Source of the DNA: Ceratorhiza oryzae-sativae
Taxonomy: Eukaryota; Basidiomycota; Agaricomycetes; Cantharellales; Ceratobasidiaceae
DNA length: 64,000 nt
Assembly: GCA_030998015.1 (NCBI GenBank)
Contig: JARWMV010000001.1
Span: 186,001-250,000, forward strand
Direction of reading: 5' to 3'
The position numbers were made by a program, and so were the translations under genes. Below are positions 1 to 64,000 of this stretch, in pieces (within the stretch, counting starts at the first letter, position 1; every line of letters starts with the position of its first letter). The notes beneath the pieces were generated by a model. The model did no database searches and was not told the origin of the DNA. It was given only the letters and a program-made list of their open reading frames with translations.

Positions 1-2822
1 ACATACCTTGATGGTAAGGTCGTTGACCACTATAGGTCGTTTGTTGATGCTCCAAGCCACTCTAGGAGTTTAGGGCCGGTTGGACTAGGAAGTTCCAGTA
101 CACGAGCGCTTATACTGCGTATCAGGCATATTCAGATGGCCCTCCATGCTCAGATTATGAGACTCCTCGCAGAGCCATATTTTAAACTGTCTCTCTGTGT
201 GTGCTAAGAGATTTTCCATCTCTTGTGTATCGACGAGTCCACTACGTGGATGGTGCTGAAGTGCTCTTGGGGCAGAGCGCACAAGGATCGTCTTTGGCTG
301 AGAAAGGCGAGCCGAACGGTAAAGGGGCAATTAAATTCTAATGCTAGAACACTATTTCAAGGTTTTTGTACTGGCCCATCTTGCAAATGAGTGTTCACGA
401 CGTAGTGTCCTTGAGCCACTGCTTTGGCCATTCAAGACCATTCCAAGGCCGTTAGCAAGACTTGTAAAACAAAGAGTGCGTATGCTACTTTGCTAGAATG
501 CCGGTTGTCTATGTGGCCACGAAGGGGGGGCTATCATGGTCCGGGGTTTGACTTTCGAAGAGCAAACTCGAGGCAGAGCGAAACATCCAGCCTTGAAATC
601 GCGGTATTGAGAAGATTGTGTCCCCTCAGTCACGGGCAAAGTATATGCTATGCAAATAAAATTCGTATAGACGTGAAAGGTGGCCATGCAATTATCTCGA
701 TTTTTTGTGTACATGTGCGAGCGACGAGGTTAAACCGATAGACATGGTTTAAACCTCAATAGAGGTCTGATAGATCACTTCCCGTAACTGCTCAACATAG
801 TCCAAGCTATTCTTAGGGCTTTGAGGACTGCCCTCCATGGCTCAAATGATAGCTTGAACCTCACAGGCACGCGCTAAGCTCAATGCCCATGAAGATCATG
901 GTTTCTTGGAACTAAGCGTATTTTGGAGGAAATAGCCGCGTCAACGTACCGTACATTTGGCAGAGCTTTGGAGCGGTTCAGCATTCACAGGAAGCCATAC
1001 AATGATAATTTGGCCATAGTGCCCTTGCGCCTGAAATTCCATCTCACCCCACAAAACATGCTTGATCTATTCGGCGTCTCGCGTGACGCGTTGAGGCCAC
1101 GCGGCGTTCGTGGATGTAGCCGACAGCGTACCTGCTGGCCAGCGCTCATCTTTCAACAATAATCCAACCAACACCATTGCTCCGACAGGAACGCTAGCGG
1201 GGAACGTTGTGCTACATCTAAACTCAATACACTATTGGGGTAGGCTCCTCTTACGTCCGTAAGCGCTCTTTGCCGGAATGTGAAGAATAGTATTTCTGGT
1301 ACGTTTGATTTTGATTACCAGTTCAAAGTAAGTGTTAAGCATGGTTTTGGGAAAAATACGCGACTGCCGTGCGGGAAGGTGTGTGCTTCCTTGACATTCT
1401 ACCAAGGCCGTCTCAGTGTGTCTGGACCCCTTCTTCAGTCTTTGGGCTTTATCAAATCTATGCATGCGGTATACTCCTTTGCCATCAACTGCCCTCATGA
1501 GCATGTATTTCATCTACGTTACACTCAGTAGGCCTGGGCTTTTCGGATCAAGCTTTCATACAATAGCATCAAGTATACCACTTGTGTGCGATCTTCCACT
1601 GGTCCAGTCGCTTCATAGGATAATTCCGCTTGGTCCAATGGCGGATGGCTCCCCGCACAATACTACACGGCTTATCTTTGAACTTAGCCACCATTAGCAA
1701 ATTGTGATCTAACCTAAATTTTAGCTTAACCTTGTGGGCTCATCGAAGGCGCTTATAGAGGGAGCGACACCGCGCAGTGCTTTAACCTGTTGGATCTCTG
1801 CGTGGTTTGGATAATATTCGAGGCGATATGAACATTCACGAACTGAGGAAAAAACACCGAGGATCACGCGGTATAGGCGTATAATGGAACCGTGCGCCAG
1901 ACCCTGGACGCGCGAGCACGCCTCGAAGAACGCCCCAGGAGCGAGACCCGTGCGTCGGGTTTTGGCTTAAGTCTCACGGTCCGTCTTCACCCAAGAGAGA
2001 GGGATGGCGGGCCGGACAAAAATCGACGCGCGACGACAGGCGCTGGTGCCATGAGATCGTGGTCAGGTGCACGTTGCTATGAGTACATCGCATGCTCCTC
2101 CGCAGACTGCCTCATTAGCTCACTGTGTGTTGCAGGTCGGGCGAAAAACCGAGAAAACGAGTGGAATTGGGTGAGAGCACGCGTACACGGAAAAAATTTA
2201 CCGGACGCATAAGCGACCGATACCGTACAGCCAAGCCACCCATAAGCCCTGAGTAAGCCCAAGATTGACCGAAATCCATCACTGTGGAATCTTGGCACCG
2301 ACTTGTATCACACTCGAGCGCGTTTTGGCATGACCGACGCTGATTTTGTGTCAATTTAAAATAAAAAAACTGGGTTAAACTGGCACCCGCAGTCTGGCTG
2401 TCCTAGACTTCTTGTTGCATGAACTAAACCGCCCAAAGCGCGGGTCAGGACGTGAGCCGCAGATAGCTAGTAAATCGGCGAGCACCCGTTTTGTTGGCTT
2501 ACATATCGTGGGTCGCGGGCCAACTTGGCTGAGCACGTGAAGTCGAGAGCCCTTTGAAACTGCACTAGCAACGGCTGCACAACTGACGTCGACCCAGGAT
2601 CTTCGATGAAATAATCGGGCTAACTCATGAATGTATGGGCATTTAGATTAATATAAAAGGGATTCACAGACGGATATATTACATGGGAAAGAGAGTAGCT
2701 CTTTATACAGTTAATAGAAGCTAGTCCCCATCGCATGTAATGTAAGTGGTAAATATTTGTCTCAAGTTGAAGCAGAGCACAGTAGACGATCAATGTATGG
2801 GAATTTGGACCTAAGTCTCAAA
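1..2822. other. No recognisable gene
   Basis: About 2.8 kb left of the first P450. Both strands hold only short open frames (105 codons at most) without motifs, convincing splice structure or homology I recognise. Base composition is close to that of neighbouring gene space and no terminal repeats were seen. It may be intergenic sequence or fully decayed mobile DNA. Confidence 0.5.
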
Positions 2823-5291
2823 TTACAAGGGTGACACCAGCCTACAATTCAACGGCAGTTGGTTTCCTTCCTTCTTACTAGACTTGACACATGGTCTAAC
2901 AGATATAGCCCTTATCAAAAGTGTCTAGTGAGCAGAAAAAACAACAACCAAGCACACAATGACCCACCCCGTCTTGGCTTCAATTTCAAGCTCAGGATTA
3001 ATTGTAAACTCGATTGACCGAACTAGCGAGTATAGCAGCGCTTTGATCCTAGTTTGGTAATGAGTATAAGGTTACTGCATACGCAAATGAAGCGTACTCA
3101 ATCACTGCGAACCGGAACCCGATGCAAGAATGAGTCCCTACGGAAAAACTAGAAAAGCGGGTTCATCCCACGCGTATTGTTCAGGCTCGACGGACGTACG
3201 TCATAAGATTTCCCCAAACACCCGGCATATTCTTCACGGCCTCTGGAAGATTGTACCATCTCTCAGGACTAGCCATCTCCAATGTTAGGTAAGGAAATCT
3301 GAGTATGAGGTGGGTGTATGCGTACCTGAACTCCATCGCATCCTTACCCCACACTTCCCGGGCACGGTTCATAGGTAGAATCGGGATCCAGATGGCATCC
3401 CCCTTTTGCATCCTGCTCAAAAATGAGTCAAGAGAAGACGCTTGAAAGGAATCGCATCGGCTCACCTAATTTCTTTGGAAGTCACACCGTACCTATCGAC
3501 GTATTCCACTCCAACAGGTACAACAACGTCCATAGTAGTTTCTCGTCCAATTATCGGTACAACAGCATGCAAACGAAGCGTCTCGCGAACAAACGCGTCA
3601 AGATACGGAAGCTTGTCCAAATCGGACATAGAGGGTTCGTCTCCTAGTCCCGAGCTTTGCAGCTCGTGGCGCAGTCGGGCTTGAGCTTCAGGATGCTGGG
3701 TGAGGGAGTATAGAGCCCAGGCGGTTGATGTGCTGCTAGTTTCGTGACCGGCAACGAAGAAAGTAGAGATTTCTAGCCTCTGTAATCAGCGAATTAAATT
3801 GACAAGCAAATATAGGAAACATCCATACGGCCAAGAATTTCCTCTTCTGACATCGGCTGGTTTCCGTCCGAACCCTCTTGTTCAGTGGTCATGTTTGATT
3901 TAATCAAAAGAGTTAGCAGGTCACGGCCCTGCAATTCGGTGATGTCCTTGACGTCGTTTTGTATCATATTCTTCTTGTCAGATATGAGCTTCTTGCCGAT
4001 ACGTTGCATTCTAGAATAGAGAATGAGTGATCTACAAATATGTTTTTTTACTATCGCTTACGTTGCAAGGTTGGAGTCTAGTTCTCGACTCCCCCGTGTT
4101 GGCTTTGTCCCTTGATATAAATAGGATGTAAAAGTGGTTTGATACACTTACGAATCGAAGGAAGTAGTGTAGGGCAGCCTCGAACAGCATTATCGTAGTA
4201 ATATCCTTGTCGAACGTGAATAACTTCTTGAAAGCCTTGGCTAACTCGTTCTGGTCGTCATTCTGGAGCGAGTCAAACTCGTATCCGAACCCTACAGTAG
4301 GTATCAGCTGGCTCTTCCCAATGGTTAATGGAGGTAACAAACCAGCCGAGCCAATGATATCCAACGTTGCACGACTCAGCCAAGAGAGCACATCAATCTC
4401 AGCACCCTCAGGGCTATTGTTGATTATTTCTAGCCAGGCATCACGCAGCTATGGTGGGTCAGTTATCTGTCGAAGCAAGACAATCGACAGAACCTGCCCT
4501 ATTTGATTTCTCCATAAAGATAGGTACCAAATGTCGAATGTGCAATGCTCCAAAGGATGGATTCTGTCGTATGGCCTAATCAAACATGTCCCCCGGTAGA
4601 TGTCAATTATGAACCAACCATGATTCGACGCTAGAAACCAGATGTCGAATACTCAATACGAATGTCGAGCCACCATTTGGTCATCTTACCTGCTTCTTAT
4701 GAGCCTCCAATCCAGCCGTCAATAAACCTACGGTGATTCAATCATCAAATTGGACCGAAACACTTGCTCCTGTATTTTTACCCTTTCCCAAGATCATTTC
4801 CATGCCCATTTTCTCGATCTGGAGCCGTTGAAAGGTGTCGGGATGAGTCATAATGCTATACGATCGGGCGTATACAAATCAACTGGATGGTTCGTCGGAA
4901 TAATATAATAGACTCACTGATGGATAGCCTTGGCATCCGTCGTATAAAGCTGAGTAGACTGTTGAACACAATACGAGTCAATCTTTGAGTATAACATGAT
5001 ATATGGTGGCCATACTCCCATAAATCCCCGGAGCTTGAAGGTCTTTCCGAACTTTGCCGCCCATTCCTCGTAAATGGTCGCATTCTGATCATTAGCAATT
5101 CGAAGGAAATGGCCAAAGAAGAAACTATCGTTTGCCGGTCCGTTCAAGCGCCTGAGTGGAGTTTGCCAACTGTAGATGGGCCAGTATAGGTAACTTCGAT
5201 ACTTGACAATAGCAAGGCCGCACAGGGTAAAGAAGAGACTCTTGAGCGAAATACGACGCGACAAGCTAGCAACATCGAGATTGAAATCCAT
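2823..5291 (-). CDS. Cytochrome P450 monooxygenase (multi-exon)
   Basis: Haem-thiolate monooxygenase, probably anchored in the ER by its N-terminus. The start is Met at 5291 (MDFNLDVASLSRRISL). Exons follow at about 4914-5291, then short exons to about 4391, with the body near 4032-4391 and 3794-4009. The I-helix motif AGHETSS lies near 3735-3752, the K-helix ETLR near 3570-3600, and PERW near 3250-3262 across a splice site. The haem-binding signature FSVGTHSCIG is at about 3120-3149 and is reached only by splicing out the intron that starts in the C-terminal frame near 3195. Further exons read VIEIKALLYSLVRS and end ...RLVSPL with TAA at 2823-2825. Read without splicing, the gene would wrongly seem to lack its haem motif. 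The usual Arg of FxxGxRxCxG is His here. One donor in the middle (near 4490) is uncertain. Substrate unknown. Confidence 0.88.
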
Positions 5292-5724
5292 CGTGGCAGG
5301 TTAGTCTCAGACGCAAGTCAATTTGAGGTGGTTTGAATAAAGTCGAGTCCAAGGTTCCCCCATATATACTCTTGTATGGAGGATGGCCGCGTAGGCCTGC
5401 CGGATTGAACAGATCACTAGTCACCACAAAAAGTTGGCCGAACGGCGTGCAATGACGACGCAATCGGGGGAACCAGGATCATCAGGCGGAACATTATGGC
5501 AAGGGACCAAACCCAGCATAGTGCTGGGCAGGTCCACGGATGACTAATCGGCGCTGGGACGCTCGATTTGCCAAATCACGGTCATACCACAGGCACGTTC
5601 GGACTTGGACTACGCAATCGACCGTTTTTGGGGTGGGGGTGCACGTATTATGCCCTGGCCAAATAAGCATTGTCCCAGCGGCTGATGGCTTCAAAATCCC
5701 AATCCATTTTTGTTCAGCAGCCGT
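5292..5724. promoter_or_regulatory. Intergenic region upstream of the P450
   Basis: 433 bp between the P450 start and the stop of the delta-COP gene on the same strand. It must hold the P450 promoter and the delta-COP 3' end. A TATATA-like run lies near 5360-5366, about 70-75 bp upstream of the P450 start. No further gene is visible. Confidence 0.35.
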
Positions 5725-7685
5725 CTATACAATTACATACTGCTCAACTCCAACCCGCATTTCTTTGCTAAAATCAACCGTCGTTCCCGGTTCGTTCACC
5801 CGTTCGACGCTCTCCACCTCGACGCCGATAAGACTCTTTTCGGATTTAAAGTCGACCTACATCGCGCACTGAGTAACATGCAAGGACCACAAACAAACGT
5901 ACATACCTTGACAGGGAAGAATGCCTCGGCATCGTCTCCACCAACACTAAATTCTAAGGACCCAGTCGTCTCTGTATCAGCCGAGACCTGAGGGGTGATC
6001 CAGTCGAGCGAGTGTGTCGAGGGGTTGATATTCCATGAGCCAGTGTGCGAAGCGACCGTTGGGTAGGCACCACTCCTAAACTCATAAGTGAGATCAGGAA
6101 AGTTCCCAAATAGTTACCAAGATACTTACGGGAGAGGAATACTAATTGTGACGTCCTGGAGGTTGAGATTTTTGTTCTCAAGTTCCCACTCGATGTTGAC
6201 CTCGCAGGTCCCATCACCAGCCGGGGAAGGCCAGCAATTGACTATATCGTATTTCAATCTCGAAACAACCCAAATATTGTGCAAGTAAACTTACTGGACA
6301 ACGGAATCCCACTCTCGTCCTTGGATCCCCATCTCCACTTCAACACTCCTAGCGGCTGCCCAATGGGGAACCCGCGTGCCGGATCCTTCAACTTGACCTC
6401 TCCAGCGACCCCAGCGCCGCCCGCAAACTTGGCCACGTTGGGATGCTGCTTAAACTGCGCACCTTCTCCACTCGTCGGCGCAATCGCAAGTCGAATACGC
6501 GCATCGGCAGGATCGTTGACCTTGAGATCCAGATCACCCATGATCTCGAGTTCTTTCGGGCGACCGTCGCGCAGGATGGTGGCCTTGACACGTTCGCGGA
6601 TGACGATGTGTACCGAGGATTCGTCGACGCTTGGCTCGGGTGGAGAGTGGAGTGGGACGGGTGTAGTGGGGAGAGGTGTGCTGGGCGTCGAGGCTTCAGG
6701 GGTGGCCATTTCGCCCCCAAGAGCGTCCAAGAGCTCAGATTGTTTGGCCTTTTTGCCAAGTTTCATGCCAGACGCTTTGAATGCGGGCTTGGTGGTGGAC
6801 GGTTGCGGTGATACAGCCCTATGCGAACGCGTCTTTTCGTCAGTGTCGTATCAACTCAGCAAAAGAGTAATAACGCACCGACGTTCAGCAGGAGGCTCGA
6901 ATCTCGGTACACTCGAGTAACCTCCGCTGCCCATACCAGGGCTGAGGTAACTGTTCCCACCACCGCCCATTCCGCCGGCTCGAGCGCGCTGCTGAGCTTC
7001 GCGACGCTGCATCTCGAGCTGCTTCGCCCGCCGTTTGAGCTCTTCTTTTGCTTCGGCCTCTTTGTTCTATGCAGAGGAGACGTGTGAGATCGGATGACAG
7101 GATGTGATAAATTTATGCACACCTTGGCAATGATTTCTTGTATCTTCTCCTCGTGACTTTCCATCTCCAAAATACTCCGCACCTGGGCAAGCCCGACTTG
7201 TTCCCTGTACCCGAGATTGACGACCTCGTCAAACGCGCCGAGGAGCTCAAACGCGTTGCGCACAATCTCTCGTTCATCCGCGCTTCGACATAGATCCGAC
7301 ACAACTCTTGCGAGTAGATGGAGGGTCTCAATGTCTTGCAGGATGTTCGAGCCCTTGTTGGTAATGAGCAAGATATAGAGCTCCTCGAGCGGTTGGTACA
7401 CGTAGCGCACGTCTTGTGCTTCGATCGACGTGTGCTGAGAGTTGGCAGGGATCAGTTTTGGGAACGATGCCAGCAGTCCGTCGATACGCGAGCGTGCCAT
7501 TTCACGAAACTGGCGCGAGATGACCGCTAGAGCAACGCGTAGAGCCTGAGCACAGCACCCGCCGACGGCGACCACACCACTCACGTTTCCCAGCCTTTGT
7601 GCATATCGACGCAGCTAAAACAACCTGTCGTTCAACATGTCTTCAGTCTTATGCATATCCAGCTCTAGTGAAGTTCAGGCACCAT
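5725..7685 (-). CDS. RET2: Coatomer subunit delta (delta-COP)
   Basis: Delta subunit of the COPI coat, which forms Golgi-to-ER transport vesicles as part of the F-subcomplex. The N-terminal longin-type domain is clear: VVLAASICTKAGK after a first intron, then ISRQFREMARSRIDGLLASF near 7470-7540, the strongly conserved PLEELYILLITNKGSNILQD near 7330-7400, and FDEVVNLGYREQV. A basic coiled linker follows near 7020-7160. The C-terminal mu-homology domain runs from about 6640 (MGDLDLKVNDP) through GVLKWRW near 6320. The last exons read WNINPSTHSLDWI and VDFKSEKSLIGVEVES and end ...EQYVIV with TAG at 5725-5727. The start is inferred: the VVLAAS exon has no in-frame Met, so a one-codon first exon (ATG at 7683-7685) with an intron of about 60 nt is proposed. 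Single-copy housekeeping gene, apparently intact. Confidence 0.93.
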
Positions 7686-8810
7686 TTTTAATGGGAGACG
7701 AGACCAAGGGCGAGGATGGACAGGGCGAACGTGTCAACAAGCGCCGTGGCCACGTGACTTTACCCCACGGTCCATCTGCTGTTCTTTCGCTTCAGTTGAA
7801 GAATAAACCAGCCGAGTCATTGATTCATCTGGCCTCGGTTCCATGCTAGACCAATTACACCATGTTTCGATTTTATAGAATAATTGGTTTGATCACTTGG
7901 ATGACGAAGAAGCCCACGTATCATTCGTAGCCCTTTGTGAGGCTAGTAGGCCGAGGGTGTCGAATGTGAATGAGAAGCTGGCGGTGTCGAGGCTTAGGGC
8001 ACAATCAATGAATTCCCAACTCGATCGGTTCGAGAATGAGCTGTCGGACAGGCTACAGGGCGAGTGGCTTATGTACACGAGTAGAGACTGTAAGGGTACG
8101 ATATGAAATGAGATACTAGAAAGTAACCGTGATAAGCGATAAGGGAGAGAGATCGCACAGTCACGGCTGCGTGCGTGTGTGGGAGCGCATGCGCTCCTGA
8201 TACCCTTAAATCAGATGCGTTCAGAGATGAACAAAGGCGACAAATGAGAGGGAAAAGGTTGGCATTCCATTGACATCCTTCCATGTAAGACTCCATATTT
8301 ATGCAATATTCTATTAGAGGCCACCAGTGCTCAAACATATGCTCAGAAGTTACCCGCGATACAGACAAACGCCACAGTTAAACGTCATGGAGCAGTAGGA
8401 ATGAGGCGCATACAATCACTGTGAAGCAAGCTTAGAGGGAAGATAAACGTAAAAAAACAGATAGCAGAAGCGATATTGCTTTATTGCTTGGGGGGGGGGT
8501 CTCGGAACAGGATTCTTACCCAAGAAGTTGAATCAACTCGGCCATTCTGAACCATGTGTAACCCAGGGGAAGATTATGAGAACATCATATTCAAATTTAT
8601 CCGAGCCCATCCCGGAATGTCCTATACAAATGGATTCTTTAGATATCATCTGACCCAAGACATCTCATCTGACCAGTGTTCGGCGCGTTCCATATTACGA
8701 ATCAATCCTTTGAAGCATTTCTTCCCAGTATAAGCAGTCAGTCTAACGCCCTGAGAACGTTGTCATCTATATAACTGATATGGCCTGTTAGACTGGTGCT
8801 CTACACCATT
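7686..8810. other. Intergenic region with one weak ORF
   Basis: Separates the divergent delta-COP (-) and epoxide hydrolase (+) genes, so it should contain both promoters. An ORF at 7897-8106 (+) encodes 69 residues with a charged, coiled-coil-like stretch (RLRAQSMNSQLDRFENELSD), followed by a possible GT donor; it could be a fragment of an unknown gene. A G10 run lies at about 8491-8500. No known motif. Confidence 0.4.
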
Positions 8811-11796
8811 ATGGAGTCCCAGCTTCATCCTCTTGGTCACGAGAGCAAAACCGCTAAACTATCGACCGGGCGCCACTATCGCTATGTCGACATCCATCCT
8901 CCCGAAGGTGTCAAGACCATAGCGATTGCACTCCTCGTTCATGGCTTTCCTGACTCTGCGTTAGTCGCTTGCCACCGGCATGATTCTGTTAATCAACGCT
9001 AACTCGAATCTACACTTGCTGACAAAAGTCTTGCAGCATGTGACCTCAACTGCGATTTTCTGGACCGTTCGTCGTACGATGGACGAACGCGGAGGTTTCA
9101 GCCCTCATTCGACTAGTATATTATGTAGACTACTATCTAAACTATATATGTACGAAAAACGGTGCGCTCTCGACGCCTGTGAGATGAGATATGGCCATCT
9201 TCGCACGGTGGGGGGCTGCAAGACTTATGTAAGTGGCAAGCGCCCCTTGGACAGATACACAATTTTTGTGCAGTAGAATCACGGAAACATGTATTAATGA
9301 AAATAGAACTTTAGTACCGAGTGTTACCACCCTTCGCATCAATTACAGCCTGTAGTCTAGACGGAATAGAATCATACAACTTCTCAATAAAACTATTAGG
9401 GATGCAATGCCACTCCTCCTCCAATGCCTTCCACAAATCATCTTGGTTTCGAGGCAAAACAGCATGAGAGCGAACCTTTCGATCCAAGAAGTCCCATACA
9501 TGCTCAATAATATTAAGATCGGGGCTAGACGCAGGCCAAGGAGTGACAGGAATGTGATGAGACTGGAACCATTCCCGAGCAACGAGTGAAGTATGCTTCA
9601 GGTCATTGTCCTGCTGGAATATAATCTGGCATGGCTTGAGCTTCTGATCCTTAAGTGTCCCTAGAAATGCATCTTGAAGGATCTCGGTGTACCTGACGCC
9701 GGTGAGTGTTCCATCGATGCGATAGAGGCGCCCCACACCTGCAGCTGTAATCACTCCCCACACCATGACACTCCCCCCACCATGTTTGACGTGTTTCTTG
9801 GTGTTGAGAGGGTCCAACCCTTTGCCTGGCCTTCTCCACACATACTGCTTGCCATCTGACCCAAAAATATTGAACTTGCTCTCGTCTGAAAAGGTGAACC
9901 GGCGCCACACCATCATCGACCATTTGATTTGCTCCGTGACCCAGGCAAGGTGGATACCCTTGTTTCGAGTATTAATGAAGGGAACCTTGTGCCTTATATA
10001 CGCATGTAAGCCTACACCACGGAGAGCACGGCGGATTGTGGTGGGATGAAGGCTGGGAAAGAACTCGTGCTGAAGTGCAGTGGCTGTGTAGTTGCGAGTT
10101 CGAGTGATGGAAAGTGCAGCAAAGCGAACATCGGAAGGGGTGAGTTTGTGTGGGCACCCAGCCTTGGCCTTGGTGGAGTATACACTGCGAAGTTTCTTGA
10201 CCCTCTTGCATATCCTAGTGACTGTAGTGGGATGGATATGGAGCTCAGCACCAATCTTGTAAGTCGACATGCCCCGAGCAAGCATACTCATCGCAAGGGC
10301 TTGGGTTGCTGGATCAGAGTACTTGCCAGGCATAGTAGAGAGTGTTAGAAGAGACTCGGAAGCTGATACTTTACTGGTCAAAAGTTATTGGGCTTAAATG
10401 TGCTCGCTATTTGCCACTTACATAAGTCTTGCAGCCCCCCACCGTGCGAAGATGGCCATATCTCATCTCACAGGCGTCGAGAGCGCACCGTTTTTCGTAC
10501 ATATATAGTTTAGATAGTATTCTACATAATATACTAGTCGAATGAGGGCTGAAACCTCCGCGTTCGTCCATCGTACGACGAACGGTCCAGAAAATCGCAG
10601 TTGAGGTCACATGCTGCAAGACTTTTGTCAGCAAGTGTAGGTATGGATGGCGTCATCAAGTCAAAGGATGGTCAAGCCGAGGGATCCGTATGATCATTCC
10701 TGACACTTTGGGCTATACCGGCACCTCTCAGCCTACCGATCCCGCCGAATATGCGTTTAAAAAGCAATCTGATGATTTGGAACGACTCATCAGTTACATA
10801 GGACTTCCCGAAGGCGAGAAGCTCGTATTGATTGCACACGACTGGTATGCTCCGATAAGAGATCGATTAGAATCCAATCAGCTGACGAGGCATGGTATCG
10901 GCAGGGGCGCGATGATCGCTGGGCGCTTTGCCCAATACAAACCCCATCTGGTCAAAGCCATGGCAAGGTAATGGCTCGCATCCTTACGCTATTTGAACTT
11001 TGCTGAACCTCGGATGAATAGCCTCTGCGTGCCATTCGAGATCATTAACCAGCCAGTTCGGGAGCCCGCACCAGTTGAGAAATGGGTAGAAATGTCCCCC
11101 ACCTTCGAATATCAACTCTTTTTCAATAATCCAGAATCCAGCGCGCTGATTGACGCCAATGTGAGCCCACTTCAGTAGCATAGCAAGTGTGTACAACGAC
11201 TGATATGTTTAAAAGGTGGAGAAATTTATTAGCATTATGTACATTTCAGCCAAACAAGCACAAGAGGGTCAAGCACCGACTTTCGAGAGGAAAGGTGTCC
11301 TAGAAGGATGGCTGAAGGATGACAGCAAGTCTGTCCAGCCCGCGCTCTTAAGCAAACAGGTACACCATCTGGTACACATCTGGATATGGACCGATTGAGA
11401 ATATCGAAATTTGAACAGGAGCTTGGCACGATCGTTCGGGAGATCAAAGCAGGCGCCGGTTTTTCGTGAGCACTCCCATGTTTCTGTCCTAAATGATTGG
11501 TGCCCAATCCTACCGTTTATAGGGCGATGCTCAACTACTACCGCAACCAAATGGCAAACTACGAGTTTGACAAGAACCTAGACACTGAGCGTCAGCGCGA
11601 GATGCCCAAGCTCCTGGTATTGCCAAACGCGGACCCTGCTCTACCCCTTGGCGTATTCAAACGAAACAGCGAGCTCCCCAATATTGACACAGTAAATTTA
11701 GACGGTTCGTGTGGGCACTGGGTACAGCTCGAACAGCCCGAGGTGATCGAACGAATTGTTGGACAATGGGTTGAGAGGATATCCTCACATGAGTGA
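8811..11796 (+). CDS. Epoxide hydrolase (alpha/beta fold), intron 1 occupied by a Tc1 transposon
   Basis: Soluble-type epoxide hydrolase that would hydrolyse epoxides to diols through an alkyl-enzyme ester. Start ATG at 8811. Exon 1 (8811-8959) ends in LLVHGFPDSA, which contains the oxyanion-hole motif HGFP. Exon 2 starts at 10641 (YGWRHQV), followed by GYTGTSQPTDP. The nucleophile Asp is in HDWGA (10837-10845, completed across an intron). Exons then read SLCVPFEIINQPV, VEKFISIMYISAKQ, ELGTIVREIKAG and AMLNYYRNQMANYEF. The catalytic His is in SCGHW (11716-11718), and the stop is TGA at 11794-11796. Five ordinary introns (55-80 nt) have clean GT-AG ends and all exons stay in frame, so the protein looks intact if intron 1 (now 8960-10640, containing the transposon) is spliced. 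About 330 residues, normal for the family. Confidence 0.88.
9013..9239 (+). repeat. Left terminal inverted repeat of the Tc1 element
   Basis: Begins CACTTGCTGACAAAAGTCTT and ends GTAAGTGGCAA. It matches the reverse complement of about 10412-10637 with a single substitution. A cryptic acceptor (CTTGCAG, ending 9036) lies 34 nt after the branch-site A of the host intron. Confidence 0.93.
9311..10381 (-). CDS. Tc1-family transposase (DD34E)
   Basis: Cut-and-paste transposase acting on TA targets. The N-terminal half has paired helix-turn-helix modules (TYKIGAELHIHPTTVTRICK, then TATALQHEFFPSLHPTTIRR). The catalytic domain has the first Asp in TFSDESKFN, the second in IIFQQDNDLKHTS, and the Glu in SSPDLNIIEHVWDFL. 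I count 34 residues between the second Asp and the Glu, the DD34E spacing of Tc1. The glycine-rich segment HGGGSVMVWG is present. Length 356 residues from the first Met; the Met 16 codons later (MPGKYSD, 10333) is the more family-like start. No stops or frameshifts. Confidence 0.95.
   Translation of the reverse strand: MTSKVSASESLLTLSTMPGKYSDPATQALAMSMLARGMSTYKIGAELHIHPTTVTRICKRVKKLRSVYSTKAKAGCPHKLTPSDVRFAALSITRTRNYTATALQHEFFPSLHPTTIRRALRGVGLHAYIRHKVPFINTRNKGIHLAWVTEQIKWSMMVWRRFTFSDESKFNIFGSDGKQYVWRRPGKGLDPLNTKKHVKHGGGSVMVWGVITAAGVGRLYRIDGTLTGVRYTEILQDAFLGTLKDQKLKPCQIIFQQDNDLKHTSLVAREWFQSHHIPVTPWPASSPDLNIIEHVWDFLDRKVRSHAVLPRNQDDLWKALEEEWHCIPNSFIEKLYDSIPSRLQAVIDAKGGNTRY
10412..10637 (-). repeat. 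Right terminal inverted repeat of the Tc1 element
   Basis: Reverse complement of the left repeat (9013-9239). It ends ...GCAAGTG before the TA duplication at 10638-10639 and supplies the sequence just upstream of the acceptor now used by the epoxide hydrolase gene. Confidence 0.93.
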
Positions 11797-11876
11797 TTTG
11801 TTAGAATTACAATCTTTGTCCGTTCACGTATGCGGGATGGTTGTATTTGTTTACGCTCTTCCTCTTCATGCCCCAG

Positions 11877-12150
11877 ACATCCAATTTTTTTGGACAAGTT
11901 AAAAAAAAATGCACAGTATGTCCATTTTGACCATCTGTGATGATATTTCAGCTGCTAGATGCTTAAGAGATGCAGTACTGCATGAAAACAAGTGTATTCT
12001 ATATTGTTAGGACCTTGATGTAGACATATTGAAAATGTGCATTTTGTCCAATTTTTGAGTGATTGGGATAGAATATTCACAAAATCAAGCTAGACAGACT
12101 GTAGTAAATGGTCAAAACATCTATTTTGTGCATCCAAAAAATTTGGATGT
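11877..12150. mobile_element. MITE-like hairpin element, 274 bp
   Basis: Non-coding AT-rich segment bounded by inverted ends: ACATCCAATTTTTTTGGA on the left and its imperfect complement ending TTTGGATGT on the right. The similarity continues inward for about 60 bp (…TTTTGACCAT on both arms). CCCAG occurs just outside the left end and TCCCAG just outside the right end, a possible target duplication. No ORF. It lies 80 bp downstream of the epoxide hydrolase stop. The class cannot be assigned with confidence. Confidence 0.6.
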
Positions 12151-12455
12151 TCCCAGCATACAGAGTTCTTGATTTCATACGCCCCTAAGACAGAATTTCT
12201 CTCCTTAGTCCTCTACCTTCGTAGCTGAGCTAAGTATATATATTAATAGCTCCAAACCTCCTTGCGCAAGATGATTGTGGCAAACGGGATACCTAAAGTA
12301 CATGATCGTGTCTCCCCGAACCATTCACTATGTAAAAACTACGCAGATATGGGCGTTGTGATTTATTCTGAATAAGCGGTTGTAACAGATGCTGTCCTAT
12401 AAAAATTAAAGAGAGATGCCAAAGGAGAGGAAGAGTGAAGCAGCGGCCCTAAGAC
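12151..12455. other. Convergent intergenic spacer
   Basis: 305 bp between the MITE-like element and the methyltransferase stop codon. AT-rich with no ORF of note. It should contain the 3' end signals of the flanking convergent genes. Confidence 0.4.
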
Positions 12456-13707
12456 TCAAAGCTTGTATGCAGACACAACATGGTACCTAACGACAGCGTT
12501 ATTCATTGGATCCCTAACCTCCTTTCGAATATGTTCGAACCATTCTTCAAACTCTGCCTCCGTCATCCCAGCAGATAAGAAGACTGGTCGGGTGTTTTCT
12601 ACAAACTGGCAAACGTTCATGGCCATCAACAATCCAACCTCTTGCATTCTAGGATCCGGATGCCAAAGTCCGTTCACAGGGAGCTCCCATATTCGATGGG
12701 ACGTTTGATGGAATCCAAAGTTAGCCCTCGATGCCCAAAGCAGATCCCCCCGGCTAAGCCACGTATCAATGAACTGGGATCCTTCTGTTTGAATACCACG
12801 CCTTGACCACAGAGCTCGAATTTGTTCAAACAAGCGCGCGGTTTGTCCACAAGGGCTATCCAGGGCTGGCGTGAGCTCATTAGGAAGTGTGATTCGAGGG
12901 TATATCTCAGCAAATATGAATAATCCGCCTGGCCGAAGGACTCGGTGCATATCTTTCAGAAGACCACGCCAATCCGTTACCTACCAGACGAACAGATATG
13001 AGCATTATCACAATAATTTTGGAGCGGGCGACCCCACCATGCCGAGCGAATGCCGTGCGTGAACGATGTCAAACGTTCCATCGTTCTCCATGATACCCTC
13101 ATGCACATCATACACTTCATAATGCAAGTTGTTTCGTGGCAAATGCTGGATTGTTGGAGCGACGTCGATGGTTTTGACATAAACGTCTGGATATCTCGCA
13201 GCTATCTCTTCTGCCCTGTATAACTCATGTCAGAATTGATTAGAGGTAATAACTATTGGAACAGCGAAAACGCACCACATGCCGGTTTGTGTGCGGACAT
13301 CGAGCACACTCTTACGTCTCCCGTCCGGACATGACGTAAGGTGCTTAGCGATCAGCTCATCGAGAGGATCTCCGACAACCAGCTTGACAGCCAAATGCTG
13401 AATTCGCAGGCGACGAATCTCGCCCTGATCTGACGGCAAAGCCATGGGAACTCCGTCATATGAAGGATACGCGCGCCCGCATTCGTAACGGAAGAACGCT
13501 GTAGCTTCAATTAGTGGCATATATTGAAAGCTGGTTCAACAATGACTTACTCGATACGTCATTTGAGCGGATTGTGGCCATAGTATCTGTACTAGAATCA
13601 GTGTCACTTGTGTAACTGCTCTCAGTCTCGTATTCTGCTGCACCAGCCGCGGGGTCAACTACCCATACAACGCCTTCCGTAGAATTGTCCCACACGCGGG
13701 TAGCCAT
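12456..13707 (-). CDS. Class I SAM-dependent methyltransferase with altered motif I
   Basis: Rossmann-fold methyltransferase of the type often annotated LaeA-like or 'methyltransferase domain' in fungi; substrate unknown. Start Met at 13707 (MATRVWDNSTEG) with an acidic, Ser/Thr-rich N-terminus. Exon 2 (about 13273-13504) carries the region before motif I and the loop itself. After an intron come AEEIAARYPDVYVKTIDVAP (motif II-type Asp), GTFDIVHARHSLGM, and VTDWRGLLKDMHRVLRPGGL (the conserved post-motif LRPGG). The C-terminal half ends ...VVSAYKL with TGA at 12456-12458. Introns are short and in phase. The glycine-rich SAM loop reads VLDVRTQTGMW where the family normally has VLD(V/I)GTGTG-W, so two loop glycines are replaced. 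No other damage is visible. It could be a divergent or catalytically weak member. Confidence 0.82.
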
Positions 13708-15545
13708 AGAATGTTAATTAGAGCTTTCAGTAAGTGAAGACGTATTTGAAATCCACTATCAAAGGACGATGTGTGATATTTTATGAATCGCGTCGTCTGA
13801 AAATAGCGGCCAACTCGGAGAGCGGGGGGGGGTGTCGCCCCCCTTTTCTTCCGAGAGTTTGGGTATTTGTAGGGCCCCAATGCCACAGCCACCCCTCTCA
13901 GGGGAGCATCACACCAGCATCACAGGGTTATCTACGCGTGGATCTCTTCTGTCGTTTTAATTCAATGGCCCCAGATTATACTCGTTGCCACATCTCGAGC
14001 TGCCTGTTAATCGTGTCATTGTGGGCTGTGCTTCACTTGGAGCCACCTTTGCTAACTCTACAGTTCTATCGTGTTGTTTTCTATGAGGGGGCTGGCGTAT
14101 CTGGGTTTCTCGGAGTGACTTTGTTCACACGTCACTTTGGGCCTTCACACGATGACCTTTGGGATTCGAGTAGTAAAATGTCTATTTCTCTCTTGCCATG
14201 ACAGTTATCGCCCAATCGGTTTTGTCTGCCTCTGATGCGTTGGTATTCGTAAGTTCGATAGTCGGGAAGCTAGCTTGAAAATCGCAGAGGTTATTTGGGT
14301 ATTTTGATGTCTCACTTAACCATCCTTGGCTCAGTTGTCACATACGACTTATGAAAATCGAATCCTGGCTAGGAGGATCAGGGATATCGCAAAACCGTTC
14401 AGCGTAACCTTATGCGCCAAACGTGTTTAGTCGATCAGGGTAGCACAAGGCTGATCATTGGGGATATTTAGCAAAACTGCTTGTTCCCACTGTCGAGTCC
14501 TAGTCTGGTTGCCTCCTTGGGCGTTGGGCAAGACAATCAATCAGGGCGCACAGCCTGGAGGCGCGGCATGACACCCTATTTGAGTTTCGTCAAGCGTGGA
14601 TCGGGTCATATGAATGAATCGCGAGGTACCCTAGCGGCTCGTGAAAGTTGATCTGAACTCCGCCAAAAGTAAAGTGCGGTAACTCGAAAATCATAATATC
14701 GTTAATCAGCACGGGCAGAATGGATCTTCATCACTAATTGAGTAGATAAATCGGCTTCGGAATCGAAGTGAGCTCGTATTTGATGATGGACCTGTGGCCT
14801 GCATCCAGCGAAGGCAGCACAGTAATGTCTGGACCACAGTGAATGCACTCCTGGCACCTGAGCTCCTATTTTTTTAAAAGTATATTTGCATACATATTTA
14901 ACAACCCACACGAAAACTATGATCAAACCGTTCAGAGGAAACAGAAAAAAAAAAACACATCAGAGGATAAAAACAGGACACAGGGGGTGAGACAGGGGTC
15001 AGGGTCAAATGGCCAAAAGGTGTACTACATCAGCAAAAACAGGGTTTTTGTAAACCAGGATTTCATGGATTATAGGCAATAAACCCCAATTTATGAAATC
15101 CACTTTTTATAAACCTAGGTGTCTCCCAGGAAGCACTCTGGACATATATTTGGGGAATTTCAAATTGTGTTATCACTACAGTCAGACCCCTTGATAGTGC
15201 ACTCCTCATTAGTGGAGAAACAACACATGTGCTTTTACTGAATAATTTGAAATTACACCACTTGGGCTTTTGCCTTGCTGAATGATCTGCACAGCCACAC
15301 ATGACTAAACAAGTGAAGTGGCTCAGAATTGGGTGGCCACCAATAAGAATGACTCAGAAACTCCAGGGTATATAAGTATATGCACACTATAGGGGTGTGT
15401 AGCACTTCCTGACCTCCCTCACTTGAAGCACCAGTGAAATCCTAGGCTGCCTCAGTCAATCACTGCTGCAATTGCTAACCAACAATGCATACAACAGCAG
15501 AACCTCACATACAGCAACAAGTTATGCATACTAGATCACTATTAT
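13708..15545. other. Intergenic to repeat-boundary region, no gene seen
   Basis: The left part (to about 14,850) resembles gene-space sequence, with a G9/C6 inverted run at 13826-13842 and a 155-codon ORF (13734-14201) without recognisable motifs. From about 14,900 the sequence becomes poor in CpG and rich in TG/CA with an A10 tract near 14946, marking entry into the repeat block. No feature is identified up to the target duplication at 15541. Confidence 0.4.
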
Positions 15546-16589
15546 TGTTATGACCTGCACAGACAGCCATAATGTAACAAGAGAATTAGCCTATAGTGTC
15601 ATGGCCTAGACCATGAGCACAATTTTATTATGATTTTCCTATATTTTATTATTTTACTTTGTTTTGGACAAGTCCCATTTATTCAGATATATGCATAGAT
15701 TAATCACCCTGTCATGTGACATTGTTGTTGTTGACCCAAGTTGATGTCTTCTGGAATATTCTGTAGTGACATGGCATGACTCACTTCTTATTGGTCCTGG
15801 TATTGGATATGTACTGCCTCAGCCATGAATATATAAGGGAGAGTCTGAGAGCCTTAAGCCTCAGAACTCAACCTCCTGTTCTACCCTTCCTCGTTGTCTA
15901 CCTGCTAGGCTCTGCCAGTAGTACCTTGCCCAGATCTCTTTAGATCAAGTGTGCCCTTACTAAGCCTTGCATCTCATCACACCAACCCCCTTCCTCGCTG
16001 CGCATCCCATCTTAGACGTTGCGGTTTGACCTTTGGCCCTCATAGCCCATAGGTCCACCATTGCCTCATCAGTGTTTGGCCTTAGTTGTGACAGCGTGGC
16101 CTTTACATATAGTTTATAGCATTTTCTCCTAAGTCAAACAAGCTATAAACATAGTCATGTGACCTTGGTGCTTATCCTGGCACATACAGTGGTTATCAAA
16201 CTCACTCCTGCAATTCTCTCCATTGTAACTTGGAGCAAGGAGCAAGTTATGATGTGACCTCAGTGCTTAAATCATGTGACCCTTGGACCTTGCATGGCTC
16301 TATAAGATTTGGAGCCACAACAACCCTAAGAGCAACTTATTTAATACTGTTTACACCACATATGACCCATAACATACTGCAGACTGCAGAACAGTCTGAC
16401 TCATACCTTGAAGGGTATATAACTCATCAACAACAAGACTGTGGACCCCAGCTTGCTTTATCTCATCAACCACAGGGATCATCTGTACATACTACATAAA
16501 TACTATCAATATACACTGCAAATTACCACTGACAATGTAGCAACTACTTAAGGAATCAACAGAGACAAGGAGACAGAGGGGTCTTGACA
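15546..16589 (+). repeat. Old solo LTR of the outer gypsy family, split by another LTR
   Basis: Starts TGTTATGACCTG and ends GTCTTGACA, flanked by direct repeats ATTAT at 15541-15545 and 16590-16594. It is a diverged copy of the 658/671-bp LTRs at 20487 and 37811: it shares GTGACCTTGGTGCTTA, CCATTG-AACTTGGAGCAAGGAG and the block AGCTTGCTTTATCTCATCAA near 16449. The perfect target duplication shows a single insertion reduced to a solo LTR by recombination. A second LTR lies inside it (15597-16107). Confidence 0.85.
15597..16107 (+). repeat. Solo LTR of the inner gypsy family
   Basis: Begins TGTCATGGCCTAGACCATGA and ends GGCCTTTACA (511 bp), flanked by TATAG at 15592-15596 and 16108-16112. It matches the LTRs of the complete element at 26514 and 32300, including the TATA region ATGAATATATAAGGGAGAGT and the transcript-start-like AGAACTCAACCT. 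Confidence 0.93.
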
Positions 16590-16694
16590 ATTATGCTCAC
16601 AAACCATATGGCAGCACTCAAATCGACACTGTTGGATATTTTCACCTTGAATTTCCCACTTTCAGCAAGAGCACAATGTATAGCATTCTTGCTA

Positions 16695-16811
16695 GAGATG
16701 TCACCTGGGAAGAGCCTGGGTACCTGAAATTACAAAGTCTTACACAGACTTGGCAATCCATTTACAACTGTTTGTAATGCAGGTACCCAAGCTCTTCCCA
16801 GGTGACATCAC
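16695..16811. mobile_element. Small TA-flanked MITE with long inverted ends
   Basis: The left arm GATGTCACCTGGGAAGAG (from 16697) is repeated in inverse at 16791-16808, and similarity extends over about 37 bp per arm (GGGTACCTG, then TTACA). The element is flanked by TA at 16693-16694 and 16812-16813, as expected for a Tc1/mariner-mobilised MITE. It lies just upstream of the pogo-like transposase remnant. Non-coding. Confidence 0.65.
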
Positions 16812-16817
16812 TAATTC

Positions 16818-17327
16818 TTGCTCACAAGCAGGAAATCCAGGATCATTGCAAAAATCATGCTGAACACCTCATATAAGCATCCACTTCATCTATCACTTCC
16901 CCAGGTTGATGAAGTGATGTGCCTCTGGACACAAGAACAAATTAATCACAGTTTACTATTGACTGGCAACTCAATTTGTGAAAAGGCATGTAGTTTTTGC
17001 AAACAGTTCAGTGTACCTTGCAATCAATACCTCAACTTTTCAACCAGATGGCTTGGTTGCTTCAAAGAGCATATTGGACTGAGGGAAATATGGCAACATG
17101 GTGAGGCAGCATCTGCACTGACTGATTGAATTGCTGCCAAAATTTTACATCTTCAAGGTCTCTTACAGCTATGGCCTCCCCAAGACAACTACAACTTTGA
17201 TGAATCTGTGCTTTACTTCCATTGCCATTGCATTCACAGTCTGGTCTTTGAGCAGATGTCAGGGCACTAGGAGGACAAAGCCTGGCTGTCACTTGGGCTC
17301 TGTACTAACAATGATGGCTTAGACATG
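16818..17327 (+). pseudogene. Remnant of a pogo/Fot-type DDE transposase
   Basis: Translation gives a CENP-B/Tc5-like DNA-binding region: a W--E-I tract, then SICEKACSFCKQF, STRWLGCFKEHIGL and HGEAASA, matching the GWL-FK-RH...GEAAS pattern of pogo-type transposases. The start of the DDE domain follows (DNYNFDESVLY, corresponding to the usual NADETGLF, then LGLCTNNDG). Two in-frame stops occur: TGA near 17127 and TAG near 17268. The gene is cut off at 17328 by an LTR fragment. N-terminal limit uncertain. Confidence 0.65.
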
Positions 17328-17877
17328 TGTTATGGATTACTGACATTTTCTATTATTTTAGTCTGCTCTGCTGACCTCAATCAATGCCTCTGTAATTAAT
17401 TTGTGAATTATTTGAATTTGTATGTGCCTCAATTGTACTATTTTGCATTCCATTAAATAGTACAAATTTCTCGCTCTCCAACGCATATTTTATTAAGTTT
17501 TTACAATAAGATCTCAGAGAGATACAGAGGTTGCAATATTTCCTCTTATCAGGAGATATTGATTACAACGTCGCACTGCTCATATCTCGGCAACCGCTTA
17601 CGCTATAAAAACGATCTTATGCTCTATCGATAGCTAATCTTCAGCGGTATCTGCTGCCCGAAGATCGTCGCGATCCACCAGATCCTCGTGCCGGAATGCC
17701 CTGAAGATCATTAGAATCTTACTGGACCATCAATCAAGATCTAATGACTCCAGTGAGTCAGGAGAGCCTTCCAAATTGATCCAGAAGCTTCTCTGACTCA
17801 CTTTATAACTCACTGAGATGTAGCCTCCATTCATTACATGTATATACTATGATAATATGATCTACAAGCCAATAGCA
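17328..17877 (+). repeat. Truncated 5' part of the 1.3-kb LTR family
   Basis: Begins TGTTATGGATTACTGACATT and follows the LTR at 40960 for about 550 bp up to CAAGCCAATAGCA, where similarity stops abruptly. It contains the conserved blocks CCTCTTATCAGGAGATATTG and ATCTCGGCAACCGCTTACGC. No 3' end and no target duplication, so a deletion or truncated copy. Confidence 0.85.
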
Positions 17878-18680
17878 CTCAGCAAAAACCCAAAAATCTA
17901 ACTAGCACTTGTGAGATCAGGTTAGCACAGAAGCTTGGTAGTTAACCCCCCCCCCCATATATAGCACATGGTGGTGTGATATTGGTGCTACCTAGGGCTA
18001 ATGAGGTTACACTACTGAGTGCTCATGAGGACCATGCTACTGAGTGCTAGTTAGTGGCTGGATAATGTGACCTCCCCCCCTAGTGGTTGGGAGGTTAAAT
18101 GAAATGAACTAATTGCACATGGAGCTATTTTCAGCATGCATATAATAGGCTATAGATGTATTATAACCAAAAAGCCATATGTACACAATCACAGGAGGAA
18201 GAAAAACAAGGCAAACAATAGTACTTTTGCTGGAGTTTGCCAAGAAGTCAAAATGCTGTGAAAAAATGAACCCAGTGTGAGAGTGAAGAGACAAGAGCAG
18301 CACCTTGACAACAAGCAGCTAAAATTGAGTCCAAGAGTAGAGTATTCAACCAAAATGAATTGGTATCGAGGTGTTATACAGCCAGATGCTGGACACTAAT
18401 GCAAGTTTGAGTGTCAAACAGAACATTCAAGAGATAAAAACAAAGGTCAAATGTTGGTGATTGAATGTTGGACAGTGTATTCCAAATGTTGAAAATCAAA
18501 AGTTGGATGTTGAATGTTGGGCATCAAATGTTGAATATCAAATACTGAATGTTGGATGTCAAGTGTTTAATGTTGGATGGCTGGGTTTGTAGATAAAAAA
18601 AAAGAATGTAACAAACCTGTGAGTCAAATGTTGTTGATCAGAGTAGAGGGGGATGGGTATTGAAAAGAAAAGAGCCAGAT
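17878..18680. repeat. Low-complexity and degenerate tandem repeat region
   Basis: Contains a C13 run near 17948, a second C-rich tract near 18070, and at about 18370-18600 a degenerate minisatellite built on variants of GAATGTTGGATGTCAAATGTT. No gene. It is almost devoid of CpG. Confidence 0.55.
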
Positions 18681-18689
18681 GTCAAAGCT

Positions 18690-20481
18690 CTAAGCTAAAT
18701 ATTGAAGAAAGGATATTGGTTTTGGAGATAATAGACAAGCATTGAACACATACTGAAATGCCAAATGCCAAAAAGAAACCTGGAATTGAAACTTTGAAGC
18801 TGAAGGCTGACAGTTGGGAATCCAGAATTGAAAACTGGAAACAAAGCTCAGTGCATAGCATTGCATTGCATTGAAGAGAAGAGACGTCAGGCACTTGAAG
18901 TTGGATGTGCGCTTAGCAAGATAAAGCCAATTGAACACAATCCAGGCATGCTTGAGGCAGGTAGATGTACAAAGTTCAAATTCAATTTGGGTCTTTCAGC
19001 AGCGCATGTATACATTAAGTTCAAATTCAAGTTCAAATTCAAGTTCAAATTCAAGTTCAAAAAAAAGATCCACCTGCATGCATTATAGATGGGCAGTGCG
19101 ACCACCTGCACACATACAAAAACAGGCAGTGTAGTTACCTGCACATGTACACAGATGGGCAGTGTGAGATCTATTCAAGGGAAAGGGGAAATATAGCAAT
19201 ATCAAGGAATCAGGAAACACAGAGGGGGTTGAGGGATCTGGAGTTAATCAGCTTGGCCTTTGCCCTTCAAGCAAGCAGTTCAGTAGCTGTGCTTGTTGTA
19301 TTCAGGGTTGCATGAAGGAGTGCAGGACTCAGCATCCCCCAGGGTGTCAGCAAGAGGATATCTGAGGAAGGGATTAGGTGATTGGGTGTGTTCAATCAGC
19401 AATCCATGAATGGGGGAGTACATGTGCTCTTCACCATCCTCAGGGAATGTTTGACTGCTCTGCAGTGCAAGCGCACAGAGGCTACCTGTGTGTGATGCCT
19501 TGGACAGGGTTTTGGGTGGTGGAGTGTCAGGACAGAATTCCAATTGGAACACCACATCTTCATGGTCCTTGTGCTTATCAATGAATGAAGTGCCACAGTA
19601 ATCACTGAACTGTGAATCAGCTAACAATGTGACTAGATAAATAGCACTAGACTCACAAGGCATAATCAGACCATCCCTTTTGCAACCTTGCTGTGCACCT
19701 CAGTGCAATGGCCTGCAGTCCCTTCAATCCAGCTAAGTGCAATTCATATTTATCAAGCATTTTTGCAGCACCAAGGTCGCTATTGACAAAGTACCCAGTT
19801 TGCCACTCTTCAATGCAAAATTGCATCTAGGACAGCCAAATAGATTGGTTCAAATGGAGACAAATGTATAACATAGACACTCACCATTGCTAGAATAAAA
19901 GCAACAACAGTGAGTGGCATGTCTTCAAAATAGTCCAGATATAGCATTCCAACAGAATTTGGCCCTTGGAAAAGCACAGCAGCTATGCAACATGTGATGT
20001 GTTTGTTTTCATAGTGGCCTTGACATGGCTGGTAGCTCTGTATTAATCATATAGGCATGATAGCTTGCTCAGGTAGTTGAAACATGCTTACTGTACAATG
20101 AAAAGTATTGGGGTAGATTTTGTTGAATCAATCCAAGTTGGCCCAGATATCATCTTGAGTGACAATGCAACCATCAAAGTGGTAAACAATTTCAACAATC
20201 AGTCAAATCTTCTCTTTTATCTTTCCCCATAGCATTGCAATATAGTTTACCATCTGCAAACAGACATTAAACTGCATGTATGTGCCAAAAATCAAAGTAC
20301 TCACTATCTCAAGCTCTTCCATTGTTGCTGCCTGGTACAGAAGATCTGGAAACAAGGTGTACCATGTTGCCTCATGGACACACACTGCCCATATCATGTA
20401 GATGCTGCAAGTTTGATAGGCACCTTCAATGAGTATATATGCAAATAAATGAATCTTCACATACATATGGACCTGGCACCA
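18690..20481 (-). pseudogene. Decayed gene of unknown family, distal part
   Basis: Minus-strand open segments at 20203-20466 (CSIYMIWAVCVHEATWYTLF...) and 19280-19663 look like former coding exons, but no complete gene can be drawn. The segment lies left of the outer retrotransposon. The matching decayed minus-strand gene on the right (38487-40958) would join it here if the transposon were removed, since the duplication CAATG brackets the insertion. CpG is almost absent. I do not recognise the family. Confidence 0.35.
19016..19062. repeat. 12-bp tandem repeat
   Basis: About four copies of AAGTTCAAATTC in a row, ending in an A7 run. Simple-sequence repeat inside the decayed region. Confidence 0.9.
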
Positions 20482-20486
20482 ATGTG

Positions 20487-21144
20487 TTATGACCTGTCAA
20501 ACGGACATAACAAAACAACTAAATATTTTTTACAGATTTATGGCATTTTTTCCTAAGCAGAACAAGCCATAAACAAGGTCACGTGACCTTGGCGCTTATG
20601 GTGGTTACCCTGAACTCGCTCCAGCATTTCTCTCCATTGTTACTTGGAGCAAGGAGCAAGTTGTCACATGATCTCAGTGCTTACAGAAGAATCATGTGAC
20701 CTCAGCGCTTACAGTGGTTACCCTGAACTCACTCCAGCATTTCTCTCCATTGTTACTTGGAGTGAGGAGCGAGTTGTCACGTAATCTCAGCGCTTATGGC
20801 AGGATCACATGACCTCAGCACCTACCCCTCAGACCTCACATGGCTCTATAAGATTCGGAGCTGCACAAACTTAAGACAAACAATTACCTAACCCATAGTA
20901 CTGTACATAACCTACACCTACTGCGGAGTGTGCTTAGATAATACATCTGCAGCCACTGCAGCCACAGGCATGTATAAGAGGGATAAAGCAAGACTGGACG
21001 CCTCAGCTTGCTTTATCTCATCAACCACCATAGACCATAGCAAACCCTGTAACTAGAACACTCAATACATACTGTATAGCACCAAACTGTCAATGCAGCC
21101 ACTACTTAAGTGCTTCACAAGGAAGCCTCCAGAGGGTCACAACA
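20487..21144 (+). repeat. 5' LTR of the outer gypsy element
   Basis: Begins TGTTATGACCTGTCAAACGG and ends GGTCACAACA. It contains two near-repeats of a segment with GTGGTTACCCTGAACTC and CTCCATTGTTACTTGGAG. A TATA box (TATAAG, 20973-20978) lies 32 bp before AGCTTGCTTTAT (21005-21016), the predicted transcript start. Confidence 0.95.
20973..21016 (+). promoter_or_regulatory. LTR core promoter and predicted transcript 5' end
   Basis: TATAAG at 20973-20978, then AGCTTGCTTTAT at 21005-21016, complementary to the priming site after the LTR. The sequence between also contains ATAAAGCAAG, so the RNA could form a hairpin with the same 3' half. All of this is conserved in the 3' LTR, and the AGCTTGCTTTAT block also in the old solo LTR near 16449. 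Confidence 0.6.
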
Positions 21145-21146
21145 TT

Positions 21147-21158
21147 ATAAAGCAAGCT
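21147..21158 (+). promoter_or_regulatory. Self-priming-type primer binding site
   Basis: ATAAAGCAAGCT starts two bases (TT) after the 5' LTR. It is the exact reverse complement of AGCTTGCTTTAT at 21005-21016. No TGG-initiated tRNA primer site is present. This arrangement is known from Tf1-type gypsy elements, in which the 5' end of the RNA primes minus-strand synthesis. Confidence 0.65.
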
Positions 21159-21264
21159 CTTAACTTAACTAGTGGCGAACATAAGTATACTACACAGATA
21201 CTAAGGGCTGAGTACATGAGAAACCAGCTAACTCCTGTGATACATAAGAGAACACAAAGGAACT

Positions 21265-22202
21265 ATGTCACAGAGACCACAAACTCAATCTCAAAGCAGA
21301 GTGGCAAATAGTAGGCCACAATCACCCAAACCCGTTGCTTCCCCAGAGGCTGAAGGTAACCCAGATGAGACCCTCCAAGGAATGCCAGGGGGGTTGCCAC
21401 AAAACCCACAACCAGTGGCTCAACCTAACCTCACTCGGGCCCCCATTCTGGGAGGGGAAATAGGGGGAATACCACTCTGCAGTCCTCAACCGCCAATTCA
21501 CCTGATAAATCCAGACCCAGAAGATATCTCAAATCCAGAGAGGGATGAGGTAGAAGATATGACCCAAACCATATACAAACAAGGCATGGCCTTGGCGGAA
21601 GAGGCAAGGACACAACCCCAGCCAGGTCCCAGAACCATAGCCACTGCCAACCCTATCCACACCATTGCCACTGCCATCAGGGTGGGGCTCAAGGAACTTA
21701 GAGACAATAACCATAGGGAACTAGAAAAGGCAATCACAGGTATAAATCAGTGTCAAATATCACTAACCCAACAAGAAGGAAATGTGGACTGGATGGTAAG
21801 GTCAATGGAAACATCCAACAAAAATGTCCTCTATGTGGCAAAAAACCAGGACGACCTAAAAGCAGAAATGGGGAACCTGATAAAAGAATTAAAGGACATC
21901 TCCATGGAAATAAACTGGGTACTGGGAATGCAAGAGCGAAAGCTTGAAAGCTTAGAGAAGAAAACTGAAAACACAGGGGAGATCCTGACCACACTAGAAC
22001 AATGGGTAACTGATCTAGGAAATGAGCTCCAGAAAACAACTGAAGCAGGAAGGCCAAGGGAAAGGACAGAAGAGACCAGGGGAAGAACTAGGGTGGTCAT
22101 AGGAAGCCCCTCACAATCCCCCTCAGCCTCCCCTGGTACAAACACCCTTTCTGGGAAGAACCTTCCAGGCTGAGTCCACAATAAGACCCTGAACAGAACC
22201 TC
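21265..22202 (+). pseudogene. Outer element gag, N-terminal part
   Basis: ATG at 21265 (MSQRPQTQSQSRVANSRPQ) opens a 302-codon frame to TGA at 22171-22173. The N-terminus is Pro/Gln-rich, and a helical, charged middle (about residues 100-270) could form a coiled coil. Downstream the gag frame is broken by the reverse solo LTR at 22203. Part of the loss of frame near 22171-22190 is older decay (two TGA). Confidence 0.75.
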
Positions 22203-23510
22203 TGTTACGGGTCAGGGTACACTTGAATATCTAGAGCTTAAGCAAATGTAGATATGTTAGTATACACTAATCGTACTCAATACTTCTTAGACTAGAGTAA
22301 GAAGGCTCAAAGTAGTTGCAATGCGATCAAGTAACACTCAAGGTAGTCTTAATCTTTCACAGTGTAAACTGACTAATTTATAGGTATAAAGAGCAAGACT
22401 ACTATGGTCAGGTTCCCTTAGATATCTTAAATGTAGTTCAGCCCTAGTCGCTTGGACTAACTGATACTAATCTTAATACTAGGCTTAAGCGATAGCTTAT
22501 AGGATAGATGGTGGGCTGCCTAATGCGAGTACTTCCTCAGCTACAGGTACTTAGATTTCCTCTAATAGCTGGTACTTAATGTCACGCTCAATCAGGCAAT
22601 ATTGTATCCTTAGATATCTCTGTATATAAGATACAATGACTCAGACAGTATATAACTAATATGGTACTATATTCCTCAGTACTAGTTATATAGGAAATCA
22701 CACACAGACAAGAGAAATAGAAAGAGAAAAAGAAACCAATAACCGGTCTGGGTTGAGTAGTGAAGGGAGGTGGTCTGGAAGGGCCTCAGAGGAGGTCCTT
22801 TTATACCCTGAGGAGGGCATTCCAGAGCCAAATAGATACATGCATGCCAGTGCGATCATCAAAAGAGGGTACTGCTATACTGGGGGTACACCCTAGCCCA
22901 GTATAGGATAAAAGAGTAAAGACAGGGTGTGGATTGAAGGCATTGATGCATCTGAGACCTGCTATTGGCTTGTAGATCATATTATCATAGTATATACATG
23001 TAATGAATGGAGGCTACATCTCAGTGAGTTATAAAGTGAGTCAGAGAAGCTTCTGGATCAATTTGGAAGGCTCTCCTGACTCACTGGAGTCTTTAGATCT
23101 TGATTGATGGTCCAGTAAGATTCTAATGATCTTCGGGCCATTCCGGCGCGAGGATCCGGTGGATCGCGACGATCTTCGGGCAGCAGATACCGCCGAAGAT
23201 TAGCTATCGATAGAGCACAAGATCGCTTTGATAGCGTAAGCGGTTGCCGAGATATGAGCGGTGCGATGTTGTAATCAATATCTCCTGATAAGAGGAAATA
23301 TTGCAACCTCTGTATCTCTCTGAGATCTTATCGTAAAAACTTAATAAAATATGCGTTGGAGAGCGGGAAATTTGTACTATTTAATGGAACGGAAAATAGT
23401 ACAATTAAGAGCGCATACAAATTCGAGTATTTCACAATTTAATTACAGAGGCATCGCTTGAGGTTGGCAGAGCAGACTAAAATAATAGAAAATGTTAGTG
23501 ATCCATAACA
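22203..23510 (-). repeat. Reverse-oriented 1.3-kb solo LTR inside gag
   Basis: 1308 bp, flanked by ACCTC at 22198-22202 and 23511-23515. Read on the minus strand it begins TGTTATGGATCACTAACATT and ends GGTACCCTGACCCGTAACA-like. It is the same family as 40960-42260. The perfect duplication shows insertion of a complete element followed by LTR-LTR recombination. It retains more CpG than the copies at 41-43 kb. Confidence 0.92.
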
Positions 23511-24414
23511 ACCTCCATCCCAAGCAAACCAACCTACCCTTGCCACAAACCACACTCCTAAGGAGGCGCGACTAGGGAGACCCAGCAAATTTAATGGGAA
23601 AAAGGGGAAGGAAGCAGAGAACTTCATAATCAGCATGGAACTTTTCTTTGCTGACTATGACGAATCAGCCTTTGATGACCGAAAAAAGATATCTGCTGTG
23701 TTAATGAACATGGAAGACAGGGAAGCGGCAAACTGGGCACAACCTTACCACCGGAAACTACTAGTAGGCGAACACACAGGTATTCTTGCATCCTGGAAGG
23801 ATTTCAGGAAGGGATTCCTGGATGCTTTTAACAACCCAGTCATAAAGGAAAAGACCATCTGGAAACTAAGGAAATTAACACAAACCAAGAGTGCATTGGA
23901 TTATGCTACCCAATTCTGGATCCTGATCCAAGAGGTAGACTGGAACCAGGAAGCCCTCCAGGACCAATTCAGGGAAGGGTTAAAACCCAAAGTATGACAA
24001 GAGATCTTAAGGATTGAAGTACTGGCAAATGAGGCTGAAGGTCCATCATATACCTTAGATCAATTAATCAACTTTGCCTGCAAAATGGATGACATGCAGT
24101 TTGCGAACCAGAAAATGAATGCAAGGACCAGCAACTCATCAAATTCAACCTGGGCACCAGCGAAATACAAACAAGGGGGGAACAAGCCTTTAGGGACCAG
24201 TGGCAAACAGGGGAATACCCAAACCAACAACATGGTAAGGATACCAAACAGTGAAAAGGACAGGCGAAGGAAAGAAGGACTCTGTATCAAATGCAGTAAA
24301 TCAGGGCATGTCCTGAAGGAGTGCCGAGGCCAGTGGACCTACGACAAAGCTAAGATACAAGGGAAGGCCAGCAGACAAGTTGAGGAAGAAAGCAGCTCTG
24401 AGTTGGAAAACTAA
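23511..24414 (+). pseudogene. Outer element gag, capsid and zinc-knuckle part
   Basis: Continues gag after the solo LTR. The capsid-like region includes SKFNGKKGKEAENFIISMEL and the conserved gypsy gag pattern W--F...F...F, with SALDYATQFWILIQEVDW. A CCHC zinc knuckle (CIKCSKSGHVLKEC, near 24282-24323) binds RNA. One in-frame TGA at 23995-23997 replaces a probable Arg (V-stop-QEIL). The terminal TAA at 24412-24414 may be the true gag stop, because pol continues in another frame. Confidence 0.82.
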
Positions 24415-24431
24415 TTGGTCCTACCACTTCC

Positions 24432-24929
24432 ATGTTGGAGGACCCCAATATAACCCCTACTGCAGATGTATGTTACCTCAAGAAGTCTAGTAATCAATCA
24501 ATAATATACACTACGGTAGAGGGAATCATGGAACCAGCAAAGACGCTGATTGACTCAGGATCTTCAACCAACTTCATCAATAAGGCCTATTCAAGGGAAA
24601 AGGGGATTCCAACCACTCCCCTCAAACACAAGAAATCAATTGTGGCCATTGATGGAAATGAAATCAAGGATGCCATAGAAGAAAGGGCAGAACTAAACAT
24701 TGAAGTGGAAGGGAAGACACTGAAATGCTCCCTTTATGTAATGACCCTAGGTGACACAGACATAGTCCTAGGGAAAGAATGGCTTGAAGAAGCAGAACCT
24801 ATCATAGATTGGAAAGACCTTACCATCTCATACCCAGACGAAATCAAGGCAAGGGCAGCAAGTGAAAGCCTACAAATCCCAGAAGAATTTAGGGATTTTG
24901 AAGACCTATTTGGGGAAGAAGGTTTCTGA
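24432..24929 (+). pseudogene. Outer element pol: aspartic protease
   Basis: Retropepsin-type protease that would mature Gag-Pol. The active-site motif is TLIDSGSSTNFI near 24543-24578, and the second conserved block is TDIVLGKEWLEEA near 24756-24795. The segment ends at TGA (24927-24929), where the frame continues as ELPPHRG, again consistent with a lost Arg codon. Confidence 0.85.
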
Positions 24930-25930
24930 GAACTTCCACCCCACCGAGGTAACCTAGACTTCAAAATGGACCTGATTGAGGGAGCGGAGCTGCCAAAGCC
25001 TGCAAAGAGGTACAGTATGTCGCCAGCAGAAACAAAGGCGCTCAGGGAGTACCTAGAGGAGGAACTAAGAAATGGGAAAATAAGGCCCAGCCAGTCAGTT
25101 GTAGCTGCACCCTGTTTCTATGTGAACAAAGCAGATGGAGGGCTTAGGTTGGTAGTCGACTACTGTAAGATGAATGACATCACCAAGCCAGACAGGTTTC
25201 CACTTCCAATCCAAATAGAATTGATTGAGAGACTGAAGGACGCAACCATCTATTCAAAAATGGATGTTTGATGGGGGTTCAACAACATCAGGGTAAAAGA
25301 GGGAGACGAATGGAAAACAGCTTTCAGGACAGGAGAAGGCCAGTTTGAATGCTTAGTCATGCCATTTGGAGTAAAGGAAGGACCAAGAACCTTTACAAGG
25401 TTCATGATGGAAAAGTTCCATGACATAATAGATGATTATGTGGTAATCTACATGGACGATGTACTAGTGTTTTCCAGAAACAGGGAAGAACATGTACAAC
25501 ATGTCAGGGAAGTGTTAAGAAGAATGAGGGAAAACCACCTCTTCCTCAAACCACACAAGTGTCAGTTCTTTGTGAAGGAGGTAAGCTTCATTGGAATTGT
25601 CATATCCCCAGAAGGGATATCAATGGAAAAGGAAAAGGTAAAGGCAGTTCTAGAATGGCCAGAACCTAACACAGTAAAAGAAGTCCAAGCCTTCCTAGGC
25701 TTCATGGGGTTCTATAGAAGGTGGATAGAGAAGTTTAGTACCTTAGCCAAACCCCTCACAGATCTCACTCAAAAAGATGTCAAATTTCTGTGGGAAAGAA
25801 AACAACAGGAAGCATTTGAAGCTATCAAAGAAGCAGTAGCAAGAGAACTGGTCCTAATCCACCCAAACCCAAACAGCCATACATACTGGAAACAGACGCC
25901 TCAGGAGTGGCCATGGGGGCGGTACTAAGC
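24930..25930 (+). pseudogene. Outer element pol: reverse transcriptase
   Basis: RT domain of Ty3/gypsy type. GKIRPSQSVVAAPCFYVNK, then LRLVVDYCKMNDITKPDRFP, are the classic N-terminal blocks. The catalytic YMDD lies at 25449-25460 and FLGFMGFYRRWI near 25690-25725. A TGA at 25269-25271 stands where the conserved motif has Arg (DV-stop-WGFNNIR). A frameshift near 25875 breaks the frame before the RNase H domain. Confidence 0.9.
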
Positions 25931-26513
25931 CAAAAGGGTGATGACAACCATTGCATCCAATTGCCTTCCTATCGAAGAGCTTCACCCCACCAGAGAAAAA
26001 TTATGACACCTACAACAAGGAGTTGCTTGCAATTGTTAGGTCCTTAGAGCACTGGAGGTTATACCTAGAAGGGACAGAGGAACCTATTGTGATATACACT
26101 GACCATAGGAACCTCCAGTACTGGCAAAATGCCCAGATGTGGAATAGAAGGCATGCCAGATGGTATCTCACTCTGGCACCCTTCAATTTTCAGATTGTGT
26201 ATAGACCAGGGAAACTCTCACAGAAGCCAGATGCCCTTTCCAGAAGGAGTGACCATGGGGATACCCCTATGGAACCACAGATCATGATTCCAGAAGAAAA
26301 GTTCATAGGTTTCAGGGCAGAAGTACAGGGGAATTTCTGGGAAGAGCTTAAAGAAGCTCAGGAAGAAGACAAATCTATCTGATCCTTAAGGCTGAGCATG
26401 GCAAATAAAGAACAACTACCGCCCTCAGTACAGAAGGAATTTAGATGGTACGAAATGAAGGAGGGCCTATTAAGGTATGACGATAGGCTCTACATCCCAG
26501 ATGACAAGGACTT
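25931..26513 (+). pseudogene. Outer element pol: RNase H
   Basis: The frame changes twice (near 25875 and near 25948, the second a probable 1-base loss). The RNase H/tether part then reads PIAFLSKSFTPPEKNYDTYN, KELLAIVRSLEHWRLYLEG and VIYTDHRNLQYW, with the catalytic Asp in TDHRN. TGA at 26380-26382 precedes the last codons before the inner element, which begins at 26514. Confidence 0.87.
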
Positions 26514-27032
26514 TGTCATGGCCTAGACCATGAGCATGATTTTATTATGAATTTTCTATATTTTATAACTTCCTTTTTTACGATGTTTTGTACAAGTCCT
26601 GTTTATTCAGATATATGCAGTTTATTTACCTTCATGTCACATGACCTTGTTGTTGTTGACTCAATGTTTGGTGTTACCGGAATGTTCTGTAGTGACGTGG
26701 CACTGTTAGCTTCTTATTGGTCCTGGTATTTGATTTGTACTGCCTCAGCCATGAATATATAAGGGAGAGTCTGAGAGCCTTAAGCCTCAGAACTCAACCT
26801 CCTGTTCTACCATCCAGTCTCTCACTGGTGGTCGCCACGCCATTTGGTATTTGCCCAGTTGCCTTTGCAACAAGTGCCCCTACTCTATCCCCTGCATCTC
26901 ATTGCTCCAAAACCCTTGCTCCCTGCGTGTCCAACCTTAGACGTCGCAGTTTGACCTCTGGCCGTTATAGCCTATAGGTCCGCCATCGCCTCACAAGCGT
27001 TTGGCCTTAGTCATGTGGGCGTGACCTTTACA
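26514..27032 (+). repeat. 5' LTR of the inner gypsy element
   Basis: Begins TGTCATGGCCTAGACCATGA and ends GTGACCTTTACA. The TATA box TATATAA at 26756-26762 lies about 27 bp before AGAACTCAACCT (26789-26800), the predicted transcript start. Confidence 0.96.
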
Positions 27033-27034
27033 TT

Positions 27035-27046
27035 AGGTCGAGTTCT
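27035..27046 (+). promoter_or_regulatory. Self-priming-type primer binding site of the inner element
   Basis: AGGTCGAGTTCT begins two bases (TT) after the LTR. Its reverse complement differs at one position from AGAACTCAACCT at 26789-26800; the difference is a CG to CA change in the LTR, the same kind of decay seen through the block. No TGG-type tRNA site is present. Same geometry as in the outer element. Confidence 0.55.
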
Positions 27047-27422
27047 TACGAACTGCTTAAAGGAGGTTTTTACAGATTTCGGGAATTGAGAAATCGCTTA
27101 GATACTAGCCTACGGTGAAACGGAGAAAGGGAGAGTCACATAATAATCAAAAGTGACAGAGCTCTATCCAGTAACCGGTGTCTATAAGGTCTTCGTGGAT
27201 TATTGCCCCTTGGCTGGACCCTTGTCCCTCGCTTTGCACTTGAGTCAGCGAAGCTACTGCTTGTACAAAACCCACTCTACATCACACCCGTCTAAGGCTT
27301 GTTGATTAGCAGTAGGGAGTATTCAACGCTAGTAGTAGAGCACTCGCAGCAATTAAACACGTGTAAATCCCAGCCCCAAGAGCACCCCTACCTTTCTAGG
27401 TTCTTTTATTATAGCTTCCATT

Positions 27423-28757
27423 ATGTCCCAACCCGCCAATACTGCCGCTCCCAACACTCTGCCCGCCGCACCAAACTATGTCCAGGTCGACCCTAATGGC
27501 CTCATCCTTCTTGCCAACAAATCTGACGTTCCGCGATTCTATGCAGATATCAAACACGTTTTGATTGCAATCAATCATAATCTCCAGGAATTTATGACGG
27601 TCACGGGTGCGGATCTCGCCGCCTCAAACCAAAATCACCAAGCCATCGATCAAAGTGTCACAGCCCTGGAAACCAACATGGTCCGGGTTATGGCCACGAT
27701 TCCTACAGCTGGTGGTCGTTCTGGTGGTGCTTCTACTCGTGTGCCCAAACTCTCGTCCCCTGCCAAGTTTGATGGCTCAGACAAAAATAAGGCAGTTTCC
27801 TTCAGGGTTGCGGTTACCCACTACCTGCACACCTCCTACCCTAGCACTACAGTTGATGAGCAGGTTGCATTCATTATCTCGTGCCTCAACAGCAAGGCCC
27901 ATGACTGGTTAGAGCCATATCTCGAGCAGGACGTTGTCCAAAACACCCCGATTCCATGGTTGCATGATGTTAATCAGTTTTGGAATCAGTTCAACTCTCG
28001 CTGGAATGTCGCAAACAAGACCAAAAACTTCTGTGCCAAATTCAAGGCGCTCAAACAAACCAAATCGGTCCAAGAATATTACAAAGACTTCCAGATGTAC
28101 AGTCAGAACTTGGGTTACAACGACACGTCCTTGTGCGACTTCTTCTACGATGGGCTCACGGTCAAAATCAAGGAAATGCTTATGGCGCAAGACTTCGATC
28201 ATTCTGCCAATACTGTCACGCTACCTATTTTGGCGGACAAAGCACTTAAAATTGATCAGCGCCTAGAGCAGTTCCAGGCCCAGAATAAGTCGTCAGGCAC
28301 ATCCTCCAATACGAATACCTCTGGATCCAAGAGTAACACTTCGCCGTTGACGGCAGCTCCCACAGGCTCAGCCAGGGAAAAACTGTCCATCAGGGAAAAG
28401 GTGTATACAATTGTTGATGGAAAGGCTTGTAAAGGAACCATTTTGGCTATCTCCAAAAACAGTAAAGGCAAGAACGTACCAACAATCAAATGGAATGATG
28501 GGACATCTGAAGAATCCACTTTTAATGCAATCAAAAAAGATTCCCATCTGATTGTCGTTGCTCCTCTGGCTCCCCAACTTGCTAAAGGATCAGGTCCAGG
28601 ACCCATGGATCTTGACTCAGCGGGCAAAGGGAAAAGGCTGCTTATTTGCAATAACTGTGGAGGAAGAGGCCATATTGCAAGCGCCTGCCCATCCAAACCC
28701 TATTCAGGGCAAGGCGCCACTTTATCTGATGAGGAGTCGGAAAACAAGGACCTCTGA
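27423..28757 (+). CDS. Inner element Gag
   Basis: Complete 444-residue Gag: ATG at 27423 (MSQPANTAAPNTLPAAPNYV), TGA at 28755-28757. The capsid part carries a typical gypsy motif set (AHDWLEPYL, FWNQFNSRW, SVQEYYKDFQMYSQNLGY, CDFFYDGL). A Ser/Thr/Asn-rich linker near 28280-28370 follows, and a CCHC zinc knuckle (CNNCGGRGHIASAC) lies near 28648-28690. The frame is intact, unlike pol. Pol begins about 35 bases later in another frame. Confidence 0.92.
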   Translation: MSQPANTAAPNTLPAAPNYVQVDPNGLILLANKSDVPRFYADIKHVLIAINHNLQEFMTVTGADLAASNQNHQAIDQSVTALETNMVRVMATIPTAGGRSGGASTRVPKLSSPAKFDGSDKNKAVSFRVAVTHYLHTSYPSTTVDEQVAFIISCLNSKAHDWLEPYLEQDVVQNTPIPWLHDVNQFWNQFNSRWNVANKTKNFCAKFKALKQTKSVQEYYKDFQMYSQNLGYNDTSLCDFFYDGLTVKIKEMLMAQDFDHSANTVTLPILADKALKIDQRLEQFQAQNKSSGTSSNTNTSGSKSNTSPLTAAPTGSAREKLSIREKVYTIVDGKACKGTILAISKNSKGKNVPTIKWNDGTSEESTFNAIKKDSHLIVVAPLAPQLAKGSGPGPMDLDSAGKGKRLLICNNCGGRGHIASACPSKPYSGQGATLSDEESENKDL

Positions 28758-28792
28758 ACGCAGAAGGAGCAAGCGTCTCAGAGGAACCAAAC

Positions 28793-29401
28793 ATGGACCT
28801 GGAAATTTATGCTGTAGATAATGTGTCTCCTTTAAATATATTTTTTATCGCATCTCCAGTCCAGACCGCTCCTGATAGTAAAAGCTTGAATCATATGAAG
28901 AGACTGCATGGATGGGCCATGATAGATTCAGGAGCTTCATCTTGCTTCATCCACCCACGCCTCGTCTCAGAATACAAAATACCAACTCATAAAAAGAAAA
29001 ACCCAAAAAAATTAAAAGTTATTGATGGTCATGAAATTAGTTCTGGACTTGTCGATTCGGAATGTACATTTATATTAGAAATTGGTAGTCATAAAGAGCA
29101 GTTGGTTTGTAACGTAGCAGACATAGGTAGACATAGTTTAGTACTAGGAATGTCATGGCTCAAGTTACATAATCCTCATATTGACTGGCCTATAAAACGT
29201 GTTGATTTTAATTCTGCCTTTTGTATTAAAAATTGTGTTCCCACATCAAATGTAGTCTTTGGTAATATTGGTGGTCATTTGGATCCATTTGAATCTGACC
29301 TTGGAGGTGTCGAGGTATTCCAACCTCTTGAAGGCATCCAAAGGGACCCTGGAGGTGTTGTGGCTTCAAAACCACTTGAAGGCATCCCAGTCAAATACTG
29401 A
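28793..29401 (+). pseudogene. Inner element pol: aspartic protease
   Basis: Retropepsin with AMIDSGASSCFIHPRL near 28918-28965 and SLVLGMSWLKLHNPHIDW near 29138-29190. The segment ends with TGA at 29399-29401, after which the same frame continues into DYSDVF at the start of the RT region, so the stop most likely replaces an Arg codon. Confidence 0.87.
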
Positions 29402-30056
29402 GACTATTCGGATGTTTTTGCAGATGATGATGTGGTGACGGAATTACCTCCCCATCGTCCATATGATCTGGAGATAGTCCTCCAAGATCCCCAAAAACCA
29501 GTGAAAGGACCTGTATATCCCTTACGCCCTTTGGATGATGAAGAACTTCGCCGGATACTCAAAGAGCAGCTTGACAAAGGATTAATTAGACCATCCAAGT
29601 CACGTTATAGCTCCCTGGTGATCTTTGTACCCAAAAAGAATGGCAAAAGGAGAATGTGTGTCGACTATTGTGCGCTTAATGAAAATACAGTTAAAAACTT
29701 GTACCCCATTCCACTAATATCTACATTGGTGGAAAAATTACGGGGTGCACAAGTTTTCACTACCTTGGATCTGAAATGGGGTTATAATCTTGTTCAGATT
29801 AAGGAAGGCGATGAATGGAAAACCGCGTTCAAAACAAAGTACAGTCTGTTTGAATACCTGGTAATGCTGTTTGGACTATGCAATGCTCTGGCTGCATTCC
29901 AGGAACTTCATGAATGAAATCTTCTGAGATATTCTAGACGTCTACGTAATTGTATACCTAGACAACATCCTTATATTCTTGAAAAACTCAGAAGATCACA
30001 CCAAGCATGTCGCAGAAGTACTATGCTGATTAAGGCTTCATCAACTATACTGCAAC
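29402..30056 (+). pseudogene. Inner element pol: reverse transcriptase
   Basis: Blocks include LIRPSKSRYSSLVIFVPKKN, RMCVDYCALNENTVKNLYPI and TLDLKWGYNLVQIKEGDEW. Near 29905 the frame shifts by one base. In the new frame MNEIF, the active-site motif YLDN (normally Y-DD), and two TGA codons (29925-29927 and 30027-30029) are seen. The second catalytic Asp is thus also altered to Asn. Enzymatically dead copy. Confidence 0.87.
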
Positions 30057-30980
30057 TTGTCTAAATGCATGTTCAATGCTCCTGAAGTGGAATATCTAGG
30101 CGTCATTGCTAACAGCGAAGGAGTCCAAGCTAACCTGGCAAAAATCACGGAAGCAGTGAATTGGGCAACACCGAAAACCGTGAAAGGCATTCAGGAATTC
30201 CTAGGATTTGTGAACTACTACCACAAATTCATTGAGGACTTTGCTGGACGAGCATATCCGCTCTACCAATTACTCCACAAAGAAAATCCTTGGCGGTGGG
30301 GTCAAAACGAAGAAAGCTCATTTAACATTCTTAAAAGAGCCCTAGTAGAATCCCCCATCCTCATCCAACCTGACGTCACCAAGGAATTCACCCTGGAATG
30401 TGACGCTTCTGACTACGCCACTGGTGCAATCCTCAACCAGTTAGGCAAGGACGGAAAACTACATCCAGTGGCATTTTATTCCAAAACCCTATCACCAGCC
30501 AAACGTAACTATGATATACATGACAAAGAGTTGCTGGCAATGATAAGGGCGTTCAAAGAGTGGCGTCACCTGCTCGAAGGATCAGTAATCCCGATTAAAG
30601 TACTGTCGGATCATAAGAACTTAGAATTCTTCCAGACAAAAAGGGAACTGAATCGAAGACAAGCAAGGTGGATGGGATTCCTAGCCGATTATAATTATAG
30701 GATCAAATACCGCTCAGGGGCACAAAATGGCAAAGCAGACATCCTCTCCTGTCGAGAAGACCTCCGGGAACAGGCACTTAAAGAGGGGGGTGAAATCCCA
30801 CCACTTATCAGCCCCAAGCTTTTCATTTTGGCAATTCTGACTGACCACTCCCTCAATGACATGATAAGGGATGCGTTACCAGATGATAAGTCCGTATCCA
30901 AGATCCTCAAGTCCCTCGAGGAAAACATTCCAGTTAAAGGCTGGCGTCTTGAAAATGACTTGCTGTACTATCATGACTGA
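30057..30980 (+). pseudogene. Inner element pol: RT thumb and RNase H
   Basis: Starts with KCMFNAPEVEYLGVIAN and GIQEFLGFVNYYHKFIEDFA. RNase H blocks are FTLECDASDYATGAILNQ, HDKELLAMIRAFKEWRHLLE and VLSDHKNLEFFQTKRELNRR. TGA at 30978-30980 interrupts YYHD-stop-IYVP, where related elements have Arg. Confidence 0.88.
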
Positions 30981-32288
30981 ATCTATGTACCAAGCGAGTT
31001 AGAAATCAGACGTGCAGTAATAGAAAGCCGGCATGACAATCCTGCAGCAGGGCACCCAGGGCACTTCCGAACCTTAGATCTTGTATCGAGGGATTACTAT
31101 TGGTCGGGAATGAAAAAGTCCATTGTCAAATATGTCCAGGCATGCGACTTGTGCATCCGCAACAAGCATTCAAATCAGGCTCCTCCGGGTTTACTCCAAC
31201 CTATAGACTTACCCAATAAACCCTGGGAGGAAATCACTTACGACCTGATTGTTGGATTGCTGATGTCTGAAGGTTATGACGCAATACTCATGGTGGTTGA
31301 TCGTTTATCAAAGATGGTGCACTTTATACCAACTCACTCAAACACCACTGTGGTAGATGTCGCAAACCTGTTTGTAAACTTTGTCTGGAAACTACATGGA
31401 CTCCCCCGAAAAACAATCTCTGACCGCAGCCCCAACTTCAATGCCAAATTCCTACGCCAAGTATACAGTCGCCTCGGTATAGAGCCACATTATTCCACAG
31501 CCTACCAACCACAGGTAGACGGTCAAAGTGAAAGACTCAACCAGTTCATCGAAATCTATCTGTGTCATTATATAAACCATCAGCAGACGGACTGGGTTGC
31601 TGCGCTACCTCTTGGGGAATTCGCATATAACAATGGGAAACACGCTGGATCAAAACATACTCCGTTCTTTGCCTGCTATGGCTACAATCCAGACTTTATG
31701 GTCGGAAATACCAAAGGAAGCAGTGTCCCTCAAGCTGATGAATATGCCGATCACCTCAAAACTATCCATGAAGAGGCCAAGGCTGCACTCACGATTGCAA
31801 ATCGCACTTACTCAGAATACTACAACCGGAAGCATCGTGAGGCAACCAAGATCGAAGTAGGCTCAAAGGTTTTCTTAGACGGATCAAATATCAAAACCAT
31901 CCGACCATCCAAGAAGTTGGATAATAGGCGCTTCGGTCCCTACAAGGTCGTTGAACAAATCGGGAAATATACATTTAAATTGGATTTGCCCAAATCCATG
32001 AAAGTATACCTGGTTTTCCATACTGCCCTTCTGTATCCTAAACCAGTGGACAATTACCAAAGGGACCCTGTCCCAGTACCCACAGTAATAACCCCTGAAG
32101 GAGAGGAACAATATGAAGTGGAGCGTATCCTGGACTCATGCAAAGTCGGTTGGAGACTTGAATATTATGTCAGCTGGAAAGGCTACAGTGCAGAAGAAAA
32201 TAGTTGGGAACCTAAAGCCCATCTCAAGAATGCACTGGAAGCATTATCCAATTTCCACCGAGATCACCCTGACGCACCTGGGCCTTAA
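30981..32288 (+). pseudogene. Inner element pol: integrase and chromodomain
   Basis: The H2C2 zinc-binding region (SRHDNPAAGHPGHF..., CDLCIRNKH) lies at about 31026-31170. The DDE core follows: Asp in VVDRLSKMVHF, Asp in TISDRSPNFNAKF, Glu in VDGQSERLNQF. The C-terminal GPY-like module (NRRFGPYKVVEQIGKYTFKL) precedes a chromodomain near 32110-32260 (YEVERILDS, YYVSWKGYSAEENSWEP) that may direct insertion to marked chromatin. Stop TAA at 32286-32288. This last segment is open as it stands. Confidence 0.92.
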
Positions 32289-32299
32289 TGGGGGGGAAG
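32288..32299 (+). promoter_or_regulatory. Polypurine tract of the inner element
   Basis: ATGGGGGGGAAG directly before the 3' LTR, the usual plus-strand primer position. Confidence 0.8.
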
Positions 32300-32817
32300 T
32301 GTCATGGCCTAGACCATGAGCACGATTTTATTATGAATTTTCTATATTTTATAACTTCCTTTTTTACGATGTTTTGGACAAGTCCCGTTATTCAGATATA
32401 TGTGGTTTATTTACCTTCATGTCATGTGACCTTGTTGTTGTTGACTCAATGTTTGGTGTTACCGGAATGTTCTGTAGTGATGTGGCACTGTTAGCTTCTT
32501 ATTGGTCCTGGTATTTGATTTGTACTGCCTCAGCCATGAATATATAAGGGAGAGTCTGAGAGCCTTAAGCCTCAGAACTCAACCTCCTGTTCTACCATCC
32601 AGTCTCTCACTGGTGGTCGCCACGCCATTTGGTATTTGCCCAGTTGCCTTTGCAACAAGTGCCCCTACTCTATCCCCTGTGTCTCATCGCTCCAAAACCC
32701 TCGCTCCCTGCGCGTCCAACCTTAGACATCGCAGTTTGACCTCTGGCTGTTATAGCCTATAGGTCCGCCATCGCCTCACAAGCGTTTGGCCTTAGTCGTG
32801 TGGGTGTGACCTTTACA
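32300..32817 (+). repeat. 3' LTR of the inner gypsy element
   Basis: 518 bp, nearly identical to 26514-27032, followed by the duplication GACTT at 32818-32822. Confidence 0.96.
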
Positions 32818-32822
32818 GACTT

Positions 32823-34152
32823 GAGGTTGAGTCTCCTTGAGGAGTGCCATGACACCCCTGTGGCGGGTCATCAGGGACAAGCCCAAACACTAGAATTACT
32901 ATCAAGGGATTACTATTGGCCAGGAATGAAGGCCCAAGTAAACCGATATGTGGAATCTTGTGAAACATGTCAAAGAAGCAAAGGACACAAACAAGGCACC
33001 CCCCTGAAGTCCTTACCAATCCCATGGAAACCATGGGCAGATGTCGCATATGATTTCATCATCAAATTACCTGTCTCAAAGGGGTACAACAGTATCTTGA
33101 CAGTTGTAGATCGCTTCTCCTGGCAGGCCCATTTTGTACCATGTCTGGAGAGCACCAATGCAGAAGAACTGGCAGAAATATTCATAAGGGAGGTATGGAG
33201 ACATCACAGGACCCCAGAAACCACTGTCTCAGACCAAGGGCCAACCTTTAACAGCCAATTCCTAAAAGCCCTATACAAAGGAATTGGGACAAAGCCCAGA
33301 TTCTCCACCACCTTCCATCCAGAAACAGATGGTCTGTCGGAAAGGACAAATCAATGGGTAGAAGGGTTCTTAAGAACCTTCTGCAATTATAGACAAGATG
33401 ATTGGGTAAAATGGTTACCCATTGCTGAATTCTGCCATAACAACCACGCAAATGCTACAACAGGACAAACCCCATTTGAAACGGTATATGGAAAAAACCC
33501 AAGATGGGTTGTCCGAGAGGGAGAAGAACTGTCTGAGGCACCCACTGCAGACAACATGCGTAATCAAATGGAAAAGGTATGGGACAAGGCAAGAGCCTCA
33601 ATGGAATTACACCAACAAATGGAAAAGAAAGGGAGGGAATTCAAGGTAGGAGACAAGGTTTGGCTACTCCTAACAAACCTCTCGTCCAAGAGACCCTCCA
33701 AGAAACTGGACAACTGAAAAGGGGGGCCTTTTGAAATCACAGAAAAGATCTCATCCCATGCATATCGCCTGGACCTACCTAAAACCATACGTGTACACAA
33801 TGTATTCCATGTAAATCTCCTCTTGCCATTCACAGAAGATAAAGACTTCCAAAGAAGGCAGGCCAAACCACCACCAATCATAACGGAAGAAGGAGAGGAG
33901 GAATACAAGGTGGACCACATTGCAAATTATGAATGGCGGAATGGCAAGCTGTTTTACCAAATCAGATGGAAGGGCTACGACCCAATAGAAGACACAATGG
34001 AACGTGCCAACAAGTTTGCTGACATGAAAGAGGTTCTAAATGACTTGCAAAGGCGCTTACCAGATGCACCAATGCCAGTCAAGACGAGTCAACACTCAGG
34101 TGACTCGAAAGGCAGGCCAAAGAGAACCAAACAAGGATCTGGAAAGCTTTAA
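32823..34152 (+). pseudogene. Outer element pol: integrase and chromodomain
   Basis: Resumes the outer pol in the frame it had before the inner insertion (inserted length plus duplication is a multiple of three). The H2C2 region is HDTPVAGHQGQAQ and CETCQRSKG. The DDE core has Asp in TVVDRFSWQAHF, Asp in TVSDQGPTFNSQF and Glu in TDGLSERTNQW. TGA at 33715-33717 falls in the conserved KLDN-stop-KGGPFEI, where Arg is expected. The chromodomain follows near 33890-34060 (YKVDHIANYEW, YQIRWKGYDPIEDTMERA). Stop TAA at 34150-34152. Confidence 0.92.
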
Positions 34153-34242
34153 AAAGAGCCATCCAGGATACCCAAGAAAGGCCAGAGCCTGCTCTACCAC
34201 CTCACTTGCACCACAATACACCTGTGAAACCCCAAAAAACAT

Positions 34243-35062
34243 GCCTTTCGTCACTCACCCAGTCGCACATCCCAACCGTTACACACCACTTGCGGAAAAT
34301 CAGGTGGCCCCACTTTGGCAGCCACCCACCACTAGGCAGCCAGCACCCTACCCTGGCAGGGAAAATCATCCTAAACCAGGGATGTACTGCTCCAGTGTGG
34401 AAGATGCCCAGAGGTACGCTGAACGACTGTTGCCAGGGGCTAACCTAGTGTACATCCCAAAGAAGTTAAGGGATGAAAGGAACTGGATCAACGATGACAA
34501 GTACCTGGATCCCAGGTTAGGGGTCCTGACATGGCATGGAAGCTGGAAGCCAACGACGAGAAACGCCTTGCTAAGAACACCGATGTATGTTGTTGACAAT
34601 ATCGTGGGACCAACAGTCGATGTGGTGACCAAGGCAGCAAGACAACAGAGGAGGGCCACAGGCCAAATGGCAGATGGGGGGGACTGGGAGGTGGAGCGCT
34701 GGGCCAAGGCATTGCTGGAAGAGTGGAAGTTGACACCAGCCACACCATATGTGGGACTGCTTGAAGCAACTACCACTGATGAGATGTTTACTGCTATCAG
34801 GACGAAGCAGGCAAACATGAGTGACTTCCAAAATTGGGTGAAGGTGCACCCAAACAAAAACACCAATTATGACACTGATATGACAAGCCTTACATCAAGC
34901 CTAGAATCACTGGTTGTGGCTGAGGAAGAAGCCAAGCCAGAAATAAAGGAACCCACCCTGGACCCAGCTGCGGAGGAAGCCAAACAGGACTGCGACTGGT
35001 GGGAAAACAAGCTTGTCAAAGCTCTGGAGGAGGTGCCACTGTTGGAACCAACCCCCATATGA
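34243..35062 (+). CDS. Extra ORF of unknown function downstream of the chromodomain
   Basis: A frame open from 34040 to TGA at 35060-35062; the coding-like part starts about 34200, with Met at 34243 (MPFVTHPVAHPNRYTPLAEN), giving about 272 residues. The N-terminus is Pro-rich. The middle contains VYIPKKLRDERNWINDDKYL and MYVVDNIVGPTVDVV. The C-terminus is acidic with a likely helix and Trp residues (DCDWWENKLVKALEEVP). It is not part of standard gypsy pol and I recognise no family. It has no internal stop although pol upstream has several. It could be a capsid-like or accessory protein travelling with the Rep module, but that is speculation. Confidence 0.55.
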
Positions 35063-35133
35063 CCACTTTGCCTCCCACAGATTTTCTCCCGAATGTATAA
35101 GAGTTTTATATATATATTTTTTACACACCAGAC

Positions 35134-35690
35134 TTAATACATTTCCTTTTTACTCTCTATTTTACATTTGCCCTTGAGGGGCCAGGTATAGGGCTTCTTG
35201 CCTTTTTTATCCTTCTTATTGGTCTGAACAACTGACTGGGTAGTGGGCCGCAGCCAAGGAGCCTCCCCCCCTGGGAAGTCGGCCATGTAGTTCTGGAAAC
35301 ACCCAGAACCAGATGCTGCAAAGGGCGAAGCCTCATCAAACAAGGGAGCAGAGCCCTCCTCGAAGAATTCAGCAAGAGCAGCCTGGTGAGACCACTCCTC
35401 AAAGGACTTGTAGTCCTGATCAACAAGCGCCCAGACACGCTCAAGGGTGGCCTCATGGGCCCGACCATCAAGGAGGATGTGCTCTTCTACAGAACAAGTT
35501 AGCTATGTGAGAACGATGAAGAACGAGCACATGTACCTGGCACCCCACAGAAGAACCAATCCCCAACACCTCCATAGAAGTCTTCAAGGGAGGCGTCGCA
35601 CATGGCATCACAGTAGGTGCAGTACTCCCCCTCAGGGAGAGACCAGCAGGTGCAGTCAAGGGGATTGTAGTTAAGGGAAATAACATGCAT
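35134..35690 (-). CDS. Antisense spliced ORF inside the retrotransposon
   Basis: Two exons on the minus strand, 35690-35537 and 35486-35134, joined by a 49-bp GT-AG intron (35488-35536), give about 168 residues without any stop. Start MHVISLNYNPLDCTCWSLPE, then a Cys-rich stretch (EYCTYCDAMCDASLEDF), VWALVDQDYKSFEEWS, and a Lys-rich tail (NKKDKKGKKPYTWPLKGKCK) with TAA at 35134-35136. It is divergent from the Rep gene, and the 61-bp repeats lie between them. Antisense genes are rare in LTR elements, and a spliced one would be removed if on the genomic RNA strand, so the orientation is meaningful. Function unknown; too short for a typical viral capsid. Confidence 0.55.
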
Positions 35691-36214
35691 AGTAAAGATG
35701 GGATGAGGAAGGAAAACAACAAAAACCACAAACATTAAAAAATCACGGTGCAACACAATAACTTGCACAAACATCAAAACAAGGTCTGGTCAGGTGACAC
35801 CAACAGACACGTGACCATCTGCCAGAAAACAAACAACAAAGCATGGGAATCACATGACCTAGCCTAGTCACATGACCACCTGCCAGAAAACAAGCAACAA
35901 AGCACAGGAATCACATGACCTAGCCTAGTCACATGAATATACACTATCCCCTAACTACCAGAGGGGTTGGAGAGGGGGCACCAACCGAAGTGGAGGAGCG
36001 GAGGCCCCAAGCGTAGCGAGGAGAAAGGCCAACATGGGGGAACGCAGGAAGGGCACCCCTCAGAGATGCATCATAACCAGCACAAGCCTACATCAGGAAG
36101 CCACATGACCACAATAACCAGAGAGGGTATATCTAGGGGACACCTTTGGGGGTAAAGGGGGCTATCATCTCATGCCCTCCCCACAAGACACATCTACTTC
36201 TAAAAATACCAACA
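35691..36214. promoter_or_regulatory. Intergenic region between antisense ORF and Rep gene
   Basis: 524 bp between two divergent starts, so it should hold both promoters. It contains the 61-bp tandem repeat (35808-35936) and G-rich stretches near 35960-36050. I searched both strands by eye for the geminivirus/genomovirus origin nonamer TAATATTAC and close variants at a stem-loop and did not find one. Confidence 0.45.
35808..35936. repeat. 61-bp direct tandem repeat (2.1 copies), iteron-like
   Basis: Units start at 35808, 35869 and (partial) 35930, each with CACRTGACC-type starts followed by GCCAGAAAACAA and CACATGACCTAGCCTAGT. The copies differ at a few positions, mainly transitions. Direct repeats upstream of a Rep gene are the usual place for Rep-binding iterons; here this is only positional inference. 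Confidence 0.7.
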
Positions 36215-37501
36215 ATGCTAAGTGAAGATGGCTTGAACGTGGGAACACCCCAGCCAAACAAATCAAGCGCAGGGCAGAGGTTGGCATCACCATCGCTGGT
36301 GCCCTCGGAATCAAGCCAAGCCCCCTCACCTGCTTCTATGCAGCTTACACTGATGGATCACAGGTCTGAAGAGCTGACCGAAACTGCACGGGTCCCCTGA
36401 TTCCATGTCCAGACCAGGGCGGTGCTGCTGACCTGGTCAAAGCTATGCAATCAGCCCTCAAGTGGGCTCGCTGCCCAATACGAGGTGTTCTGCCACCACC
36501 AGCCCAATCACTGGGCAACCTTAGCCATGGTCGAACAGCACAACCCAGAGGAGCTGAACTATGACCCAACCCAGCCCCTGCATGTCCACACCCTCTCCAT
36601 CAGTCAGGAACGGAAGGGCAGGTGGAACACCCAGAATGCGGGGTTCTGGGACTTCGAGGGGCAACACCCCAACATACGGCCCAAAGACCTCAAGGACGGA
36701 CCAGGAGGCAACCCAGCAAGGGATGCCTTCAACTATCTCTGGAAGGACGTTGGAGCTAATGGCAAGGAGATAGAGGATTTGATGGTGGGGGACCTGACCT
36801 TGGAAAGGTTGGAGGAGATCTTGGTGAAGGGAAAGGGCAGAAAACAGTCAAGGATGGAGGCAGACTTGGAGGATGGGATGGAGATTGTTGCCTCAGCAAC
36901 AAAACAGGAGTACTACCAGGCGTTCAAGCGCCTCCGCCCCCTCCAGATGATGACGATGTGGAACTCAGTACGAGCATATGCCGAGTACACATACAAGGAA
37001 GACCAGGGTTGCATGCCTGCAATCCCTGTGGAGTTAGAGGTCCTGGAAGACCAGGAGCACATTGACTGAGCAGACAGATGGTTTGCCAAGGAGGTCGAGA
37101 AGAGGGGAAGAGGGGTGCGCCATCACATCCTGGTGATAGAAGGAGAAACTGGAACGGGGAAAACGGCATATGCACGATCCAAGGGCTGCCACAGCCAGAT
37201 GTGCAATGTGTGGAATATGGGCAACTTGTTGGAAGATGCCAACATTTGGATCCTGGACGACATGGTCCAGTCAAACGGGAAGTACTCGCTAAAGGCCCTG
37301 AGCCAGTACGAGGCGGACTTCACAGGCAGGTATGCGCACGTGAAATCAATGAAGGTATGGCCAACAGTTATTCTGGGAAATAGCCAGTCGGCAATCATGA
37401 AATGTTGGTCAGACATAGAGGGGGAAGAAGGGGACTTATGGGTATCAAGAAATGTGGAATGGGTGTATGCAGGAGGAAAACCATTCTTTGTATTCCCTTA
37501 G
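36215..37501 (+). pseudogene. CRESS-DNA-virus-type Rep (HUH endonuclease + SF3 helicase), two in-frame TGA
   Basis: Replication-initiator-like gene: Rep nicks and joins ssDNA at a rolling-circle origin and unwinds it. A single frame from ATG 36215 to TAG 37499-37501 (about 428 codons) is broken by TGA at 36398-36400 and 37067-37069. Endonuclease motif I-like VLLTWS is at 36422-36439 and motif II HVH at 36581-36589. A GRS-like block FWDFEGQHPNI lies at 36644-36676, and motif III YLWK at 36734-36745 carries the nicking Tyr and Lys. Helicase Walker A GETGTGKT is at 37142-37165, Walker B ILDD at 37250-37261, and motif C PTVILGN with its sensor Asn at 37361-37381. The motif order and the GRS-like block resemble geminivirus/genomovirus Rep more than bacterial plasmid Rep. 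An N-terminal extension of about 65 residues is unusual. All key residues are present; only the two stops break it. It is between the LTRs, not flanked by its own repeats. Confidence 0.85.
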
Positions 37502-37621
37502 AATAATTTACTGTACTGTACAACTTCTGCTATGCCCATCCAAACAGTTGGGGCATTCTGAGAAGAAGCAGACAAATCCTCACCCCTAAATAACCTCCAC
37601 AACAAAGAAAAGAAAAACAAT

Positions 37622-37742
37622 CTCATGTAATGGAGAGGTTAAGGGGTCTAGCCTGACTCAGCCTGACCTCATCAAACAATACTGAATCAGCTGAAAGGTC
37701 GTTGGTTCAAGTCCAGCACCCTTAACCTCCTTGGTGCATGAG
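37622..37742 (+). ncRNA. tRNA-like hairpin before the polypurine tract
   Basis: A 121-base segment whose ends pair (CTCATG with CATGAG; GGAGAGGTTAAGGG with CCCTTAACCTCC). Inside is a tRNA-like core of 86 nt (37640-37725). The acceptor-like stem is TAAGGG/CCCTTA. A T-arm with 5-bp stem and 7-nt loop (GTTGG TTCAAGT CCAGC, 37701-37717) matches a pol III B box. A-box-like TAGCCTGACTC lies near 37649, and a central stem is GACCT/AGGTC. No clear anticodon arm and a weak D arm, so it is not a normal tRNA. It could be a tRNA-derived RNA structure or pol III promoter, or a chance hairpin. Confidence 0.45.
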
Positions 37743-37796
37743 ATTCCTTTTGCATAAGGAACTAAACCATGTCTCAAGGTCCCCCAAGACATGTCC

Positions 37797-37810
37797 AAAG
37801 GGGGGGATAA
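37797..37810 (+). promoter_or_regulatory. Polypurine tract of the outer element
   Basis: AAAGGGGGGGATAA immediately before the 3' LTR, the plus-strand primer position. Its location 3' of the Rep gene shows that the Rep module is inside the retrotransposon's transcribed unit. Confidence 0.75.
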
Positions 37811-38481
37811 TGTTATGACCTGTCAAACGGACATAACAAAACAACCAAATATTTTTTACAGATTTATGGCATTTTTTCCTAAGCAGAACAAGCCATAAAC
37901 AAGGTCACGTGACCTTGGCACTTAGCTGGCACTTATGGTGGTTACCCTGAACTCACTCCAGCATTTCTCTCCATTGTTACTTGGAGCAAGGAGCAAGTTG
38001 TCATGTGACCTTGGTGCTTGCAGCCAGATCATGTGACCTCAGCGCTTACAGTGGTTACCCTGAACTCGCTCCAGCATTTCTCTCCATTGTTACTTGGAGT
38101 GAGGAGTGAGTTGTCACGTAATCTCAGTGCTTACAGCAGGATCACATGACCTCAGCACCTACCCCTCGGACCTCATGCGGCTCTATAAGATTTGGAGCTG
38201 CACAAACTTAAGACAAACAATTACCTAACCCATAGTACTGTACATAACCTACACCTACTGCAGAGTGTGCTTAGATAATACATCTGCAGCCACTGCAGCC
38301 ACAGGCATGTATAAGAGGGATAAAGCAAGACTGGATGCCTCAGCTTGCTTTATCTCGTCAACCACCATAGACCATAGCAAACCCTGTAACTAGAACACTC
38401 AATACATACTGTATAGCACCAAACTGTCAATGCAGCCACTACTTAAGTGCTTCACAAGGAAGCCTCCAGAGTGTCACAACA
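37811..38481 (+). repeat. 3' LTR of the outer gypsy element
   Basis: 671 bp. Same ends as the 5' LTR (TGTTATGACCTG ... GTGTCACAACA) and followed by the duplication CAATG at 38482-38486. It differs from the 5' LTR by transitions, often at CpG, and by small indels. Confidence 0.95.
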
Positions 38482-38486
38482 CAATG

Positions 38487-40958
38487 GCTGTGAATATTGC
38501 AAGCCAAAGGCTTTTTTTTACAGCCACCATTCTGATTTGTCAGTATATACAAAAGGTCAATGAGGTAGTGAACCAATACTTATCAGTTGCTTTCCTTCTT
38601 TCAGAGCCTTGGTGTGTGCATAGTCCTCATTGTCATCTTTGAGTAGGTTGTTGAGCCCCCTCACATCTTTCATGATGACTCAGGGGTTGTGTGACATTTG
38701 CCAGGTCACAGACTCAACAAAGCCTGGTGCGTTACTGTGGGTGCAGCACTCATTGAAAGTGGCCAAATCTGCTTCAGCAGCCACAATGGGATGCAGCAGG
38801 CATGTTGACTTTTGGGCTTGAGCTGGCTGGGGTTGGGATCAGAGCTGGGATCAAGATTGGGACTGGGATTGGGACTGGGGCTGGGGCTGGGACTGAAATC
38901 CCAATTTGAACAGAGCAGTACCACAACCCAATGGCTTCTCTTTTGTACAACCAAAAGTGGGGGCTGGCTGGCAGAATGAGGTTTTCAGCAGTGAGCCAGG
39001 GTTGGTGTGCTGGATAAGCTCACAAGCACACTCACAAACTTTAGCATGAACTGCTTTCATCATGGCTTGACTTGGTGCATCAGCCCTGAGATAAGGGTTG
39101 GCTCCTGTCAAGTCAAGAACTGAGTGCACAGAGCACAAAGCTCAAGTTGTGTCTGTGGGTGGAGTGTTGGGACAATCTGGAGCCAGGCCATCATTGCCAG
39201 AGGCAGCATGTGTTTGATCACCACCATATGTGCACTTGACTTGAGGAGCCAAGGTTCAGGTATCACAAGCATGCTTGACTGGCAAGGGGGGAGGTGTAGA
39301 CTGGGGAGACAGTGGAACATGGCATGATGATGGTGGTGGAGCTGATGTCCCCTCTGGTTCAATGCTCTTGTTCTCAGGGGGTGAGACTGCTCACTGCTTT
39401 GTGTTGTCATGCTTGTACTCATGCTCAATCACCTTTTGCTTCAACTGGGCATGGACCAGGCCTTGCACAGGGATGACATCCAAGAGGATGTTTGGGAGGG
39501 TGGGGAAATGTGACAGCTTGTCACCAAGAGACAGGGAACTCAGTTGTGGTTGTCCTTCAAGGGGAGCCTCAAGAATGGTAGCTGCAGTGTCCTTGCATTC
39601 ATGGATGGTGATTGGAGGATGTGAGAGTGTTTGGCAAAGTGGTGGAGCAGGTGGGGCTGGTGGGGGAGGATGGGGAGGCAAGTTGGACTGATTCACAGCC
39701 AGGTTGGGCTTGTCATTGGATTCAGGCTTGGTAGCAGTATTGTTTGGGTCGCTTGTCCAGATTTGCTTGACACTCAATCTGATGGGCATGTGCTCTGCTG
39801 TGTGTTTTCCCAGACTAGTTGCTATGTATTTACAATGCTGATAGTGATCATACCCATATAAAAACCCAAATAAAAGGCTTACCAATTGTGGCATTTGCCT
39901 GATTGGCCCACCCTCCACTTACATGCAAGGTTGGGGTTTCCAACATGACCATCTAATCCAAGTGGGTTAGTTTCAATGCTAAGCATATTATTTTGCCAAC
40001 TGACCTCAGTTTCTGGCTGTGGAGCTTGTATGGAGTGCATTTGAGCTTCTTGACCCATTTTGAGTGCTGTTTCAATATCTTCTTCTTGCCAGCAGTCAAA
40101 TTTTTGGCCAGGTTGATTCTCTGCAAATGCTGCAAGCATCTCATACCCCACCATTTCTTCAACAAACGTGTATTGGGATTCTGTCAAGCGTCATGTCAGT
40201 GAGTAGATTGAATGCAGGGGAAACAGTTTGTTGCTTACCTGATGGTTGTGCTTCAGCTTGGTGATTGTCCTGGCAGTCTTCACCTTTGTCCTTGCCATTG
40301 TCAGAAGAGCTGGGAGTTGGGGAGCGAGGAATGTTGCAGAGGTCTTGCTGCATGCAGCTGAGTTCCTCTGCTTCTTCCTCTGGGACATTGTGGACCCAGA
40401 CTTGGCCCTTGGGTTCAGGTGGCAGGCAGTGTTTCTTGATGTTGGAAGGACCACCTCCATCACCATTTTTCATCATGGGGTTGCACCTGTGAGCCTGAGC
40501 AGTGGACTTGGGGTTTTGAGGGCTGGATTCAGATGAACAACAGACACAGTTGGAGTTCCTGTAGCCTTGCCCACTGGTGTTGGTGAGCTTGGCTGCAGAC
40601 TTGGCAGCTTGCTGGGCCACTTGTTGGCCCTTGTCATACTTGCGTGTGGCCAAGCAAGATGGGGACACAGCACACTTGTCATCTGTTGAGTACAAATTTG
40701 TCAGTACTGGCTGTTGCATGAAACAATCAGGAACTCACTGTATTGGCTGATTTTTGAAGTGGGCTTGCAAGACTGAGGCCCCTTGACAATAAGCAAAGAT
40801 AACTCCTTGCTGGGCAGAGGGGTGTCAAGGGGTGCTTTGCCATGCCTAGTGCCCTTAGTAATACATACAACATTAGACTCTTAGCAAAGAGTTAACATAT
40901 CAACAAATGTACCTATTCAGTTGTCAGTTCAGGTGAAGCAGCAGGTAGTTCGACATCA
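38487..40958 (-). pseudogene. Decayed multi-exon gene of unknown family, proximal part
   Basis: On the minus strand coding-like segments appear in order: near 40770-40850, 40159-40719 (Ser/Pro-rich with a Cys-containing patch and an acidic EEEAEELSCMQQD stretch), 39879-40187 (EEMVGYEMLAAFAENQPGQK), 39391-39918 (poly-Pro tract PPHPPPPAPPAPP) and 38851-39138 (GANPYLRADAPSQAMMKAVH). Plausible GT-AG junctions separate some of them. At least one in-frame TGA occurs near 38670. A GGGACT/GGGCTG hexamer repeat at about 38830-38890 encodes a Ser-Pro run. It would continue left of the outer transposon at 20481. Family not recognised; CpG is nearly absent. Confidence 0.4.
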
Positions 40959-40959
40959 G

Positions 40960-42260
40960 TGTTATGGATCACTAACATTTTTCTATTTTAGTCTGCTTTG
41001 CCAACCTCAAGTGATGCCTCTGTAATTTTCTTGAAATTAAATGAATTTGTATGTGTCTGAATTTGTACTATTTGTGTTCCATTAAATAGTACAAATCTCC
41101 TCTTTCCAACGCATATTTTATCATGATTTTATCTTAAGAACTCAGAGATATATAGAGGTTGCAATATTTCCTCTTATCAGGAGATATTGATTACAACATT
41201 GTGCCGCTCATATCTCGGCAACCGCTTACGCTATCAAAGCGATCTTATGCTCTATCGATAGCTAATCTTTGGCGATATCTGCTGCCCAAAGATCGTCGCG
41301 ATCCACCAGATCCTTGTGCCGGAATGGCCTGAAGATCATTAGAATCTTACTGGACCATCAATCAAGATCTAATGACTCCAGCAAGTCAGGAGAGCCTTCC
41401 AAATTGATCCAGAAGCTTCTCTGACTCACTTTATAACTCACTGAGATGTAGCCTACATTCAATACATGTATATACCACGATAATACAATCTACAAGCCAA
41501 TAGCAGGTCTCAGATGCATCAATGCCTTCAATCCACACCCTGTCTTTACTCTCTTATCCTATACTGGGCTAGGGTGTACCCCAAGTATAGCAGTACCCTC
41601 TTTTGATGATTGCACTGGCATGCATGCATCTATTTGGCTCTGGAATGCCCTCCTCAGGGTATAAAAGGACCTCCTCTGAGGCCCTTCCAGACCACCCTCC
41701 TCTACTCAACCCAGACTGGTTATTGGTTTCTTTTCTCTTTCTATTTTTCTCTTGTCTGTGTGTGATTTCTTATATAACTAGTACTGAGGAATAAAGTACC
41801 ATATTAGTTATATATTGTCTGATTCATTGTATCTTATATACAGAGTTATATAAGGATACAATATTGCCTGATTGAGCATGACATTAAGTACCAGCTATTA
41901 GAGGAAATCTAAGTACCTGTAGCTGAGGAAGTTCACGCATTAGGCAGCCCACCATCTATCCTATAAGCTATCACTTAAGTCTAGTATTAAGATTAGTATC
42001 AGTTAGTCCAAGCAACTAGGGCTGAACTACATTTAAGATATTTAAGGGAACCTTACCATAGTAGTCTTGCTCTTTATACCTATAAATTAGTGAGTTTACA
42101 CTGTGAAAGATTAAGACTACCTTGAGTGTTACTTGATTGCATTGCAACTACTTTGAGCCTTCTTACTCTAGTCTAAGAAGTATTGAGTATGATTAGTGTA
42201 TACTAACATATCTACATTCTCTTAAGCTCTAGATATTCCAGTGTACCCTGACCTGTAACA
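40960..42260 (+). repeat. Full-length 1.3-kb LTR (forward copy of an inverted pair)
   Basis: Begins TGTTATGGATCACTAACATT and ends TACCCTGACCTGTAACA (1301 bp). A TATA box (GTATAAAAGG, near 41659-41668) lies upstream of a pyrimidine-rich stretch. No direct duplication: the left flank ends CATCAG, while the right is the inverted partner. Same family as 22203-23510. Confidence 0.88.
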
Positions 42261-43346
42261 GATATCTTAAATGTAGTTCAGCCCTAGTCGCTTGGACTAA
42301 CTGATACTAATCTTAATACTAGGCTTAAGCAATAGCTTATTGGATAGATGGTGGGCTGCCTAATGCATGTACTTCCTCAGCTACAGGTACTTAGATTTCC
42401 TCTAATAGCTGGTACTTAATGTCATGCTCAATCAGGCAATATTGTATCCTTATATAACTCTGTATATAAGATACAATGAATCAGACAATATATAACTAAT
42501 ATGGTACTTTATTCCTCAGTACTAGTTATATAAGAAATCACACACAGACAAGAGAAATAGAAAGAGAAAAGAAACCAATAACTAGTCTGGGTTGAGTAAG
42601 AGGAGGAGGTGGTCTGGAAGGGCCTCAGAAGAGGTCCTTTTATACCCTGAGGAGGGCATTCCAGAGCCAAATAGATGCATGCATGCCAGTGCAATCATCA
42701 AAAGAGGGTACTGCTATACTTGGGGTACACCCTAGCCCAGTATAGGATAAGAGAGTAAAGACAGGGTGTGGATCAAAGGCATTGATGCATCTGAGACCTG
42801 CTATTGGCTTGTAGATCATATTATCGTGGTATATACATGTATTGAATGTAGGCTACATCTCAGTGAGTTATAAAGTGAGTCAGAGAAGCTTCTGGATCAA
42901 TTTGGAAGGCTCTCCTGACTTGCTGGAGTCATTAGATCTTGATTGATGGTCCAGTAAGATTCTAATGATCTTCAGGCCATTCCAGCGCGAGGATCCAGTG
43001 GATCGCAACGATCTTCGGGCAGCAGATACCGCCGAAGATTAGCTATCGATAGAGCATAAGATCGTTTTGATAGCGTAAATGGTTGCTGAGATATGAGCAG
43101 TGCAACATTGTAATCAATATCTCCTGATAAGAGGAAATATTGCAACCTCTGTATCTCTGAGATCTTATTGTAAAAACTTAATAGAATATGCGTTGGAGAG
43201 TGGGAAATTTGTACAATTTAATGGAATGCAAAATTGTACAATTGAGGCACATACAAATTCAAGTAATTCACAAATTAATTACAGAGGCATTGATTGAGGT
43301 TGGCAGAGCAGACTAAAATAATAGAAAATGTTAGTAATCCATAACA
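42261..43346 (-). repeat. Truncated inverted copy of the 1.3-kb LTR
   Basis: 1086 bp in reverse orientation, starting inside the LTR at GATATCTTAAATGTAG and running to the LTR end (…GTAATCCATAACA at 43346). It abuts the forward copy without spacer, so the two form a near-palindrome with arms of about 1.08 kb and a central unpaired segment of about 215 bp. Confidence 0.88.
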
Positions 43347-43916
43347 CACTGGTTGCTAAACTCTATGCTATGTAATGTATGGATGGGTGCTAATGACAAG
43401 TACTATGCTAAGGTGGCTAATGTGTAAAAGAACAGGCTACATATTAATGCAGGTAGTTAGTGAGACAATTTGTGCACTGGACATATTCCAGAAGCATGTT
43501 GAGGCCAGAACAAGAAGAAAAAAGACATGAAAGCAAGATGAAATCCCTCCCACAGGAGATCAGAACATGCTGCCATATGGCCACATAAGACAGACAATGG
43601 AGCAAATATGGGTGTTAAACCTGTGCCTGCTGTAACAGAAAACAAGAGCTGAATGACCTGACTTTAACACTGCTTAATTTTCTGCTTTCTTTGAGGTGGC
43701 TTTGGTGTGGGGTTGAGTGGCTTGGAAACTCCCACAAAGTCATTCTCAGCTAGCTTGTCAGGCCAACAGACCCAAACTACCACAAGGGCATTTGAAATAG
43801 GATGACTTCCGAGGCTGTACATTGGTTGCCAACGCCGACCACTTGCTCAACTTGTTTCTGTTGGCGACCTTGCTTAAAGTTGTTTATTTGGAGGCTTGAT
43901 TTTGGTAAATTAGATA
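43347..43916. other. Right boundary of the repeat block
   Basis: 570 bp between the last LTR and the M64 peptidase gene. The first about 450 bp are still CpG-poor like the repeat block; normal composition resumes near 43,800. No gene recognised. The peptidase promoter should lie in the last part. Confidence 0.45.
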
Positions 43917-46470
43917 ATGATGGCTCATTTGGCTCTTTCTCGCAGTGTCTTGTTAACCCTCGCTCTTCATTTTACCCTTGGGTTACCTGCTGGCAAAGAT
44001 ACTTCTACAACGAAATTATCATTACTTTGCGACCCTCTTAAGCAAAACTGCAAATTGATTAGCGTCTGTAGTCAACTAGCGATGAGAGACTCCGATTTTA
44101 CTCACGATGTGTCTTTCAAGATTACGTCCGGCTGTGCTGTTCCAAAAACTGGTGCGGCTCGCTGCGATTCCGAACAGATCTCAGTTGTTGCCCGAAATTA
44201 TGGTAGTTCTTGGAAGAGAGCTGAGGAAGCGCGTGCTTGTAACGCAAAGCATAGTGAAACAGATGTTCCACAAAACTTCCGGCTTTTACCTTGGTCTAAC
44301 GACAACGAGGTGCCCCAACAGACTCCATCACGCATACTCTCACACCTCAACTGGAGGTGAGGCCCCTTGAGAACCTCGTTACTGGGAACTCTTCCAACAG
44401 GGTTGATATTGTATTTTTCTCCGATGGTTGTATGTGAACTTTGACAAATCAACCCGCCCCATATTGATTTAGCTTTAGATACTCTGGATGAGAGAAGCAA
44501 ATTTTACGATGATGCAACTAGGTTGGCTGTTGCCATCACCGTTAATCAGACGTATGCTCCTGTCGCGCCGCTTCTTAATTTTTGGGGTGCGTTCACACCC
44601 AGCGTGGACTCTGGTATTGGTGTCGGAGGAAACCCCAAGGAGTGAGAGTGACTAAACCTCGAGTTTACATTAATAACTGATAGCCACTAACAGTACGGTG
44701 TACGGTTTGTATAGGTGAGAACATGTCTCCGCCTCCTTTCTACAATGTATCATAATATTTCCTATTAAAAGAGACGGTACGGAGCTCCGAGGGGTTTATA
44801 CATCCAAACCAGAGATCGCAGAAGCAGCATGCAAGAGTATGGGTTCCCGATGTAACTACCCCCTACTTCTGGGTGAGTCAGTCTATTTAGCAAAAAGGCT
44901 CACAAAATTTGTTCTAATCAAACGTGATGGGTTTAGGAAATGACCCCCTTTATGGAGGGTGAGCGTCCGTAACTTCGGGAAATTATGAATACGACTTATG
45001 CTTTTGGTATCGCAGCTTGGGTGGGGAATTCACGTTGGTCGCTCCAAACAAACTTACATGATGTGAAGTAATGATATTTTTCTAGCATCTCGACAGCTTC
45101 AGTACTCAATGGTCCACTGGTGCTCAGGTTTGCCCTTGACCTTTGCGAATAACCCCCCGCCTTGTGCATTCATAGTCACTTTTTGTAGACACGAGCTTGG
45201 TCATTCAATCCTTTGGGCCGGCGATGAATATGATGGAAGTGCATATTTTGGCGTGAACGCGGATAAACCTCATAACAGAAGCATTGCTTGGGATCACTGG
45301 CTCTCGGAACCAGCCAAACCTGATAGTACGCGCTTTGTCATCTCAAATCTGCTGCATCACCTGACCTTGGATTTGGTAGCCCCTCCACGTATTGAGCGTA
45401 ACTCGGTGCCGCTGCTCGCCTACCCATGGACCATCCTGAATACAACCAAGCCCTGGTCTACATGGTTCACGTCTGATGGTACATTCAGCTATGCGCTCTT
45501 AAGGTTTTCCCTCTCTGCAGTCCCCGACGCTAAAGCTTTGCGGATCGCATTGGACGGAAAAGCTATTTCTTGGGATGCGAAGCCTGACATCGAGCTCGAT
45601 CGATGGTTCTACGACGTCTGGATCAACGAGAGAAAAGAGGGATTAAGTAATGGGACACACGAGCTATCGTTTGCTCTGCAGGAGGGCGGAATAGACGGTC
45701 TAGCTCAGCTCTGTAGTGTTGAAGTGATCGAGTATGGGAGTCAGAGCGAGTGAGTTTGCGATTCATCTCTTAAGCGAGTTCTGTAATGAATCCATTGATA
45801 GATTTAACTTTGGTGACGGATATGTAGGAGCTTTCCCGACGTGAGCATATTTTTTTTCCATCAAAAACTCCTTTTGATCCGCTGGTAATAATTTATGGCG
45901 TTTAGCTATTCGCCCGAACAATGGGATGAACCCGACCCAGAACCTGACCGAGTCTCCCGTCTCGAATTCAGTTCAGAAACGATCCATTCCTCTCATGGAG
46001 ATGGCTTCGCCGGTCCGGACTGGCCAACGATCTCGTATAGACCTACAAACGAAGGATGTTTGATGCGGCAGGTCGCCATGCCCGACTTCTGTGTGGTCTG
46101 CACGGAGCACCTCTGGCTTCGTTTGTTGGGACGAGTCAACCTGATCGACGATGTCATCGTGTCTTCGACTTGCTCTTCTATGGGGAATGAGGTTCACATG
46201 ACTATCGATGTGTCCTTGATACCTCTTGCACACCTCCGCTCGCCTCTTGGGGCCGCATATATACAGCGCAAGGGTGTTGAAGAGGCATATAGCTTGCGCT
46301 GGCTTGAAGGAGGGATAGAAATTGAAACCTGGCGTAACTTAACCACCGTGCAGGTCCAATGCGGTACCAGGACGACCTACGAGGTCGAGGCGACTTTTAC
46401 CAGCAGCGAGATCAGGAAGGATGAAAATAGACATACGGTGGGAAGGAGGCAGGTGATCATAGGCATGTAA
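43917..46470 (+). CDS. Secreted zinc metallopeptidase, M64 (IgA peptidase-like)
   Basis: Start at 43917 (MMAHLALSRSVLLTLALHFTL) with a clear signal peptide. About ten exons with short GT-AG introns. Exon 1 ends near 44234 and splices to SITHTLTPQLEVRPLEN, then VDIVFFSDGYTLDERSKFYD, TYAPVAPLLNFWGAFTPSVD, YGLYRDGTELRGVYTSKPEI, GNDPLYGGLGGEFT and VLNGPLVL. The zinc site HELGH is at 45190-45204, followed by SILWAGDEYDG (the HExxH-x8-D-type site of M64). The C-terminal half is a beta-rich domain (WFYDVWINERKEGLSNGTHE...) with two further introns, ending ...RRQVIIGM with TAA at 46468-46470. Every exon joins in frame, so the gene looks functional despite lying 0.6 kb from the repeat block. Substrate unknown; bacterial members cut IgA, fungal ones are uncharacterised to my knowledge. 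Confidence 0.87.
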
Positions 46471-47648
46471 CATATGGGAATCTTGCGAGTGTAGCCGTTT
46501 TTCTTATCTCTTGACTTGTTCTGTCCAATGGAATCTTGTTCACCTTCTGTTAATCGGCCAGACGAAGGCGCCAGTAGTGGTGCTGAAGATGTGCTGGTTG
46601 GTTAATTGTTTGCTCAAGACGGTTTTTGGTTGGACGTAGTAGGGTTTTCGAGGCGAACCCTGGCGAGCGCATAGGATTTTCTGATTCATCGATAACTCGG
46701 ATAATAAATACTAATATTACATGTTACCGCCCCATTTGCACATCTTCTGACCCGTGCGACTCTGTGCCGGCTGAAATGCTTCGAAAGGATGACCGTGTTC
46801 CACGAAGCACTCCAAGGATACAAAATTCACTTCATTGAAACCGACCGCTATTGTTTATTCATTCAAACAGCCATCTTGACCTTCGGTCTCCATTCGGTGT
46901 TTACCAGGTTGTGGAATGTGTGAATATGTTGGGTGCACAAGAGACCTTGTATTCGAGGTCATATATATATTTACAGGTGAACTGGGCTGACTCGTGTGAT
47001 GATTAATACGGATTCGACGACTTGTGGACATCGCACGGCGCGTACCGTCCACACCGGAGGGAGTGAGGGACCTAGTGCGAAGTGGTGAGGGAAACCGGGG
47101 GACCGAGCCGCGGGCGAACTTGCGGGTCGGATGGCCAGCGAACGGTAGCCAGCGTGAGGCGGGATGGTGGGTAGGAGAAAATGAAAGAAAAACGGGCACG
47201 CAAGGGACTTGGATGAGGTCAGTGCGGGACTCTGGTATGCACGTAATACACTGTTTTTCAGGGAGCCCGGACAGACCTCGTGGCCCATCCGCGTATCCGC
47301 GGATAAGACTGGGCTGTATGCCTCCGCAAGTTGCAGTGTAAAGCCACTATTACTCAAAATCAAGTTTTCACCTTGAGCCATAGCCTGGCCAAGCGCAACT
47401 GCGTCACCATTCCAAATTCATTTCTGCAAACAAAAAACCTTCCTAATCGAGATGCAACCCCTTGGCTCCGGCAAAGACACAGGCAAGATTCTACTGCCTC
47501 CACAACAGTAACGCCATCTCGAAGGGAAACTCGAAAATTTGTCAGACGGATGCTATTATATTCACAAAAAAAACAGTAACATTATGCCCGGTTCGGAAAC
47601 ACCAGCTACAGAGTAATCGGTACGTATGATAACATCGATTTGGATCAA
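46471..47648. other. Intergenic region between convergent genes
   Basis: About 1.2 kb between the M64 peptidase stop and the P450 stop. A GC-rich part near 47020-47330 has open frames on both strands (105 and 136 codons) without motifs; they appear to be chance frames. No RNA gene or repeat recognised. Confidence 0.45.
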
Positions 47649-50021
47649 TCATAGACTTTGCTCCCTCTTCGTATACTTCACGTAAAAGACTTCATCTTTA
47701 GGGCGAGCCTACAGTCTCCGAGGTCAAACCCCAAGCGTCATATGGTGAATTAGCAGCGCATACCTGGTAAAGGTTGTTCCGATCTGGGACCGTAGTGGAT
47801 GGATCTGGGCGGACTCCTTTCGAGTTGACGATTTCGTAATCATACTACAAGGCAAGGGAGGCTCGATCAATCACGAATGTACGTTGATAACGAGGCGTGC
47901 GAACCTGAGACAGAACATGGCACAAATCACCTTAATTTCATACTGGGCAAAACGGCGTCCTAAGCAAGGGTGACGGCCAACACCTGAACAGAATTCAGCC
48001 ACGGGGTCTCAATGAAATGCTGCTCAATATTTACCCCATCCCAGAAATGCGTGGTACTGCGACTTGTCTTGCCCTTCAGCGTATCGATTTGGGTTAAACC
48101 TGAGAGTAGACGTGAATATGTGGCCCAGATTAACAGCTTAAAACGCACTTGGTAGGCTCTGGATAATCTCGGGATCGCTATGCGTTTCACCCACCAAGTA
48201 TACCAAGAACGAGCTACAGACTCTAATTTCAGAAGAGAGGAACCAGAGTCTCAGCACAGCGACTTGCCCGTTCGGAACAACCTTTCCGGCAACTTCCAAG
48301 TCGCCTTTTATGACACGACGCAGAAGGGCGCCTGACACGATCAAGCTGAAAGAAATGGATCAGGAGTTACAACAATAATCGAAAGGTCCACCTACCGAAT
48401 TGTCTCGCGAAGACAGACCTTTACGATTCACGGTTCAGCATGTGAACAGATGAAGCCGATCGAGATCGCACACTCACTTCGAGGACTGGCATTTCATTTT
48501 CCCAAACCTCAGGCGGTATTTCCGAAAAGCGTTCAGCTGTGGAAGAATAGCCTCGTGACACAGGTGCATATTTGTCGAGCAACGATTTAAGCTCTTCTAC
48601 CACCTTGGCCTTCCATTGGGGTTCTTGGTCAAGGAAAATGAAAATCCAGGCGCTCATGAGGCCACTGTTGATAATTCCAGCAAATAAGGTGCCCATAACA
48701 AACTTTAAGCCGATTATTACCGGTGTGAACAGTATCTCGTTGTGATTTGACGAACCTGTATTATATCAGCAGTTGAATCGCCCAATTCCATGAGTACTTG
48801 AAGAGCGTCGTCCTCCCGGCGGCCCTCCGTTTGCCTCGCTTTGATGATCCCATCAAACCACTAGTAACTATATTCTGTGTGTAAGATATATAGCCCATAG
48901 AGAGTAATAGAAACCGACGCTCACATCTCAGTTGTTGCCTCAGTCTTTAGACGTTTCGCTGAGGATGGAAGACGGGGTAAAAGCACTGTTGTGGGTGTAG
49001 ATCCCTTTTCGACTAGCCAGTAGAGCTTCTCCATCCTCTGACAGCTTTCGACTGAATCAGCTATCTCACGGCATGCAGCGGCACGGATAGTTAGTTGGAA
49101 AACGATCGAGTAGATATCCTCGAATGGATCAAACTTCCCACTCGTACCCCACTTGACCATATTGCGTTCCAGATCGGACATGAACAGAGGGGTCACTAGT
49201 ATGTGCCAGGGTAAGCACGAGGGAGCCGCATATATAAGCCTAATCGCACTTACAGGCAGCAAGACGATCCATGCGAAGCAGGGGAGTAAAACGGCGGACA
49301 AACCAAGAGGCTTGTGCTTGGTCATCCATAATCTCTACGTCCTGAACAACGTCTTTCACATTCGGAGACTAAAGTAGGTTCGTTGGCTTAGTAACATAAA
49401 TGAGACCAAGAAGAGCTACGCCACGTACGCCACCAAATAATAGCCGGTATCTAAAGGGGTTGGATTCAGTACAGAAACCGTTCTCATAGTTCATAATACA
49501 TACCCCTCAGTAAAACTCAAGTCTCTTCGATCAAAAAAGGCCTTCCGAGCCTCTTCGCCACGAACCGCAACGACGTTGTGCTAGAGAGGGCCGCGATTAG
49601 AGTCCGATGATCCCACACAAAATAGCTTTCTACTAACGTGAAGAATGTTAAAACCAAACACTGACTCGGAGGTTTTTTTAAATCCCTCCAAGATGAAGTC
49701 TGGTAGTCAAAGGCCATGCTCAGCGATATATATGTGTTAGCAATGCGATTCCATACCATGTCGTCTGAGAAGGTAGAAGGGGCATTAGCGACAACACTAC
49801 GTGCGGTGGCGAAAGCTTACTGACTTGGTAAAGAATGACCACTGACCGACCACAGGCCACCCACGAAGCTTTTTGATATCGCTACTATTAGCTGTTAGGA
49901 AATACCATAGGAGAGCAGCGCCAAGAGCAGCGCTCGCTCCTGCCACAGCCTGAGGGCTAGTAACTGCCGCGACGAGCTCAGGATGGTGAGTTTCAAAGTA
50001 TCGAGGAATGGAGATATTCAT
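47649..50021 (-). CDS. Cytochrome P450 monooxygenase (CYP51/CYP7-like haem motif)
   Basis: Start Met at 50021 (MNISIPRYFETHHPELVAAV) with a hydrophobic anchor (residues about 25-48, ALGAALLWYFL). Proline-poor hinge RGWPVVGQWSFF. Exons then read NVVAVRGEEARKAFFDRRDL, SFTEG, VEIMDDQAQASWFVRRFTPL and MVKWGTSGKFDPFEDIYSIV. The I-helix is GTLFAGIINSGLMSAWIFIF (no AGxxT; Ala-Gly-Ile-Ile-Asn instead), K-helix ETIR near 48350. The haem signature WGVGRHPCLG lies near 47966-48000, across a splice site, with the cysteine ligand present and Trp for the usual Phe. The end reads VFYVKYTKREQSL with TGA at 47649-47651. The GxHPCxG form is typical of CYP51/CYP7/CYP39-type P450s. About a dozen short introns; appears intact. 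Confidence 0.86.
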
Positions 50022-50810
50022 GATGGCTCGAGTTGAGAATTGGAGATGCAAGAGATGGGGCAACAGCGAGGGGGATTTATACTCTTCGCTGGTCTGGTGA
50101 GTTAGCCTCATGTTCCCTGGGCTACACGCTGTTACTAATTAAAGAACGAAGAGTGGCTTTCAATCGGACATCGCGCGACGACGGGGCCCGAGAACCACAG
50201 AACCCGCATATCAGCGCGGTTATAGAAGACCCGAGAAAAAGAGACTCGGCAAGTATGGGACTTCTGGGGGGTCTCCTGCGGAGCCACGTGACCGCTGGCA
50301 CGGTTCTCGTTGATCCGCCCCAACTACTCGAGCCACGCCCGCAACTCTGGGAAAGAGATGCTGCGGTCGAGCCGATAGCACGTCGCCGCTCCATTCTGTC
50401 CTGACAAATAAGACATAGCCCAATATTTGGACCGGATTGTATGCGGACTGGTGGGCTAGTGCCGCCGGCTCTCCCTCACATCAAGAGGCGCTCCCCATCC
50501 AGGGGTATGCGCGTCGTCCAATGAACAAGGAAGCAGAGGGGCAGTGGATCTCGTGATCCTTATCTCCAGGAAGCGAAAGCGACCTTGGCATACATATCGT
50601 AAGACACAAGCCTGGTGTACCAGACAAAACGAACTGCTTGCTAAGCGCGAACACGTCATCCAGTGCGGCCAAGCCAACATCGTGTGAGCAAAGAGGATTT
50701 CCTTGCCTGACCCCTGGGAACAGATACGACAGCGCATTACTAGAAATGGGTCGGTACATTGTACTGGCACATTTCCTCCCTTCGTCACGGCTAGACCTCT
50801 TCAACGTGCT
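50022..50810. other. Intergenic region between the P450 gene and its decayed copy
   Basis: 789 bp. Contains the promoter of the intact P450. GC-rich open frames on both strands (up to 123 codons) lack motifs. No similarity to the P450 coding region was noticed, so the N-terminal half of the decayed copy is not here. Confidence 0.4.
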
Positions 50811-52010
50811 TATCCCATATGCAACCCCTGCTCTCTCTTCGTATACTGGATGTAAAATGTTTCACCCTTGGGTAGTACCCAATATTTTCTTGTGAGAACA
50901 AGGTGAATGCCAATGCAAGGCACATCTACCTGGTACAAGATGTTTTGGACCAGGAACATCGTCCCTGGATTGCGTCTATTACGCATCGGGCCGACTATCG
51001 CATAATCGTACTGCAAAAGTATCGTAATACAATGAAAGGCTTGTGAGATGAGTGAAAAGTAATTGACTGAGGATAAGAACATGGCACAAATAGCCTTGAT
51101 TTCATGCTGGCCGAGTCGGTTTCCAGCACAAGGGTGACGCTCAGCACCTATGGGGAAAGGCTTTCGGCACAAGCCTGTTAAATACAGCCTTCAACGACTC
51201 ACCCCTGGCCAAGGGTGCCTCTAGTTTGCCCGTTATCTAGGTTTTGTTCAAACCTACCCGGATCGAATCCAGCACGTGCTACTGAATATATGCGGATCGA
51301 AGAACATCTTCGAAGGCTAACTCGCTTGGTTCGAGATCAACTTCCGGGTTATTGTGTATTCCGCTCATTGGATATACCAAGAAAGCACTTAAAACTTTAG
51401 AGCAGGTTGCACTATGGCAGCTGGCCGAGACTCACCCATTTGGAATTTCCTGGTCTTCAAAGTTTATATCACCATGGATAATGCGCGCAGGGCAGCAATC
51501 CAAAGGTTCATTCGTAAATCAGATGTAGAGGCAGGATCGACCCTCTTGGCCACGCGCAAACAGAGCTGACAACAATTCAATGACTATGGTGCTCGCATTT
51601 AACCGAGGCACCCACTTCCAACGTGGGCATCTCGTTCTCCCAGGTTTTCGGCGGAGCACCCGAAAACCGCTCAGCGGTCAAGAATCAGCCTCCAGAGACG
51701 GGTGCGTACCCATCGAGCAGTGGCTGGAGCTGGTTGGCAACTTGTACCCGTCACTTTGGTGCCTGATCGAGATAGATGAAAATCCAAGCGCTTATCAAAG
51801 TAGTATAGACGATGCCCGCAAATAAAGCGTTGAGAATAAACTATGATTTTACGGGCCAACAATGCGAACTAAAAGTGATATGTCATAGAACGCACCCGAG
51901 TCACTCTGCCGGCCGAGTCACCCAAGTCTAGGACACCCTGTATTGCGTCCCGTGCACGCGTGTTGTCTCGCTGACGAGCTTTGATGATGTCATCGATCCA
52001 GCTGTACCTA
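50811..52010 (-). pseudogene. Cytochrome P450 pseudogene, C-terminal half, paralogue of the neighbour
   Basis: Minus-strand fragments align in order with the intact P450: SWIDDIIKARQRDNTRARDA (52000 region; intact gene has WFDGIIKARQ), ALFAGIVYTTLISAWIFIYL near 51770-51830 (I-helix), ENEMP near 51620-51640, haem region GAERHPCAGNRLGQHEIK near 51095-51150, and YIQYTKREQGLHMG with a stop at 50811-50813. In-frame stops and lost splice sites lie between (for example near 51690). The cysteine ligand is kept, but the N-terminal half is not found upstream. Head-to-tail tandem duplicate that decayed. Confidence 0.78.
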
Positions 52011-53013
52011 CTTCCGACATCACGAAGAGTCATAATATTCGTATCGCCAATGCGTCAGGATTAAAATTATTGGAACATAAGTGTATCGCTATCACTCAGC
52101 GTTTCATCTGCTATACCCGAGGCCAGACCATAAACAGTAGTGGTCAATGACCACACGTCCATCCCATGGAAACACAACCATCCTCCTATGATTTTTTTTA
52201 CTTACCACCCTCCCAACATTTGAGAGGTGACGCAATACTGTTATGGTGAGCTTGGGAATGTGGATGGCAAGTGTTTTGTGTCGGATTCCTATATATCATC
52301 ATCAGCCCCGCTTGTCTCAGAACAGATGCATACTAAAGACAGTGCCTGGGAACATCGGCCGTTGTCTTTGACTTGCGGTCGAAAAACGACCGAGCTGTAG
52401 GCTTCAAGCCAAGAAAATCATATCCTTGCCGATTTTACAACCGAGAGAATTTGTCCTTGACTGAACACACTCGAAATGCAGTCGGCTATATGTGCCCAAT
52501 ATTCCTTGGACGTTTCTTTCAAGGCAATGGAATGCTGGGGCGTGATCGAATTGCACTTGATAACATGTTAGCCGCAAGCCTGAGCGCCGAGTTTTGCGGA
52601 AATACGTAGTTTTCATGACTGAGGCTCGAGTGCCACGCTCTTTCTCAGGTTGTCATAAAACACACGCCCGGGAGTGATGGTTTGGGCCACGCGTATATGG
52701 TTCTAGTATCCCAACTACTCTATAAACTATCATCTAAACTACCCTATAACTGATTCAAATATGTACCAACTAAGCAATTGTGCGACACTGAAACTGACAC
52801 AGTGCACAGCCCGTACGCCCACTTCTGTTCTCGATGGCAGGTTGGTTTTGGTAAAGGAATAAATATGTATTTCAGTAATGTCAGCTTCATTGAACTTCGT
52901 GCTCATAGAGAACAAATGGCTCCCGAGAGACGATCCTATATCCATGCTTTGATATGCAAACAGAACGGGTTTCAATTGATTAAAAGGTCAACCAAAGACC
53001 GCTTTACCCCTAT
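52011..53013. other. Intergenic region, no gene seen
   Basis: About 1 kb between the P450 pseudogene and the stop of the tomosyn/Sro7 gene. Only short frames on both strands. A T8 run near 52191. The missing N-terminal half of the P450 duplicate was not recognised here. Confidence 0.45.
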
Positions 53014-56000
53014 TTAAAAACCAAACCAGCGCTTCGCGCTCTGCTGTGCGGCAAGGCGCTTCGCCTGCGCAGATAAACAAATGAACAGCCATCAGCCGCG
53101 AGGTCTTTGTACAATGCAAGCCTGACCCACCTGCGAGGCCATATCCCTGCTAGCAGCCTCCAAGTGCCCGAATCGCTCCTCCAGTCCAGACAACATTTCG
53201 CTAATGCACATAGGGTCAAGTTATGGAACTGAGGCTTGACCAGCGTGTGGAAAAGGCTATGCACGTACCCTCGTTCTGAAACGGCCGCCGCAAGTCTGGA
53301 GTATACATCGTCCCGCCCCGTTGCATTTGCAGCGCGCGCAGTGCTCGACGTTGCCCTGACCGAAGTGATCGGCTCGACGGGGGCCTTTTCGGCTGGGACA
53401 TATTTCGGTTTCCGGGCCTTTGGTGGTGGACGTTCTGGTCCAGCCACTGCGCATACATCCATCAATGTATTATTCCATGAGTGAACAATTTCACTTACAA
53501 AGCGCATCGATTTCGCTCCCAGCCTTGGTCCTCGCGCTCCATAACCATGACACGAGCCCTGACGTCTCGGGAGGTTCTGGCTTGTCGCGCATGACAGGCG
53601 CTGGTATACCAAAATCTACCCGCGGGAGTTGGGCCCGGCTGAAATTCATAATCGTCAAGTGCTCGACCATGTGACGGTCTGATATGGTTAAAAAGTCGCC
53701 ATGAGAGTCTGAGCTTGCATGTCGGACCGGGTGACTGTACAACTCATGGTAAGCAATCAAACGACCAGCTCGTCCCACACGTACCCGATGGAGAACGAGT
53801 TCAGCCTCTCCAGACGCGGCAGGGAATATATCGTTCCTTCACCATCGCACTCTAGCACGACGACCGCCGCCTCTCCTATGAAGATTAGATCAACTGGCGC
53901 CCATCTCGGCGGCGGGGCTCATCAAGGACGGTCCGTACCCTGAATATCGAGAACGTCGATACACACCACCTCTTTCCCACCCTTGCGCTCTACGCCAGAA
54001 ATCTCTCGTCCAAGCACTCCGGCATAAGTTCGTAGCCTATTCTGGCTCGCCGCAACCCAAACACACGGGTCCCATCGAGCACCATCATCCCCCGCCATGA
54101 TTCGATCCAACCCCGCCGCGTCGGGATCGCACGTATGACCCGAGGTCGCATCGATCACCGCGCTAAATATCGGTCGGGAGAGCGAGGAATGCTTGACCGT
54201 CTTGGGCTGGCTCCGACAAGACCAGTTCGAGTTCCTGCCAGCAGGCGGTGACAGGGTGAATATACGAGTTAGTCCCGATTCGGTGGTTCCCAACAGATGT
54301 ACATCAAATGGCTGATCTGCAAGCGTCTGTCAGTGATCGGGATCGACAGGGTCGTGAACCAAGTGAGCATCATGCCTTCTGCCAGTGAGCACTGGACCCA
54401 TTTGAACACTTTGACTGGACCATCTTGAGCCGATTTTCTCCCATGTTCAACGTGAGGTTCATATCGTAGCACAATATCTGGGCCGCGAAGATCGACGATT
54501 ACGGTCGAACAATCCTCGTATGCAACCGCCAAGAAGCCTGTAAAGCCTGGGCTTAATATGTAACCGATAGAATGGCATTAGTTCACCTACCAACATCGCT
54601 CAACGCAGCACATGTCACCTCCCCCCTCATCGTTTCCACGATACCACATACTGGCCTAAATTTTTCTTCGTCTTCAAAGCTCATCGGACCCAAGTCAACC
54701 AGGCCATCTCCAACCGGCCGAGCTTCAAACGGAACAGGCGTGCCGGCTTTTGCAAACTTGTATGCCAAAACCCATCCTTGCCCTAGAACAACGGCGCATT
54801 CAAGCGATGTGGGGGCGAAATGGACAGAGCGAACATGGCCATCGGGGCGTCGAAATCCCGACAACAGAGGATGGGACAGCGTCCAATGCGGGTCTATGTC
54901 CAGGTTTGGCAACGATTGAGGATGTTCGAAGCGTAATGGGGTGGGCTTCAAGAGCAATTGGGAGCTTATATCATAGAATCGGACAATGTTATCACCATGA
55001 ATGGCCACCATGATCCGGCTAGCTTCAAACTAGGATGAAAATGAATTAGCGATCGCCTGATGTGGACGGTCGAGAACTCACTTTGGCCATCTTCTTTTGC
55101 CCTTCAATATCGGGATCAGCCAGTCCAGCCCGCAGCCAGGTCAGCCTATCGCGCTCCACGTCCTTCGTGACCTGCTGCTTGTCATCCTCTCCAAAGGACC
55201 TCTGGACAGTATCCTGAACGAGCCAACCTAATCCGCTCTTCGACACGACTTGAAGCGTAGCCTCCACCAGATCCGTCATCATAATCTCCACAGGCAACCT
55301 GCTCGGACTCGGCTGGGTGAAAACAGGTCGAGCATCCAAGACAGCCTGAGATGGTTTCAAGCTCGAGGCGCCCACCCCGACCTCTTCGGCAGGAATGGTG
55401 CAGAGCGATCCAACAGTGTCGACAAAAGTGGAAGGCGGATGCTGTTTGACTCGGATTGTCCGTCTCCCGTCTGGCGTGGATTTTGTGACCAACATCTGAC
55501 CGTGTTCGGCGATCACGAGAATGTCCTCGACGGTGAATGTGGGATTGGTGAGAAGCTCGGCATACGCAGTTGGCGTCACACTCGCGATCAATGCATCACG
55601 CAAGGCAGGATTCGAGTCGAGACCTTCTGCGGTTACCGTGGTATTCGCTGGCGAGACAAACGGAGGGAAATACAAGCAAGGTATGCCGGGGGGCGTAGAC
55701 GGCTGCAACCCGCCGAGTACTGTGAGGTAAGAACCCTTTGCCGATGGAGGAGAACTAGGGGCAGGCGTTTCGGGGTCCAGACGAGTTTATAGATTGGTTC
55801 ATGGGTTGGAGGGTGAGAAGTGGTGGGAGGGAGAGCGGCGGCAGCAGCAAACGCTTCGAAATCAACCTTGTGGACCCCAGCTCGATCTACCGTCCGAACG
55901 TCGAGCGGTTTATCCTCTTCCTCGACGGACCAGAAGGATATGCAACCGTCCATATGGCCTAAGCAACATGATTAGACGATACGGAAAGCTCGAGTCGCAT

Positions 56001-57045
56001 CAGAAATATACACACCGACTGCAAACAACCGGCCATCAGGATGCCATGCAACGCATGTTGGCGGCGGGTTTCTCTCCTCCATCAGCATGGGAGACCTGTC
56101 GGGCTGCAGTATAGCTCCAGGTGCGCCGGGAAGCAAAGACAAAGCATAGTGGCTGGACGGTTTCTGGTCCGTGAGGTTCCAAATAACGATTCCACGCTCG
56201 TACCCAACGAGGAGCAGATTGAGATCCCGGGGGTGTATGGCCAGATCGATGACCATCGGCGGAGGCAGGACGTCAAATGAAGGCGAGGCAGGCGAAGAGG
56301 GTAAAACGCCCGAGCGATGCAATATTGCTTCGTGCTTCTGCCATGCGTTCGGAATGGTATAGGGAGAGAGCTGTATTCGGTCGACGTCAAATGTGAACGT
56401 ACGCCCCGACTTGAGACCAAGGAAAGCCTGACGGAATGGTGTCATGAATTTACGTTACAGCCAAGGAAGCACGAGGACGAACGTGCGAATGGTACACAGA
56501 TGTAGCCATGCAGCTAAAATTTGCACAGTTGAATTATCGGTGCGGCATCGCAACGGATGGTACTCACTTGACAACGTCTCCGATGTGCTGTGAGCCTTCA
56601 AAGATGGGCGGACCGCCCGAGGCTAATGACCATATATGGAGCTTGTTTCTTGTATCTATTGGGCTGGTGTTAATGAGCAATCTGATTGGGGCGAACGGCA
56701 CATGCCACATGCGACCAGCCGAGTTCCAGACATGGCAAAATCCCAGGTGTTTGACGCTAGCGTCTGCTGCGGTTCCCTGGAGCTGGAGACGGTGTGTTGC
56801 AGCCGGTGCGCCAAACACATATACATGTCCCCTGTCCGTGGCTGGGGCCGTCAGTAGACGACCACGGCCAGATGTATTCACTGACCGACCGCAAGTAAGC
56901 CGCCGACGGCATCTGCAGCAAGGACGGCTATTTCGCCCCAAAGTCCAACTTGCTTGAGGATTCCGTATTTCCAGGCATCGCGGTCTCTGAGAGAGACGGA
57001 TATGTCTTCGGTGACTTCCTTATTGTGTCCTCGGATGAAGTCCAT
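53014..57045 (-). CDS. Tomosyn/Sro7/Lgl family WD40 protein with C-terminal R-SNARE motif
   Basis: Regulator of exocytosis: family members bind plasma-membrane Qa-SNAREs (and Sec4/Sec9 in yeast). The start is Met at 57045 (MDFIRGHNKEVTEDISVSLR), then DRDAWKYGILKQVGLWGEIA and a beta-propeller with Lgl-type repeats: DRGHVYVFG, KLHIWSLASGGP, LGLKSGRTFTFDVDRIQLSP, LLLVGYERGIVIWNLTD, TCVAWHPDGRLFAVG, DGCISFWSVEE. The second propeller follows (HGDNIVRFYDISSQLL; GTTESGLTRIFTLSPP). The tail has a Pro/Lys-rich linker (ERPPPKARKPKYVPAEKAPV) and a C-terminal R-SNARE-like helix (GRDDVYSRLAAAVSERG, then EMLSGLEERFGHLEAAS). The last exon is AKRLAAQQSAKRWFGF with TAA at 53014-53016. About 1,100 residues in a dozen or more exons. 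Yeast Sro7 lacks the clear SNARE tail, so this is closer to tomosyn. Confidence 0.9.
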
Positions 57046-57367
57046 GCCTCATGGGTGGCGATGGTTGTCCAGAGTGGGGCGCGGAACCGGCGGTTGGAAA
57101 TAGATGGGGGCTGCATCTGGCGCCGGGCGGCTAATGCTCCCTTGTTGCCCGAAAGAGCCAGGCTCAGGCATCCAAGGCCGTGCCTTCCGGACATCGTAGG
57201 ACGTCGCTCCTATGTCAACTCCGTGTGTCGGACGCCAACACCCACCAACAAATGCGACTCATGTGCTACTTAAGCCCGTTGCCTCTCTTCACACCGTCTC
57301 AGCCTCCACGAGGATTGCCCCTTACGGTCGTTTAAGTAGTCCCCCCCGCTCTCCTTTTCCCACAGCC
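57046..57367. promoter_or_regulatory. Divergent promoter region
   Basis: 322 bp between divergent starts (tomosyn-like gene on minus, Ser-rich gene on plus). Pyrimidine-rich tracts (GCCTCTCTTCACACCGTCTC, near 57282) precede the plus-strand ATG, as is common for fungal promoters. Confidence 0.45.
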
Positions 57368-57784
57368 ATGATGTCCTCTGCCTCCTCCTCGGCCAACATC
57401 TTTGGCATGTACGGCCAGTCTCCCCGCCAGGCCGCCTCGCTCTACGCCGACGCCCGCAACAGCGCCCGCCAGGCGTCCGTCTCGACCGCAGCGTCGCGAC
57501 GGAGCATGCAGTCGTACCGCTCCGCAACGAGCTCGTACTATGACTACACCGAGGAGCCGCAACACGCCCCCTCGTCGACGGCCCACGACACGACACCACC
57601 CCCACCCTACTCGACTCGTGCATCAGTCCTACCAGAGACCATGCCGGTGCCCTCGTTTGCCTCGCCCTCTCCTTCCAGCCCAAATTCGAATTCCACTTCA
57701 ACCTCTTCTTCGACACGAGCACAAAAGCGTCGTAGCTCCGTGATGATCAAAGATCTCGGCATGCGCATCCTTTGCGCCAAATAG
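57368..57784 (+). CDS. Small Ser/Pro/Thr-rich protein of unknown function
   Basis: ATG at 57368 (a second at 57371), TAG at 57782-57784, 138 residues with no intron needed. Low-complexity: SSASSSANIFGMYGQ, then SARQASVSTAASRRSMQSYR, a DYTEEPQ patch, TPPPPY, and a Ser/Thr run before the basic tail TRAQKRRSSVMIKDLGMRIL. GC-rich with strong third-position preference compared with its surroundings, and preceded by a plausible promoter, which support a real gene. PPPPY could bind a WW domain. No signal peptide. Function unknown. Confidence 0.6.
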   Translation: MMSSASSSANIFGMYGQSPRQAASLYADARNSARQASVSTAASRRSMQSYRSATSSYYDYTEEPQHAPSSTAHDTTPPPPYSTRASVLPETMPVPSFASPSPSSPNSNSTSTSSSTRAQKRRSSVMIKDLGMRILCAK

Positions 57785-60700
57785 GCTCCAGACTGTTTGA
57801 GGTACGGTGTCAGCTTTTCCCACGTGCGATTGAAGTTTATTCTGATCGCGGATCATTTCAACAGGCACCCGCTATCCCAAACTAGTTTATATCATGCACA
57901 TCGCCTTCCTTTGTAATCATCATCTTGTGCAACACCCTGATCGCCAGTCACCCACTGTATTCTCTATGTTCTGTATCTTTCGAACACCGGTGTTCTACTC
58001 GTACTTCACATGCCTAATTCTATTCGTTCCATTTGCTGAATTCATTTTTTTTTGAAACCGATCATTGACTTTTACACAAATCCAGAAACAACTCTATTCT
58101 GGACGATCTCAAAGGGAGCGCACAAAGTCAATCGCCGCGAGTTTACGATCATCTCATGGGACTGCCACCTATGTTCATCTTGAAACCAACTGATATCAGT
58201 GTCGCCGATCCATCAAACCTGTCACCCAACGCCAGGACCGAGGGCAAAAACACAAAAGTCCACAAAGCAGGCGCAACCTGCTCTTACCATTGCCAAGCAC
58301 GGAACCTCTCTTATCCGACTCCCTTATGCGCATGGCGAGCCGAGGTGGCTATCGCGTAAATGGATTAAGCACCCAAGTCATTCAGTCATCCGCTCCAGGG
58401 CGCGTCTTCTCAGAAATCCATCCCGTTCATTTGAATGGCTGATCGACCACTCCTTTCTTTTCGTCGTGCCCCTGGATTTTTTCCCGGTTCCCTCCTTCGG
58501 CATTTAATGAATCGGTGACTTCTGCTGACGTCGAGGGTGCGCCGGTCTTCCAGATGCTGTGCACAATTATGTTATCATCATCCCACGCCTGGAAGCGGCT
58601 CCGAAAGAAGCCTACACACAGTCCATGTGCTCAGCCTAGGTCCCCACGCGAGTATGGATGCTTTGTTAACTCTAGAATCGAATGTGATTACTTTGGGCTG
58701 CAACGTTGCTCATCCATGCGTGCCGTTTGTCCTGCGTTGTTCAGTACGACAAAGCACTCCAAAACCCGAGCTCGACCACTCTCTCACCAGCCGGTTCTCA
58801 ACTCCATATTGACGTCCATACCTCAGCCTGGCCGTGGGCTAAAATAAGCTGGATTTTGATGGCGATGAGAACGTTGTCTTTTGCGTGTGGTCGCCGACTA
58901 CGTAAAATCGCTCCTACTGTGGGAGCCACGACGTTTGGCGCTCGGAGAGAGGTCGCACATGGATGGTCAATGACTCATCCCTGAAGGCGTTTTTCCACAC
59001 CAGCCTTGGGTTTGAATTTAACAAGAAAGTAATCCGTTGACATTGGCCCGTTTCTGATACTTGCGCATGTAAAGACGATATCCCTATGCGCGCAGATTCG
59101 ACACCGAGTACTTGACTTGGTTCAACCTTCAAGGTGCCTGACGTGGTATGGTCAACCGGTAGCTAAAAGCCGCCTTGATGTATGTTGTAATAGTATAGGG
59201 ATCATAGAGAGTGTCAAGCGGCGCTCGTAACTTATGGAGCAAATTAGCCCAAACCAAGAACAATTGACTCTCCGGCATTCAAGTAAAGTATATAGCCCCC
59301 GGCCTGACAAATTGGCGTAGCCAGTGCCGATGCCTACCACCATGGTTACTCGTCGAGCATTGGCTGCAGAAGGAGAGGCAAGTGCAGCAGCGTTGCTCTA
59401 CGCACTTGGTACACTCTTGCTATTTGCTCCTCTCAATTCAGACGGTCGATGCTGCGTTGCATGTTGGGTATCTGATCGGGGCGTGCTGGGTGATCATCAA
59501 AATTTGTCGGTACGCAAGGATATTCAAGCTCTGTGCTAAATGTTTCGTGAACGGTAGAAGAGAGTGGGAAGATCTTGGAGAATATATGCGGGGCTTTCTG
59601 GCAGCGGTCGTTCAGTTGTTTGCGCAAGTAGAGGTCAGGATCTTAGCGCAAGATTGGGAGATCTAGACAATTGTGACGGCAAAAGGGTAGGTAGACAGGC
59701 AGTTACAAAGGCTACTTGGATAGCACATTAGAACAAATCACTGGCATAATCGATTTTGAGCAGAGGAAATTGAGAAGAAATCTGCTCGGACGAGACGATG
59801 AACATCTGGATACAATCACGGGTATAAAAGATTGCTTCAAGGATGGGCATGTTTCAGGTGTGTGGTTACGTTTATACTTACACGTGAGCATTTGGATCCC
59901 CTAATTAACTTCCCCGAAGCCAAGTACAAGCACCACCATCATGACCGAGGCAAATAAAGGAAATTTTTGAGGTTACCCAGCCGCAAGCATGCCCCAATTT
60001 CACAGACTGTTTGAGATGGGTTAAGATGCTGAGGCACTAGATATGCAGCTACGGCCTCTCCATTCTCTTTGTTGTATCATGTGTGTCGCCAACAAGTTGC
60101 ACTGTCAGTTACACCAAAGCCTGTAAGCCTCTATAAGCTACTTGTTACTAGCCATGCAGCACATTTCACTTAGAAACTGTTTATTCCGGAAATGATTGCT
60201 GTTTCACAATAAGATGGCGCGGCGCTTACGTTTTGATCAAATAAATGCATAAGGCTCTAAGCTCGCTCCATCCGATGTTTTCATATTGAGGATACATAAT
60301 GGTACTAAAATGCTCGTACAGGCCAGGCGAATCAAGCTGCAGAACGAAATTGAGCCTAGATAGACGCTTAAGATAGGGGTCAGCATCCCAAACTCGGAAT
60401 TCCTGAAATTTCTCCTTGTTACCCGATTCTCCTCCCCAGTTCGATCACTTTTATGTATTACAGAAGATCCGAGACTCAATGCTTGGTGTAGAGTGAGGCC
60501 AAAGTCGTAGATATGCATTTGATCAAGACGTAAGCGCCTCGCCATCTTGTTGTGAAACAGAAATAATATGCGCGCAGCTTGTCCGTCTGCTGGGCGGTGT
60601 CCATGATAAATAAACCTAATATCTTCAGGCTCAGCTGACCGTAAGATTCCAAATGTACGAGCTCCGGAGGGAGCTTTTGACATTTTGAATGTGAGCGCCT

Positions 60701-60811
60701 ATTTTCGCCCACATCCACTCGAAGCAGGAGCATCTGGATATACATTCATTCGATATTCGCCCACGGCTTTCCTATCAACTGACCCCTCTCAGATCAACGA
60801 GATAGACCACA
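57785..60811. other. Long region without a convincing gene
   Basis: About 3 kb. Several short frames on both strands, the longest 148 codons at 60237-60683 (-) (MSKAPSGARTFGILRSAEPE...), whose middle contains QMHIYDFGLTLHQALSLGS and no known motif; it may be a fragment. No terminal repeats or RNA genes were recognised. Confidence 0.4.
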
Positions 60812-61280
60812 ATGCATCTTAAACCTGTCTTCGGCCTCTTTATTCTGTTCATACTTTCACTGGTCCATTCCTCTATTCCAGTGGCTACAACCGGCAAGGA
60901 TTCGAAGAGTGAGAGGCTGAGGGGGATCATCCTGTCCTCCAAGTGCATGTAGCAGTAGATAGACCTACTGCACATATATCTCCTGACTGTCGCAATAGGC
61001 GCCCCGGTAATTATCACCTATGCCCCAGTCGGAAGGGTTGTTGTCCGAACCCTGGGGTCTGCACTCTGTACGCTTCTACGGATGCTGTCCATTTGTCACA
61101 TTCGGTTATACCAAGCACCTTTGTTGTCCCAATGATACGGTTGGATGCAGTAGAATAGTAGGTATCAATGTTTATATTTCGCCGTAACAAAGCCACTAAG
61201 TGCATGTGACATTCAACAGTCGTGCTGCCGAAAAAGGCCACGAGTGCTGCAGCAATGGGCTTTGCTGCCAGCCACCGTAA
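60812..61280 (+). CDS. Candidate small secreted cysteine-rich protein
   Basis: ATG at 60812 begins MHLKPVFGLFILFILSLVHS, a strong signal peptide, then ATTGKDSKSERLRG. After a probable intron (acceptor TAG near 60999) Cys-rich sequence follows in two overlapping frames: CPSRKGCCPNPGVC and GCCPFVTFGYTKHLCCPNDT. A third piece after another intron reads HECCSNGLCCQPP with TAA at 61278-61280. Repeated CC pairs and short size are typical of secreted fungal Cys-rich proteins, including effector candidates. No single splice pattern joins all pieces in frame, so either an intron was missed or the gene carries a frameshift. Confidence 0.45.
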
Positions 61281-62134
61281 GCCTAACCAGGAATATAAGC
61301 AGAATCCACTATTTGATGCATAGGAGGTTTTGTTTTCCGAATAACATAGGAGGAGGAACATGTGCTCTCCAGCCTCATAAATAGGTAGTTATATGCGCAA
61401 CTACAGCTACTTGAGGGTCTGATTTCCGGATGGCAGAAAAGGCGCATAAACTCCAAGACGAAATAATGGATCTCAATACTTTCTATATTCCATAAATAGC
61501 GATGGTCAAAGCGAACAATCCACGACATAACGAATATTCTATAGTTGAATTTGGTAAAATGTAGCATGTTGATCTAACTTGCACCGTGTATATGCTTTGA
61601 TCCTGCTTCAACTGGCGACGGAGGGCAAGTCTTGTGCTGGGGCAATGGACGGACGAATGGAATCTATCAAATGCCACCCAAATACTTGGAAAAGCAACCG
61701 AACGGCTGCCAGCCCAGCCAAGACGCCCGAGCCCGGCCTCCAGAGATATTCCCATTTAGATCTCACATATACATTTGACGTCATGACTATAGCGCGAGCG
61801 CCTGCTACCCAACCACGTTGGGTTATCAATGCATACCAGTACTGAAGGATAGGGCCGCAACCTCCCAATCACTCGATTCAGTGCTGGATAATCTCCAATA
61901 GTTAACCTCCAAAGGCCCACCCTAAAAGTGCCCCAGCACACACGTAGCTATAATGCAATTATCTCCAAGCTGCGTCACACGACTAACGCTTTTATACTAC
62001 ACGCCCGGACTATCAAACAAATTATCATTCGACTTAATGGGATACACCAGAAACAACAAGAGTTGCGATCATAACGCTACAATGGAAGTTTCACAACAAA
62101 GATGATAGCATGCGCTTCTAGTTTATTGTAACTT
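61281..62134. other. Intergenic region
   Basis: About 850 bp between the Cys-rich gene and the ARMT1-like stop. Short antisense frames only (up to 90 codons); no repeats or RNA genes recognised. Confidence 0.4.
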
Positions 62135-63960
62135 CTAAGCAAATCTGACTTTTTCACCCGGACGTCCGTCCGAGAGCAACACGACGGCCTAGGCGAGCCC
62201 CAATTGATCAATACGCAGACTGTATCATAGCCAAGCATTTACTTACGTATTTGCCGCTAATCTTCCAGCCCGGTTCCTCTTTATCAAGCTTCTCGGCCAG
62301 CGAGTTGCTTGGGAGACCGACAACGACGTCACTCTTGATCGTCCGGAGCGAGCAGACCCGAGGTGCACCAGCCGAGTTCGCCATTGGACCGATCGCCTCT
62401 TCAAACGATGTCGAGGCTGGGGCATGGCAATCATACGTCAGCTTGCGGTGGTTCAGATCGCCTTTGAAGATGACTAGATCTGATTTGGATAGGTGGAGGA
62501 AAAGATCGGGCGCCTCCGAGTGCAAATCCCAGAATGTGAAACCCTGATCATACGTCAGTCCTCGTGAAAGTGATCGGCCGCACGATCGGACTAACTGTGC
62601 ACCAGAACGCGTGCTGTTCATACACCCATTTGCCCTCCTTTTCGTATTGCTTCCAGCGTTTTCCCATCTCGCGCAAGCTCGTGATCTCCTCTTCGGTGGC
62701 AGTTGGGAAGAGATTGCCATGGACGCACGAGTTGAGTAGCCAGTCCCAGTCCTTGCGCGTCACATCCGAGACGAACCACGCAAATCGTTTGCCATGGAAG
62801 CGGACTTGAGATGCAAGCCCTGACTGGATCAAAAAGTCGGCTGTGAAAATACATTTGTCTGAGGTCGGGTGTTAAATGGGCAGGAAACTGACTTGCCATA
62901 TACGCAATCACAGTAGAGCTCAAAGCCGGCATTATCGAGAACAAAGTCGACGCGCCCACCCTTCAAGCTCATCACTGAATCTGCGAGCTTGTCGAGGTCA
63001 TTCCCAAGAATATTGACCTCGGTGGCTGCAAGATGATCGCCACCAGTGGACTGAAGCTTCTTGATGTCCTCTTCAGTCATCTGTGGATTTTGGCGCGCAT
63101 AAGCGAAGGTTAATACTGAAATCCAGTTCACGCACATTGATAAGAAGACTGAGATCAGTCGAGTTACCCCATAGACAGACTTGGGTGAGTTCGCGGAAGA
63201 GAAGCCGGATAGCCTCAAGCTGGTTCGGGCCTGACGGTATATTGTGTGGGTGCACGAAACGCGTAGAGAGTTCGAAGACCGCTTGTGAAGAACGAGAGAA
63301 CGTGTCGCACTTCTGGCGGAAGAATACATCGCTGATAGAAGCCGAGATTAGGGTTGAGAAAAATGCGGGGTAAAACAATGACGTACTAGTCTTTCCAGTA
63401 CTTGCTGACGCTGAAGCACTCGTGCAAGCGACGATACTTGTACGCCTGTACTTCATGTTAATACAGTGGTCCAGCATCGTGAGCCATGGCGTACCTCGGC
63501 GAACAACCAAGGAGCCGTCATGAAATCCTTGCCCTGGAAAAACTTGGCAATCTCCTTGTTCCAGAGTGGGATATCACCCTCGCCGTCATCTACAGTCAAA
63601 CCCATTAGACAGTGGCCGTCTCGACGCACCATGGAGCTCACCAATGATGAAGCGGAGCTTGTGGTTTTCGCTCAGATCGGTCATGAGTACATCCATGCGC
63701 TCAATACACTCGATGAGGTCTACAATTAAATGTTCCTCCCACTGCTCATTGACTGTACGCCAGACGTCGTCAATGGCCTTGCCGAGGATCGTTGGGAGAC
63801 GGACCCCCATGGTGGCCTAGTGTTGCACTCGCACGTCAGTGGAATGAAACACGCGTCACAAAGGCGAAAACTGACATGGGCAAACGAATATTCATGGTAC
63901 CCACGGTATGCTGGCCAAGGCGGGTTGTTGGGGTCGATGCGCGACGGGGTACGCGGGCCC
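62135..63960 (-). CDS. ARMT1-like damage-control phosphatase (DUF89), 5' end beyond window
   Basis: Metal-dependent phosphatase of the DUF89/ARMT1 family, thought to remove damaged sugar phosphates. The first visible exon starts at 63960 after an acceptor (TCGTAG) and reads TPSRIDPNNPPWPAYRGYHE. Next are MGVRLPTILGKAIDDVWRTV, DGEGDIPLWNKEIAKFFQGK, TAPWLFAEVRHG(S), YKYRRLHECF and LWGNSTDLSLLINMTEED. The metal-site motif DFVLDNAGFELYCD lies near 62900-62945, then SDVTRKDWDWLLN and the second conserved motif VIFKGDLNHRKL near 62440-62475. The end is LLSDGRPGEKVRFA with TAG at 62135-62137. The catalytic Asp-Asn pair and KGDLN motif are intact. The first exon with the start codon lies to the right of the window. 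Confidence 0.9.
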
Positions 63961-64000
63961 TACGACAAGATAAGAGCGGTCAGGGACAGATCAGCACCGG

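What the first reader, a model, noticed from the sequence alone, without database searches (positions are those of the whole stretch)
36215..37501. CRESS-DNA-virus Rep gene carried inside an LTR retrotransposon
Seen: between the chromodomain and the polypurine tract/3' LTR of the outer gypsy element there is a frame with all hallmarks of a rolling-circle Rep: motif I-like VLLTWS, HVH, a GRS-like FWDFEGQHPNI block, YLWK, Walker A GETGTGKT, Walker B ILDD and motif C ending in Asn. Known: this order defines CRESS-DNA virus Rep, and the GRS block is characteristic of geminivirus/genomovirus-like Reps; isolated Rep-like copies are known in fungal genomes. Inferred: here the gene is cargo of a retrotransposon (inside the LTRs, upstream of the PPT, sense orientation), so a reverse-transcribing element could have spread a rolling-circle initiator, or used it to maintain a DNA circle. 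It has two TGA codons now, but every catalytic residue is kept.
Basis: partly seen in the sequence, partly recalled or inferred. Interest (0 to 1): 0.93.

Follow-up and report, generated by a model that had tools for sequence, protein, structure and literature searches.

The report
Retrotransposon family carrying a viral Rep
A jumping element that copies itself through RNA has, in a fungus, picked up and kept the DNA-replication starter gene of small circular DNA viruses or plasmids, and natural selection still preserves that gene in its copies, which is unexpected and testable.

Summary
36215-37501 is a Rep-like frame split by two TGA codons. It lies inside one Ty3/gypsy chromovirus insertion (LTRs 94.3% identical, TSD CAATG on both sides). 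It is not a one-off: in the same genome 97 of 102 scored integrase copies at least 84% identical have Rep downstream on the same strand, and 97 of the 100 listed (155 in all) PPT-3'LTR junctions have Rep upstream. Many copies are uninterrupted (51 of 95 scored two-domain spans).

Rep is under purifying selection: non-CpG omega 0.20-0.21 in 32 and 27 distinct copies, as for RT and integrase, while CpG transitions look closer to neutral (0.82, 0.71). Profile comparison with phytoplasma-plasmid Gemini_AL1 Reps gives collinear SF3 and HUH+GRS matches. A divergent subfamily keeps the same order; one sister family runs from the extra ORF straight into PPT-LTR, apparently the empty site.

So Rep is stable, selected cargo, probably captured once. 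Its function is inferred: most likely nicking and replicating DNA forms of the element. Rep-bearing Penelope-type retroelements and DNA transposons are known; my literature searches, open PMC text only, showed no LTR retrotransposon with a CRESS-type Rep.

The parts
20480..20484 (.). target-site duplication CAATG, left
   Evidence: sequence
20485..21144 (+). 5' LTR of the outer chromovirus (TG..CA)
   Evidence: 94.3% identical to 3' LTR
21265..22200 (+). start of the gag-like ORF, cut by a repeat from 22201
   Evidence: sequence; repeat; the corresponding 308-aa ORF in L061 has no Pfam match over cut-off, so gag by position only
26514..32817 (+). another, nested gypsy element inside the outer element (LTRs 26514-27032 and 32300-32817)
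32818..33717 (+). outer element integrase (H2C2, rve)
   Evidence: Pfam; 129 scored genomic copies
33823..34152 (+). chromodomain
   Evidence: Pfam Chromo E 3.8e-6
34040..35062 (+). unknown extra ORF (340 aa; 284 aa in other copies); apparently older than the Rep capture
   Evidence: 119 scored copies; weak matches in Rep-less sister families; no Pfam match
35063..36214 (+). intergenic region 1: five CAYRTGACC motifs; block about 35891-36079 conserved in the divergent subfamily (L063, L066); possible Rep promoter
36215..37501 (+). Rep frame (HUH endonuclease + SF3 helicase type), interrupted here by TGA at 36398 and 37067; uninterrupted in other copies
37612..37745 (+). conserved tRNA-like hairpin, B-box-like GGTTC(A/G)AGTCC in the main family
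   Evidence: 73% conserved in L066; not called by ARAGORN or Rfam
37797..37816 (+). polypurine tract and LTR start; holds TAATGTTAT, identical to a genomovirus nonanucleotide
   Evidence: motif in PMC6723397 and PMC6186406
37811..38481 (+). 3' LTR
38482..38486 (.). target-site duplication CAATG, right
   Evidence: sequence

Best explanation
A Ty3/gypsy chromovirus of a fungus captured a GRS-bearing CRESS-type Rep gene, probably once, between its extra 3' ORF and the polypurine tract, and has carried it since as a selected gene. Shown: position, copy number, uninterrupted frames, sequence homology of both domains, purifying selection, the same gene order in a divergent subfamily. Inferred: Rep is expressed from the region just upstream of it and works as a strand-specific nickase and helicase on DNA forms of the element (extrachromosomal LTR circles or unintegrated cDNA), giving the element a DNA amplification step beside reverse transcription. 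The PPT-LTR junction TAATGTTAT is a candidate nick site. I put the captured-and-selected-gene half at about 0.93, the own-DNA mechanism at about 0.45, and the specific nick site at about 0.15.
For: One transposition unit with TSD. 97 of 102 close integrase copies and 97 of 100 listed junctions with Rep; 30 of 33 distinct Rep loci hold the TAATRTTAT PPT-LTR junction within 1380-1460 bases of the first Rep piece. Codon test, medians over 500 sets of disjoint pairs, 32 distinct copies (HUH part) and 27 (SF3 part): non-CpG 0.21 and 0.20, transversions 0.14 and 0.28 (the latter 0.21-0.74), CpG transitions 0.82 and 0.71; other frames medians 1.05 or more. In five copies RT-RH 0.24, INT 0.11, ORF284 0.18, Rep 0.18 and 0.10. 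HxH 32/32, YLWK 32/32, Walker A GK 27/27. hhalign against 18 phytoplasma-plasmid Reps: scores 43.0 (SF3) and 33.2 (HUH+GRS), collinear; 50 column-shuffled controls at most 20.6. Joint alignment leaves the two His, GRS F/D/H/P, motif III Y and K, Walker A and Walker B nearly invariant. Foldseek in BFVD: 24 of 24 named rows among the 50 listed (149 matches) are Rep or replication proteins, 12 at E<=0.001. Divergent subfamily with the same order. Sister family L068: ORF, then PPT-LTR without Rep; integrase tree compatible with one capture.
Against: No canonical CRESS origin (TAATATTAC in a stem-loop) was found. TAATGTTAT sits at the base, not in the loop, of a predicted hairpin with z -1.2 to -1.9. 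No expression, circle or biochemical data. hhalign probabilities are modest: 68% (SF3) and 19% (HUH+GRS), 52% and 89% for SF3 alone, where the HUH part was not reported. Both AlphaFold models are poor (mean pLDDT 36.5 and 45.4) and PDB fold search found nothing. Pfam Gemini_AL1 does not recognise the family at useful significance. Motif C Asn is not among the nearly invariant columns of the joint alignment, and Walker B's second Asp is changed in 8 of 27 copies. CAYRTGACC motifs also lie in the LTRs of the nested gypsy. The empty site rests on one clean sister element.
Confidence: 0.5

Rival explanations
1. Rep acts on the host, not on element DNA: for example it pushes cells towards replication or weakens methylation-based silencing, as geminivirus Reps are reported to do (recalled, not looked up).
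For: Copies decay largely through CpG transitions and CpG is depleted in the segments measured (o/e 0.07-0.38), so the host probably methylates the element. No convincing origin was found.
Against: HxH and the tyrosine motif are kept in 32 of 32 copies, which points to use of the nicking activity; a silencing suppressor would not obviously need them.
Confidence: 0.3
2. Passenger: Rep was picked up by chance and hitch-hikes without function.
For: Insertion between the last ORF and the PPT disrupts no gene; extra ORFs occur in other LTR elements (PMC5408684, passages).
Against: Non-CpG omega about 0.2, in the range of RT and integrase in the same five copies; retained across subfamilies whose integrases are 68-70% identical to the window's.
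Confidence: 0.04
3. Rep is an independent rolling-circle mobile element nested in the retrotransposon and still moving by itself.
For: 41 of 150 Rep matches had no scored extra ORF within 15 kb upstream.
Against: At least some of these lie near contig ends or belong to the divergent subfamily, and only 119 of 337 ORF candidates were scored; the Rep-to-LTR distance is nearly constant.
Confidence: 0.03
4. One-off viral integration into a retrotransposon.
For: The usual reading for an isolated endogenous Rep.
Against: 97 of 102 and 97 of 100 copies carry it.
Confidence: 0.01
5. Not a Rep: an unrelated P-loop protein with chance HUH-like motifs.
For: No single-sequence Pfam, PHROGs or PDB match at useful significance; HUH hhalign probability only 19%; no good structure model.
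Against: Two collinear profile matches above all 50 shuffled controls; catalytic columns shared with Gemini_AL1 Reps; only Rep or replication names among named BFVD rows listed; weak Gemini_AL1_M hits in 10 of 36 homologues, best E 0.001.
Confidence: 0.03

Closest known systems
Gemini_AL1-type Reps: geminiviruses, genomoviruses, phytoplasma plasmids
   Same: HUH motifs, GRS-like FxDxEGxHPxI block, SF3 Walker A and B in the same order
   Different: Carried inside an LTR retrotransposon; LTWS and YLWK variants; no capsid gene recognised, no canonical origin found; closest viral or plasmid group not determined
Ty3/gypsy chromoviruses (LTR retrotransposons with chromodomain)
   Same: LTR, protease, RT-RNase H, integrase, chromodomain, PPT, 5-bp TSD
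   Different: Two extra genes after the chromodomain, one of them a Rep
Terminons, giant Penelope-like retroelements of bdelloid rotifers with accessory Rep ORFs (PMC6431247 and PMC5718144; passages seen)
   Same: A retroelement that carries a rolling-circle Rep
   Different: Not LTR elements; PMC5718144 describes their Rep-like ORFs as discordant, indicative of transient association, whereas here Rep is near-fixed, at one site and under selection
Geminivirus-like TIR transposon of Tuber melanosporum (Liu et al. 2011, PMC3198968; passages seen)
   Same: Multicopy gemini-type Rep in a fungal mobile element
   Different: DNA transposon with TIRs and transposase ORFs, Rep interrupted in the copy those authors describe
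Bdelloid LTR retrotransposons with captured ORF3s (PMC5408684; passages seen)
   Same: LTR elements that captured enzyme genes
   Different: DEDDy, GDSL and other ORFs; the terms Rep protein, CRESS, HUH and rolling-circle do not occur in the main text

Membership tests
CRESS / Gemini_AL1-type Rep | HUH motifs: HxH and catalytic YxxK | tested here: met
   HxH 32/32, YLWK 32/32 distinct copies; aligned columns shared with Gemini_AL1 Reps
CRESS / Gemini_AL1-type Rep | GRS block (gemini/genomo/phytoplasma-plasmid Reps) | tested here: met
   RFWDFEGNHPNI aligned with RFFDIEGFHPRI in the profile match (score 33.2, shuffled maximum 20.6, but hhalign probability 19%)
CRESS / Gemini_AL1-type Rep | SF3 helicase Walker A, Walker B, motif C with Asn | tested here: met
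   Profile match score 43.0 vs shuffled maximum 20.6; GK 27/27, motif C GN 27/27, Walker B DD 19/27
CRESS / Gemini_AL1-type Rep | Match to curated Pfam model above cut-off | tested here: not met
   Gemini_AL1 none in the genome search; Gemini_AL1_M best E 0.001, below cut-off
CRESS / Gemini_AL1-type Rep | HUH and SF3 folds | tested here: inconclusive
   Models with mean pLDDT 36.5 and 45.4; PDB search nothing
CRESS virus or plasmid replicon | Origin: nonanucleotide in a stem-loop | tested here: inconclusive
   TAATGTTAT at the PPT-LTR junction in most copies, but not in a loop
CRESS virus | Capsid gene, circular ssDNA genome | not tested
   No search aimed at capsids; the extra ORF has no Pfam match
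Ty3/gypsy chromovirus | LTRs, TSD, PR-RT-RH-INT order, chromodomain | tested here: met
   (PR and INT in L061, RT in L059, chromodomain in the window)
Terminon (Penelope-like retroelement) | No LTRs or integrase; hammerhead motif; telomeric attachment | tested here: not met
   LTR element with integrase; no Rfam match in 20000-39000; telomeric position not tested
Tuber-type geminivirus-like transposon | TIRs and transposase ORFs | tested here: not met
   LTRs, TSD and integrase instead

The most novel reading that the evidence does not exclude
A hybrid replication cycle: an RNA-copying retrotransposon that also amplifies as DNA, its Rep nicking the PPT-LTR junction TAATGTTAT (same nine letters as some genomovirus origins) on one-LTR circles, so that reverse transcription and rolling-circle replication are coupled in one element.
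Probability: 0.12. Interest if true: 0.96.

Novelty: new variant of a known kind. Interest (0 to 1): 0.82.

Why it matters
Rep proteins and reverse transcriptases run two separate replication strategies. A lineage that has kept both under selection shows how ssDNA replicons and retroelements can fuse, gives a route for Rep genes to spread through fungal genomes in high copy, and makes the open question of whether extrachromosomal circles of LTR elements can replicate directly testable.

Tried and rejected
Rejected: one-off integration and neutral passenger. TAATATTAC was not found in the window 32800-38500, L061 or L066; one reverse-strand TARTATTAC match at L066 5826 (position on the reverse complement) was not followed. 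The CCCCT/AGGGG hairpin in region 1 folds no better than shuffles (z -0.08). CAYRTGACC as Rep iterons: possible, but one copy each also lies in the LTRs of the nested gypsy, so promoter sites are likelier. tRNA gene in region 2: not called by ARAGORN or Rfam. IMG/VR scan with the Rep alignment: 136 pattern matches, no relative. A motif pattern scan of IMG/VR gave four contigs of 7.7-37 kb that I did not examine. Plasmid tblastn with P0002: three records at E 9, no Rep. The structure-based test failed for want of a deep alignment. The place of the Rep among geminiviruses, genomoviruses and phytoplasma plasmids was not resolved; I built no Rep tree. L069, L070 and L077 were too interrupted or short to say whether Rep is present; L064 and L067 are interrupted too, so L068 is the only clear empty site. 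A miss is not an absence: one of its 14 (C238:1008761) has a damaged Rep by tblastn. First codon and motif counts held two copies twice (L060 = L048, L062 = L032); one search repeats them on distinct copies with nearly the same values, and the report uses. Literature: nine searches on the element and one on the nonanucleotide, in open-licence PMC text only; no LTR retrotransposon with CRESS-type Rep seen in the listings or the passages seen.

Full report
1. The thing itself. The reported frame is real: ATG 36215 to TAG 37501, 429 codons, broken by TGA at 36398 and 37067. It lies within one retrotransposon insertion: LTRs 20485-21144 and 37811-38481 are 94.3% identical, start TGTTATGACC, end CACAACA, and are flanked by CAATG on both sides (sequence). 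The insertion also holds a second gypsy element (26514-32817) and at least one other repeat, so it spans 18 kb. In L061 the element is uncut between its LTRs, 9.7 kb read (the 5' LTR begins outside the stretch), with, in order, LTR, a gag-like ORF without Pfam match over cut-off, aspartyl protease (RVP_2 E 4.8e-10), RNase H, integrase, the chromodomain region, the unknown ORF, a Rep of 428 aa without a stop, region 2 and LTR; its pol is split into several ORFs. The RT domain was tested in L059 (RVT_1 E 1.5e-33).

2. How general. The genome (48.8 Mb, 253 contigs, unnamed) was searched with the two Rep pieces apart: 150 matches from 150 scored of 209 candidates for the first piece, 150 of 189 for the second. 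With the homologue P0036 as query, 95 of 231 candidates were scored; by my count of the listing 51 of those 95 long matches have no stop inside. Of 129 scored integrase copies (978 candidates), 115 have a Rep match downstream on the same strand within 14 kb; of those at least 84% identical, 97 of 102. I did not read the five exceptions. One of the 14 misses overall does have a damaged Rep (C238). The PPT-3'LTR junction GGGGNTAATGTTATG occurs 155 times in the genome (control 0). Of the 100 places listed, 97 have a Rep match upstream within my limits; the other three are C13:35237, C32:52018 and C71:34134, the last with a Rep match 2.7 kb upstream, beyond my cut-off. Of 150 Rep matches, 103 have the unknown ORF ending within 3.5 kb upstream, 6 at 3.5-15 kb and 41 no scored ORF.

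3. Is it a Rep? Single-sequence searches are nearly blind: Pfam, PHROGs and PDB gave nothing convincing. Gemini_AL1_M reached E 0.001 for P0002 and appears weakly in 10 of 36 homologues. Gemini_AL1 itself did not ring in the genome, nor in the controls, so that is weak. I therefore took a positive control: the 368-aa protein of phytoplasma plasmid pAYWB-III, which Pfam calls Gemini_AL1 at E 4.5e-21. A protein search with it listed 27 proteins; 17 of these with the query form alignment A3. hhalign of the fungal profile with A3 gave SF3 score 43.0 (probability 68%) and, separately and collinearly, HUH+GRS score 33.2 (probability 19%, E 0.0013); 50 column-shuffled controls peaked at 20.6. The site's own comparison reported only the SF3 part (52%; 89% against the single plasmid protein). 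In a joint alignment of 22 fungal and 18 plasmid-type Reps the two histidines, GRS F, D, H, P, the tyrosine and lysine of motif III, Walker A G, G, K, T and two Walker B aspartates are among the nearly invariant columns; the motif C asparagine is not. Foldseek of a poor model (mean pLDDT 45) against BFVD, which scores residues as well as shape, returned 12 hits at E<=0.001, and all 24 named rows of the 50 listed are Rep or replication proteins, including geminivirus and genomovirus Reps; TM-scores are low (0.11-0.37) and PDB gave nothing. I take the Rep identity as well supported by sequence and not by structure.

4. Is it selected? The copies compared are the 30 best matches to the window's first piece plus L059 and L061: 32 distinct gap-free copies for the first piece and 27 for the second. 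Pairwise dN/dS was about 0.27 and 0.28 in a first run that held two copies twice. These elements decay by CpG transitions, so I split substitutions by class against the number of possible changes of that class. Over 500 random sets of disjoint pairs of distinct copies the medians (2.5-97.5% of sets) are: non-CpG 0.21 (0.18-0.24) and 0.20 (0.17-0.24); transversions 0.14 (0.11-0.21) and 0.28 (0.21-0.74); CpG transitions 0.82 (0.69-0.97) and 0.71 (0.53-0.96). The two other frames give medians of 1.05 to 7.8. So the lineages that transpose look to be under purifying selection, with later decay of inserted copies closer to neutral. In five copies RT-RH scores 0.24, integrase 0.11, the unknown ORF 0.18 and Rep 0.18 and 0.10 (counts for integrase and the second Rep piece are small, 60 and 29 substitutions over all pairs). 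HxH and YLWK are kept in 32 of 32, GK of Walker A and GN of motif C in 27 of 27; Walker B's second aspartate is changed in 8 of 27 and motif I's last residue in 5 of 32.

5. When captured. A divergent subfamily (L066, and L063 with a damaged Rep) has the same order, with integrase 68-70% and Rep pieces up to 74% identical to the window's. A block upstream of Rep is conserved in both, and one downstream in L066. Sister families with integrase 60-62% identical (L064, L067, L068) show no Rep in the 5-6 kb read. L068 reads clean to its 3' end: integrase, chromodomain, a distant copy of the unknown ORF (20% identity, E 2.8e-9), then about 100 bp and PPT-LTR, with GGTCCCCyAAGAC shared just before the PPT. 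In the integrase tree these three form one group (support 0.999) that parts, with the nested gypsy, from the Rep-bearing copies and from L069 and L070 (support 0.885), whose Rep state I could not tell; frame-shifted copies have long branches there. One capture between that ORF and the PPT is the simplest reading; it rests on one clean empty site. Homologous Reps are found, often in several entries, in Ceratobasidium species and in metagenomes; whether they too lie in LTR elements could not be read with these tools. That the host is a relative of Ceratobasidium is an inference from these hits.

6. How it may work. Shown: a complete HUH-SF3 type gene is kept by selection in an LTR element. Inferred: it acts on element DNA. 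Two leads. (a) Region 1 has five CAYRTGACC motifs and the 3' LTR five over both strands (mean 0.07 in base-shuffled sequence of both), none in the window's Rep or integrase; one lies in each LTR of the nested gypsy, so I read region 1 as a promoter-like region for Rep. (b) The PPT-LTR junction reads TAATGTTAT in most copies and in the divergent L066, TAATATTAT in one. TAATRTTAT is reported for genomoviruses (passages of PMC6723397; TAATGTTAT also in a table of PMC6186406). Rep-less L068 has CAATGTCAT and the nested gypsy AAGTGTCAT; the C variant of the full pattern occurs once in the genome. Against it: I tested several patterns, one such match per 10-kb element is not rare by chance (my estimate about 0.15), LTR starts of this kind are common in gypsy elements (recalled), and the nonamer lies at the foot of the predicted hairpin. 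I hold it as a lead, not a result. The main rival is an action on the host, such as relief of silencing.

7. Known and new. LTR retroelements with captured ORFs are known (PMC5408684), Rep in Penelope-like Terminons is known and described as a transient association (PMC5718144, PMC6431247), and a Rep-bearing TIR transposon is known in Tuber (PMC3198968); of all four I saw passages only. A CRESS-type Rep near-fixed and selected in a Ty3/gypsy LTR retrotransposon was not seen in my nine searches on the subject, which cover only open-licence PMC text. I call it a new variant of a known kind; a demonstrated DNA replication step would make it more than that.

Noticed in passing
window 37612-37745: Conserved tRNA-like hairpin with extended arms and, in the main family, a B-box-like GGTTC(A/G)AGTCC, upstream of the PPT; 73% conserved in the divergent L066; not recognised by ARAGORN or Rfam.
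   Followed up: partly
window 34040-35062: Unknown extra ORF after the chromodomain, under purifying selection in five copies (0.18), weakly present in Rep-less sister families and in at least 119 genomic copies.
   Followed up: partly
window 37797-37816: TAATGTTAT, a genomovirus origin nonanucleotide, exactly at the PPT-LTR junction in most Rep-bearing elements examined.
   Followed up: partly
window 36401-37066: The HUH half of Rep differs more between the window and four other copies (90-91% identity) than the integrase (97%) or the SF3 half (95-96%), synonymous sites included; perhaps exchange between sublineages.
   Followed up: no
window 9010-9239 and 10411-10640: Near-perfect 230-bp inverted repeat 1.2 kb apart, possibly a young DNA transposon or foldback element.
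   Followed up: no
window 22201-23510, 40949-43348, 17319-17877: A repeat family in direct and inverted copies, 89-95% alike; one copy cuts the gag-like ORF of the outer element at 22201.
   Followed up: no
L065 (G000:C48:105300-107645): Integrase followed almost at once by an LTR, with no chromodomain, extra ORF or Rep match: probably a deletion derivative.
   Followed up: no
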